Below are positions 1 through 64,000 of a stretch of 64,000 nt of DNA, one piece after another. Under the pieces are notes generated by a model that was given only the letters and a program-made list of their open reading frames with translations, was not told the origin of the DNA and ran no database searches. Origin of the DNA: Tubulanus polymorphus (taxonomy: Eukaryota > Nemertea > Palaeonemertea > Tubulaniformes > Tubulanidae); the NCBI RefSeq assembly GCF_964204645.1, contig NC_134035.1, positions 10,974,501 through 11,038,500 of the forward strand. Reading direction: 5' to 3'. A program made the translations under genes and the position numbers. Every line of letters begins with the position of its first letter. Position 1 is the first letter of the stretch.

Positions 1-162
1 TAAAAAATTCTGTGAAATGCATATCTGCATGAAAAATCATAAAGCAAAAAGGTGTTGAGATTCAAATGAAATTGTACATCCAAAACAAAAGGTCAGACGG
101 TGTGTACAACAGGGCTAGCCAGGGCCGGGCTCATATATTTCATTTGAAGTTTGTAGCAGGAT

Positions 163-223
163 GATCATCCAATATCCCAGGTACTTTCTGTTTTATAGTA
201 CCTGGGATATTTACTGGATGATC
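163..223. repeat. Short near-perfect hairpin in an intron
   Basis: The left arm 163-185 pairs with the right arm 198-223 around a 12-nt loop. About 21 base pairs form, with one asymmetric bulge (1 nt against about 5 nt). It lies upstream of the exon at 387. It could be a small foldback transposon remnant or a pre-miRNA-like hairpin; sequence alone does not decide. Confidence 0.6.
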
Positions 224-386
224 TTAGTAGATTCATCAAAAGCTTTACCAAAATCTTCCCGTGGATGAATGTTTTTTTGTTATGAAAAATTGTGAAAACG
301 GCAAATGCTTGGATGTGAAAAAAATGTGAAAATTCCAAAGTTCACCAACCTGACCCAAATTGTTTATTTATAATTTTTGAATATAG

Positions 387-3121
387 CAATACCGCCGGGG
401 CTGTGGCTGCTGACGATAATGATGCCGGGGAAGTGATTTTTAAACCTCGTATTGCGAAACGTGTTTCATCCGCTGATAGATTATACACTGATGAATACAT
501 GGATGTGGAGGTAGGTTCCTCATGTCTGAAACACCAAGAGTTATAACCATTGTTTTGCATTGTTACTATGGTGGTTGTCACCCAAATCGAGGATTTACCC
601 CTAGGGATAACTCTGACACTCAGTCTATGAAACAGGGCCCTGGTCAATTAGAAGAAGCAAGGTATCATTATTTTTTTTCCTTAACTCTTAAATTTCATTT
701 GTTTGTTTCAGGCTGGATACGAGTCGTCTCCGGCTGGAGTTTATGAAAACGTTGCTAAGCTCAGTCGTCTCGACGAGCGATTAATGCCCGCTCTACCTTC
801 GACCGTCCGTCCACCCGTTCGTCTACGATCTACCGTTCTTCCAGATATCGAAAGCATCGACGTCGAAGATGATTTCACGCCCGCGCCCGTACAGCCTCAC
901 TTCGCCGCCGAGCTTAAACAGAGGCCTAGAGTTCCCGTAAAGCTTATGGTAACGTATTGATTTACTAGTACTAGTACTGATCAGCCTTCAGCAGTTTGAA
1001 CAAAGGAAATGTCTCCGAAGACTCAAAGGCAGATTCAGGTTCTTAATAGATAGGATTTTTAATAGATAGGTTTTGCATCTAGCGAAGCCGGTGCAAAACA
1101 ATTGTGAGGGAATAGGGTACAAGCGACCACAGAAAATTTTGATAATCTAAGTAATGTTTGGTGCATTGTGAGGGCTTAAGGCTTTGCTGATTTGCTGAAT
1201 TGAAAATCGTTGGATCAAGTACACTGGAAAATCCAATGTAAAGCCACGGGTATTGCCAATACAGTCTCTAAAACTCTGAGAGTTGTAGCGATAGCATAAG
1301 ACACCCTTTTCTCATTAAATCTTATTTTGTTCTCATGTTCAGGATCCATGGAGTGGTGCACAGGACTTCACGATTCAAGACCGCGTCGAAATGGAGAAAA
1401 TTCGCAACAAAAATCGTCAGAGGGAAAGACAGCAGCTTTTACTGCAAGTATGTAAAATGTTTGCATTTCCGCTTCTGAAAGTAAAAGCAAGACGGCCGTA
1501 TCAAATTGAGAATCTCAACAGAAAAATGCTGTTCCATGTAGTTAATCATATTCCAATGTCTGGCGAAACCAATGTCTGGAAACTGTCCAGTTCCTTATTT
1601 AATCTCAGTCCGTTTAGTGACTAAGCTGCAGTCCTGTTGCTGACTTGTATGATTCATGTATTCCTTTCAATTTCTTTTTGTAGCTAAAAGAAGAAAGGGA
1701 AAAACAGAGTAATCCGTCATCCTCTAGCCACAGGTGTGTAAGAATAATCTGCTACGTTTACATCATTCCAAACACATAGACGTTTGTTGCCAAGAATTAT
1801 AGGGTACAAAGTTAGTACCATAAAAATGTCCTTAAGTATCGGGGTGACCAGAATTGAATCAGTTCTTAATCCATTTTACACAGTATTGAAGGACTGCAAA
1901 AAATCATTTTTTTTCAAGAATAGAAAAAAATCCAGCCATTCTATGAAATGAATTTAACAATAAGCGATTATGTTCCTATGCTGTTTAAAAATAAATTTCA
2001 TTTCATGGTCTATTATTTATAGCAGAAGGAAGAAGCATGGTCATCGACGTAGCTGGTCTCGATACGATGACAGTCAACAGTACGCTTACAGTGATGATAT
2101 CGTAAGTATATGTTACGTTGATAATGATTGTAACTGACGCAAAGCATTTACAATTTCTGAAAAGACCTTTATAGTTTTAATCATTTCAAATTACGCCATA
2201 AGGTCATAGAATATTTTATTGAGTATCCCAATAACTTTGAAAAGTTATTTTTCAACGTTTGTTGGATTGGTTTTTCTTTCGACAGAATATGGTTAAACTC
2301 GGACATAATATGAGGGCAAGGCCTCGACGAGCAAAATATGATCCTGAATCCACTCAGCAACGATCTCAGGTCAGTTCATACACCCCTGAACTAGTCATAC
2401 TCCCTTCCTATTGGCACTCACAACCATTCTAGTGTGAAGTCTTGATTTTTTTTTAAAGTATGTTCAGATGAAATATCTAGTGTTAGTTCATTTTCAATTC
2501 AAAGTCCTGAACAATCACTTTTCAAAGGTGTTCTGATAAAAGGTTTAAAATGATAAAATGTCTGGTGTTTGTAGTTCATTTTCAATGAATGGAATTTCTC
2601 AAGTGAAGCCCAGAACTCATGTGAAGTGTGGATATTGTGAGAATGATGATGAATTATTGAATATCTGAGGGTTGCCAGGGTCCAGGTTGCGAATTGCAGA
2701 TTTCTACACGCATTTTAATAGATAATAATCATCTGTTGTTTTTATTCAGGATCTGTTCCGGCAATTGAATCAATCGCGTACCGTAGCGCCACCTATACCG
2801 GTGTCCTCCGTCGATGTCTACAGCGATCGCGCGCCGTCCGAGATTGCCAAACGTTTATTAGACAATGCGTTTCCGTTGACGGCCGCTACGAAACAATCCG
2901 TCCCTCCGTCTCAGCAGCAGCAGCAGCGGCGGCATCACGATCCACAGCTGCCGATTACGATGCCGATAACGCGCAGCGTTTCGAATCCACGCGACGACAA
3001 ACGCCAAAAACCGTCGGAAAGTATTGATCTCGATGATTCATTGTCCGATTTGAGGCAAGCGTATAGCGGTTTACTGACTCCGAAAATAAAGGACGAACTT
3101 TATGCGTCGAAGCCGAGATAG
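387..3121 (+). CDS. C-terminal seven exons of an unidentified protein (possibly KIAA1549/UPF0606-like)
   Basis: Seven exons join in frame: 387-510, 712-948, 1343-1447, 1684-1733, 2023-2101, 2286-2369 and 2750-3121. Each is bounded by AG and GT, the phases match, and the last ends in a TAG stop. They give about 349 residues; the 5' part lies to the left of the window. The tail runs from an acidic, Asp/Tyr-containing stretch (LYTDEYMDVEAGYESSP) through a Pro/Arg segment. Next comes a charged helix-like stretch (EMEKIRNKNRQRERQQLLLQ), a basic Ser/Arg patch (RRKKHGHRRSWSRYDD), then RARPRRAKYDPES, and a C-terminal helix-like segment after a polyglutamine run near 2920. No membrane segment or catalytic motif is visible. 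The order helix RNKxRxR, RPRR...YDxE, late helix is reminiscent of the cytoplasmic tail of KIAA1549/UPF0606 proteins. That is a weak resemblance recalled without alignment. The exon structure is well supported; the identity is not. Confidence 0.8.
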
Positions 3122-4200
3122 TGAATGAAAATATTGTTTGTTCTCATCAAATCAAACCTTCAAAACTGACAACCGCTGCTATCAAAGAGTAGTAGTTGCT
3201 ACTCTGCTAAGACAAGAGCTTAATTACTTCCAAAATCATCAAAATACTTTCTAAATCAGAATAGTTTCTAGTTCATTATCAATCGGATTATTAATTTTCA
3301 TGTCAAATCGCCCCCACTAGTGGTGAAAACTACTACAAAATGGAAATACCAGATGGCCTGAACCTTATTATCAACAATAACTATTTGAATAATGGCATAA
3401 TTTACTTAGTATTATTAGACGTGAATGGAAAATACGAATTTGAATTTTCCTGATGCTAGGGAAAATCATTTGCAAATTTTTTGTATATCGCAAGTGCAGC
3501 ATAAAACATCCAAATGTTGATTTAACAAATAGAATTTGATTCGTAAATTTAGTTGGATGAATTTGTAAATTTTCGATGCAGGGTCAGTTTGCGCGAAAGA
3601 TTCTTTTGAAAATTTAGGACTGAAATGCAGTTCGACAGATGCGAGTTAATGTTCTAATTCAAGGGTAAGTAATTGATTGAAAATCAACTAGATTCGACTC
3701 AAACTGTTAACGCGTACAACTGCAATTGATAAGAACAGTGAAAGTACTTCATCGTTGGGACGCTATAACGAATGATATTTTCATTGAATTTGAGTTAGTT
3801 AGGGCAAATTTGTTGTATGAAAAATGTTGACGTTAATAGTGTTATAACGGACCTTGACTGAGTGTTGTTTGTCACCGTGTCAGTCATTCATCCACAAACT
3901 AAAATAACTTTTAAGCAACTGGCCCCTGCAGATTGTTTTGTATTCAAAGTCAAATATTTAGCCTATAGTAGATTCTAAATTGTTATATAGTTTTATGTAT
4001 TGATTTTATATTAATGTTTTAAAGGATTTTTGGTGGGAATTTTTAAGGGTCTGAAATAGGTAGTTTAACAGTCTAAATGATGACATATTGCGACGCAATA
4101 ATTCGCAACACTATTTATATTAAATTGTGATATCTATATTCGATTGGAGAAACATATTTTTTTCCAAAAATGTTAGTTCGAATGATATGTGTATGAGAAA

Positions 4201-4206
4201 AATAAA
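4201..4206 (+). promoter_or_regulatory. Candidate polyadenylation signal AATAAA
   Basis: Canonical AATAAA about 1.1 kb after the stop at 3121, followed by a T-rich and GT-containing stretch (4210-4260). It is the best candidate I saw for the end of the first gene, but no transcript data support it. Confidence 0.35.
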
Positions 4207-6394
4207 GTTTGAATGTTTATCACAAATATCATTCCGTCTGAATGTTTTTCGTTCTCCTCTCAACCACAGCCTTTGGCCATCGGGTGTCCTAAAAAAGTTA
4301 AACGCTTTTTTTAGAAGAATTTTCTCGGCAGTAAACTGAATTCCGGGTATCGTCAACAAGTCCGTAACGAGGAGATCGGTCGAAAATTATGCAGTATTTT
4401 CAAATTCGATATACAGAGCATGTCAAAAGATGAAAATATGATGGGTCAAGTTGCGCAGCTTAGATATTGCGCCTCTAACGTGCTGAACCGAATCTAGAAA
4501 TAGGAGAGACCGGGCGATTCGGGTTTCCGCCGAGCTGTAAGCCAGTGCGATTCGAACTAAACACGGCACGATAATCTTATTATAGCTAATGTAGAAAATT
4601 ACATTTGGTTGAAAAATATTCCCAATAAAACACACCAGACTTTCGAATACAGACTATTTTGTTTATCAGTTTATTGAATGAAGTCTATGACAGACGCTTT
4701 TATACATGCAGTTCATTAATCGAGGTTCGTTGCAGAAGACAATTTTCAATCGTTTTTGGTACTGTTTTAATTTCATTCACTAGTAAATGATGGTTTACAT
4801 TTCAAGAAGCGCCGCATTTCTATTTCGACGGGTCTTTGATCGAGTGGAATGTTCTCGAGAGATGATGACGTTTTCGAATGGATGGTCTTCCGCTCGCTAC
4901 GATTTATCACGTCCATAGAATATTCATATGAAACTAACCAATATTAAGCCAACCAAAAAGCGACCCGAATTTGCCAGTAGTAATCATCTGCCGTGGTTTT
5001 TTCACCAGATTTAACCATGCACGCTTAAATGTAGCGCTGCGTGAACCTGAAATGGTATTTTCGTTACAGTTTGCAGCCAACCAAGGTAAAGTTCATCAAA
5101 ATGTGATCGATTTGCATAGGCAGTTCGCTTTCGTTAGAATGCGAACATTTTTGAAAATGTGCTCGAGGGTTAAGACGTTACTTTGTGAACGGCAAATACG
5201 CTCGCAGTTCCAGGCTTCCAGTGGCGTTCATTGCCAGCTTTTGAAAGAATGAATCATTTAGAAATTTTAAGAACTCTATTAAACTCCAATAATAATTCAT
5301 AGGAATTTCTATAAAAAGTCGTTTTTCAAAAGTGGGCCTTTTTCGAATTGTGGGCAGTTCGTCGTAACCCCTTAACACCCCGCGCTGTGGGACTAAAATG
5401 CGATGTCGGGAGCCATACCTAATTTCCTGGTCAGTGGAAGTTGCTCTGGTATACTGCTTTGTTCTATATAAAGTAATGAAAAATCCGTAAAAATACAACT
5501 TCATTTAGTTGAGGAAAAACAGTATCTAAAGTTCGAAATAATGTTTTCTGCTGGTGATTGCTTGTCATGCAGATGTTAAACTTAAATACACATAATTTGG
5601 CAAATTGACAAATCTCAATATATCGAGATTTCTAAAAACTTCCCTGGTTTGGCTGCACGATCCTTCATGTTGATCCTATGGTGTATGTGTAATGGAGCTC
5701 CATAACTTAGTACTATGATTTGCAACAGCAAAAATAGCAGTAGGACTAATGCTTTTATCCGCGCGATATGCACCATGTTTTTGCGAAGTATGTCTTGCGA
5801 CGCACTTTCGGTTTGAACTTTCACTCCGGCTATTCTGCTTCGAATTACGAACCTGAAGTATATATTCTTGTTGTTTTTGTGAGAATATTCTCAGAGTTAA
5901 TCCGAATTCTAACGATCTCGTTATTCTAGGACAGCAGAAGGCCTGCCGATTCGATTTGATGAATGAAATCTAATCATAACGTTTGATCGTAATTTTAATC
6001 ATCTCGACAAGTTCATTATCAGCCGCGCGCAGCTGTGTGAAAATCAATTTGTTTGAAGTGTGGACTAGAAATGAAATGTGTTTGGACACGTTTGAATTAC
6101 GAGTGGACGCAATATATCCGATGATACTGGACCCAAGAACGTGCCGTGTACGTGTGTACACAAAAGTTTAAAATCAGTTTGTAAATATTTGCTTTGGACG
6201 CACCTAGTTAACCATTCGATTCCTGGAATTTTCGGAAGATGCTCGGTTAGGCTCAGTCAATCCTGACCAGTCCATCACTGACCTGGGACTGCAGTTGCTC
6301 AAGACTGGCAGATAAATACCATTGAAATAATGAACTTTTAATTATCACTGTGTCAACTGTTTACAATTCAATAGTGATTTGTAGTAGTAGTAAA

Positions 6395-6465
6395 CACAGA
6401 TGAATTTGACGCCTGTTGTTCCACTAAACATGCCTGTTCCACTTTTAAAAATATTAATTATTTCA
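6395..6465. repeat. Dispersed repeat, member 1 (pair with 26008)
   Basis: The segment beginning cacagatgaatttgacgcc and continuing to an aaaatattaatt stretch recurs at 26008-26083 with small differences, including the shared gcctgttgttccac core. It is a short interspersed element of unknown type. Confidence 0.6.
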
Positions 6466-7049
6466 AAAAGTCTGGACTCCAGCGTCCAAGGTTTATTTAA
6501 TTCTGTATTTATTATTTGAGGACTGTAACCTTTTAAATCGAACTCGGTTTCATGCTTTCATTTCAGCAGGTTAAGACCCCAGACGAACGATCGACTGACG
6601 CTCGAAGAGTATGACCGGAGCCGACTGACTGGAGCCGACCGCAACAGACTGAAAAGAACTAGGCGGCGCTAAATTCTAGAGTCGAGAATCAAATAATTTA
6701 TTTATATGGCCTTAAAGTTCCACGATAGGTTCGCCTGGCTACTGGCGCGTATTCAAGGTAAATCCATTCAACAATAGAGACACAATAGCGGTTTTTCAGA
6801 GTTGTTGATAGCATTCACATGCCCTATTGAATACGTCACCGGCTGACCACGGTGTAGTACAAGCATAGGCCTTCATTCACCTCTGCACACTCACACTGTG
6901 AACATGCTACCGTGGATTCTCCTCCTGGCGATTTTCGCTGCGCTCCCGCTCCTGCTCCTGTTCCTGCTTCCTGAGGAACGACGTCTTTATGTTTTATGTG
7001 TTACTGTTTGTCTCTGTGCTGTCCTGTACTGTTCCGTGTTTATTAATCA

Positions 7050-7330
7050 GTTCTATTTTTCAGGGATTAACCCGTTTTATTTTTCAGGGCCGATTTCTCT
7101 GTCGAATTTCAACGTTTGCTGGAACAAAACTAATGTCCGAAAGCGTCAGCTCTCCTTCGCCGGTCACATGTCGAGGATGTCAGAAAAAGAGTCGGTCAGG
7201 AAATGGCTGCCCTCTACACGCCCTCATACGGAACACGAAAACCAGGATGATGAGGCCTCACTCCCCATGTATCAACAGAGTGTGCTGGGTGACGTCAATG
7301 ACGGACAAGTCAGTCTGATTGCACAGGTTA
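7050..7330 (+). mobile_element. LINE-type reverse transcriptase 3' fragment, broken
   Basis: Translated pieces include a run like RQLSFAGHMSRM followed, after frame changes, by GTRKPGR-type residues. This matches the pattern seen downstream of the polymerase core in many non-LTR retrotransposon ORF2 proteins: a conserved F-G-H-x-x-R-M motif, then a G-R-P motif. The reading frame is interrupted, no intact polymerase domain is present, and the fragment is about 280 bp. A related copy lies in inverse orientation at 7540-7740. It is a decayed, truncated remnant. The LINE clade cannot be assigned. Confidence 0.6.
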
Positions 7331-7359
7331 AAAATGGAGTGGTAAAGCTGGACTGTCTA

Positions 7360-7500
7360 CTATTCATTGATTCCTTTTAAGGGATTGCTTCGGGCAGGGA
7401 TTAATTTCCCTGTCTCCTTTGAGTGTTTATATTCATTGATTCCCTGTGGGTTGCTTCGGGCGGGATTAAGTCTTGTCTTCCTTTGAGTGCTAGTCCGGGC
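7360..7500. repeat. Short direct repeat between the two LINE fragments
   Basis: Two copies of a block beginning cattgattcc, followed by a gggattgcttcgggc-like core and a tcctttgagtg end, start near 7368 and 7433. They lie at the centre of the inverted LINE fragments. They may belong to the same element or mark the rearrangement that inverted one copy. Confidence 0.6.
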
Positions 7501-7539
7501 AATCCAGTTGCGCTGCCCTATTTTTGGCTTGGGCAATTT

Positions 7540-7740
7540 GATAGGTTTGTCAGTTACTGACGTCACCCGGCACACCCTGTCGGTAAATGGTGAAAGTAAG
7601 GCGTCGTCATCCTGGTTTTCGCGTTCTGTGTGAGGGCGTGTAGAGGGCAGTATATTCCTGGCTGGCTCATTGTCTGGTGTTCTGGGCATGTGACCGGGGA
7701 CGGAGAGCTGAAAAGCTTTCGGACATTCGTTTTGTTCCGT
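7540..7740 (-). mobile_element. Inverted second LINE fragment, broken
   Basis: The reverse complement of this stretch closely matches 7117-7300, including the aacaaaac-aatgtccgaaag block and the ctgccctctacacgccctca block. The reading frame is interrupted. The two fragments face each other with about 240 bp between them. The left boundary of the downstream segmental duplication (7729) falls at the edge of this fragment, so the LINE may have taken part in the duplication. Confidence 0.6.
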
Positions 7741-7780
7741 ACCAGGTTTTCATCGCTCTTCTCTTTTTTTTTCATTTCAG

Positions 7781-7867
7781 GACTCCCAAGATGAAGAAGA
7801 AGATGCTGAAGGCGACTACAGAAGATGGCGAAAAAAGAACACTGAACTCAGCAATATTGAAAGTTAA
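7781..7867 (+). CDS. Exon-like 28-codon acidic/basic tail, copy 1
   Basis: A strong acceptor (pyrimidine run then ttcatttcag, ending at 7780) opens into 28 codons and a TAA: DSQDEEEDAEGDYRRWRKK, then NTELSNIES. The segment is highly charged, acidic first and then basic, and would suit a C-terminal exon. Copy 2 at 13418 differs here by one synonymous change (GGC to GGT), which is compatible with selection on protein or simply with recent duplication. No upstream coding exon was found that joins it, and I do not recognise the protein. It may be a decayed or captured last exon. Confidence 0.4.
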   Translation, partial: DSQDEEEDAEGDYRRWRKKNTELSNIES

Positions 7868-8199
7868 GTTGATACATGTGTAAATTACGATGTATGATAC
7901 AGAAAGGATTGTGTAACTACAGAATATCGTTCTTTTACTCATTTCAGGTTAATCCGGAAAGGCCCATCTAAAATCTACCCACTAGAAGTGCCCACAAAAG
8001 ACTCCACGTTGAATGAACCAAACACCAAAAGACCTGAGCAACCAAACCTGGCAGTCTCATCCTGCATGGCAACAGGAATGCATACATACATAAAGCTAAG
8101 TTGATTTTTCATATCTGGGGTAGAATGCATAGGCACTGGTGAGGATACAGACGCTGGTCAAGCTCGCCATCTCCGCACTACTTTATTGAAGCTCTATGG

Positions 8200-11000
8200 C
8201 CGGTATATTGTTAAAAGTAAATTGAAATAGGCTATAGCTAGGGCAATGATTGCTTGAATATTTACAATATTAGACGAAATGATTGAGTGAGGTCCCTTGA
8301 ATATTCTTTGGTCTGATAATTAAAGGTAGATTGGTCAGTTATTGATTAAAAGATTTTTTAAGTATGTACAATTAAGGTAAATTCAATATCTTATGTGAAA
8401 TTTTCCGAATGTACCGTAGATATTTCAGGCCTCATATGGCTTGTTTAACTGACAATCAAGATATAGATAGGACAATTTACTAATTAACCAATCGCTTAGA
8501 TATTAGCAATCATTCAATATCTTATAATGTTTGACGAGAAATTCTTCAGGTGTAGATATTTTAGGGCCCCATATACATTTAGGCTGGCTTTACTAGTAAA
8601 GATATATATCAATTAAACTTTATCGTCGGTTAATAGATTTTTTTACAAATAATATATTGATACATATGTCATTTATAAACATTCGGGCACTTTACAGTAT
8701 ATATTATGTGCTGCTTTACCCATTACATTAATGAATTCCTGGGGGAAAGATGTATAAAATATTGTCTAGGGCTCTATCGAGATCTGGTGTAATATATATG
8801 GGGAAAACTATGGACTGCGGGTCTTTTAGAAACTGTGATTAGGTCTCAACACTTTGATAAATCGAGAATAAAGAAAGCTTTAATTAATCCAAATCATTCC
8901 CCGGAGTCATACTTTGTACCTTTTTTGGGCTATGATTATTGTTTAACTGACAATCATCATATATATAGCTAGGAAAAATTGCTCATTAACCAATGGCTTA
9001 GATATCCACAATTAAGATGAATTTAATATTTCATGTAAGATCAAAAACTATTTATATGCTATGTATGAAATAATTTATATGTGATACAGGTCCATTATAA
9101 ATATGATTAAACTGACAATTGAGATATAGCTGATATATGTATATTTGAGCATATCTGTATAATTGAATCAGTCTCATCGACTGATCAGTGTTTATATCTC
9201 CAACTGCCGTACTTACGGCGACTGGTCATGCTCTTCAATATTGCCAAAAGTTTACCAAAACCTTACTGATTCAAATGGTATCTAAAAGCCATAGGCCTAC
9301 TGTGTGTCAAGTGACGCATAATATAGTCTATTAACTGACAATTAGAATATAGCTAAGATGAATTACTCATTAACGTATTACTTAGATATCTACAATTAAG
9401 GTTAATTCAATTGTTATGTGAAATTATTTTTAATTCAAGTCCATTGACATTTAAAATGTAGCTGATACATGTGTATCTGAGCAAATTAATTATTTATCTG
9501 TATCTAAAGTGAACCTATTGTGTCGTCATACAGCTGTATTAATTTTGATACATATTGCCAAATTCATTTAACGCAGATTTACTTCCGATTGAAGGGAGAT
9601 AAAACAAATCTGTACGTGCAAAAATACATTCCTGAATTTGGAAGGGAGAATATTTCAATTTCACTGTGTATGTCAGATTGAGAGCCTTAATCTGACCGGA
9701 TATCCTAAACTTAGGTCTTATTCCTCTTGCTAATAGCTCTCTTTTACTAACCCCTCTCCTTCAAACTATATTCCAGCATCATGTCTTGCACCGCACCAGG
9801 GAGGTCCGGTCATAACAAGGTCTTTCGATCCTTATACACAGTGTACTGTAAAAGATATAAAAGAACTAAAGATTACATAGCAATTCGGCTATAAGGGAAT
9901 TTCTAATTTACCACTAAAAATGTGCTTTTGTCTTAATTTCTGATGAATTCAAATAGTGATGAATTCACCACATCTGAAATTCTACTCGTGTAGATTTTCA
10001 GGCTCCATATAAATATAAATATTGTTGACTGATAATTAAGATGTAGCTAGTATGATGACTAATAAACGGATCGCTTAGATATCTAGAAAATTAGTTAAAA
10101 TTAATTCAATATAATGAATATAAGTGAAAATTATTTAGAAAATAGCGCAGTGGATGAGACAACTGTATCGTGCAATGTTGTCTGTGTCTAACTGGGCCAC
10201 ATGTGTGAGGGATCTGTTGAATCAGTTAGGTTTTGGGGAATTCTGGGTTCGTTAAGCTAGGTATCAAAAGCTCTGATGCAAAATTAGCAGTTGAAATAAT
10301 GATGAATTCAAATTTGTACTGGATTTGAAATTCTTCTCGTGTAGAAATTTCAAGCCCCAAATAAATTATTGTCCGAGACAATTTTAATTATAGCTAGGAC
10401 ATTAATTGATTTATTAGGTATCTACGATAAAGATTAACTCAGCATCTTCATATAAGGTAAAAGTGCTCAAATCCAAACCATATGGGTTGATAAGACAACT
10501 GTATAATTAACTATTGGTTTAGGCCTATACCCTATACAGGGTGTGTTTTAACTCTGTCTCTTGTGCGTTGGATTTATTAAATCATTAAGGCTTTGCAGAA
10601 TTCTGGATTTGTCAAGGTGTGGGGATGATTCAAGGTTTCTTAAATCTGTAGAACCATGTTGCTTATAGGATCAGTGTGCTCAATGCTGGCAGCGCACTCA
10701 CTCTAGTTAGTTATATTATCATAATTACAACATCATTGTATATATTTTACGTGCAATATTTAGAATTACTGAAATGGATGAGAATACCATTCACTGGGCA
10801 CAGATGTCACCATCTGTGGGTAGAAAACATATCTCTTAAAGTTTATTAATTGACGATGAAGTTAATTTGATAATATGAACATGGTTAAGCTGACAATCGA
10901 AATGTATATAGGGGGCAATATTACTAGCAGGTTTGCACTATATGATGGGCCTGGGTTTTAATAAAAGTCTACTGGCCACTGGGTGTTTAGCACCCATGGA
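8200..11000 (+). repeat. Degenerate internal repeats inside the duplicated unit, copy 1
   Basis: A motif of roughly 100-120 bp recurs in diverged form. It runs from tttaactgacaat, through a atatagctaggac-like core and cttagatatctac, to aattcaatatcttatgtgaaa. Copies are visible near 8336, 8444, 8940, 9108, 9328, 10018, 10368 and 10884. Several are preceded by a gtgtagat-ttcaggcccca-like block. The same copies appear in the second duplicate, offset by about 5.6 kb. Spacing is irregular, so this is an old repeat family that predates the segmental duplication. Confidence 0.65.
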
Positions 11001-11875
11001 AGAAAAACATCAAGAATTTCTGAAGATAGAAGAGAAACTACAGTACAAAAAAAATTTGAACAGATTGATTATGCATTATTAGATTTGCTGTAACTCTGGT
11101 ATTCCTCAAGATAGCTAGAGATGCTTTACCGAATTGTTGTTAAACTATAATAATCAATATCAGATATCTAGAATGAATATAGATTAATTAATTGAATCGT
11201 TTAATAATTGACTATTATCAAAATCTACTTTCCGGTCCACATTGCTGATCTTATATATATATATATATATGAATTGACACGTTAATCATGATCAGTGATA
11301 TTCGAAAGGATTTTCTGCTCACAAGATTTTGCTCTTTTTTTCAGCTATTCTAATAATAAATTAGTCATAAAATGTACAAAGTGATCTTCAACCTTGTAAT
11401 ATAGATATTCCAAATCTTGATGTATTAAAATAGGCAGTCAACTTAATTGACCCTAATCAGTCGCCTGCCGGTTCAGACTGGTTGGAAGATTAATTGAATG
11501 AACCGGAACCGGATTTTCCAATTTGTGCTTGGTTTTAAAGAAAACAAAATTTATGTAAAATCGACCCCCGATCACAACTATATCTGTACTTTGATTTCCG
11601 ATTTTGAATATAAAACTCGACAAAATTTTTCAACCTTGTAAACTTTCGGACTATTTACATGAAAAAAAGACCCATGAAATGTAAAAAACTTAGACAAAAT
11701 TATTCAACCTTGTAAACTTTCGGACTATTTACATGAAAAGAAGACCAAATATTGTAAAATATAGTTATTTCCAAAATCTCAATGTATTAAATTAGGCAGA
11801 AAAAAAGTTATATGAAAAAAAATATGTAAAATTAGACAACCAACATAGGAGACCCTCGCCGATAATGAACCCGGC

Positions 11876-13300
11876 AATCATAAAAGGTAACTTAATATAG
11901 ATGGAATTATTGCGATAAATTCTCATTGAAAAATTTGTCATTACTGTATAACTTCTTTTAATCATTGCAGCTAAATTTCGACTATATGAAAACCCAGCTT
12001 GAGATCAACTACTCATCCAAAATCGACCAACTGGAACAGCGCACAGCCAACTAGAATCAAAATCATCAACCAATCAACTAAGATGAACCACGCCGATAAC
12101 GAACCCAGCAATCATAAAAGGTAACTTAATATAGATGGAATTATTGCGATAAATTCTCATTGAAAAAACTTGTCATTACAGGATAACTTCTTTTAATCAT
12201 TGCAGCTAAATTTCAACTATATGAAAACCCTGCTTGAGATCAACTACTCGTCCAAAATCGACCAACTGAAACAGCGCACAGCCAACTAGAATCAAAATCA
12301 TCAACCAATCAACTTAGATGATCCACGCCGATAACGAACCCAGCAATCATAAAAGGTAACTTAATATAGATGGAATTATTGCGATAAATTCTCATTGAAA
12401 AAACTTGTCATTACAGGATAACTTCTTTTAATCATTGCAGCTAAATTTCAACTATATGAAAAACCCAGCTTGAGATCAACTACTCATCCAAAATCGACTA
12501 ACTGGAACAGCGCGCTGCCAACTAGAATCAAATCATCAACCAATCAACTTAGATGATCCACGCTGATAACGAACCCAGCAATCATAAAAGGTAACTTAAT
12601 ATAGATGGAATTATTGCGATAAATTCTCATTGAAAAAACTTGTCATTACAGGATAACTTCTTTTAATCATTGCAGCTAAATTTCAACTATATGGAAAACC
12701 CAGCTTGAGATCAACTACTCGTCCAAAATCGACCAACTGGTACAGCGCACAGCCAGCTATAATCAAATCATCAACCAATCAACTTAGATGATCCACGCCG
12801 ATAATGAACCCAGCAATCATAAAAGGTAACTTAATATAGATGGAATTATTGCGATAAATTCTCATTGAAAAAACTTGTCATTACAGGATAACTTCTTTTA
12901 ATCATTGCAGCTAAATTTCAACTATATGGAAAACCCAGCTTGAGATCAACTACTCGTCCAAAATCGACCAACTGGAACAGCGCACAGCCAGCTATAATCA
13001 AATCATCAACCAATCAACTTAGATGATCCACGCCGATAACGAACCCAGCAATCATAAAAGGTAACTCAATATAGATGGAATTATTGCGATAAATTCTAAT
13101 TGAAAAAATTTGTCATTACAGGATAACTTCTTTTAATCATTGCAGCTAAATTTCAACTATATGAAAAACCCAGCTTGAGATCAACTACTCGTCCAAAATC
13201 GACCAACTGAAACAGCGCACAGCCAACTAGAATCAAAATCATAAAAGGTAACTTAATATAGATGGAATTATTGCGATTAATTCTAAATGAAATTGATTTA
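11876..13300 (+). repeat. 235-bp tandem array, copy 1 (about 6 periods)
   Basis: The landmark aatcataaaaggtaac occurs at 11876, 12110, 12345, 12580, 12815, 13050 and 13237: five periods of 234-235 bp and one shortened period of 187 bp. Each unit holds a donor-like aaaag|gtaac. About 85-90 bp on, a pyrimidine-rich tract ends in an acceptor-like tcattgcag. About 145 bp of exon-like sequence follows, beginning ctaaatttc. Units differ by a few substitutions. Most frames of the exon-like part are closed; the first two units contain a 22-codon ATG frame (11986-12054 and 12221-12289). Confidence 0.95.
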
Positions 13301-13417
13301 CGGTACATGGAATTTATTATTATTTTAATGGTTTATGAAGAATTATGTATATTGTATTTACAATTAGTTTTGTTCCGTACCAGGTTTTCATCGCTCTTCT
13401 CTTTTTTTTCATTTCAG

Positions 13418-13504
13418 GACTCCCAAGATGAAGAAGAAGATGCTGAAGGTGACTACAGAAGATGGCGAAAAAAGAACACTGAACTCAGCAATATTGAAAG
13501 TTAA
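13418..13504 (+). CDS. Exon-like 28-codon acidic/basic tail, copy 2
   Basis: Duplicate of the exon-like segment at 7781, with the same acceptor and the same predicted peptide ending NTELSNIES. About 85 nt further on, a second acceptor-like tract (ttttactcatttcag, ending near 13584) precedes a segment beginning gttaatccggaaaggccc, also duplicated from copy 1. That second boundary resembles the acceptor in the 235-bp units. Confidence 0.4.
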   Translation, partial: DSQDEEEDAEGDYRRWRKKNTELSNIES

Positions 13505-16500
13505 GTTGATACATGTGTAAATTACGATGTATGATACAGAAAGGATTGTGTAACTACAGAATATCGTTCTTTTACTCATTTCAGGTTAATCCGGAAAGGC
13601 CCATTTAAAATCTACCCACTAGAAGTGCCCACAAAAGACTCCACGTTGAATGAACCAAACACCAAAAGACCTGGGCAACCAAACCTGGCAGTCTCATCCT
13701 GCATGGCAACAGGAATGCATACATACATAAAGCTAAGTTGATTTTTCATATCTGGGGTAGAATGCATAGGCACTGGTGAGGATACAGACGCTGGTCAAAC
13801 TCGCCATCTCCGCACTACTTTATTGAAGCTCTATGGCCGGTATATTGTTAAAAGTAAATTGAAATAGGCTATAGCTAGGGCAATGATTGCTTGAATATTT
13901 ACAATATTAGACGAAATGATTGAGTGAGGTCCCTTGAATATTCTTTGGTCTGATAATTAAAGGTAGATTGGTCAGTTATTGATTAAAAGATTTTTTAAGT
14001 ATGTACAATTAAGGTAAATTCAATATCTTATGTGAAATTTTCCGAATGTACCGTAGATATTTCAGGCCTCATATGGCTTGTTTAACTGACAATCAAGATA
14101 TAGATAGGACAATTTACTAATTAACCAATCGCTTAGATATTAGCAATCATTCAATATCTTATAATGTTTGACGAGAAATTCTTAAGGTGTAGATATTTTA
14201 GGGCCCCATATACATTTAGGCTGGCTTTACTAGTAAAGATATATATCAATTAAACTTTATCGTCGGTTAATAGATTTTTTTACAAATAATATATTGATAC
14301 ATATGTCATTTATAAACATTCGGGCACTTTACAGTATATATTATATGCTGCTTTACCCATTACATTAATGAATTCCTGGGGGAAAGATGTATAAAATATT
14401 GTCTAGGGCTCTATCGAGATCTGGTGTAATATATATGGGGAAAACTATGGACTGCGTGTCTTTTAGAAACTGTGATTAGGTCTCAGCACTTTGATAAATC
14501 TAGAATAATGAAAGCTTTACTTAATCCAAATCATTCCCCAGAGCCATACTCTGTGCCTTGTTTTGGGCTATGATTATTGTTTAACTGACAATCATCATAT
14601 ATATAGCTAGGAAAAATTGCTCATTAACCAATGGCTTAGATATCCACAATTAAGATGAATTTAATATTTCATGTAAGATCAAAAACTATTTATATGCTAT
14701 GTATGAAATAATTTATATGTGATGCAGGCCCATTATAAATATGATTAAACTGACAATTGAGATATAGCTGATATATGTATATTTGAGCATATCTATATAA
14801 TAAGTGAATCAGTCTCATCGACTGATCAGTATTTATATCTCCAACTGCCATACTTACGGCGACTGGTCATGCTCTTCAATATTGCCAAAAATTTACCAAA
14901 ACCTTACTGATTCAAATGATATCTAAAAGCCATAGGCCTACTGTGTGTCAAGTGACGCATAATAGATATAGTTTAACTGACAATTAGAATATAGCTAAGA
15001 TGAAATACTCATTAACGTATTACTTAGATATCTACAATTGAGGTTAATTCAATTGTTATGTGAAATTATTTTTAATTCAAGTCCATTGACATTTAAAATG
15101 TAGCTGATATATGTGTATCTGAGCAAATTAATTATTTATCTGTATCTAAAGTGAACCTATTGTGTCGTCATACAGCTGTATTAGTTTTGAAACACATTGC
15201 CAAATTGACATTTAACGCAGATTTACTTCCGATTGAAGGGAGATAAAACAAATCTGTACGTGCAAAAATACATTCCTGAATTTGGAAGGGAGAATATTTC
15301 AATTTCACTGTGTATGTCAGATTGAGAGCCTTAATCTGACATGATATCCTAAACTTAGGTCTTATTCCTCTTGCTAATAGCTCTCTTTTACTAACCCCTC
15401 TCCTTCAAACTATATTCCAGCATCATGTCTTGCACCGCACCAGGGAGGTCCGGTCATAACAAGGTCTTTCGATCCTTATACACAGTGTACTGTAAAAGAT
15501 ATAAAAGAACTAAAGATTACATAGCAATTCGGCTATAAGGAAATTTCTAATTTACCACTAAAAATGTGCTTTTGTCTTAATTTCTGGTGAATTCAAATAG
15601 TGATGAATTCACCACATCTGAAATTCTACTCGTGTAGATTTTCAGGCTCCATATAAATATAAATATTGTTGACTGATAATTAAGATGTAGCTAGTATGAT
15701 GACTAATAAACGGATCGCTTAGATATCTAGAAAATTAGTTAAAATTAATTCAATATAATGAATATAAGTGAAAATTATTTAGAAAATAGCGTAGTGGATG
15801 AGACAACTGTATCGTGCAATGTTGTCTGTGTCTAACTGGGCCACATGTGTGAGGGATCTGTTGAATCAGTTAGGTTTTGGGGAATTCTGGGTTCGTTAAG
15901 CTAGGAATCAAAAGCTCTGATGCAAAATTAGCAGTTGAAATAATGATGAATTCAAATTTGTACTGGATTTGAAATTCTTCTCGTGTAGAAATTTCAAGCC
16001 CCAAATAAATTATTGTCCGAGACAATTTTAATTATAGCTAGGACATTAATTGATTTATTAGGTATCTACGATCAAGATTAACTCAGCATCTTCATATAAG
16101 GTAAAAGTGCTCAAATCCAAACCATATGGGTTGATAAGACAACTGTATAATTAACTATTGGTTTAGGCCTATACCCTATACAGGGTGTGTTTTAACTCTG
16201 TCTCTTGTGCGTTGGATTTATTAAATCATTAAGGCTTTGCAGAATTCTGGATTTGTCAAGGTGTGGGGATGATTCAAGGTTTCTTAAATCTGTAGAACCA
16301 TGTTGCTTATAGGATCAGTGTGCTCAATGCTGGCAGCGCACTCACTCTAGTTAGTTATATTATCATAATTACAACATCATTGTATATATTTTACGTGCAA
16401 TATTTAGAATTACTGAAATGGATGAGAATACCATTCACTGGGCACAGATGTCACCATCTGTGGGTAGAAAACATATCTCTTAAAGTTTATTAATTGACGA

Positions 16501-17397
16501 TGAAGTTAATTTGATAATATGAACATGGTTAAGCTGACAATCGAAATGTATATAGGGGGCAATATTACTAGCAGGTTTGCACTATATGATGGGCCTGGGT
16601 TTTAATAAAAGTCTACTGGCCACTGGGTGTTTAGCACCCATGGAAGAAAAACATCAAGAATTTCTGAAGATAGAAGAGAAACTACAGTACAAAAAAAATT
16701 TGAACAGATTGATTATGCATTATTAGATTTGCTGTAACTCTGGTATTCCTCAAGATAGCTAGAGATGCTTTACCGAATTGTTGTTAAACTATAATAATCA
16801 ATATCAGATATCTAGAATGAATCATGATCAGTGATATTCGAAAGGATTTTCTGCTCACAAGATTTTGCTCTTTTTTTCAGCTATTCTAATAATAAATTAG
16901 TCATAAAATGTACAAAGTGATCTTCAACCTTGTAATATAGATATTCCAAATCTTGATGTATTAAAATAGGCAGTCAACTTAATTGACCCTAATCAGTCGC
17001 CTGCCGGTTCAGACTGGTTGGAAGATTAATTGAATGAACCGGAACCGGATTTTCCAATTATGTGCTTGGTTTTAAAGAAAACAAAATTTATGTAAAATCG
17101 ACCACCGATCACACAACTATATCTGTACTTTGATTTCCGATTTTGAATATAAAACTAGACAAAATTTTTCAACCTTGTAAACTTTCGGACTATTTACATG
17201 AAAAAAAGACCCATGAAATGTAAAAAACTTAGACAAAATTATTCAACCTTGTAAACTTTCGGACTATTTACATGAAAAGAAGACCAAATATTGTAAAATA
17301 TAGTTATTTCCAAAATCTCAATGTATTAAATTAGGCAGAAAAAAAGTTATATGAAAAAAAATATGTAAAATTAGACAACCAACATAAGAGACCCTCG

Positions 17398-20300
17398 CCG
17401 ATAATGAACCCGGCAATCATAAAAGGTAACTTAATATAGATGGAATTATTGCGATAAATTCTAATTGAAAAAACCTGTCATTTCAGAATAACTTCTTTTA
17501 ATCATTGCAGCTAAATTTCAACTATATGGAAAACCCAGCTTGAGATCAACTATTCGTCCAAAATCAACCAACTGGAACAGCGCACAGCCAGCTAGAATCA
17601 AATTATCAACCAATCAACTTAGATGATCCACGCCGATAATGAACCGAGCAATCATAAAAGGTAACTCAATATAGATGGAATTATTGCGATAAATTCTCAT
17701 TGAAAAAACTTGTCATTACAGGATAACTTCTTTTAATCATTGCAGCTAAATTTCAACTATATGAAAAACCCAGCTTGAGATCAACTACTGGTCCAAAATC
17801 GACCAACTGGAACAGCGCACAGCCAACTAGAATCATAATCTGCAACCAATCAACTTAGATGATCCACGCCCATAACGAACCCAGCAATCATAAAAGGTAA
17901 CTTAATATAGATGGAATAATTGCGATAAATTCTAATTGAAAAAATTTGTCATTACAGGATAACTTCTTTTAATCATTGCAGCTAAATTTCAACTACATGG
18001 AAAACCCAGCTTGAGATCAACTATTCGTCCAAAATCGACCAACTGGAGCAGCGCACAGCCAGCTAGAATCAAATCATCAACCAATCAACTTAGATGATCC
18101 ACGCCGATAACGAACCCAGCAATCATAAAAGGTAACTTAATATAGATGGAATTATTCCGATAAATTCTCATTGAAAAAATTTGTCATTACAGGATAACTT
18201 CTTTTAATCATTGCAGCTAAATTTCAACTATATGGAAAACCCAGCTTGAGATCAACTACTCGTCCAAAATCGACCAACTGGAACAGCGCACAGCCAGCTA
18301 TAATCAAATCATCAACCAATCAACTTAGATGATCCACGCCGATAATGAACCGAGCAATCATAAAAGGTAACTCGATATAGATGGAATTATTGCGATAAAT
18401 TCTCGTTGAAAAAACTTGTCATTACAGCATAACTTCTTTTAATCATTGCAGCTAAATTTCAACTATATGGAAAACCCAGCTTGAGATCAACTACTCGTCC
18501 AAAATCGACCAACTGGAACAGCGCACAGCCAGCTAGAATCAAATCATCAACCAATCAAATTAGATGATCCACGCCGATAACGAACCCGGCAATCATAAAA
18601 GGTAACTTAATATAGAAGGAATTATTGCGATAAATTCTAATTGAAAAAACTTGTCATTACAGGATAACTTCTTTTAATCATTGCAGCTAAATTTCAGCTA
18701 TATGAATAACCCAGCTTGAGATCAACTACTCGTCCAAAATCGACCAACTGGAACAGCGCACAGCCAGCTAGAATCAAATCATCAACCAATCAAATTAGAT
18801 GATCCACGCCGATAACGAACCCAGCAATCATAAAAGGTAACTTAATATAGATGGAATTATTGCGATAAATTCTAATTGAAAAAATTTGTCATTACAGGAT
18901 AACTTCTTTTAATCATTGCAGCTAAATTTCGCTCAAATTTCAACTACATGGAAAACCCAGCTTGAGATCAACTACTCGTCCAAAATCGACCAACTGGAAC
19001 AGCGCACAGCCAACTAAAATCATAATCTGCAACCAATCAACTTAGATGATCCACGCCGATAACGAACCCAGCAATCATAAAAGGTAACTTAATATAGATG
19101 GAATAATTGCGATGAATTCTAATTGAAAAAATTTGTCATTACAGCATAACTTCTTTTAATCATTGCAGCTAAATTTCAACTATATGAAATACCCAGCTTG
19201 AGATCAACTACTCATCCAAAATCGACCAACTGGAACAGCGCACAGCCAACTAGAATCAAAATCATCAACCAATCAACTTAGATGATCCACGCCGATAACG
19301 AACCCAGCAATCATAAAAGGTAACTCAATATAGATGGAATTATTGCGATAAATTCTCATTGAAAAAACTTGTCATTACAGGATAACTTCTTTTAATCATT
19401 GCAGCTAAATTTCAACTATATGGAAAACCCAGCTTGAGATCAACTACTCGTCCAAAATCGACTAACTGGAACAGTGCGCTGCCAACTAGAATCAAATCAT
19501 CAACCAATCAACTTAGATGATCCACGCTGATAACGAACCCAGCAATCATAAAAGGTAACTTAATATAGATGGAATTATTGCGATAAATTCTCATTGAAAA
19601 AACTTGTCATTACAGGATAACTTCTTTTAATCATTGCAGCTAAATTTCAACTATATGGAAAACCCAGCTTGAGATCAACTACTCGTCCAAAATCGACCAA
19701 CTGGTACAGCGCACAGCCAGCTATAATCAAATCATCAACCAATCAACTTAGATGATCCACGCCGATAATGAACCCAGCAATCATAAAAGGTAACTTAATA
19801 TAGATGGAATTATTGCGATAAATTCTCATTGAAAAAACTTGTCATTACAGGATAACTTCTTTTAATCATTGCAGCTAAATTTCAACTATATGGAAAACCC
19901 AGCTTGAGATCAACTACTCGTCCAAAATCGACCAACTGGAACAGCGCACAGCCAGCTATAATCAAATCATCAACCAATCAACTTAGATGATCCACGCCGA
20001 TAACGAACCCAGCAATCATAAAAGGTAACTCAATATAGATGGAATTATTGCGATAAATTCTCATTGAAAAAACTTGTCATTACAGGATAACTTCTTTTAA
20101 TTATTGCAGCTAAATTTCAACTATATGAAAAACCCAGCTTGAGATCAACTACTCATCCAAAATCGACCAACTGGAACAGCGCACAGCCAACTAGAATCAA
20201 AATCATCAACCAATCAACTTAGATGATCCACGCCGATAACGAACCCAGCAATCATAAAAGGTAACTTAATATAGATGGAATTATTGCGATAAATTCTCAT

Positions 20301-20720
20301 TGAAAAAACTTGTCATTACAGGATAACTTCTTTTAATTATTGCAGCTAAATTTCAACTATATGAAAAACCCAGCTTGAGATCAACTACTCATCCAAAATC
20401 GACCAACTGGAACAGCGCACAGCCAACTAGAATCAAAATCTGCAACCAATCAACTTAGATGATCCACGCCGATAACGAACCCAGCAATCATAAAAGGTAA
20501 CTTAATATAGATGGAATTATTGCGATAAATTCTCATTGAAAAAACTTGTCATTACAGGATAACTTCTTTTAATCATTGCAGCTAAATTTCAACTATATGG
20601 AAAACCCAGCTTGAGATCAACTACTTATCCAAAATCGACCAACTGGAACAGCGCACAGCCAACTAGAATCAAAATCATCAACCCAGCAATCATAAAAGGT
20701 AACTTAATATAGATGGAAAT
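17398..20720 (+). repeat. 235-bp tandem array, copy 2 (about 14 periods)
   Basis: The landmark aatcataaaaggtaac, or a one-base variant, occurs at 17415, 17650, 17886, 18121, 18356, 18591, 18826, 19073, 19309, 19544, 19779, 20014, 20250, 20486 and 20688. Spacing is 235-236 bp except for one unit lengthened to 247 bp by a gctcaaatttc insertion and a final shortened one. The donor-like and acceptor-like signals are kept in almost every unit. Some units share variants such as the gaaccgagc or cgctgataac forms in alternate positions, suggesting expansion by multi-unit blocks. Confidence 0.95.
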
Positions 20721-21064
20721 ATTGCGATTAATTCTAAATGAAATTGAATGACAGTACATGGAATTTATTATTATTAATGGTATATGAAGAATTATGTATA
20801 TTGTAAGATATTGTATAATTACAGGATATCTTCTTTTATTCATTTCAGCTTAATCACATCTATAAGAAAATGCTCAGCCTAAGATGTACTGGTGAAAAAT
20901 GTACTGATTAGAATAGCCAACAGAAGATTCCATCTTGAATTGAAATCATCAACTACCACAGAAGAACCATCTTGAATTCGACTGCATAGGCCTAGAAGTC
21001 CAGAGAAATTTAGCCAGCAGCAGTTTATCGCCCAATGACAGATTTCTTCTACAATAGGTGGAGA
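20716..21064 (+). other. Exon-like flank after the array
   Basis: After the last array unit, a tract ending in tcatttcag (near 20848) resembles the array acceptor. It leads into cttaatcacatctataag and a stretch with two related words, agattccatcttgaatt and agaaccatcttgaattc. It looks like a diverged terminal unit of the same exon family. No long open frame is present. Confidence 0.4.
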
Positions 21065-21250
21065 AGAGACAATGCGTGTCTTACCGGTATATATAAACAA
21101 TTATTCAGGAGCAGCAGAGACAATGTAAATATTTTGTGAACAGTTATTCAGGAGCAGCACAGACAATGCGTATCATATAAACACTTGTTCAGGAGCAGCA
21201 CAGACAATGCGTATCTTATAAACACTTATTCAGGAGCAGCAGAGACAATA
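21065..21250 (+). repeat. About 42-bp short tandem repeat
   Basis: The word ttattcaggagcagca, followed by gagacaatg or cagacaatg and then a cttataaacact spacer, is repeated four times starting at 21101, 21144, 21186 and 21226, with a partial copy before them. Spacing is 40-43 bp. Confidence 0.85.
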
Positions 21251-22465
21251 GAATATGTAAAGTATTGATTTATTTTGTGTATTACCTTTTTACAAACTAG
21301 TCTGATGGGTAACATGGGTTTACAAAAATCACTGTCTATTTGAAGGAGCGGAATAAACTGAAGAAATATTTTTGATGTTGATAATTGAAAATTGAAGTTA
21401 GATAATTAGGGCTCTGAGTCTGAGAAGGAACTATTCATATTTGATTAATTTGTAAACAGAGGAGTCATGTCCTTTAAGTTCCTTCTTGGAGTCTCATAAA
21501 ATTTACGCTCCATTAATTCATGGTATTGATCGCGTTCAGCGTCTGGGTTCGACTCGTAAGTCGGTTGAAATACTACTAAACTTAGATATGAAATCAACAG
21601 GATAGTTCAGATAATCTTCATCCTTAGTTAAACATAGTTGTGCATGATTTATAATAATGACATTTATGTTCATTGGTCTTCATTCGATTAATCTTAGAAA
21701 TAGTGATTCATTTTATATTTCCTTAGAGTGAAAATAATTTAATGATTTGCATAGCCTAAATGTTGAAAAGGGAGAGCGTAGTCAGTTAAACAGTTGCAAC
21801 TTTTAAACGCAATAAAGGAAGTTGGTACGTTATTAGTTTAGACTCCTAAACTCGCCCAGCAAGTTAATGGGTTTTGAATAAAGATGTTTTGAAAATGATT
21901 CCTTGGCCAAAAAGTGAAGGGCCGGGCCTTCAGTACAAACTGGCTACGCCCCTCGAATATCATCAGGTATAGTTAAGGAAACCATATAATATTAGGCAGT
22001 GTTCTGTGTACAAATAATAAGTTAATATACCAAAGTGTCGATGTAATTTTGATGCCATAATTTTAAGGCCCATTAAAGCGATTTGACTAATGAGTAGAAT
22101 ATCTCGATTTTCACAGGAGTTTTAGTATTGTACTTCCATGTACCGTATTTCCGGCCAATAGGTAGGTGATCCTAGCTAGTTATATGAAATTTATATCATA
22201 GTACATTGTATCCACAGAGGTATGAGAGGTAATACTAGGAATAATGTAATATAAAGGAATAAATAATAATGGCCAGCAATGATTTTGATTGTTCTAATTT
22301 TGTTTATAGCTGTTTTAACTTCTTTCATCGTCATTCATATCATAGGGTTGAGTTGCTTTCAATGATCACTTAACTTCAAATCGGGATGTTTAATTAGGAA
22401 GCGATTATTTAGGTGCAGCAGTGAATTTGTAGCACTTTTTTAAGTGAGGCCATAATTTCACCGCT

Positions 22466-22650
22466 AAAAAATTCCTGATGATGTAAATAGTAATAAATAG
22501 TACAAAATACAGAGAACATAATTTTTAAAAATAGATAAAAACTACAAAATAAATGATATAAAAAAAACAAATGAAATTATAAAGTAATGAAAAAATAAAC
22601 AAAACCAACAAACAATTAGTAAATATAGGCCTTCATCATCAGGAATTTTT
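22466..22650. repeat. Inverted repeat around an A-rich core
   Basis: aaaaattcctgatgatg at 22466 is matched in reverse complement by catcatcaggaattttt at 22634-22650. The interior of about 150 bp is strongly A-rich. It looks like a small terminal-inverted-repeat element of about 185 bp. Confidence 0.6.
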
Positions 22651-23679
22651 TCTAATCAACTCAATCTAATTATTAAAGGTTCTTCTTTCATAGAACAACC
22701 TTCTCCGTGTTTGCCAACCTCTTGAGATCTTTTCTGTTGTTGTTTTGAGCGTTCTATCGACTCAGTAATAAACAAAACAAATAACCATAAACCTTAACTA
22801 AACCAAACACACTAAAAAATATCTGTTTCGATAGAATGCTTCAAATAACTGATGAAAGATCACGCGTCCTTTACCTATGTATCACACCCTGTCACTGCTG
22901 TAACTGTTAATTGTTTTAGGGATAATATCTGGGAGATACATTTTACTCTTTTTTAGAAAGAATGTTAAACAGCTATAAACGTGATTAGTTATCGATCGTA
23001 AAATTATTGTCATGTTTTCCCTGAAATAGCGTTGTATTAAATGAGCGAACTGATAGTGTTTGAAAATCTTTATTTAAGACAAGGTGCAGCGAAAATTCTA
23101 GTCTAGTAAAAATGATGTTAACGAAAATGAAATTTAGAACGTTAAGTTAATTGTAAGCTTTCCAGGGTGACTTTGTAGGATTTGTCTCTAGTTTGAAAGC
23201 TTATGTTACACTGTTTTTAAAATACAGTTCATTTGTTAACAAGGAACTTACATAATAATTCCTCGAGTACATATCTGTCATTTAGCAAGGTGTGATTATT
23301 GTCATGAGAATAAAACGACACATACGTGTTCATTATTCATGGTAAAACTTATCAATTGTTTAGTTAAGTTTATAGCAACTACCAAACTGAGGAAACTGAG
23401 GTCCTATCAAATAAAGTGGAGCAGTACTTTTTATAAATGAGGATTTATGAACAGTGTTGATAAGTAAATTGTCCTGTTTTGATTGTCGGTTTTACAATGT
23501 CTATATAAAGTTTATTTATTTTTCTTAACTCCTACATACAATGTTGGACAGGTTTTACGTGCACTATATGGTTATGGAGGATCCAGTGCGAGTCAGCTGG
23601 CTGTGCTTAGAATTAAGGCACTAGACCATGTGCATGGTGCATATATGGGCCTGATTCAAATCTGCGCAAGAAGCATTTC

Positions 23680-23924
23680 AGGGTCCGATCTGAGGAATGA
23701 AAGCCACTTGCCCGGGAGCAAGCATATCTGAAATTTCGCTTGCCCCTTCCAAAAATACTTGCCCTTCACAGGCAGTCCAATTGGTGTTCGTTGTATTGAG
23801 TGGGAAAAAAGCTATGTGACATAAAATTACACTAGCCCGGGGGACAAGTGATAATGATAACCTACTTGCCCTGATGAGAATATACTTGTCCCGGGCAATC
23901 GAACAAGTGCTTAGATCGGACCCT
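23680..23924. mobile_element. 245-bp non-autonomous DNA transposon with TIRs and target-site duplication
   Basis: The ends are perfect 12-bp inverted repeats: agggtccgatct at 23680-23691 and agatcggaccct at 23913-23924. A 7-bp direct duplication, gcatttc, flanks them at 23673-23679 and 23925-23931. The interior has no long frame. It carries several copies of a cacttgcccgggcaag-like word in both orientations. Ends of the CAGGG...CCCTG type with a 7-8 bp duplication suggest a hAT-like mobiliser; that is inference. The exact ends indicate a fairly young insertion. Confidence 0.85.
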
Positions 23925-25020
23925 GCATTTCAAATATCGAAAAAGTCATGATTGTAGATATCTCAGCAATCAGTTGTTTGTAATTTACTTAGCTATATTC
24001 AATTGGATAGTTGAACAATATCTATATGATGATGCTCCATGTATCTTAATTAAAAAACCTTCAAAATTCTTTGCATTAAACGTAACAATGTGTGGAAATT
24101 AACGTTGATAATGTTTGAAAATCTTGGGCAAAGTTGGAAAAACTGGAAATAGTTGGAATAATTATCTTGTTAAATAATGTTAATGAAAATGAAAATAAAG
24201 ATTGATTAGCTTAATCTCATCTATCCAGAGTGAATCTGTAGGTTTTATCTCTGAGTTCACCCATTTGTAGAAATTACATGATACAAAATTTCAGTTTTCC
24301 TGTAAAAACAATGTTAATGAAATGAAATTAGAGATTGATTATTTGAGAGAGTGAAATTGTTTTATGTCCAGTTTAATGTTTACATTTTGGAGATATGTTA
24401 TGCAGTTTTATGTATGAACAGAATATCCTAAATCTCTCTTAGGCCTACATTGTAATTAGAATAGTTGATATGATTGAATGCTTCATATTTCATGAAATGG
24501 CCAAGTGTCACTTATGCCCGGCGAGTGACTACATGAATTGTCAAACTAATAGTCTTAGACATTCAGACTAGTCCCAATTGTCGGTGTTTAATGGATCGAA
24601 GTTAACAATTCTTTGTTCAATTTTGTTATTTTCCTATTGATTCAAATTGTATCAGTTGCAGTGATAATGTTTTTGCTAAATAAAACTTTGAAATACCTTC
24701 CATGATGTAGCATATGTGATATTAAAAGCTAGTAATTTTATATTTTGGATAATCTAAGTCATTATAAGGCTAAAAATGATATCTTGTTTTTCCTGATCGG
24801 CCGGGTCATTTCATAGATCAATGAAATTTGTAATCAGTTCATTTCCATCTGCCGGGTCTGTTATGGTAAGCTTGATCATGAAAAAGTAATGTAAGGCCTT
24901 ATGTAGAAAGGCGGCCGGCTGGGTCAACTTTAAAGAGTAAAAATGTAAATCAGATTGATAACTTTAAATCTTACGCTTTCCAGAGTATTTGGCCGGGTTT
25001 ATCTCTGGTTTTAGTGCGGG

Positions 25021-25180
25021 GAGCCATGGACCCTCACAGTTTAGAGTCCATGGTTGTGGGCCATAGACATTTCTGTTTTAGATGGTCTATGGTTGGACCT
25101 ACGAGCAGTTATCTATTAGATAATTGCTCGTTGGACCATGGACGTATAAGCTCTAGTTTATTGTTTATACGTCCATGATT
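25021..25180. repeat. Cluster of adjacent palindromes
   Basis: Four inverted repeats lie side by side. One is ccatggaccctcacagttt against agagtccatgg (25024-25053). The next is ccatagacatt against tggtctatgg. The third is gagcagttatct against agataattgctc (25103-25130). The fourth is catggacgtataa against ttatacgtccatg (25137-25174). Parts of the outer arms (accatgga) also match each other, so larger folds are possible. Confidence 0.75.
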
Positions 25181-26007
25181 GGATTGTTTTTTAAATCAGT
25201 CCACGTGTTTGAGGAACTTAAGTTATAATTCCTCAAGCACAAACCTGGCATTTTGTATAATTGTTGTATGAGAGTAAATATAATTGGAGTCTCTTTTTGT
25301 TAAGTTAATTAGCTTCTCTGAACTTTATTAGTTCACCAGTCAGTGGTTTTTTGTTATCTTGCAATCCACCTCTTTTTTCAACCCTATATTCCCACCAACA
25401 TGGTGCGGAGACGAGTATGTCCGCAAAATATGATAATCGATTATATCAGGCAACACAGTTAAACACTTTAAACCGGAAACACTGACACTTGTTGACCGGT
25501 TAGAAGCGAATGTTGCTGCCGAAGAGTAATTGCGAAATTTTTTTGATTGTCACTATAGCCATCAAGGGTGAATTTCCACTTCAATCTTCAATTCAGAATT
25601 TATTGCATCCGTTTATTTATTGCATCAAAACCGTCCAATACTGATTAAAACCGTCTAATACCGACCAAAAGTGAAATAGTACCGACCAAAATTCTAACAA
25701 CCATTAAAAGTAAATCATGATACCGACCAAAAGTAACCAACCAAGTAAAATGAGAAGAAAATCGACCGACCAATGATGACTAGACTCGCGGTTTTTAGCC
25801 TTGTAATTATTTGAAATCTTTCACTATTGAAAACTGTCTGGTAAGTTGACTATAATTGGTGGAGGGATCACTCGCTGGGTGAAGTAGAGACTACTAAATT
25901 TTAATAATTTTTGTTTGAATAACATAGGCGAACTTTATCTTGTCAAATCAAATTCTATTTTCCTAATCATAATTTGCTAGTTCACACGTAGTCCAAATAA
26001 GATAAAG

Positions 26008-26083
26008 CACAGATGAATTTGACGCCTGTTGTTCCACAAACGGCTGACAAAATACTGTCCCACTTTTTAAAATATTAATTTAT
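26008..26083. repeat. Dispersed repeat, member 2 (pair with 6395)
   Basis: Second copy of the cacagatgaatttgacgcc element. It keeps the gcctgttgttccac core and the aaaatattaatt end, with a changed middle. Confidence 0.6.
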
Positions 26084-28179
26084 ATATCCTATGAATGAGT
26101 TTCAGGTTTCGCTTTCAGTTTTGACATTCGTATCAGTTTTTCGAAACAAATTTGTGAGTCTACCATCTCCAAATCGTATCAAATCGGGGATGAGCGGAAG
26201 CCGTGGTGGCCCCTTTGAATTGGCGTCCCGTAGACTGTATTAACATCTACAGACTCCGAATCAAAGATCGTATGAAAGAAAAGTGAGAATCATGTCTACA
26301 AAAAGTGGCTTTAAAGTCTTTATTCAAGAGAATGGTTTCATTAAATAAAGCATTTGAAACGAGCCCGCCACTACAAAAATAGTGATCTGAAACCGTCTAG
26401 TGCTGCCCCTATGTATAACGATAGCGGAGAAAACGTGAACTAACATAATACTCGCTTGCCAGACACTTTTAACGGCCGTACTGAACGAACTATTTACCGA
26501 TTTGCGGGCCGGATTCCGAGAAAATTCTCAAACTCTTTCCAAACAGCTCTGAAACTCCTTAACTGGCAATTCCTCTTCAAATGAATTAGTTTTAAAAGAG
26601 TAAATTAGTATCAGGGTATTTCTAGTTAGGTTGGCGATGATATGATAGTAATTAATTGATAAGCATGAATTGGTCAGTGATGGTCAATTCATGAATTCTC
26701 AATATCTATAGCGCCGAATCCTTTCTAGTTTGACACCATAACGCGGTATATCGTTTTCAAATTCAAGGAGTTTGAATTGGTCAGTGGTGGTTAGTGATGG
26801 TCAGTTTATGAATTTGCAATGATTCTTCAGTAGTTTGAAAACAAACATGACTTGAAAAATTTCCGAAATTCGAAGTCAAGTGTTCGAGACTCGGAGATAT
26901 CTCAATTGGTCAGTTTCTGACCATGATGGTGTCGCCATTGTGGTCTATAGCTCAAATGAAACACGTGGAACCGACGAAGAGGCCCAAAAGTGCAATTTCC
27001 TGAGTGATGTGATCCAAAAATACCCTTACTGGAAAAGGCAGTCTCTCAATCGGACGAAACCAAATCGGACAGGACAATTAAAATTTGGGAAGGCCACAGG
27101 TAGTGGTCTTTCTACGAAGCCCACGTGGTGTCCGTATTATTATGAAATCTTTTTTTAAACCACCATGTACCACGATGTAATAAGCATCGTTGAAGAGCAC
27201 TTGAAACAGCCATTAACCACTTGAAACTGTCAGATCAAACATCATACCGCGTCCCCGCAAAGAGATTTCATTGGCCTTTCTAGACTACCCCGCCAGTACG
27301 GGTAGCCGAGCAAACCGGAAAACTCATAATGTTAGTCAGTAACCTGTCGTGGTTTAGTTTTGATCGGATTTTCACAAACACATAACTTATTTCTAAATTT
27401 ATGAGCAATTTGGTTAAACCTTAATGTATCTTTTGATTCGTGTCTCTTCTCTTTGCTTTTGATATAATTTACTCAATTGTTGTCACTCACTCAACTTAAT
27501 CACTTTTGTTTGAGTGAATTACCCCCCTTAGCTTGCTTCCCTTTGAAAATAAAATGATAATTGAATTTAATTGGATAATCCTAATTTCGATATTACCGGA
27601 GCCACCCCAATGGCTGCTTCAGTCGTACTATAAACCGATGTAGTCCGATGGCGACCTTTTTGATGGAATTGTAGTTAATAACATCAGTAATTTTGATTAT
27701 GGTAAAGCTACGGCATCCTTTCAAGCATCGTACAGAAACTAATTCCCTTTTCGTAACTGCACTTTCCTGTTTGTTTCTGTCGTGTCCCACCCGCATCACA
27801 AAAAAAGTTAAAAAGACAAGACAAAATCAATTCAATTCAAATTGATTCGTCTTGTTAACAAAGACAATGATTTGATAATTCGATTTAGGGTAGAATAAAC
27901 ACGTTGGACAAAGGAGAGAACAAGTAGTAAAAACACATTATACCGTACGTGGGATATAAGAAAGCAATTTAGGAAGTTATTTTGGCAAAAATTCAATATA
28001 GAGTATAGTCAGTATGGTAATTTTCCCTAAAAGAATATAGCTGCAAAGCAGCGATAACATAATATAACGAGAATCCCACTGAAAAGACGAGAAAATGATA
28101 AAGTCCGAAAATGCTTCCTTTAGCTGGTAGTTTATTCAACATTTCGACTATATACTAATAGTCATCTTCTGGTATACTT

Positions 28180-28284
28180 GGCCCGGTTTAACGGATATTA
28201 CCTTCAACCCGGGGGCTAACTTAATTCATTTTCAATTTAGTTAGCCCCCGGGTTAAAGGTAATACCCGTCTATCAAACCGGGCC
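28180..28284. repeat. Palindromic MITE next to the SETDB1 start exon
   Basis: A nearly complete 105-bp palindrome. The left arm reads ggcccggttt, then a ttaccttcaacccggggg-like block and ctaact. The right arm repeats this in reverse complement around a short aattcattttcaattt centre. A diverged relative lies at 46334-46465. It ends 53 bp before the acceptor-bounded exon that carries the SETDB1 ATG, so it sits in the first intron or promoter. Confidence 0.85.
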
Positions 28285-28336
28285 CAGGTATATCGCCCGA
28301 TTACCGGTCAAGATATAAATACTTTGTGTTTTCTAG

Positions 28337-31300
28337 GATAAAGAAGTAGTTATGGCCGATGTGAGCGGTAGAGAAGGCTCAGGAACGGTAGAACAGATGA
28401 TTGTAGACGTGAGCGACGACGACTGCGGCGGAGATGAACAATACGAGTTCGATTTCGACGATATCGATTTCAACGAAGTCGACCTCGAGAAAATGATCGA
28501 TTCCAAATTGCAGCAGTTGGATTTAGAAGAAGAGTCGAAACAGTTGATATCTCCGATACGACATCAAATTAGTACCATTGAGAGTAAGATTAATAAAATT
28601 CTATGTTCATCCTTCCTCATCAACCCATTGGACAGTTTTAGCAGCCATTTTGTTTGACTGTTTTGACATCTACCAGTATTGGAAATATGGTTAGGTTATG
28701 AGGAAGGAGTCAATCACTCGGTTTGAGTTTTGCTTAAGTTGTCATAATGTATATCTATGGTTTGGTGTAATATGACAAAATATGCATCATAAATAGGTTT
28801 AAGAAGAGAAAAAAATTATCCCAACTATCAAGACATCAGTACCCTAACAGATGGCAGCTAGCAACTGTTAAATGATTTATCCAAACTTAATTAGTTTAAG
28901 CTTAAACTTAACGCATTAATTAGCAAGTTCAAAGTTTCTCCTTTACCCTAAGCTCCCTTAGCACCATTCAGGGTGTTATTTGTAGATTTAGGGTTCCTCC
29001 CTTAGGCTACCCCAAACCTAGTTGGAATACCGGAATTTTTTACGGTCCCCTTACAATGTTTGGGGAACAACGGCTAGATACTAGACTCCTCAAAACACAT
29101 GGAGCGGTATTATTAGCAGGTTTAAAGTTTCTTCTTTAACCAAAACCTGCCATCAGGGCATTATGAGCAGGTTAAATTTATTTTTTCCAATTAAAGTTGG
29201 CAGGAAAAAAACCTTCGAACAACAAGCTCTTGAACCATGTATTGACGGAGAACTGGTTATCGATTGCTTTTAACACTTCCACTGCTGTAATCAATAGAAT
29301 TTTGCATTTTTCATCCGCAGAAACAAGTATCAAAGCGAGCAAAATCTTTGAAGACGCTGAAAGACGTTTAGATAAGATTATCAAGTCCTTAACCGATAAA
29401 AAAGAGACCGCACCCAAGTAAGACTCAACCATCCATTAGAAATTCACAGTTAATGATAACTGGGGCTGGATCTCACTAAGTCAGACAAAGCTTAATTCTA
29501 AGTTTTGATTCTAAATAAGCCTCTACCAGGCCTCCAATCGTCCTTGATGTTGATGATGAATTGTTTTTTTATTTGTTTCAGCATTATACATCTATCGGAT
29601 AATGATAGCGATGACGACATACAATTCGTGTCATCGACTAAATCAACGTCGAAAACCGGTACATCGCATCTTCCACCGCATAAACAACCGACTACATTCA
29701 TTAAACTGCCGAACAGGTGAGTACGAACTAACGATTTTTCTTAATAAACAAATCTACCCAAAAAGTGATATATCGACTAAGAACCGATTTCCGATTTCAA
29801 AATCAAACCCCCTGTTTCGCTCCCGGCAGGTGTGGTGAGTCTGTAAGGGGTACTCAATCAAAAAATCTACCAGCCAAATAAATAAAAGGAAAAATCCCTA
29901 TTTTAAGATTTAAAAAAAGAACAAAAAAAAAACACCATGATAATATCTAAAAAATGAAGATGTAAAATCCCACACTTTCGGATAGATTTACAAAAAGTTT
30001 TTCAGTTTCAAAATTGTTAGATATTAAGGATATTGTTAAATACGATTCATCTATTGTTTTGTTGAACAGCAAGGGTACGTTACAAGTAACAGCGAATCAA
30101 ATGGTGATGTCTCGCGATGCAGCCGGAAAAATACACTACGTACCGTTATCGAGCATAAAAGCAGTCGACGGTCAGAACGTACGTAAAAAATTTTTGTATC
30201 CTGTCTCCAAACTTTGAAGCGATATTTACGGAGTCCAAACTAAACAGAGTGAGGCAGAGTCTGCTCTATCATGATATCAGACCACCAATTAATAGAACTC
30301 TGAATTAGAGTTCTCTCCAAATACTGTTTTTGCGATGTTATTCCAAAGTATTCAAAAATCCCTGAATGAATATTTTTAAATTTCAATTTATTGTATTATT
30401 TTTAGGTAAACTGGCAGCAGGTAAGCGAAACTTGATTATTTCCAACGACCTAGACAAGCGGCAATTCACAATACTTACGAATCCGACAAAGGCTTGATTC
30501 AGAAATATAGGCCTATTCATTCTCAGATATTTCATTCGTTTAGGTTCTAATGAAACAAGGTCAAAGCGGTCAACCGAGGCACTTGATCATTCAACACCGA
30601 CAAAGAGTTCCATTTTATAAGACTATCAAACAGCTTCCTCTTATGTACGTATTACCATCATTTACTGATGATGCATTCCTTGTATTATAGAGAAAATGTC
30701 GCTTTATTCAGACATGCCCAACTCTGAATTGGACAAATCTTCCGATGATAAGTTTAAAACCCACAACGTATATACAAAAGATTAAAAGCGAAATTTTTTA
30801 ACTCAAGATTTAGAAATAAGGCGGGATTTGCTGTTATGTTTATTCCATTGAGTTCGCTCTAATCTTCAAGGGAAATGAAGTTGAACATGAAGGTTTTGGC
30901 GAAAAAAGGAAATGACATATGGTACAAGGGTAACGTACAAGATATGCAGGCACCGGATACAGAAAACCCTGATGTAAGCTACATTCATTTATCTGCACCT
31001 GAGACTAACTTTCAAAGTTTTCCCTGGCGGTAGATCGTCAACCCAGGTGACAACCACCATGATAACAATATGATAACTTCGCAAATGTTCCCAGGGATTG
31101 TTTTACAGCCACAACTATGAAACTCGGCCCGGGGGCTGGTTCCATAGTCGTGGCTTAGACTTGAGATAAGTCTAAAACCAAGTTCATAAATGTACCGGTA
31201 GTTCTATAGCCAATCTAACAACTTCAGACTACTTTAAAGATTGTTAACTTTTGGACTTAAGTCTCCACCATAGAATTGGCCCCAGAGTTTGGTTAACCAA

Positions 31301-33658
31301 TTTCCAGCTATTCTTCACTTATTGTTGTTTCACTCTCTCTCACATTTGCAGGGAAGATATCGCGTAAAGTTTGATGGAAAGGGATGGAAATTGGTTACCG
31401 GCAAAGAAATCGCCATTCCAACAGTCGATAACGAAACTAGACTACCACTTGGTACAAGAGTTGTCGGTACGTTGCGTTTGTTTTGAATTTATTCCAGGCA
31501 GCTGGCTTTTATAGAAAGAAAGGTCTAAATACTGGGCTTTCATTACTGGTCAAATGAATTCAGATAATTTTGTGATTACATTAGGATAGAATAAGGGCGC
31601 GCCTTGTAAATAGTAGAACTATTATCAATAGAACTATCAATAAACAGGTGATGAGTTGAACAGAAATGTTTCAAGTTGTCCGTTGAAAGCAAGGGTCAAT
31701 ATCACGGAGGGGTTGGGGTAGGGAATTCTGGTATGAGTTTAAATTCACCGCTCTTATTAAACGTTCTATTTACAGCTCAGTACAGAGATGAAGATGCCAC
31801 ACCGGCCATTTCTCATTACGCCGGTATCGTAGCTGAAAGTCCTAGTGTTCGAAATCTAAATCGGTAAATATCCTATCTATATTAAACTTGACGACGAGTC
31901 GGTAATCATTTCAGAGGATGAATTATTCTAAGCAGTTGAACGGTATCTCTTGAGAGAAACCCATTATGTCAATTCAAACAACTGTTGTTGTTTTTTTTTC
32001 TTACGTTTTCGGACAGAATCCTTCCACCCATCTCCACAGAGTTAGAAAATTATTTTTTTCAAATAAACTAAGAAGATTGATGGTAAGGATTCGACCTGAA
32101 ATTTGAAAAAGAAACGGTGTCTGTTTAAATTCATACTGTGGGTTTCTCTCAATGATATTCATTAAGACTGGAAATAGTCTCAACTATTTACAGAGTTGAA
32201 CAGTTATTGTAATTGCTGCTTTTTTGAAGGTATCTGATATTCTTCGACGATGGATACGCTCAATACAATCATATAAAAACAGTTCATCGTGTTTACAGAC
32301 AAAGTAAGTGTCAGTTTAAACTCACAATGCACTCAAGATGATCTTAATTTTAGAAGCAAAAAAAACTATTTACATTTATTGTACAATAAAGTGTCTGTTC
32401 GTTGCAGGCGAGAATGTTTGGGAGGACATACATCCAGATTCTCAGGAGTTCATTAAAAGTTACTTACTCTCCTACCCAGAGGTAAAATTTACACTCTAAT
32501 TTACACCCTAATTCGTGTTACTGAATCTCCATGTTTTGAAAATCTCACAGGAGTATTTCCAAAATGTTAAAGGTTCAGGATTTAGTCTCACAGTCATTGG
32601 ATTGAGTGTATATTTGTAGAAGCAAAATGGGCTCGGACTGGTCTTAATGATAAATTTGTCAGATTTGATATGAACCAAAATGGGCTGACACCGATCTTTT
32701 AGATTGGCTATAGAACCAAAATTCCTACTCAATAAACAAAGTTGATAGCCATAAAAGTGGTCGTGCATAGTATATAGAGAATGTCAATTGAAATTTTAGC
32801 GACCGATGGTTCGTTTGCAAGTTGGACAGTACATCAAAACAGAATGGAATGGAGAATGGTAAGTGGAAAAATAAGAAATATCGAAATGAATGCTGTTTGC
32901 CTCGACGATATTGGTGAAAAAGTATAGGAGAGGCTGTTTATAATTCAGGAGAGGAACCACAATTAAACAATTACGCAGCTAAACGAAGGCACGGTGGCCT
33001 GGAAGTAATCAGGAAAAAGTCGTGGAATTTTCTTGTCTTTTAAGTCAGGGAAATTTGTTGAGACTTGTTATTGAATTTGTTACTCGCAAAATCAGTTTCC
33101 GTCTATGGCTTGATATTGTGTTAATCGATCAGATTCTTTGCAGACCGAGTGAGGGAAAATCAAGTCAAATAAGAGTGGCCACCCTGTAAGGGAGTAGTGA
33201 CTTTTGGACTCAATTCAATGAACCATTTTTCAAAACTGAAAATAGCCCATAGAATTGGGTGGAAACATCACCACTGGCTCCCATTTTTTTTACATAATAA
33301 ATCATGAGTATTTTCTTCAATTGAATTACAAACAGTCACTTGTCTATGGAAACGGACGAGGCTAGGTCTGTATGACATGCTTTTAATTTTAAATTCAGGT
33401 GGAAAGCACGTGTTCAAGAATTGGACGCGAGTCTCGTGAAAATGTTCTTCGACGCCGATCAGAGAATCGAGTGGATCTACCGCGGTTCGACGCGACTCGA
33501 GCCGCTCTACACCGAACTCGCGAACGCCGAGGCGAACAAGGTGTCGGGCGGTAAAGGTCGCATTCGCCACAATCTCGGTATGCGTAAGAAGAATAAACCG
33601 TACGTCGAATACACTCGCGGAACGGAAAGCGATGACGAACTACAAATCATCGATAAAG
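28337..33658 (+). CDS. SETDB1: SETDB1 exons 1-13: N terminus and triple Tudor domain
   Basis: Exons: 28337-28583, 29321-29417, 29582-29716, about 29998-30178, 30406-30420, 30544-30644, 30871-30973, 31352-31466, 31776-31863, 32230-32303, 32408-32481, 32800-32858 and 33399-33658. The first three encode a strongly acidic start ([17 protein letters not shown]), a charged helix ([17 protein letters not shown]) and an acidic [11 protein letters not shown] motif. Tudor hallmarks follow: [50 protein letters not shown] and [19 protein letters not shown]. These are close to the human order. The triple Tudor module reads methylated/acetylated H3 tails. Exon 4 begins at an acceptor with a weak pyrimidine tract; the better-looking acceptor at 30006 would break the frame. 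Confidence 0.93.
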
Positions 33659-36600
33659 GTATGAATCGTATCAATCATCTCTGAAACTCAAAAGTTGCTG
33701 ACTGCTAACAATTTCTAATAGCCATGATTTGGCCCGGGCTCTCTCCCCCTCTCCCCCTCTCTCCCTCCTCTCCCTCCTTCCATCCCTCTCTCTCCCTATC
33801 CCTTCTTCCCTCTATCCATCCCTCTCTCACTCCTTCCCTCTCTCCCCCTCTCCCTCCTCTCCCTCCTTCCATCCCGCTCTCTCCCCTCTTTTCCTCTCTC
33901 CCCCTATCCCTTCTTCCCTCTATCCATCTCTCCCTCCTTCCCTACCTCTCTCCCTCCTTCCCTACCTCTCTCCCCTATCCTCCTATCCCCCACTCTCTCT
34001 CGCCCAACAGACATTTGATTGTCATTTCGTGAGCAGCCAACATCGATATCTCAGTTAAGAGAGTCTGTTGAGATATTTTACGTAACAGACCATAGATGAA
34101 TGTTATCATTTAATCACACCCGTTGTTAGATTCTCGCGTGTATTGTTTCAGTGGAGCCGCCCACGCAACAGACCGCGCGTAAATCAACCGGCAGATCGGT
34201 GGCGAAAAAATCTACAGGAGGCAGCCAAAATCATCATCAAAATACTTCATCGTCATCATCATCATCTTACTTATCGATTATGACGAAACAAACTACGTCG
34301 CCCGGCAAGAAAGGTTTGTCCCCTCGCCGACGCTATAGCTTGTGAACGTATTTCAATCGACAGTTAATTCGGATGTGTTTGATTTCATTTCAGAATTCAC
34401 GAGTACGTCCCCTGCTAAAGAACATTCCGTGCGTAGGCAAGTTTCCGCTTTAGGTATGTTTAGAAATAAAATCCCGCTATTATCAATTGACTCAAACGTT
34501 TATCAAGAGATTCTTTATAAATACTGTTAGCCCAACATCATTCATTCACACATCGATCGTTGTGCTGCATTTTTTTGTCTTTTCTGTAATTTGTAATATT
34601 TATTGTCTTTTCTTTCTCAGTTGGACCAGAAAACCACGGCGAAAGGATCGACATACCACTCAATAAACTAGTGCCTAATCGTCAAATCAAGAAATATGGT
34701 AGATATAAGAAAAACGTCAATATATAGGCCTCCCCGGGGTTGTCGGGTTTCTCTTTGATAGGGGCCAAGTCATCTAGATTTCATATATAACTTAGCAAAC
34801 AACCTAGGCCATAATTTAGTCCAAATAAGCAACATAGACCTGTGAAACAAGGAGGCAACTGTGATATAGGCCAGACTGGCCTTCATTACTGGTTACAGTT
34901 ACAATACGATATGATACAATATGATGATATGTAAACTATACTTGTTATATAGAGGTTAATGCAGTAGTCCTGCTACGGAATGGTCTTAAACTACGGTATC
35001 TTAAATTTTGATTGCGTAATTTATGAAGTAAATAGATATTTTTCTTTATTTGAAAAAGGGCACTATGGCCCATACCCCCTTGTGAATGCCTGTATGTCAA
35101 ATAGTCAATTATTAACAGCTATCCTGCGAGTAATTTATTTTCCTCTCTCCTCCTCCCCCCGCCCCCGCAGTAAAACATGTGTGTTCGATGACTTGCTCCG
35201 AGGAGGACGACCCGACTAGATTCCGCGGTCACAACCCGCTGCGTATACCACTGCTGTTCGGCTGGAATCGACACCTATCGAAGGTTCGCAACACAAGCGG
35301 TAAACGTTACGTGATTTATTCAGCGCCGTGTCAACGACGTCTGCGCAGCATGGAAGACTTGATGAAATATCTCGATACGACATCATCCAGTTTGTCGTGT
35401 GACATGTTCTGTTTCGACCCGTACATTCACGTGTTGAGTGAATTCGTACCGATCAAGGTAATTACTAATAATAATAATAATGATAATAATAATAATAATA
35501 ATAATTGTCATTTATATAGCGCAGGTATCCTAACCTGAGTGAGTTGAAATGCGCTCCAAACTTGGTACTATTATCCCCAGCCTATAACTCTATTCCATGT
35601 ATCAGTCATCTCTCCTTGGGCAGAAGTAACACCCGAGCAGCTACTAGACGCTCAGGACCCAGTTCCACAGTAGTGAGTTATAATTAGTTCATTTTCAATG
35701 AGTTAACTCAGAGTTAAATCTTAACTCGCAACTGTGGAACTGGACCCTGGAGTCATCTATCAGTCCAGGTACTCATTTACTCCTGGGTGGAGAGAGACGA
35801 TGAGGATAAGTGTCTTGCCGGAGGACACTGCGGAAATATATGGGATTCGAACCCACAACCTTGCTTCCCAGAGTCAAACGCTCTGACCGCTCGCCCACGC
35901 CACTCACTAGCAGACGATGTGTATTAATCATGATCTGTTATTATGTTATGATTTGTCGTTTGAATTGATATATTATCGATATTTCAGACGTTCTGCGACA
36001 TTAAGGATATATCATACGGTAAAGAGACCGTACCGATATCGTGCGTGAACGGTATCGATCGTCAGTATCCGGACTACGTCGAATACTCGAACCAGCGAAT
36101 ACCGGCTAAGGGCGTCAAACTGAATCTCGACACGGAATTCCTCGCTTGTTGCAATTGCACCGATAATTGTCAGGTACGACGCAGACGCAATATTTCTTTG
36201 CGACAGAGTTCCGACCTGGAGTGGATCTAAGGGTTTCTTACAACATTCTTTTAGACCCTTGTAATTTTGAGTGCTCCATTTATTCTGAAATGGGCACAAT
36301 TTTGTCGGGAAAAAAACTAAAAAAGGAAAATTTCTGTAAAAAGGAAAGGCTCGATAATTCCAGAAAGTGGTCAAAAGGTTCTGCGTGAATGGCCTTAGTA
36401 ATATTTGATAAGACCCTCGAATTCTGCCCTCTTTGAAATTCAATGGCCGTATACTTTAAACCTTCATTTGTTTCTCGTGCTATTTCAGGATAAAAGTAAA
36501 TGCGCTTGCTGTCAATTGACGTGGGCCGCGTCTGCCGCGATCGATCCTCAAGGTCGTGTGGATGAAGAAGCCGGTTACGAATACCGAAGATTGAAGCATC

Positions 36601-39600
36601 CATTGATTACTGGGTCAGTTGAATGGAGTGAATAGTTTTCCAAACAAACATGTCCTTGTTTGATTTCATATGGGTTATAAGAGTTCTTGACCTAGTCCCA
36701 GAATCATGAGTTAAGCTTTGACTATAGGTTTACACAATAATGAAGACTGTGACTGTGGTAATTGGAGATACAGCTAGATCAAGGGACACATTTCGCCAAA
36801 TTCCTGAAGTGGGAGGCTAAAAATCTAGATGGAATTTAATTGAAATGAACTAAATCTTGATTGAGTTGTCCTATTGAAAGGCGCAACAAGCTGGTGGTTC
36901 CACAGGGGCTCGTAGTTGAAGTTTGGGGTGAACCTATAGCTTAGCTAATGCAATATCAAAGGCACTGATATGATCTAAGCTACGGGCTCAACTCAAAATT
37001 CAACTACAAGCCCTTGTCGGTGGTACAGGTCCTAGTATCCGACTCTTAACCTAACTCAGTACTGTCGAAGTGGTTTGTATATCGGGTTATTCACGATTCC
37101 CTATAAATTTCACACAGAGTCTACGAGTGTAATTCGAGATGTGGATGCGATCAACGATGTCATAACCGCGTAGCTCAAAATGGACTACAGCTTCGACTAC
37201 AAGTGTTCAAAACCGAAAAACGGTAAGTTTCAACGCTTGTTAAACTGCTTGTTTTCTTAAGCAGCACGGGCTTGTTCTCCCTCAAAAGTTACTTGTAGTT
37301 AACCATCGGATATGTACAATGGTAATCCAAGCTGAAAGTTCTGATTGTCACTTTGTCAGTTATTCACATATTTATAACCCCATAAACCAAAAGACCCATT
37401 AAAAACATTTTGATTACTAAAATCTAAATGAATTTCTCTCGAATTTTAGGGGCTGGGGTATAAGATGTTTAGATGACATTCCAGCCGGTGGGTTTATTTG
37501 TATATATGCCGGACAGCTATTAACAGAACAGGCAGCAAATGAGGTAGGTCACAGTCGGTACTGATTCAATCAACTTTTAACCCTCTCAATAAGTCTACAC
37601 CACGGTGCGGTGTATAAATCAGTGCTGGACGTTGCTAGTACACCGCATCAAGGTGTATTGATGTTATACTAATGATACTATAGACCACGTGTTTCTCTAT
37701 CAATACATGATTCAATGTCTGAATGAAAAATGAATGAATTCGTATCATTTTAAATCGAGAGATTTCTCTGAGTCACTCAGGGAATTTTGTACAATCGCAT
37801 GCAAAAGTCAGGGAAAACTTAGGGGATTTGTAAATGAATGGAAAGTGGCGGCACGGCGATGTATGCCTTCGTTTCATATTTATTCGATGAATTATACAGG
37901 ACGGACATCAGTACGGCGATGAATATCTGGCTGAATTGGATCATATTGAAGTCGTTGAGCAGATTAAAGAAGGCTTCGAAGACGACGTTGATCCTATCGA
38001 TGAAGATCTCGACGACAATGAAACGTCCGATGACAGTGTTAAAACCGAATCAGACATCGGCAGGTGAATATATAGTAATGATCGTTTTTAACCCAGGTCA
38101 TATTTTATCTGTGCCCGATTAGGCCCGGGCCAATTGTTCACACCAAAAATGTTGGACCCAACCCATGGCATATCTTCTGGAAATGACTCACCTCGCTTGC
38201 AACGGAATCATTTCCGGAATCATAGTATTTCGATGACAAGTGAGTGATTTATGCATGAACACGCTCTCTAAGTAGTTACGGGCCAAATTTGACGGGCCTG
38301 GTCCGAGCAAGTTTGTGATAACGGCTTAAATCTACTGGATCCAGTTCCACAGTTTTGATCTATCTAGATTGAAAACGAACTCAGTTGAATATAGTTTAAG
38401 TGTAAATCTGATATAGAACTGTAGAACTATAGTGTACTTCAGAACATGTATTAATTATGTATATTGTAATCTATGTTGTGTATGATTGTAGTGATTATTC
38501 CGGTCACGCTGCTGTTAAGTTCGATACGGATGAAGCACCAGTTCACAATACTCGTCGAAGATCGAAGTAAGCTATTCTAAAATTCATATCAATATTTGTT
38601 TTCACGAAAACCTTGCGATTTCGAGCTACAACCAAAACCCAGATGATCAGAGGGTCAGGTTTCATAATATTTACCCAAAATTTGCCCTAATCTTGATGTT
38701 ACGTGTAGTTTACTTTAAGTCCAGTTAGTATAAGTATTTCCGGCTACATTTCAATTGATAATAAGTTCTTGCCATTTTTTTTGCAGTCGTCGGCGATTGA
38801 GCAAAGATAGATCGGAACCAGCCGGAAAAGTGGGTAAAATAGTCATCAAATGCACATCTTCAACGGAAAACAAAACGTGGGCCGTGAATAAAAAGAACCC
38901 GTAAGTTAGAACCAGAGTAGAACCCGATTGATTTCGATCATTTGGTACTGACGAAATTTGGCTACCAGTAGTTTTTGGGAAATCCAGTTTGAACATCATA
39001 TTTATATGTAAAGACTGTGAATAATATCCCGATTTCATCAAACTATGGGTTAGACTGATCCGAATGAATTAGGTTACACCGAGCGATAATTTTTGACCAC
39101 TTTCGGACTTAGGTCACGACTGCACAGCTGGCCCTTAAGCCCAGACAGTCCTAAACCTGATCCTGATTATCTGAATAGCCTGATCTGATGCATCGGCGTT
39201 TTTCAGCAGTGAAAAAGATACTGCCACAACAACAACGGCGACATCTACGGATAAAGCGGCTAAATGGTTGGATTCATTACCGGACGCGGCCGGCGCGATT
39301 ACAATCAGCGACGACGAGGAAAAGAAGGATGACGTCGGTATGGATACCGACGAACTACCCGATCTAGCACCAGGTATTGTATCTAGTGGAACTCGATCTG
39401 TCGTTATTTCTCACCGACTTCGCACCACGTTCAGTAAATGAGGCTTTTTCACAGTTTGTTCGATCGATGAAAGATCGCTGTGTGGTTATCAATCGTTCCG
39501 TCGAGGTATTGATATCGATGTGCTTGTAAAAGTATTCACCTGGCCCGTATAAGGTTAAGGGTCAAACGAACCGTGGAAGGTTGGCCCCGATCCCGGCCTT

Positions 39601-42600
39601 AAGAAAATTTGGGCATCAATTCTAAAAAATTCACTCATTTTCAAATCTTCACATTCAAAAATATGCCATACCTTCAAATTTTCTTTATTCGAGGCCAAAT
39701 TGCATGAAAACGATGCTAGATTCTCTTCCTTTTTTGCTCAAATATGCATTTTCACAGAAGGTATGAGATTTCTCCATCTTTGCATTTAATTTTCAAACAT
39801 ATCGCAAGGTCGCAGGACACCTAACAACAAGTCACAACTTACAACTGCTATTCACATTACGTTGTAAATGTAGTAATATTGTCGCTTCTTATTTTCATGG
39901 ATTACATGTCACGATATGTCGTTAAATGAACGGGCTTGCTTGATTTTTAGATGGCACCGTCAGGAAACCTGGTAAATCAAATCAAAATACAGGTAAAATT
40001 CTTAGTAACCTCGTTTGCTACCCTTGTTTTCATGTTACGCTTTTGGAAATTGAATCTGTTTCGTATACGGCTCGTGGCATTCGAGTCGAAATGTCAAACT
40101 ACTCTCATAAATTTCCTTTAATTTAATTGTGGTGATTTTTCTTCAGTTCAAAATACAGGTATCGATAGCCAGTAAAATATGCTTAATATTTCATCTGTAC
40201 CACGCTGTTTCTTTCTTACTGTACAATCTTTTCGAACGTATCGATATGCTTACGGTTTATGACACTACGTATTTTTCATCGCTTTCTTACTGTCATTTCA
40301 AACGGAATTTTTGTGTTTATTTCATATTTTAGCGGAAAAACAACCAGCGAAATCGGACGAACCAGCCGCCGACAAAACTGCCCCCTCCGCGACTAAAACC
40401 CCCGATAAACCGTCATCAGGTGAAATTACTTCCGACTGCTACTTCCTTTAACTCCACGATTAATTTTCATTTTATCACCCTAATACCTTAACCTATTCCT
40501 ACCCTTACTAACCCACTACGTGCGACATTCTTTTTGCAGTATATTATTTTTCAGAAATTATTAAGTTAGAAATGTATTAATTTAAGCCACTAATCATGGA
40601 CGGTGGACTTAGCTTTTGATTCATTGCCTAATTTAACAATAGAAGCAATAGGTGCGGATCCAACCTACTGCTGTTACCGCTTGATTGATACTCGCAAATT
40701 TTTCGAGATCAAATGCCAGAGCAGAATTATTTTGGACCGATATTTTGAAAATGAAATTTAACGTCCCCACAAACGCTTGGAATGCATTTGGAGGTGGTAA
40801 AATTCTAAAATTTTCTGGAGTACGATCCCCACACCCCTTTATGGTGCTGTGATGACAGGCTGGATCCGCCCCTGAGCAACCTACACCATCATCATCCAAT
40901 ATTCAGTACTATTCTCTATACCTATTCAGTGAATAGGGCTGGATCCCGAACATGTGCGCAGTATCTGGGCAAATGCAGCCTTACACTTCCATCCATAAGA
41001 GATGACATAGACAGCCATCAGAATGCTCCAAATGCTGACAATTTTTTGAACAATTTTGAAGAAGGCTCGCCATTTCTTGGATCCACCCATGAAAAATAAC
41101 CTTTAACATATAATCCATTCTGTTTTACTCTTTACTATTTAATCGTCTTTAAATGAACTTTTTATTTATTTTCTATTTGATTGAACGCATATTTTGTTAG
41201 TATTGTTTCGAGTTTATTCAGTAATCGTGGAAATGAATCAAATTTATGATTAACTTTTAGTTGCATGTGAAAAGGTAACGTTCTTGATTTGCTTTAGTAA
41301 TGTTTTATACTCCTCGTGGATGGATGTTTTTAATTCCTATGATAACCTTATGTTATGATAGCTTATAAATAGCTTAAGCGTAGTAATTCCTTGAAAGACA
41401 CTTCTAGCTTTAGCCTTTAAACTGAATTATTGAATAGTATAGCACAACAAGTATTATATTGTATTACAGATCCTGCCGATATGGTGCATGATTCTGATGA
41501 TTCTGATGAAGGGCGATCGAATAAAGGTAATCATTTGTAATCGGGGTGTTATACGTATCAACTAATCTCAATTAGCTACCAATTAACATACTAAATTCAT
41601 TGGGATCAATTTCATAGACCTGGGCCCAGTTGTGCAGCGATGGCTTAGATTTAAGAATCTGAAATACCATCTTAGTTCTAAAGAGGAACTACGAACTTCC
41701 AACTTAAGACAAGTCTTAAGATTCCAGACCATATTTAATTATGGGTAGGCCCTGGGCTTAGACATTTCTCGGTTAATTTTTGGTTTAAGACTAGTTCACG
41801 TCCAATGTTGTTACCCACAAGTGAAATTCTATAATTCTGGGTAAACTTTGAAGATTGATCCATCAATTCTGGAGTCAATACTTTGAAGTGGGCTTAACTC
41901 GACTATCGTTATCATATATTTCCTTATTTTGCGCTTTTAGTGGAAAAAACGTCCAGATTTATGAATCTGCCGGATCCGAAGACGCCGATACCCTCGTTGA
42001 AAATCAAATTATCCACGATGGAAGTACAAAAAGACAAAACTAAAGGTATTGCGAAAGCAATGAAAACACGCGACTTTTGAAGGCAATAATTTAACTGCGA
42101 CACCTGAATGTACTGTCTGCGTTAATTGTTACAGGAGACAAGGATAAGAAATTAACGATTCCGCTGCGAAGTTTTTTCAACGAAGAATTCTGTTATATCA
42201 TGGATGCTAAATCGATAGGAAACCTCGGACGATATCTCAACGTAAGAAGGAAGGACGTTAAATCTTGAAGACTGACTTTGAGATTGGTTTTCATGACCCA
42301 GAAGAAGTGACGGCTACATTATTTTCCTCTCTATTTACAGCATAGTTGTACCCCGAATGTTTTTGTTCAGAATGTGTTCGTTGATACGCATGATCTACGT
42401 TTTCCTTGGGTCGGCTTCTTCTCATTACAGTAAGTTTTCACACGGGTGAACTATTACTATCAGTTATAACGACTCGGGGATTATCATGCATAATTTTCGA
42501 TTGGAAATAATTTCAGGTTAATTCGAGCGGGAACCGAACTGACGTGGGATTATAATTATGAGGTCGGCAGCGTGCCGGGGAAAGTTCTCTACTGTTACTG

Positions 42601-42634
42601 CGGCTCGGCCGAATGTCGAGGTCGACTCTTATAA
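28337..42634 (+). CDS. SETDB1: SETDB1 histone H3K9 methyltransferase, complete coding region
   Basis: Thirty-three coding exons join with matching phase into about 1255 codons, close to the 1291 residues of the human protein. The ATG is at 28352, 15 nt after an acceptor, so the 5' UTR is probably spliced. Domain order is the family's: acidic and helical N terminus (residues 1-155), triple Tudor (about 156-510), MBD (about 612-707), pre-SET (about 707-845), SET-N, a long low-complexity insertion (about 900-1150), SET-C and post-SET. This bifurcated SET is the hallmark of SETDB1/eggless. The enzyme methylates H3K9 in the nucleus, working in other animals with ATF7IP and HP1 to silence genes and transposons. 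All catalytic and zinc-binding motifs are present, so it should be active. One exon start (near 29998) is uncertain. Exons are given in the part entries. Confidence 0.97.
30406..30420 (+). CDS. SETDB1: SETDB1 candidate 15-nt microexon
   Basis: A pyrimidine-rich tract ending ttttag is followed by 15 nt coding VNWQQ, and immediately by a strong gtaagc donor. It sits in phase 0 between exon 4 (ending QN) and exon 6 (starting VLMK), so including or skipping it keeps the frame. It falls in the first Tudor repeat. Confidence 0.6.
31126..31283. repeat. Foldback MITE of the gggcc-tggttc family, intron of SETDB1
   Basis: The left end ggctggttccatagtcgtgg and the right end ccaccatagaattggcccc are inverted relatives. 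Internal words such as cttagact...agtctaa also pair. Related elements lie at 41621, 47601 and 47815, in introns and between genes. Confidence 0.7.
31952..32165. repeat. Foldback MITE, intron of SETDB1 (relative at 61545)
   Basis: The left arm gagagaaaccca-tatgtcaatt pairs with the right arm aaattcatactgtgggtttc. The middle carries gaatccttccacccatct, which is shared with the HIPK intron element at 61545-61725. Element length is about 210 bp. Confidence 0.75.
32990..33190. repeat. Dispersed gtggcc...ggccac element, intron of SETDB1
   Basis: The ends read cacggtggcctgga and gagtggccaccctg. The interior carries gtcagggaaattt-type words. Similar words occur at 37756-37855 and, in reverse, at 63290-63411 (caggtgagtggacaccct end). 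I recognise the general type as a common invertebrate dispersed repeat, but cannot name it. Confidence 0.45.
33736..34008 (+). repeat. Polypyrimidine (CT/CCT) microsatellite in a SETDB1 intron
   Basis: About 270 bp made almost only of C and T, with imperfect ctctcc, ctccct and ccttcc units, inside the intron 33659-34151. The purine-rich complement could form a triplex. Open frames across it (Pro/Ser/Leu only) are artefacts. Confidence 0.95.
34152..35457 (+). CDS. SETDB1: SETDB1 exons 14-17: linker and methyl-CpG-binding domain
   Basis: Exons: 34152-34313, 34394-34453, 34621-34698 and 35171-35457. The first three encode a Ser/Thr/Lys-rich linker with a polyserine run (TSSSSSSSY). Exon 17 encodes the MBD almost whole: [20 protein letters not shown], then LLFGWNRH, a [20 protein letters not shown] core and [11 protein letters not shown]. 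This matches the human CSxACSExxDPRRFRGxNPL...APCGKRLRSM pattern. In SETDB1 the MBD is thought to help with protein and chromatin contacts more than methyl-CpG reading. The exon ends at a donor directly abutted by the SINE tail. Confidence 0.95.
35463..35906 (-). mobile_element. tRNA-derived SINE, with a MITE inside
   Basis: Read on the minus strand, the element starts near 35906 with a tRNA-like head: an A-box-like tggcgtgggcgagcgg and a B box ggttcgaatccc (35842-35854 region). A body follows, ending in gcgctatataaatgacaa, and then an (ATT)n tail (plus-strand aataataat run at 35466-35510). This is the usual plan of tRNA-derived SINEs in marine invertebrates. The tail abuts the donor of the MBD exon. 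A foldback MITE (35655-35748) interrupts the body. Confidence 0.85.
35655..35748. repeat. Foldback MITE, family ggacccagttccacag
   Basis: The left end ggacccagttccacag and the right end ctgtggaactggaccc are inverted repeats. Inner arms (gttaactcagagttaa) also pair, around attcattttcaatg. Relatives lie at 38334-38430 and 56921-57028. It is nested in the SINE, so it inserted later. Confidence 0.85.
35988..37543 (+). CDS. SETDB1: SETDB1 exons 18-21: pre-SET and start of SET
   Basis: Exons: 35988-36173, 36489-36613, 37118-37222 and 37450-37543. Pre-SET zinc-cluster cysteines are visible in [20 protein letters not shown] and [16 protein letters not shown], the nine-cysteine pattern that binds three zinc ions in SUV39-class enzymes. 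The Arg after CHNR and the following [15 protein letters not shown] match the family closely. SET-N begins with [21 protein letters not shown], which contains the GWG motif that contacts S-adenosylmethionine. No key residue is missing. Confidence 0.96.
37578..37670. repeat. Dispersed repeat with tacaccg-ggtgta words, SETDB1 intron
   Basis: The segment aaccctctcaataag, followed by tctacacc, ggtgcggtgtataaatc and gttgctagtacacc, has a close relative at 46747-46985 and a shorter one at 56814-56917. Confidence 0.65.
37756..37855. repeat. Short dispersed repeat with cagggaa words, SETDB1 intron
   Basis: Contains cactcagggaattttgt and gtcagggaaaacttaggg, ending near ggaaagtggc. It is similar in composition to 32990-33190 and to the reverse complement of 63290-63411. 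The boundaries are approximate. Confidence 0.4.
37900..42045 (+). CDS. SETDB1: SETDB1 exons 22-30: SET insertion region
   Basis: Exons: 37900-38063, 38492-38566, 38787-38900, 39207-39373, 39951-39992 (or to 39971), 40147-40158, 40333-40419, 41470-41526 and 41941-42045. The first opens with [20 protein letters not shown], the conserved end of SET-N (human ..GDEYFANLDHIESVE). It then turns into the low-complexity insertion that splits the SET domain: [50 protein letters not shown] and [16 protein letters not shown], with Lys/Pro/Ala-rich segments after it. It is about 265 residues long; the human insertion is about 350. It is linked to ubiquitination and partner control in vertebrates. Several exons are tiny with phase 1 on both sides, allowing in-frame skipping. 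Confidence 0.88.
38334..38430. repeat. Diverged foldback MITE of the ggatccagttccacag family
   Basis: It starts with tggatccagttccacagtt and ends with a weaker gaactgtagaacta inverted match. The central aaaacgaactcag also recalls the family members at 35655 and 56921. Confidence 0.5.
39951..40158 (+). CDS. SETDB1: SETDB1 microexon pair with alternative donors
   Basis: The exon starting at 39951 can end at 39971 (21 nt, donor gtaaat) or at 39992 (42 nt, donor gtaaaa). Both keep phase and both read through without stops (DGTVRKP, or [14 protein letters not shown]). A second exon of only 12 nt at 40147-40158 (VQNT) ends in the same tcaaaatacag word as the longer form. It may have arisen by local duplication. 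All forms are frame-compatible with exon 40333. Confidence 0.5.
41621..41758. repeat. Foldback MITE of the gggcc-agttg family, SETDB1 intron
   Basis: The left end gggcccagttgtgcagcga is followed by tggcttagattt, and the right part by aagtcttaag and a gggtaggccctggg end. Inner words taagacaagtctta pair. It is related to elements at 31126, 47601 and 47815. Confidence 0.6.
42135..42634 (+). CDS. SETDB1: SETDB1 exons 31-33: SET-C and post-SET
   Basis: Exons: 42135-42241, 42341-42429 and 42517-42634 (TAA). The product reads [31 protein letters not shown], so an intron splits the catalytic NHSC motif. Then come [12 protein letters not shown], with the active-site Tyr, and the post-[15 protein letters not shown], whose three cysteines bind zinc with one from the NHSC motif. 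These residues are the ones required for methyl transfer in the family, and all are present. The protein ends one residue after RGRL, as usual for SETDB1. Confidence 0.97.
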
Positions 42635-43894
42635 GATAGAGAGAGATGGAGAGATGATGAAACATAGGGGGAAATTATCATTCCTAAATAAGTTCAAAAT
42701 ATTCTGATGTGTTCATCTCCTAAATCAACTTAACATTTACTGAATATGTATGGAAAATGTCCAATATTTGATACAATACAATCGTTACAATCAAACTCGC
42801 CATCGATACCTACTGGTAATTGTATGTAAAAGATGATGATTTAGGATTTTATTAGTTACCACTGATCCCCGGATTAAGTGGGTTTGACTGATTGGTCCGA
42901 TGCCAAAATGATGAATTAACCTATAAGGCTCATGCATTTAATTATACTTTGTCTGCATAATTATTGTACATCATCAATACTTCATCACATCACGTTCCTC
43001 AGTCTAACTTATCATTAATGAAAAAATGTTGTTGAAATGAAAATATTTTGTAATAAGATTAAGTGTATTTTTGTTATGCAAAGGTTGTAGGAATCGGATT
43101 AGGTTTGCATTTTCTTATGCTAAGTATTGTTTGTGCGTTTGTTTTAATAGCAATCACCTTAAATTGTATTTGCATCCCGCACTGAGAGCTAATAATATCC
43201 ACAGGGGTTCGTATTCGGGATAATATCCAACCTTTTTCACCTATGGCTCAATCATTGCATTTAATCTCTCGCAGAATGTCAACGAAAAGTATGTCGACTT
43301 TATGTAGATTTTATTTTCGAAGTTTTAAAAGCTTTAAATATCTAGTATCATGATTGATATTGCTGTGGAATATTTGCCGAAGAAGTGAAGATATCAACTA
43401 TATGATCACCTTATTTCAAACAAAGAAATTACGTGTTTTATACAACTGTTTTTGTAATAAATTCTATGTGATTAATTTCAGTCATCCAGTTATTTCTCCC
43501 GAGGAGGACCGAGGAGGTCCAGAATCGACCGAAGCCGATGTTAGGGTTAGGGTCAGAGATAGAGGTCTCTGATGTCAATCCTCTTTGTCATCGGTAACAA
43601 TCGAATTGTCGATCCTGAAAATACATGAGCGGGGTGCTACCCACTGGCACCCTCTCTATAGTGTTAAGAAATATATCCTGAAAGATGCGAATTTTTAGAG
43701 GATAAAGTATCTCTGTCTTGACGTAAAGGGCAACCTCAGTAAGAAGGCAGGCGATCACCTCTAAATCTGCCCCTGGTCAATCGCCTTGCTTTGATTTTCA
43801 AGACTGCAGGCGTTCCAAATCCTCAAGCCATACCAAAAGAAAGAACGACGACATGATGCGACAACTTTTTTTAAGCTTCATTTAAAAAGTTAAG
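42635..43894 (+). other. SETDB1 3' UTR and convergent intergenic end
   Basis: No coding signal. An AATAAA at 43456-43461 is the clearest plus-strand polyadenylation candidate, about 820 nt after the stop. A 3' acceptor-like sequence near 43482 precedes a GC-richer stretch with a short gttagggttaggg run. I see no gene in it. Confidence 0.5.
43456..43461 (+). promoter_or_regulatory. Candidate SETDB1 polyadenylation signal
   Basis: AATAAA in an AT-rich context downstream of the SETDB1 stop, before the point where the minus-strand HIPK transcript would end. No transcript data support it. Confidence 0.4.
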
Positions 43895-45023
43895 TTTATT
43901 CCAAATTTGATCCCAAGAATGTTAAAAATCTATGTGTAATTTGTCCAAAAAGCACTACATAATCATAATCGAGTCCGCCCTATACACATAGTATACACAA
44001 TAATACATATATGTTAAACCGACTTCCCTCCGACCACAATTAAAACCTAAAAACTTGAGTGAGTCCGTTTTAGTAGTATCATTATGTGTCTTATATACTA
44101 TATATAGATTATATATGTATATATATATACCACGCACACAATGATATCGATAATAAGAAAATAATAAATCTAATGTAATCGATGCAGGATATTTTTCTTT
44201 AGTAATCATTAGTAAAATAGGCTTCAGTTTTATGCGAACGAACGCGACTAATTTTAACTTCGTTGAGAGGAAGAGAAGGAAAATAATATAATAATACGCT
44301 TCTACGATATAAATATACAACGCAATCCGAAATCAAAACATCAAACTTAAAATATTTGAAACACTCACAAGCGAAAGAAAGAAAAAACGAGGCACTCGCC
44401 GGATTTTAACCGCCAAAACCGTATCGCGATTAACGTCGAAATAGTCGCGCGAAAAATGAGCGAGCGTTTGAAACATAACTCGATTATCATTTTCATGGAA
44501 AAGTTTCGTTTTTTGTTGTCTAGTTCCACGTAACTATTATGTGCGCTACTTAGTAATAATAAATAAATAAATATACAATCAAACCGATGATAACCCAAAC
44601 ACCTGTTCAAAAAATATATAAGGCAGATTATCGAGAATTAATCGGAAAATATTTTTGTTTTCCTGAAACATTCCAATTTTATAATATATTGTTAACATAC
44701 GTAACGTAATCAGGACTATCGGTGTATATTGCTGAGAGAAACGAATGGAATTTCATTAAAAGCGTGTGCGCTGAAAAACAAATAGCCATTTCATCGGTGG
44801 TTGATACGAAATAGACATTCGAACGGCGAGAGGCAGCGCGAAGGTGAAGGTCATGAATAACGATAATACGGTGAACATTATATGCGATGAACACGTACAG
44901 AAATATTGAGTAGTTATTAAACATGATGTCAAACACCAAATCATCGGAACCCTTATCTACAGTCGTCTGAATCTAGATTAAAATTTAGTTCATTTGCTTT
45001 TAGAACCACCACCCAGCCTCCCC

Positions 45024-45367
45024 ATCCTCGCTTGCCAGGGTTAGATTGCCTCACGCCGAAGCTCATGCCAACACAAACCCTGGCCACAGACCGTTCATCG
45101 GTGTATTACACCGCCCAAGTTTGCGGCGCAGCAGCCACCTGTCTATGTATTAAGCCAATCAGACATCAACAGAGCAAATCTGCCAGTGAAAAACAACGCA
45201 TGTGATTGGCGTAGACTGGTGGCCACTGTGCGACAATCTGTCCACCCAAAAAAATCTTGACAATCTGTCCACCCAAAAAAATCTTGGGCGGTGTAATAGA
45301 CTAATGAAGGAACTGTGGCCAGGGTTCGTGTTAGTGTGAGCTTCTGCAAACTCTGGCAAACGAGGAT
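45024..45367. repeat. Foldback element with about 90-bp arms
   Basis: The left arm 45024-45119 (atcctcgcttgccag ... tattacaccgcccaag) is matched by the reverse complement of 45283-45367 with moderate divergence. The centre carries a perfect direct duplication of caatctgtccacccaaaa (near 45233 and 45261). A poly-C run follows the right arm at 45377. Confidence 0.8.
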
Positions 45368-46333
45368 GCACTCTACCCCCCCCCCCCCATGCGCTATTCA
45401 AAGCATTACACACTCATAGGGATCAAGTGGCTCAATTTTCAAAAATAAAAACCCCTTTAGAATGACCGACAACTGTAGAACCGAGTCCTGTGTTAGTTTC
45501 CTATTAATTACAATCCATGCACTCTTCACTGATACCATAGTCAATCGAAATCTATTCCATCAAAAAATCATTAACAATTCATACCCATAATCAAAAATAA
45601 ATAATTACAGCCCACAAACCAGACCCAGTTATCAACTAGTATTGTTCAGGTTTCGGTCGAATGAAACCGGCTGAAACTGGCACCCGACAGTCAGTCGATG
45701 AGACAAATACAGCTTATTAATTATTGTTTGATAATTGTAACATTCGTTAAGTACAATAAATATAAAAGAATACGAAAAATGTTAGCGACCATACTACCAC
45801 CGCCACCTGGTGAGTAATTTTTGTTCTTCGAAGACTATAAAAACCCGGCGAAATATATGAATGCCACACGCGACACACAAGCTCAAAACAGTGTTCGATA
45901 AATAATAAATGCAAAATGAACTAATGACGAAAAAATAAATGATTCATATTCGTAATAATGCTTTTTCGAATCCCTAAGAGCGCTTGTGTGTGTAACCTAC
46001 TACAACTAAGTTGTGACCCTTAGAAAAATTGCGTCGATAGAACGAGTTTAAGTGGACTATGAAGTCGGCGGAAATGAATCTACTAAGGCCCTTCACGAAG
46101 AAGTCTTAATTTGAATACCTTAGCTGCGATATTATACGCATTAAGCATGGTTTCGCGTTTCAATCCGCTTACTGTAGTAAGGTTGTTTTTTCCATTTTGC
46201 CGACTTGATTCATAACTGTTCATATTCATAGTACATGAAATAAATACCGTGGAAACCCGCAGAGATATAATACCTACTAAAACACGATAATATCTAATAT
46301 GATTCTAACACAGGTTTCGATTGGTTTCTACGG

Positions 46334-46465
46334 AGCCCGGAATACGGGCGTTGAATAAACTTAACCCGAGTGGGCAGGATGTGGGCGGAGCTAACTCAAT
46401 TCATTTCTAATTCGGGTTAACCCCCCGCCTTAAAGATAATATCGGTCTGTAAACCGGCACCTGGA
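46334..46465. repeat. Diverged palindromic MITE, relative of 28180
   Basis: Words ttaacccgag, gggcggagctaactcaattc and cgggttaaccccccgcc, then a gataatatcggtctgtaaaccgg end, mirror the element at 28180-28284 in order and in the central attcattt. Confidence 0.65.
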
Positions 46466-46746
46466 GTTCACAATCCGGAATATGTTCAATCGAAACCCGG
46501 CTAATTTGTACCTACGCAGCCACTATTCACTCATAAATCGATTGTTAATTTTTGACATTCTATGAATTGACATTCGTTGAAATAAGATTAAAACATTACA
46601 CATACATTATTATCATTATTATACATATATAATTTTCATCACAAATTTTTTCCATTAAGCGTTCAAAAACAAAAAAATCTCCCATTTGGTAAAACTGTTC
46701 ATTCGTCCACATCAATCATTTCGAAATGAAGATTTTTTAATTAGCA

Positions 46747-46985
46747 TTAACCCTTTCAGTGCATTTACACCGCAGTACGGTGTATAAATCCGTGATGAAC
46801 TTTGCTAGTGCACAGCACCCCGGTGTATCGATGCAATTAGTTATTAGTTTTTATATCTCAAATAAAAGATGGCAGCACGAGTCAAACACGGTTGAATATT
46901 AAAAACTAACACACTGGGGTGGAATTTTCTAAAATTTCAAAAAAAAATCTCCAGCACTTTTGGGTATTAACTAGTAGGCACTGAA
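46747..46985. repeat. Dispersed repeat, member 2 (ggtgtataaatc)
   Basis: Starts aaccctttcagtgcatttac and carries cggtgtataaatcc and tttgctagtgcac, like 37578-37670. Its far end has ccagcacttttgggtatta, followed by ggcactgaaagg, an inverted echo of its start. A third member is at 56814-56917. Confidence 0.65.
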
Positions 46986-47600
46986 AGGCTTAAATGCGAA
47001 TAAGACGCTTTTTACGTCCTCGAATCAAGATTTCATTGTAGTTAAAACCAAAACTAGCAGCTGCGCATGCACGATAAAAATAATAGCGCTCTCAAAGTGT
47101 GAATACGTTAACATAGTGACTAGAAATGAATTTATATATATATATATATATTTACACATATAATAAAATAATCAACTGATGATAATTAAGAATGAATGGC
47201 AAATGGCAAACTGCTACTATTGATATAATATTCTCTAATGAGCAGTTCGAATGCTTTAAAGCACACACACACACACATTTCATCATCGTTATTTCGTTAA
47301 TACACGCGAAACGACGACGATATAGTTCGCATAAAATACACGTACAAAACATATTTCGTAATGAACTAGTCGTTTGTTAGTCGTTAAACCTCGCCTGGGT
47401 TATGTTAAAACTCTGATTACGCCATTGAGCGAAGGAAACCAACCAATAGCAGCAACTCAGGATCCAGTTCCAACCTAGTATGATTCATGGAAATAATACA
47501 AATTGTTCAGGAGTAATTCAAAAAAGTGTTCAAGTCAACTGTTCCATTAAAAGTCAATACTTAAGTTGAAATACAATTAAACCTATAGATTTCTTGCTAC

Positions 47601-47762
47601 CAGGGCCTGGTTCTATAGTCATGGCTTAGACGTAAGAAATTGTCTCCAGAACCAAGTCGATATTATAATAATACCAACTCGGTTCTAAAGCCAATTTAAC
47701 AACTTAAGACTAATTTTTAGATTCAAGACTATCTTTTTAGTCCCAACTTAGGAACTGGCCCC
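47601..47762. repeat. Foldback MITE of the gggcctggttc family
   Basis: The left end gggcctggttctatagtcat, followed by ggcttaga, is mirrored by the right end cttaggaactggcccc. Inner words gtcta/ttagac and aacttaagac pair. Another member starts 50 bp further on. Confidence 0.75.
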
Positions 47763-47814
47763 ATATGTTGATTGGCAAAAACATGACAGACCCCTCGAAG
47801 TTGGTAAATCCCCT

Positions 47815-47957
47815 GGGGCCAGTTGCACAGTCATGACTTAAGTCAAAAAGTGGTCTGAAATCTTAAGACTGGTCTTAAATTGTTAGATTGGCTATAGAAC
47901 TAAGTTGGTCTTAGACTGGTCTTGAGTCTAAGCCATGACTATGCAACCGGCCCGGCC
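47815..47957. repeat. Foldback MITE of the ggggccagttgcac family
   Basis: Left end ggggccagttgcacagtcat, followed by gacttaa. Right end agccatgactatgcaaccgg, followed by cccggcccc. The arms pair with few mismatches. The middle has further inverted agactggtctt words. Confidence 0.8.
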
Positions 47958-48284
47958 CCTGATCATCTTTTGTTTATACGTATGACAACTATGACATCAC
48001 ATGATGCAAGACTTCTATATGCACGCGTACAAAGCACGGGCAAAATGACAGCGACTGGAACCCGAGTTGTTTGTCATGAAACTGTCCATAAAAACTGTAA
48101 CCAGTAGTAACCTAGTTTATCTCGATAATATAAATAAGCGATATCATTCGTTTAGAGACTCAAAATTTCGAAACATTCGTACGACGCAAATTTTCTTTTT
48201 CCTTTTTCAAAAACGGTAATAGTTTCGACAAATGAAGTAAAGTTCATACACGTAGATTATCTATTAAATCCCTGATAAAATTTT

Positions 48285-48303
48285 GCACGCGCGCGCGCGC
48301 ACG
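48285..48303. repeat. Alternating CG/CA run (Z-DNA-prone)
   Basis: Nineteen bases of strictly alternating purine and pyrimidine (gcacgcgcg...cacg) in an otherwise AT-rich stretch. A similar cgcgcgcgc run occurs near 51237-51248. Confidence 0.8.
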
Positions 48304-49064
48304 TAGTAAAAATCGACCGCCACATCGAAACGAGGATACGTCTTATCCCTGAATAGTGAACGACTATTAGAATTCTAGAATTTCTTTAAAATATTCGATT
48401 TACCTGATTATATCGCGGTGTGCAGATTTCTTTTTCTCCGGTGCATCGATTCATTAGAAAGCCTCTATTTTAAAGATGTAGCACGTCAATCATATACATT
48501 TACATCGCATAGTTTATATGTATTATACATATATATATATATATATAGCTCTTGAGATCAATATTATAAGTTATATCAATATCTATATAATGAAGAGACG
48601 ACCGAAACCCACTACACTAAACCAGCCGTGTTAGCTAAAACGAAATAAACTTTTCACTACATTTCGGCATATACATCGAGAAAGAAAATGAATATACCAC
48701 ATTCGCGAACGAACGAATTTTCTCGGGTTTTTTTCTCCTAGTATATATTGTAAGAAAGCACATTCTGGCCGCGGTCGATTTTTCCGCCACGTATTACGAG
48801 AAAGTTGAACAATGTGCCACCAGCCAGCGGTCCAGCACGATTGTACACCCATCTAAATAAGCTAGCTAACCGTCTTCGATAATTACAAAACGGACCTGAT
48901 CATCGTCCGCGAATTCTCGATTAATGAATGAGAACGACAAAAACAACCTACCTCTACTTTGATTGATAATTTAAAAGTTTTTTTCATCAAGAGAGGACCA
49001 CAGCAATCCAACTACATATAGACACAACGCACCATATAACATTAACTTTTAAAATGATCGATAA

Positions 49065-49160
49065 TAAATAATAATAATAATAATAATAATAATAGATACC
49101 ATACACTTATACTAATGATAATAATCATAATAATTATTATATCAATACCCGATAAACGAT
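49065..49160. repeat. (AAT)n-type microsatellites
   Basis: An aataataat run at 49065-49095, with scattered ataat words following. Similar runs occur near 51265, 51340-51375, 54815-54840, 55170-55190 and 56577-56640, all in the same orientation class (T-rich on the HIPK sense strand). Confidence 0.85.
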
Positions 49161-50981
49161 AATAATGACGATTGAGTATAATGAAGACACGTAGCTTACA
49201 AGATCGATATCAATACTCAAACAACACATCTTCGGAGAGAATTCGGAGAAGAAAAAAAAACAATCAGCCATCGACGTCTTAAAACATCTATGAGAATAAA
49301 TATATATATTCCACCAGTGAGATACGTACGTACATACATCGGTTTGGAAGTGGTGAGTAAATAACTCGATGATAGGAAGAATTCGGTTTTTTTTTTAAAT
49401 ATACGAACCACAGTCGCGTAGGTTTAGATTCGATTTTACCCTTACGCGATTTACATATCGTTATATATAATAGAACACAACAGCTGCTGATTGATATAGA
49501 GAACAGGTCGATTCATCGAATCATCTACGGTATTCGAGTTGATCGGCGCTGTCTAACGCGCGCGAAATCTGACGAATCGCAAAATTTTCCGATAAATGCG
49601 CATCAATTTTGATATAATTCAGCAATTTTTCAATATGCATCAATATGCCGTACATTGTAACATTTAAATGAACAACTTCTCTTTTCACCTACTGCCTGAA
49701 TGCCGCCATGGCTTACATCGACAATTTTAATTCGAAGCGCGTCCTATAGGTGGCGACGATGACAATTCCATACAGTAGACACGTAGTATGTAATATAGGA
49801 GTTTAATACTTAACATTAATGTTGATAATAATGTTGATAATAACAGAGACTAATTTAACTTCATTATCGAATACGGAGTTATACGAATTTAACTGTTAGT
49901 TATAAATTCTTACCGACGTTACATAGCTACGAAGATCATATACGTACATAGATATTAGAGAACTCGATTTAATTTTTACTACAATAGCGGTTGATGTTTT
50001 TTTTGTTGTAACGTTTGAAGGTGCTTTTTGTCCGATTATTGTTCTTTTACGATATGAATGATACGGAGGAGATAAATACGTTAGTGACAGTAAACACCGA
50101 AGATGTATATATGGTATAAACTGACGATGGAAGGTTACAGCAGTATATGCGCGAGACGACATCGTTCAACACCGTTTCTACTCTTACCATCGAAAACTAT
50201 CCTCGCCCCTTAGCTACCCGAAGATACTAGTTAACTAAGACACGTATCGATAGGTCTGATCGTAGAATACTACACTTATTCACTCTACCTATTCTGGAAT
50301 AGTATAAAACTGTAAACCTGATAGAAGCGGCCGGTAGAGAGTTTTTTAATCAGGTGTTTATATTTTTAAACCGGAATACGCAGTCGAAACTTATTTTTCT
50401 TCCTATGCCCAACATGGCGGAAAATATAGATTATATAACAAGCACTGTTGATGATTTTCAGCGATAGTTCTCATTTTCAGCGATATCGATGTTACACAGT
50501 AGTTACCTGTTCAAATTTGACTAAAAATAGATAATTAAACGGATTCAGTCAAAAAACTATGAAAGTACGATTAATCTTTTAAGCAGAAACTTTCTTCCCG
50601 AACGAAGCCACGTAATCAAATTCCTAGCATCATTTCAAAACTTCTATCTACTCGCCGACATAAATACGTAACTATACATAACCAGTAATCACACAACAAA
50701 CACCTAATACATACTATTAGAAATCTAGAACTACCGATGAACACGAAACTGAAGGTTTCACTCTCCATTTTCAAAACGGGATATGGATAGAAAAATAATA
50801 ATTCGAAGACCAGATAGAGTATAGCTACATCGGAAAATCCTAATTGTGACCATTGCTGTTGTCATGTTTATATGTTTAAAGGAGGCGGCGTCGGTCGTTT
50901 TCCAGCCAAAAATACATCTTATATCACGTTAATAACGACACGAAACACATGAATTATTGCATCATTTTTATATAAAGAGAG

Positions 50982-50987
<6 letters not shown>

Positions 50988-51013
<26 letters not shown>

Positions 51014-51014
51014 G
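50988..51014. repeat. (TA)n microsatellite
   Basis: About 13 TA units. Shorter (TA)n runs occur at 11252, 47131, 48530, 51396, 52953, 53357 and 54482. Confidence 0.85.
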
Positions 51015-54000
51015 AACATACATGTATATAAAAAGCCGATGTGCGAAGATTGTCTGCTTAATTGAATTCACCGTTACGAACTCGTTACGTGAGATTATAT
51101 AGATGAACGCGCGTTAATTCGAATATCGATCAAGGACCGTCTCATCGCCACATTTCATCTTCGTTCTTCTCATCGTTAAATCGAGCGGCGAGCGCCGGCC
51201 GATCAGTTCCGAACCCGTCCCCTGCGTACACACATCCGCGCGCGCGCTCGCATCGTGTGAGAATAATAATAATAATACATTTAATACTTTTCTAGCCCCG
51301 AAAAATCTAGATTATACAAAAATACATATCATTATATCACTATTATTATTATTATTATTATTAATATCAATATAATGATAATAATTTATACATACATATA
51401 TATATATATATTTTAGACACTCACTCGGTAAACATTAAAACACCCCGAACACACGACATTCATTAGTGAAAGTGCTTCGTTTATATGAAATCTATGAATG
51501 CGATGTGTGCGCAGTAAGACACATCTAGTGCAGTTATAATAATGACTTATCTAAACGCTTGCCCAGCAAGGTCCTCATTTAAACGCATTAACTACGCTCT
51601 ACTGCTCTACTACGCCTACCAGTTACCTCATAGGGCCCGGTTTATAAAAAGTTCAAATCTGCACGATCGATTCAACTTAAACGGATGACGCTAATATTGT
51701 CCCGAGCTTTCGCATAGGGCCCCTAAAATAATGAATAGTTTTCCCACAACCGACTACCGTAGGCCAGTTGCTCAAAGCTTCGTTAACCAGCAGATAAAAT
51801 AGCCCAGTACCGTCACTATGTCAACTATCCACCGGTTAACTCTGAGCCCCTTGTATTTCTATCTATAGTAATTTTCACCACAAATAAAAGAATAATTCGA
51901 CACTATAAATGGTCGGTTAATTGATTACAAACTAGAAACGATCCAGATTTTCAGAGCATTTCCATATCAAAAGAATACTCTAAAAAAAATCCGATTTTCC
52001 CATGAAATAATATTGTTTATCGCCAAAACCGTAAATGCACCTTTTCTCCGCATCGGTGACTATCAAAACGAACGACAGGATAAAATAAATCCCCCGACCA
52101 AAAATTCGAATAACTTTCCCGGCCGAGATTGACCATCACCGATTCATAATCGTTACTTTCAGTTTGCGCGCGCAGTTTCATTTCGCTGATTAATTCTAAG
52201 AAACAATTCTTACTGTTGATGAATATTTACACATATACAAACACGTCTATAATACACATGTAAATCGTTCTTTGAGAACGTTTTCAATTAATGATGACTA
52301 TTATATAATTTTAACCGTTGCGATTTCTTCTCAGACCGAATATGACTGATTTTGGTTTTGATTTCGAACTGTACAGTTTTCATGGAGCCGTGCGCTGAAA
52401 TCGGTAATGAATTGAATTGATTTTGATCTTTCTTCTCAAAGAACGGAAAAAATTTTTCCCACTTCCCCAGTCCGCATTAATCATCCTTGAAATAGGATTA
52501 TTTCAGAAGAGATCACCGACGCCTTCGTTACCAATTCCCCGTCTAGCCATTTCATATATTCATACCATCATACCGCTTTTAAATCTACTCATAATTAATA
52601 CCGTTTTCTTTGATTGGGATAATATCATTCGAAGACTCGCCGATTATGACAGGTTTCATAATAGTTACGACTAAGATAATCATACCACATTATTCACAAT
52701 TCCGATCTATTAGGCGTAAGCTGACGCCAATAAATATTCTCAATATCCGCCATAATTTGAATAGAAACGGCTGATTATCTCTCGATTACAGTTCAAACAA
52801 TATCGGCAGGAATTGAGGCATCAGCATTAATTTCTTGTTTTCATACATAGATGAAGCCAGCATACCTACGACTATGGGATGATTTGTTGAACGCGCTTCA
52901 TTTACCCACAAATCAGAAACAAACATTTCTTATAACCGACACACTGCAGAATATATATATATATCTGCATTTTTAACTTGATCATAATTTTCTCCATTTT
53001 TGATTAGCTTCCATTTATATTTTCCGACCAACCATATCCAAAGAAGGACTCTTCTGAAAGGAGGTACCGGCACTGCTACTGCGGCAAGTGAGGATTTCAC
53101 GACGATCTATCACATTCGCCAGTGGTTACCGAGTTAAATTCAAATCAAAGCCTCGATCATTTTAAAATCTCATACACGTACACAAAGTAGCCGGTGAACA
53201 TATCTTCATTAGTTTAGCACATCAAACACTGATTATAAACACCACAATTCTAACCCATATACGAAGCTAGTTGCACGACCTTCAAAAACACACAAACAAT
53301 AATCATAATAATAATCATAATAATCATTCGCTATTGTTGACTAACTACGAGTTAAAAATATATATATATATATTTATATGCGTATATCATTGTATTATAT
53401 AATGAATTTCTCTACATATTACCCCTTAAGCCACTGAACTAATACACGTACACCTAAACAAACCACCGTATTGTATAATGAACAGAGACCAACGAATGCT
53501 ACGATTAACAGAATGCTATATTAAGAAAACGCGACCTACGTGAAATGAAAAAACAGATCGATCGGAGAATTTTATCATCGTATCATCGATGAACGTGTGA
53601 CTCGCGCAAAATGAAACGGATTACGGAACGTTAAGGTTTACGGCCCCCAAAACGCCGCACTATTCAAAAACATTTTCGTTTAGGACAAGATAAGAATTTG
53701 TGAAAATGAAGCAGCATTCTTGTCATGGACGGAAGGCCGGGAGAAAAATCGATTTTGCAAGTTGACTTCATCGGGGGCAGGAGCAGTAACTGGGACAGCT
53801 TTTGCGCATTAATCTATCTATTGTTCTTTGAAAAAAAGGTAGGAAAAAAATCTCCATATATTTTGCACGAGTCAATTACATCCTGCAAGTTATCGGTCAA
53901 AAGGTTGACGGATGATACTCCTGTTCAACAAGCATCCCATAGTCATTTATCAACCTAAAATCTATCTATGAAAGCAGAATTTTCAGTTATCTTATGTGGT

Positions 54001-54070
54001 ACAGCAGACTTCAACGGCACGAGCCAAATTTACTGTTATAGAACTTAGAGAAACATTACTGTTATCAGAT

Positions 54071-54338
54071 CATCCTCCCTCGGCGAGGATTCAAACCTAA
54101 TAGCATCATGAAACTTCGCGAGCCAGCCAGTGCGTGCTTAGGCATGTCATCATTCGCCAATCAGAAATCACGTAATCATTTTAACCATGGTTAGCCTATC
54201 AATGAATAAGCACAAGATTATACAACAGGTATTCCGATTGGTACTGCACATTTTTGTACGGCTAAGCTGCGCACGCTCGGGCCTAATCAGACAGGGCTCG
54301 TGATGCCATCAGGTTCGCATGCCCGCCCAGGGAGGATG
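54071..54338. repeat. Foldback element with catcctccct ends
   Basis: The left arm catcctccctcggcgagg continues with an aacctaatagcatcat block. The reverse complement of the right arm, ending ggaggatg, gives catcctccctgggcgggc and aacctgatggcatcac. The arms are about 60 bp and the total is about 270 bp. No coding frame. Confidence 0.7.
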
Positions 54339-56049
54339 TGTATTGCTATAAACATCATCATCTTTATAATAAAATAAATCAGGAGAGACAAACAGGTTTT
54401 CAAATAGCACCACCAGATTTGCTTTTTTTATCTACAATTTTCAATCTGTTCAAAATGGAAATGGATTCCTCGCGTATTACGCATATATATATATATATAG
54501 TTATTCGAAAGACTTAGTTTTCTTAGACAGCGCCGGGCCACGAAATGAGATAGATCACAAGAATAGTTCATTAACCCTTCGCGTCACGAATAATTCCGAC
54601 ACGCGAGTCCGTGACGCGTAACCGCGTTTTAAAACATTTCAATGCCGACTACGACGAATTATTAGACGTAAAATGAAATCGTACGCCCGAAAAGGTAAAC
54701 ACTACATTAACACAAACCCGATCGAGGCGATATACGATAGAACGAACGCTTGAATACACTTCGATAAATAACTTATACATAATAAGTAGTGTTAGTAATA
54801 ATATTAATCATAGTAATAATAATAATAATAATAATAATACACTTGGGACCAATTATATTCCATTTAAGAGCCTGAAGGGATATACGTATCATGCAAACGT
54901 TATCAATGAATATTTAAAACATTATCCAGGTACATCTTCTCGTATAAGAATCAATAATACATATACCATTAATAATAATAATATCTATAAAGCAATCATT
55001 GACAATCGGTCTACTAACATATCACCACTTAGTATTCTAGTAAATGCAATGCGATGTATTAATCGAATAGTAATTATGATAGTTATAATAATGATAATTA
55101 TAATCGTGATATTATCATTGAAAAACAGCGGCGTGTTTCTTTTTCTTAAGACATCGTTCGAATTATCGACGTATAAGGAATAATAATAATAATAATCATA
55201 ATCATAAAATACCTCGGATAAAAATATCTTTATAGCCATTAAAACATAGCATGCCGCACACACAACGCGATGATCAATAATTGAAAGGTTCATAGGCTTA
55301 AAGCGCAGAAATACGTTAATATTAAGAAAATAATTGACACACTAAAGTGGAAGCTAAAAACGACGTAAACTTCAAACCGACAAAAAGAAAGAAAAAAAGA
55401 AAACGCTTTCGTAAGTAAAACAGAGGCATCGATTATATCATATGAAATAAGTAAAACTATAACGCCAACGAACGAACAATTGCCGATTACCCAAACTATG
55501 TTTATATCATATCTAATTTATAGTTTCCACTCTTATTTTAAACGTTTGCCAGATTTTTACAGCTTTCTTGCGGGTTTTGAATCGTTAATGAAGGAGGAAG
55601 CAAAACGCAGTTCGCAGCAGCTTGCCGTACGTGCGTTATACGTAAGCGATATATTTGTTTCCGCTCGATACTCAGCCGGTCGAGAAAAATACGGCTTCGA
55701 AAAGTGCTCAATTTTCACACCGCATCAAAAAACAAACACACACAGTGCACCACCACCACCACCATTACTACTGCAAGTGTCATGGCCACATGTTAAAATA
55801 CACACACACAAAATATATAGTGATATATATAATACATGAATGAACAGGCGTTGAGGCCAGTTTTGCGTAAAATGTGCATAAGAAATGCTCGCACCCGCAG
55901 CGTACAACAGCTCCACGTGAAAAAATTTAAAACATATCATTCCGCGAGATCGACGATCACAGCCGCGTCGTTCGTAGACGAATTTTTTCTCAAATCATCG
56001 TCATCATCGTATTCGTATTCGGCTTGCCGACGACGCCGACGACGTTGCG

Positions 56050-59000
56050 TCATTGCGCGGCGAACGTTTGATACAGGTATTGATACTGACGGGTTTTCGT
56101 TGGGCTGAACGGGTACGAGGTGAACTGCAAGGTGGCGGCCGACGGCGAACGCGCGTAATTACCCGGCGCGACGGGCGCCAGCTGCGTCGTCGCGGTCGTC
56201 GGCGAGCGTAATACCGGGTGAACGTGCGCCGGTAGAGGCTGAGCGGTGAACTGTAACTGACGCGGGCTCTGATGAGCGGGCGGCGGTGGATACGGGAACA
56301 GACTGTTATTAGGGGAGAACGGGCCGTACGGCATTTTCTGGTGCGCGGGCATCAGGTATTTCGGCGGGCTCGTCAGTTGCGGTTGCGGGTGTTGTTGTAG
56401 CTGTTGATTGCAGTGTCGACGGTGGTTGACGACGACGTTGCCAGTTTCCCTACACGAAAAAAACGAGAACAACGAAAAATAGTCAAACACAACATTTAAA
56501 GCTACGTGGCGAAACGTTTAAAAAACTGTGTCACTAACCAATTAATAATAGCAAGCAGGAACACCAAAAAGTCACATAATAATAATAATAATAACAATAA
56601 TCATAATAATAATAATAATAATCATAACGATAACGATAATACAGTAAACTTACTGCTATCAATCGATGCGAGAAAATCTACGTAAAACTAAAGAAATAAT
56701 TTGTCGATATAAAACACCCACAACTCGCAGATTTAACAACAAAATCTGTAAACCTGATGTTTTTTTTTCAGATAGATTACTTTTATCAATCCTCAAAGAT
56801 TTTTTCAACATGTCATTTCAACCTTTTCAGTGCGTCTACACAACACGCTAGGGTGGTAATCTTTGAAAAATTTCAAATTACTTCCAGCACTAATGGATAT
56901 TAATAAGTCAGCACTGCACGACCCAGTTCCACAGTTGTGAGTTAGAGTTAACTCTGAGTTAAAGTTAGTTCATTTTCAATGAGTCAACTTAGAGTTAAAT
57001 CTTAACTCGGAACTGTGGAACTGGACCCAGAGGTTTGAATAAATCTTTGAGGATAGATAGAAGTATTCTGAAAATGTAAGCAATACAGATTTCATCGTTA
57101 AACCATCGTAGTGTCAGTCTTTTATACATTTCATACACAACGACTGGTCTTTATAGATTTCAATATTCCGTTGAGAAATTCACGCGAGGTTTTTTCGTAG
57201 TTCCGATCGAAAGATTCTTCCGTAATCGAACACGGAAAGAGCTCGGTCATTCGCGACTGAATTTTAAAACCGCGAAAATCGGAAGTGGTGAAAAATACTA
57301 AACAGACATTCATCGGTGATCTGCGCAGAAAGAGAGAGCAAGACATGAAGGAAAAGATTTTAGGTGCGAAAAAAAAATTTTTAAAAAGATTTTATAACCA
57401 AAATTCTTAAAATTAAGTATAATTTTGAAATCGGAAAAGCAACTCGAAATAATCGATAATCGTAACACGGGGAAAAACTGAAGTAATGGAAGAAAAACTG
57501 ATATTACAACATCACATTAAACGGTAGTTATTATCATGTACGTACTACATGCAACAGGTGCCAGTACCATGCATGTATCGAGAAAATTTAACGTAACTAT
57601 ACAAACTGCAAACCAATATTCCAAAAATATGCAACTACTTCAAAATATCATTTTCACCATACATTTCCTCATAATTGCTTTGACGCAATATGATAATATC
57701 TTTAGAACTAACACAAGCAGGGGCCTGTAAAATCAGGGTCCTTGTACAGATCAGTCTTTCCTGGACATAAGGAGTTAAAAGGAGAAAATTTCAAATTTCG
57801 AGGAGCGTCCGCATTTCTATATCCCAATTACAAAAGACTCCTCCTGAATCAGTACTTTTTATCTCCGTAAACCATTAATGCAGTGGTTTTGTAAGCAAAT
57901 TTTTATCCTGTACACTACCTGAACTCGGTTTCTAATTCGGTAACCGCCTAATTGGGTAAAAACTAATCCTGGTCACAACTGTGACGATTTAGGCATAGTT
58001 TACTGTACAACTACAAACATTTCCAAATACTCAAAATTTCTCAAAATTGAAAGAGTTTCAAGCACCTTTTTAGAGCATTTTCCGTTTACAAGACATATTT
58101 AAGGAATCTAGGATTTGTAGGGACCCTATAAATACTGTTCCAACTACGATCTCCTGGTCGGGAAAAGTCTAAAAAACCGGGCCCGCGACGCGACGTCAAT
58201 TCGTTCAAACTGATTTTGCGCACGAACTTCCGTCGCACTTTCCCTACGTTCGAGAAAACGTTTCCTAAAACTACGAAAGTAAAGCGCGAGGGAAAGAAGG
58301 AAGTTCGCGCCGCGACGCAAACCGAACATTCGCAACTGAATTCAGAATCGACGTATCCTTTCATTTACCCGCTATGGATTTTAACATATAACGATGACCT
58401 TTACGACGTGTAATTCAATAGATGTTAAAACGCAGCAGTACATCGAATATATAACGAAAATATTATCGTAAATAGAACCGGACCAACTACGCGTACAATC
58501 GATGTGAAATCCAACGATTGTTGACGGACTAAAAAGTTTAATCAAAATACCGGGGTACTAGAAATATTTCGAGTGGTCCTCTTCACTCATAAAAACTGAC
58601 ATTTTTCAGGCATTCTAAACATACTTTCAGTCAATCAACAATCATAGGATTTTGAATTGTTTTTTTTTTAATCATGAATATTGTGATCTTACAGATTCAG
58701 AAGAGCACAATCATTTATTCACCGTTTTTCGAATTGTAAAATGCATCGCGACCAGCTCTCCTCGCGAATACAGCCGTTCGCTTTTAATCTACAGCTGCTA
58801 TCGAACTGAACCTCGTCTAATTCATTCATTCATTCATCTAATATAATATGGGAGGCGAAAAACCGTAACTTTTTGATGTTCCCGACTCAAACATTTTACG
58901 AAGCTACGTGATTCAATCATGACAGGTGCGATACTTCTTTGGACCATAAATCTATTACATAGATAGATAAAATGCATCTCATTTCATACACGTGATTCGG

Positions 59001-59598
59001 GATATTCATATTAAGACAGATAGATTGTTTTTTTTTTTTTTCAGTTTCCAAACGCGGGCCGAGTGCTCAGTCTTCTTTCGTCATCGGGTATCTTCCGTTT
59101 TTCCGTTCCAATTATTTCTCTCGACGTTTCACCATTTAAAGGGCAGATATAAAGGGTGGGCATACCTTTGAATGTCCTGATGCGTCAACTGCGTGTTCCC
59201 TCGCGGGGATATTTGCGGTTGAACATTCGGCATGCGTTGGTGGTGACCGAGATTAAGCATGCTCGGCCGCGCCTTCAAATCGGCGAGTGCCGTGTCGATG
59301 TGCAACAACGGCAGCTGCGACGACGGTATTCCGGCGAATATGTCGCTGTGGTGGCGCCGGTGGCTACTCGTCGCCACGGACGCTACGCCGCCGCGTTGCG
59401 GATGCGACGTCGACACAGCGGCCATCGTTTGTCCGTCGTTAGGCAGACGCGGCAGCGATGCGCGGTGTAATGCTTCGCTCAGCAGATCGGAGTGTATGAC
59501 CTCCTCCTTGATGGTGACCAGTCCCGCCATGTGGTGGTGAACGGGATCGGAATCCGAATCGCGAACTGTTTCGACGCCCCGTGAAGTTCTCGGTGACT
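56050..59598 (-). CDS. HIPK: HIPK exons g-h: SUMO-acceptor-like site and Tyr/His-rich C terminus
   Basis: Exon g (59166-59598) codes ESPRTSRGVETVRDSDSDP, then LVTIKEEVIHSD, in which IKEE fits the consensus psi-K-x-E sumoylation site, and a His/Ser-rich stretch to HQDIQR. Exon h (56050-56449) continues with ETGNVVVNHRRHCNQQLQQH, then Pro/His/Gln-rich sequence and a C terminus TSYPFSPTKTRQYQYL plus YQTFAAQ. Vertebrate HIPKs end in a comparable SP-x-K-x-x-QYPY. The short extension past QYQYL is unlike the vertebrate ends. The AG|G codon split across exons g and h joins correctly. Confidence 0.93.
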
Positions 59599-62500
59599 CT
59601 ACAACGTAATAACAACATCCATCGATAAACCGGGTTGTAGTGATTATGTAAATTCCGGCACTCCAATGAAATCAGTAAAATGAAATCAGAAAAAGTTTCA
59701 AAGAGCTAGTACAGGAAACCTCCCATAATAAACACCTTTTCCTCTGAAGCTCTCTACATGAAACCCCTCACTAAAGCCTAGCTCAGGTTATGACCAGACT
59801 AGATTTAATACTGACCTTTATTCGGCGAAACCTGGACGCATTCCGAATCAGAGTCAGGACTTAACACTGTAATACTGCTATTCTTCCTGAAATATTCACG
59901 AAAACGATGAGATAATTCATTCATAAACAGGAGATGTACAAGCAGTCCAAAATGCAGTCCAAAATGCAATCCAAAATTGGCCGATCTTGCCACCATTAAG
60001 TTCAAATATTGACAAATGCAAAGTTTGAAACAGAAATCACCACTATTTTCAATTTCAAATTATTTCAATTCAAAATTTTGCCCGATTTCCATCATCGTCA
60101 AAGTGACAATAATGAAAATCGAGAAACGATACAAGATATTCCATTGATCGCAGGCTTGTCATTTCATCATCTACGTATGAACTGAGTTTAACATTAGGAC
60201 CCGCTATCACTGAAATTCAGATCAGACTTTTGGAGACTCTTGGAACAGGAACTTAAGAGACAATCTTTTATGTCTCCGAGATCCGGCCCCTAACCTTCCT
60301 TAGTAACAACTATATTTTTTCTATATATCATTGTGTTATTTTCATTTCTCTGATGATGAAGTTAAGTCAAAACTTCAAAACCGTCAGTCTAAACTGTTAA
60401 ATCATCAACTGTGGGTTCAGTTCATTAAGTTGTACCCGGATTTGACAGGAGATACTCGCGTACTAAAACGTACCCTTTTTGCATCATGCTCTGCTGCGTT
60501 GTTTGCGGTTCGTCGTCCTCGCTATCAGAGCTAATTGTTATCACACTAATCGCCGGACTCGGCGTATCGTTTATCACAATAGGTTGATGCACTTTCGGCA
60601 ACGACGACGACAGAACCGCCGACGCCGCGCCAGCAGACGCGATCGACGACGCGGATACCGCAGCTGCGATCGTAGCTGATGGTTTGGTTTTCGCGAGACT
60701 CGTCCACTGTGACACTAGTAACGGAGCGACTTTGTGATCGATGATCGCCGAGCTGCTGCTGCTGTTGTTATTGTGTTGATGGTGGTTCGTCGACGACGCA
60801 GCTTGCGGTGGCGTGTTTTCCTTCACGCGTTTTTTCACGGGAGAACGATGCGTGTACTCTTGTTTCGTAGTTGTTCTACAAACGACGGATTAAAAATATC
60901 TCATAACAGGGCGTTCAAATCAATTGTTAATTCTCTTAGCAGATAAATTCATCTTACATAATGCAAAATCCTTTCAATGGAATATTTGATGAGGCCCAAG
61001 AATTATTCGGATTTTGTGAATTTTGAAATATTTCAAGCGTAGTTAAGCCCTTTAAGGGTAGAAATCACTTTCAAATAGTAAGTACCCGGGGTATAGTCTT
61101 AGTTAAGTTTGGCAGAGAGACAGAAGAAGAGTGAGAAAGGAGAGGATAGAGGAATGAGAGTTGTAAGAAGAGGAGGGAGGAGGGAGAGGAGAGAGATAAT
61201 GAAAGATGAAGATCATATGAGCATCGGGTAAGAGTAGTTAAGTATACGAGTAGTTTGCTGATTCATTCATCTCTTACCTATTTCTTGCTGAACGTCTGTT
61301 GTGTGAACTAGAGGAGGAGGAGTGCCGAGGGAACTTCACGCTCGGCGGAACCATCGCGCCGATATTCCACGGCTGTTGCGGCAGGATCGACGCGAACTGT
61401 GTAGACGCGCCGGCGCCGCCGGTGTGCTGACTTCGTTCCATTAACGTTCGATCGAGCATCCGGCCATCACCAAATTCCTACCAACGAACAAAGTACACAT
61501 ACATATATACATAGAGTGATAGACACTACAGCGTAATGAATATCATTAAGAGAAACCCACGATATCAATTTAAACCATTGTTACTTTCTTTCTCATGTTT
61601 AAGGTGGAATCCTTCCACCCATCTACTCAGGGTTTATTTGAATATACAACCTCTGAAGATTGGTAGAAAAACAAGAACCGATGTTTGAATTTAATTCGTG
61701 GGTTTCGGTAAATGATAGAAATTACGGTACTGATTATAAACGGCAAAGAAATAGAATATAGAAAATCCATAATTAAAGGCATCGAAAATTCAAATTCACG
61801 GACTTCTGTGATGTCAGAATGCAGGGAAAAATAAATCCGGAATTCCCAGACTATCACCTATAACATTTCAGTCATTTCTTCATTGTTATCAGTTTTCTAA
61901 ATTCGATGATTAAGATAACAGAATTTACCAATGGAAACATCGGTTGGCGCTGGTCGAGATGATCGAGAACCAGCGAATGCCTCAACGGATCCGGTAAACG
62001 TTGCGGATCTTGTATGATGTGAGGCTGAACGGCGCGTTGCGTCGATAAGCTCGGTATTTGTTGCCACGTCGGTACGAGAACCTGTCGATTCGTCGGCCAT
62101 GACGTTATCGGCGCGTTCTGCGGGGAAAAAAGAAGCGAATACAATGTTTGGAATAACTCTGTATATATTAAAGTCAATTCCCGATCACTGATTCAGAGTT
62201 AATGAGTAAAACTCAAGTTGTTGATGATGTAACAATTTATTTTAACACTTTTGACTAAACTTCATCCAGAGAAACGAAAATAACATAATCATAATGTACA
62301 GTTATCTAGAAATGTAGTTGTTACTTAGGAAGAGACAATCACTAGTTCCTGTCACTAAACCTTCCTTAGCAACATCTCCATATATCTTTGAAAAACTGTA
62401 TATCGTTTTTATGTTATTTTCGTGTTTCTTTAACGATGAAGTTTAGTCAGAATAAACTATTATATCATCAACTGTGGGTTTTACTCAATAACTCTGAATC

Positions 62501-63870
62501 GACAACTGACACTTCGAACATGTAACCTGGGAAATGGGTAGATTTTTAGCGCATACTTACAGCGACAAGAATTTGCCGACCGCTCTGATCAAACATAGAA
62601 ACAGGAACAAATTGTTGATTAGGTACTTGTTGCTGAAATAATCAAAACAATATTATTTATTCTATACAATTCTAGTCAACTCAATTTCGGACGTAACTAC
62701 CTTTGTAGTAGTTTTTGCCATAATTTGGCATCTAAAATACTGGCTTAATTGAAAGTGAACAAGAAATTATTTTGATTTTGAGCATATTTTGGTATCTTTT
62801 ATGAGTACTCGCGTCCTTAAATGTCTGTTAACTTATCTAAAATAGTAGTGGCAGTCAGATCTGCGTATCATTACTAAATGTTCTACACCGCGATAAATCA
62901 ATGAAACATACAAAAGCATATGAAATAATCCCGATCTTTTAGGGTTATTCACACTGTAAACGTATGAGTTGATTTTTCAATTTGTTCGTCCATTACTTCA
63001 CAAAACCGAAATATAAATTGAATCCAATGGATCGAAATACTCATCAAACGAAACCAACGATTATTTCTAGGCCGATTAAATGGCCCGGTTCGGGAATAAC
63101 TAGAGTCGATCACTCGACTGGTGTTGACTATTGAATTAGTCTTAACAGTAGGGATAATAATTTGAGCTGACAGTAAGTAAAAATTCGCAGTAAACAAATT
63201 TCCCTGTACTGATATTTCCATGTGATTACATCATTTTTCATTGAATCACGCATTGATAAAGAAACATATGGTCAATATAGTATTATCCAAATTCCAAGAG
63301 TTTTCAAGGTTTTTGGTAAAATTTGTCAAATTTCCTGAGTTTCTCCTGGTTATTTCTAGATTTTTCTGCTTCCCTAAGTTTTCCAAGTTTTCCAGGTGAG
63401 TGGACACCCTATTAATCTATTTTCCGAGCCTAAGCTTGGACTTTCTGATAACTATTGACCAACTTTGCCAGGCCCAATTTGAGTATGTCGAAATTAGGTT
63501 GTGAGGTTCACACTATCAATTTCTCGCACCAGCCGAGGGGGTTGAGTGGGGGGGGGTATAGGGGAGGATAAATTTTAATTTAGACTAATCCGGCGGAATT
63601 AATTCTGTATTGCCGCGTGATCACCGCCGGTGCCCGAGACCGCGGATTATTCGCCTCCCGCCACGAGCGCAACTGATTTATAACTTAATTAATTAGAAAT
63701 CGTGTCAACCATCGTCGATGGCAACAACTCGGCTGCAGCGGCGGCGGTACTAACCTGCGTGATGAGTTGTGGTTGCAGTTGCAGTGCCTGCGGAGGCTGC
63801 GTTACCATGGGAACGGCATTCTCCACGCGTACGGAGTAGCCGTGCTTCGTAGGGGAATTACCCAGACCAA
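56050..63870 (-). CDS. HIPK: Homeodomain-interacting protein kinase, C-terminal half (partial)
   Basis: Eight minus-strand exons join in phase to 626 codons and a stop. In transcript order they are 63870-63755, 62632-62561, 62117-61929, 61477-61278, 60875-60474, 59886-59816, 59598-59166 and 56449-56050. Family landmarks follow in order: GYSVRVENAVPMVTQPPQA, FVPVSMFDQSGRQILVA, TSWPTNRQVLVPTWQQIPSL, KKRVKENTPP, then the SUMO-interaction motif ISVITISSDSEDDE, and a C terminus with SPTKTRQYQYL. These match vertebrate HIPK1-3 regulatory regions, whose nuclear Ser/Thr kinases phosphorylate homeodomain proteins, p53 and co-repressors. The kinase domain, which precedes this region, lies to the right of the window. 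Invertebrates usually have one HIPK gene, so I do not assign a vertebrate paralogue. Confidence 0.95.
56577..56640. repeat. (AAT)n microsatellite in the last HIPK intron
   Basis: Imperfect aataat/aatcat/gataac run about 130 bp upstream (in transcript sense) of the last HIPK acceptor. Confidence 0.85.
56814..56917. repeat. Dispersed repeat, member 3 (short)
   Basis: Contains aaccttttcagtgcgtctac at its left and ccagcactaatggatatta, then agcactg, at its right, like the two ends of 46747-46985 with the middle missing. It is directly followed by the MITE at 56921. Confidence 0.55.
56921..57028. repeat. Foldback MITE, family acccagttccacag, HIPK intron
   Basis: Left end acccagttccacagttgtga and right end cggaactgtggaactggacc are inverted. 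The centre gttcattttcaatgagt is nearly identical to that at 35655-35748. The inner gagttaactctgagttaa also folds. Confidence 0.85.
57131..57322 (-). other. Coding-like segment in an HIPK intron, unidentified
   Basis: On the minus strand, a strong acceptor (ctctctctttctgcgcag, ending at 57323) opens into a frame of about 64 codons with gene-like codon use, containing TELFPCSITEESFDRNYEKT, to a stop at 57131. The frame starting directly at the acceptor also gives ITDECLFSIFHHF before a stop. It does not fit between HIPK exons g and h, whose phases already join. It may be an alternative HIPK terminal exon, a nested gene or a decayed one. Confidence 0.3.
58130..58412 (+). other. Coding-like GC-richer island in an HIPK intron
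   Basis: Base composition changes abruptly from the AT-rich intron. The plus strand has an open frame with codon use like the known exons (SKKPGPRRDV, ..., KVKREGKKEVRAATQTEHSQ), ending at 58412. The minus strand is also open. No splice partners were found, so it could be a retrocopy fragment, a nested exon or chance. Confidence 0.3.
59816..60875 (-). CDS. HIPK: HIPK exons e-f: NLS-like KRVKENTPP and SUMO-interaction motifs
   Basis: Exon e (60474-60875) begins TTTKQEYTHRSPVKKRVKEN and keeps the KRVKENTPP signature. It then runs through His/Asn/Ser and Ala-rich filler to INDTPSPAISVITISSDSED. The hydrophobic VITI core followed by phospho-Ser sites and acids is the SUMO-interaction motif that localises vertebrate HIPK2 to nuclear bodies. 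Exon f (59816-59886, 71 nt) follows with NSSITVLSPDSDSECVQVSP, a second hydrophobic-then-acidic motif that looks like another SUMO-interaction site. Phases are 1-2 and 1-1, and all junctions close. Confidence 0.93.
60290..60425. repeat. Dispersed repeat, HIPK intron, related to 62365-62480
   Basis: Shares ccttccttag-aacaact, a tatat-rich middle, gttattttc-tttct, gatgaagtt-agtcaaaa and atcatcaactgtgggtt, in the same order, with the right half of the foldback at 62190-62500. The left arm is not evident here. Confidence 0.65.
61113..61210. repeat. Polypurine (GA/GGA) microsatellite, HIPK intron
   Basis: About 100 bp almost only A and G (gagaaaggagagg, gaggagggaggagggag). On the HIPK sense strand it is polypyrimidine, like the SETDB1 intron tract at 33736. 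Confidence 0.9.
61278..63870 (-). CDS. HIPK: HIPK exons a-d: homeodomain-interaction side of the tail
   Basis: Exon a (63755-63870) codes GLGNSPTKHGYSVRVENAVP and then MVTQPPQALQLQPQLITQ, matching the KHGYS-x-x-VENAVPxVTQAP region of vertebrate HIPKs. Exon b (62561-62632, exactly 24 codons) codes QQVPNQQFVPVSMFDQSGRQ and ILVA. Exon c (61929-62117, 63 codons) has SWPTNRQVLVPTWQQIPSL and a QPHIIQDPQRLPDPLRHSL stretch. Exon d (61278-61477) is Ser/Arg/His-rich, ending RHSSSSSSHNRRSARNR. In vertebrates this part binds homeodomain and other transcription factors. The introns hold foldback repeats and a purine-rich microsatellite. Confidence 0.93.
61545..61725. repeat. Foldback MITE, HIPK intron (relative at 31952)
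   Basis: The left arm gagaaacccacgatatcaat, followed by ttaaac, pairs with tttgaatttaattcgtgggt, followed by ttc. The middle has gaatccttccacccatct, shared with the SETDB1 intron copy. Confidence 0.8.
62190..62500. repeat. 310-bp foldback element, HIPK intron
   Basis: Left arm 62190-62292: attcagagttaatgagtaaa through gactaaacttcatc to aaaataacataa. It matches the reverse complement of the right arm 62412-62500 over about 90-100 bp with few mismatches. The right half has a relative at 60290-60425. Confidence 0.85.
63290..63411. repeat. Dispersed repeat with ttttccaggtgagtgg end
   Basis: Contains attccaagagttttcaagg, a cctgagtttctcctgg block and an aagttttccaggtgagtgg end before acaccct. The reverse complement resembles 32990-33190 and 37756-37855 in its cagggaaa/ggaaaact words. 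Confidence 0.45.
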
Positions 63871-64000
63871 CTGAAAAACAAACAATATAAATGTAGAACG
63901 GTTTGTTGACACTGAGCCCCGTTAGTTAGATGAGAGATCGAGAGACAAGCGTTTATCAACCGACTGATTCACGGGGAAAATCATTCATTTCAAAGTGTTC

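Follow-up and report, generated by a model that had tools for sequence, protein, structure and literature searches.

The two arrays of 235-bp tandem repeats in the window, as we call the whole 64,000-nt stretch of DNA analyzed here, lie within a larger repeated element extending from about 6.5 to 27.3 kb, which is one copy of a mobile-element family dispersed through an apparently animal genome. We read this large and apparently non-coding family as having internal repeats that are kept splice-competent and probably give rise to a non-coding RNA composed of repeated exons.

RESULTS

Each repeat unit consists of an intron-like and an exon-like piece

Tandem Repeats Finder placed the 235-bp arrays at 11857-13242 (5.9 copies) and 17396-20683 (13.9 copies). 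An exact-motif scan of positions 11800-20800 revealed 22 donors AAAG/GTAAC and 20 acceptors ATTGCAG/CTAAA (the slash marks the boundary), which pair into 20 complete intron-like pieces, 19 of them 85 bp long and one 84 bp, in agreement with the earlier note, which had reported both signals in nearly all of about 20 units. The exon-like pieces are 150 bp long in 13 of 20 cases and 151 bp in 4; the rest measure 102, 117, and 162 bp. The exon-like length is therefore about 150 bp (150-151 bp in 17 of 20) and not about 145 bp as estimated previously, and a 235-bp unit divides into 85 bp resembling an intron and ~150 bp resembling an exon. Arrays hold between 1 and 22 near-full units, depending on the element copy. 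At locus L013, inspection by eye gave seven donors and eight acceptors, and these picks do not form part of the evidence.

More diverged boundaries of the same kind had been reported near 7958, 13584, and 20848. All three were recovered, with the first AG located at 7946-7947 and not at 7958. Of 14 aligned rows, 13 contain the exon-like stretch that precedes the first of these introns, albeit with indels, and L005 lacks it. As read from the alignment, all 13 rows with this exon have the GT of the diverged intron, and 14 of 14 rows have its AG. Since 7725-11178 and 13363-16822 are 98.6% identical, the outlying intron at 13.5 kb is a duplicate of the one at 7.9 kb. A 150-bp donor-to-acceptor gap like the one after the second array also closes the arrays of L005-L009, and the gap is 155-156 bp in L019 and L020. 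The sequence that follows it would be a terminal exon with its own end and polyadenylation signal.

Features of the element copy in the window (all positions are those of the window)
Feature	Position	Strand	Basis and remarks
Mobile element copy with both arrays	6465..27331	+	Borders of matches elsewhere in genome; right end sharp, left limit approximate
82-bp exon-like stretch before first 85-bp intron	7781..7862	+	Starts after TTTCAG
Outlying intron-like sequence GTTAAG...TTTCAG, 85 bp	7863..7947	+	Sequence; alignment
Array 1	11857..13247	+	Tandem Repeats Finder and motif scan; six complete introns, 84-85 bp
Array 1 introns	11887-11970, 12121-12205, 12356-12440, 12591-12675, 12826-12910, 13061-13145	+	Motif scan
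Internal tandem duplication, second copy	13363..18782	+	Repeats 7725-11178 (98.6%) and 11284-13242 (96.6%)
Duplicate of outlying 85-bp intron	13500..13584	+	Sequence; AG at 13583-13584
Array 2	17396..20698	+	Tandem Repeats Finder and motif scan; fourteen complete introns of 85 bp
Array 2 introns	first 17426-17510, last 20497-20581	+	Final exon piece 117 bp
Terminal intron-like sequence GTAAC...TTTCAG, 150 bp, different interior	20699..20848	+	AG at 20847-20848
Putative terminal exon	20849..21360	+	41-bp tandem repeat 21092-21249; AATAAA at 21352
Right terminal sequence GAGCAAACCGGAAAACTCATAATG	27308..27331	+	Inverted copy of left end of related 5.7-kb element

The arrays lie within a dispersed mobile element

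The genome contains at least 245 matches to the unit, a lower bound that comes from scoring 37 of 168 candidates. A 30-mer spanning the donor gave 601 matches at up to 3 mismatches, and the reversed pattern gave 0. Element sequence beyond the arrays is also present at other loci. The right end is sharp and recurs in every one of the 11 copies that were compared, that of the window among them, where it adjoins unrelated flanks; on the left side, shared blocks start at about 6250, 6430-6470, or 6660-6690, depending on the relative. The element ends carry CATTATGAG. A single-locus gene is ruled out, as the unit and its flanks are dispersed through the genome; given that the arrays are part of a dispersed family, any gene would belong to the element and not to the locus.

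As for a transposase, the longest stop-to-stop frame within 6400-27400 is 177 amino acids (unspliced frames), and that in a related 5.7-kb element is 93 amino acids. A candidate open reading frame at 6904 is conserved and membrane-like, with Pfam scores below the curated cut-offs; its pN is about equal to pS, and indels within its aligned rows are all multiples of three. No known RNA families were detected in the window at the gathering threshold.

The canonical Helitron 3′ terminus is CTRR, whereas the element ends in CATAATG. A hairpin, CTACCC...GGGTAG, lies 26 bp before this end, as it does in the other copies shown. Helitron/Helentron elements (excerpt of PMC12628747) combine conserved ends with a hairpin close to the 3′ end and, in the middle, a satellite-like tandem array whose copy number varies. 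The family studied here is likewise dispersed and shares these features, and no target site duplication of 2 bp or more is seen by eye in either of two copies of the related 5.7-kb element in which both ends are present. The target site duplication of a DNA transposon with terminal inverted repeats is thus absent from these two copies, too. Yet the related element, unlike Helitrons, has terminal inverted repeats; the window copy holds the right one, ending at 27331, and a search of the window allowing up to 5 mismatches gave no left counterpart. The genome has 58 Helitron_like_N matches. No 3′ end shared with Helitrons was found in the 6.5-8 kb downstream of 6 of these 58 loci, beyond which the end could lie; the one stretch detected in this comparison (103 bp, 78%) is not at an end. 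The right end of the element has at least 41 matches, and the nearest, by eye and among the matches listed, is ~28 kb from a Helitron match.

Splice signals are among the slowest-changing positions of the unit

Among the outcomes that would contradict its reading, the earlier note had listed splice positions conserved no better than the remainder of the unit. When the comparison was made, the splice positions proved better conserved. GT and AG are both kept in 128 of 130 near-full units from 22 arrays (65 of 195 matches were partial and left out), ranking third and sixth of 225 dinucleotides. When the unit was rotated, GT shared first place with a few other dinucleotides (100%) in two of the rotations and fell at the edge, unscored, in the third; AG ranked 6, 8, and 12. 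A tree was built for 135 units (23 sources), whose loci had been picked from the best matches to one unit, and it used the very columns that were tested. On this tree, the splice GT and AG underwent 2 changes in all versus a mean of 16.9 for dinucleotide pairs of the same spacing elsewhere, and only the observed placement, of 127, has so few. The splice GT and AG account for 1 change each; the two other GTs changed 2 and 19 times, and the other AGs 6-11 times, except for one that ends at the donor (1 change). The slowest 6-mers, TTGCAG and AAAGGT/AAGGTA/AGGTAA, show 0.8-1.0 changes per site compared to an average of 4.35 (Fitch parsimony, 135 units). Where units are 75-85% identical to the consensus, 42 of 43 keep GT and 47 of 48 keep AG, the 93rd and 95th percentiles of dinucleotides, at a mean dinucleotide retention of 64%. 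Introns also keep their length, with 93 of 97 motif-defined ones measuring 83-86 bp, whereas exons do not, 91 of them ranging over 102-174 bp. The slower change of GT, AG, and the adjacent bases relative to the remaining unit, seen across element subfamilies, suggests that the repeats are transcribed and spliced.

Several observations count against splicing. The usual donor consensus has G at +5. The amplified donor, GTAAC, is missing it, and substitutions at +5 are of average frequency (4 changes, rank 116 of 213). Of the most diverged units (65-75% identity), 6 of 11 retain the donor, a background level, although 10 of 10 retain the acceptor. Other motifs, GTCATTACAG, TTGAGATCAACT, and AATTAT, are nearly as conserved, and several dinucleotides tie with GT. 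One signal or both are lacking in 3 of 135 units, and the donor that should follow the exon piece beginning at 7948 appears, by eye, to be lost (CTAAG at about 8096). Spliced, reverse-transcribed copies joining the first exon to the second gave 0 matches at up to 3 mismatches; at the same stringency there were no copies of unit-to-unit or unit-to-terminal-exon junctions, the sole match, CATTGCAGCTAAATTT, being by its letters an ordinary acceptor.

DISCUSSION

The earlier interpretation of the locus as a repeat-exon gene is supported as far as the exon-plus-intron build and the conserved splice positions are concerned; a single-locus gene and a recently decayed repeat-protein gene are not. We favor, with moderate confidence, a reading in which the element would be transcribed through the array in the + direction and splicing of its units would yield a non-coding RNA whose repeated 150-nt exons are followed by a distinct terminal exon. 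Being spliced may matter to the element, e.g., for RNA stability, export, or avoidance of silencing, so that the signals would stay intact. The arrays may have grown by unequal exchange of one exon-intron module.

Alternatively, a captured gene fragment spanning an intron could have been amplified within the mobile element as a neutral satellite, its splice signals being a fossil with no present role. Such an origin, which we regard as unlikely though worth serious attention, agrees with the well-described occurrence of variable-length satellite-like arrays inside mobile elements (excerpt of PMC12628747), as well as with the missing +5 G, the background level of the donor in the most diverged units, and the lack of coding capacity. 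Among closely related copies, moreover, the arrays reach 99-100% identity, so much of their likeness is recent. However, in a neutral satellite GT and AG should decay like their neighbors, and the 2 changes found instead of 16.9, together with ~98% retention where the mean dinucleotide is at 64%, argue against this. The slow positions might also be binding sites for DNA or RNA proteins, e.g., of the element's replication or silencing machinery, that merely look like splice signals. While the conservation of GTCATTACAG and TTGAGATCAACT fits such sites, the slowest 6-mers sit exactly on the donor and acceptor, and it is the distance between these two that is held, which makes this explanation improbable.

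A decayed repeat-protein gene, also suggested previously, could account for the open frames in the 82-bp exon-like stretch before the array, but that stretch has indels of 4 and 5 bases between aligned copies. Within the arrays, stops interrupt all three frames of 19 of 20 exon pieces, the exception being the last, 117-bp piece with its single open frame, and after joining the exons the longest open stretches are 49 and 50 codons. The array thus lacks coding capacity, as expected of a long non-coding RNA. These values led us to reject recently decayed coding repeats and make a recent repeat-protein gene unlikely; we give hardly any credence to a decayed gene of this kind.

Repeat-rich long non-coding RNAs such as FIRRE are spliced, contain repeated RNA domains, and originate from single host genes. 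The array RNA would be similar if spliced, but the array is part of a dispersed element and its transcription is putative. Intron gain by tandem duplication requires a duplicated AGGT at both borders, whereas here the donor border is AG/GT and the acceptor border AG/CT; what the two have in common is that duplication makes an intron-exon series (excerpt of PMC4974935). Introners also tie mobile DNA to splice signals, and the family from Acanthoeca has inverted repeats and no target duplications (excerpt of PMC9860276). An Introner, as described there, is the intron itself, inserted in genes, while here the signals are in an internal unit that also carries exon-like sequence. The excerpted description of Helitrons/Helentrons mentions no exon-intron unit, unlike the repeats studied here (PMC12628747). 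In the open-licence literature searched, none of the papers listed, judged by titles and the beginnings of abstracts, deals with a satellite whose monomer comprises an exon and an intron.

Satellite arrays carried by mobile elements tend to be viewed as structural by-products. In the family described here, the monomer changes most slowly at a donor and an acceptor that keep a fixed distance. The chance is nearly even that each monomer is a working exon and intron and that selection on splicing keeps hundreds of them intact, which would make the element a moving repeat-exon non-coding RNA gene. Should RNA confirm splicing, the family would exemplify a satellite whose monomer is under selection for its RNA processing, and the variation in unit number among arrays would provide a natural series for asking how a repeat-exon RNA benefits a mobile element.

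Structure of the arrays

The two 235-bp tandem arrays described in the earlier note are real, as are its ~20 units with both a donor (AAAG-GTAAC border) and an acceptor (ATTGCAG-CTAAA border). An exact-motif scan of window positions 11800–20800 found 22 donors and 20 acceptors, giving 20 donor-acceptor pairs that enclose intron-like sequences of 85 bp (19 pairs) or 84 bp (one pair). One claimed length requires correction: the 20 exon-like pieces, previously put at ~145 bp, are mostly 150 to 151 bp (150 bp in 13, 151 bp in 4, and 102, 117, and 162 bp in the remainder). The outlying splice-like boundaries near 7958, 13584, and 20848 were also recovered.

Outlying intron-like sequences (window positions)
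Feature	Position	Length
First outlying intron-like sequence	7863–7947	85 bp
Second outlying intron-like sequence	13500–13584	85 bp
Intron-like sequence at the end of array 2	20699–20848	150 bp

The second outlying intron is a copy of the first, because the segment at 7725–11178 recurs at 13363–16822 (98.6% identity); likewise, 11284–13242 recurs at 16820–18782 (96.6% identity). At 13248–13417, the final donor of array 1 is followed by the duplication junction and then by an acceptor before 13418; since donor and acceptor meet across the junction, both halves could be one transcript.

Among motif-defined introns shorter than 130 bp, 93 of 97 are 83 to 86 bp long (78 are exactly 85 bp), whereas the 91 motif-defined exons in the 100 to 200 bp bracket span 102 to 174 bp. 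Intron length is therefore held, and exon length is not.

A decayed repeat-protein gene had also been considered. A recently decayed version is unlikely: 19 of the 20 exon pieces contain stops in all three frames (the last, 117-bp piece is open in one), and the joined pieces yield longest open runs of 49 and 50 codons in the two arrays. A membrane-like ORF (MLPWILLLAIF...) lies at 6904–7143; its aligned part is open in 11 of 12 copies (one stop, at locus L034), indels inside the aligned rows are multiples of three, but pN about equals pS.

Conservation of splice signals

Retention of the splice dinucleotides GT and AG was assessed in four tests, which are not mutually independent, on units taken at the loci that best matched one unit. 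Both dinucleotides are kept in 128 of 130 near-full units (195 unit hits, 21 sources), where GT ranks third and AG sixth among 225 dinucleotides. When the unit was rotated as an edge-effect control, retention of GT was 100% in two rotations, a value shared by a few other dinucleotides (in the third it fell at the edge and was unscored), and AG ranked 12, 8, and 6. In 205 hits classed by divergence, with hits not covering the site left out, GT and AG are kept in 111/111 and 108/108 units at ≥85% identity, and in 42/43 (93rd percentile) and 47/48 (95th percentile) at 75 to 85%, where mean dinucleotide retention is 0.64. At 65 to 75% identity, AG is kept in 10/10 and GT in 6/11, equal to background.

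A tree was built from the 135 of 205 units with at least 150 aligned columns (23 sources). GT and AG change once each on it, two changes in total versus a mean of 16.9 for the same spacing over 127 placements, among which only the observed one is so low; two random dinucleotides equal the pair in 0.32% of draws. In the comparison that the earlier note had used as a test of its proposal, splice positions have thus changed less than the rest of the unit. The two other GTs change 2 and 19 times, and the other AGs 6 to 11 times, except one ending at the donor. The slowest 6-mers are TTGCAG and AAAGGT/AAGGTA/AGGTAA; motifs other than the splice signals are also slow-changing. Both signals are present in 132 of the 135 tree units, the exceptions being two at locus L018 and one at L049. 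In the alignment of the diverged first intron, all 13 rows that include its exon have GT, and all 14 rows have AG. At the level of sequence, these data establish the anatomy of the DNA and constraint on its splice signals.

The usual donor consensus has G at +5. The amplified donor, GTAAC, is without it, and its +5 position changes at the average rate on the tree. This speaks against the splicing reading, as do the other slow-changing motifs, the background-level donor retention in the most diverged units, and the sampling by best match. At another locus (L013:1990–4301), a run of very diverged units follows regular ones, and several of its donors, inspected by eye, read GTAAGT rather than GTAAC. 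These donors suggest that the amplified unit type lost an originally stronger one.

The arrays lie within a dispersed element

Genome-wide counts refer to 267.8 Mb in 77 contigs (the window being C11:10974501–11038500). Scoring 37 of 168 candidates gave 245 matches to a single unit, so the genome holds at least that many. At up to 3 mismatches there are 601 occurrences of the donor 30-mer and 0 of the reversed pattern. Element sequence on both sides of the arrays is common to other loci. Its right end, CTCATAATG, has the same stop point in all 11 copies compared (window included) and adjoins unrelated DNA; one copy has a substitution at the end and three carry a few additional bases just ahead of it. 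The left start of the shared block varies among copies (~6250, 6430–6470, or 6660–6690), and therefore no single left boundary is assigned. The left part contains a long inverted repeat (7121–7262 versus 7595–7738; 117 bp at 80% and 24 bp at 96%), present also in many of the listed copies. The right 661 bp (26671–27331) is common to many short elements with their own ~110-bp tandem repeat. Inspection by eye shows, at 400–3121, a host gene of several exons separated by ordinary GT-AG introns, which ends ahead of the element; no Pfam match (E up to 1) was obtained for the last of these exons.

A related 5.7-kb element has the same right end and is present in two copies (L058:1823 to L031 on contig C8, and L059/L046 on C4). 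It is bounded by terminal inverted repeats, CATTATGAG..T.CCGGTTTGCT, with a hairpin beside each terminus (by eye); no target duplication of ≥2 bp was found in the two copies. The window copy carries this terminus at 27331, with no left counterpart in the window when up to 5 mismatches are allowed. A first look for the shared right end gave 194 candidates genome-wide, 40 of which were scored. The longest stop-to-stop frame within 6400–27400 is 177 amino acids. Helitron proteins have 58 matches in the genome; for 6 of these 58, the 6.5 to 8 kb sampled downstream contains no end shared with the element. On these grounds, we call the element that holds the arrays a mobile element and assign no class. 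It is presumably moved by proteins supplied elsewhere.

Proposed origin and expression

Satellite-like arrays occur inside Helitron-type elements (PMC12628747), and Introners are mobile elements that make introns (PMC9860276). Here the two features are combined differently, in a tandem monomer that is itself an exon plus an intron; to judge by titles and abstract openings, no paper found in the open-licence literature describes such a monomer.

Transcription most likely comes in from the element's left part, and splicing of the units would then most likely produce a series of 150-nt non-coding exons, with a probable terminal exon from 20849 and AATAAA at 21352. A genome search at up to 3 mismatches found no reverse-transcribed copies of spliced junctions, which counts only against retroposed copies. 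The module may have been amplified by unequal exchange, which would account for the range of array sizes across copies, from 1 to 22 near-full units. The constraint on the splice signals points to an element that would be transcribed and spliced, and whose splicing may be of benefit to it.
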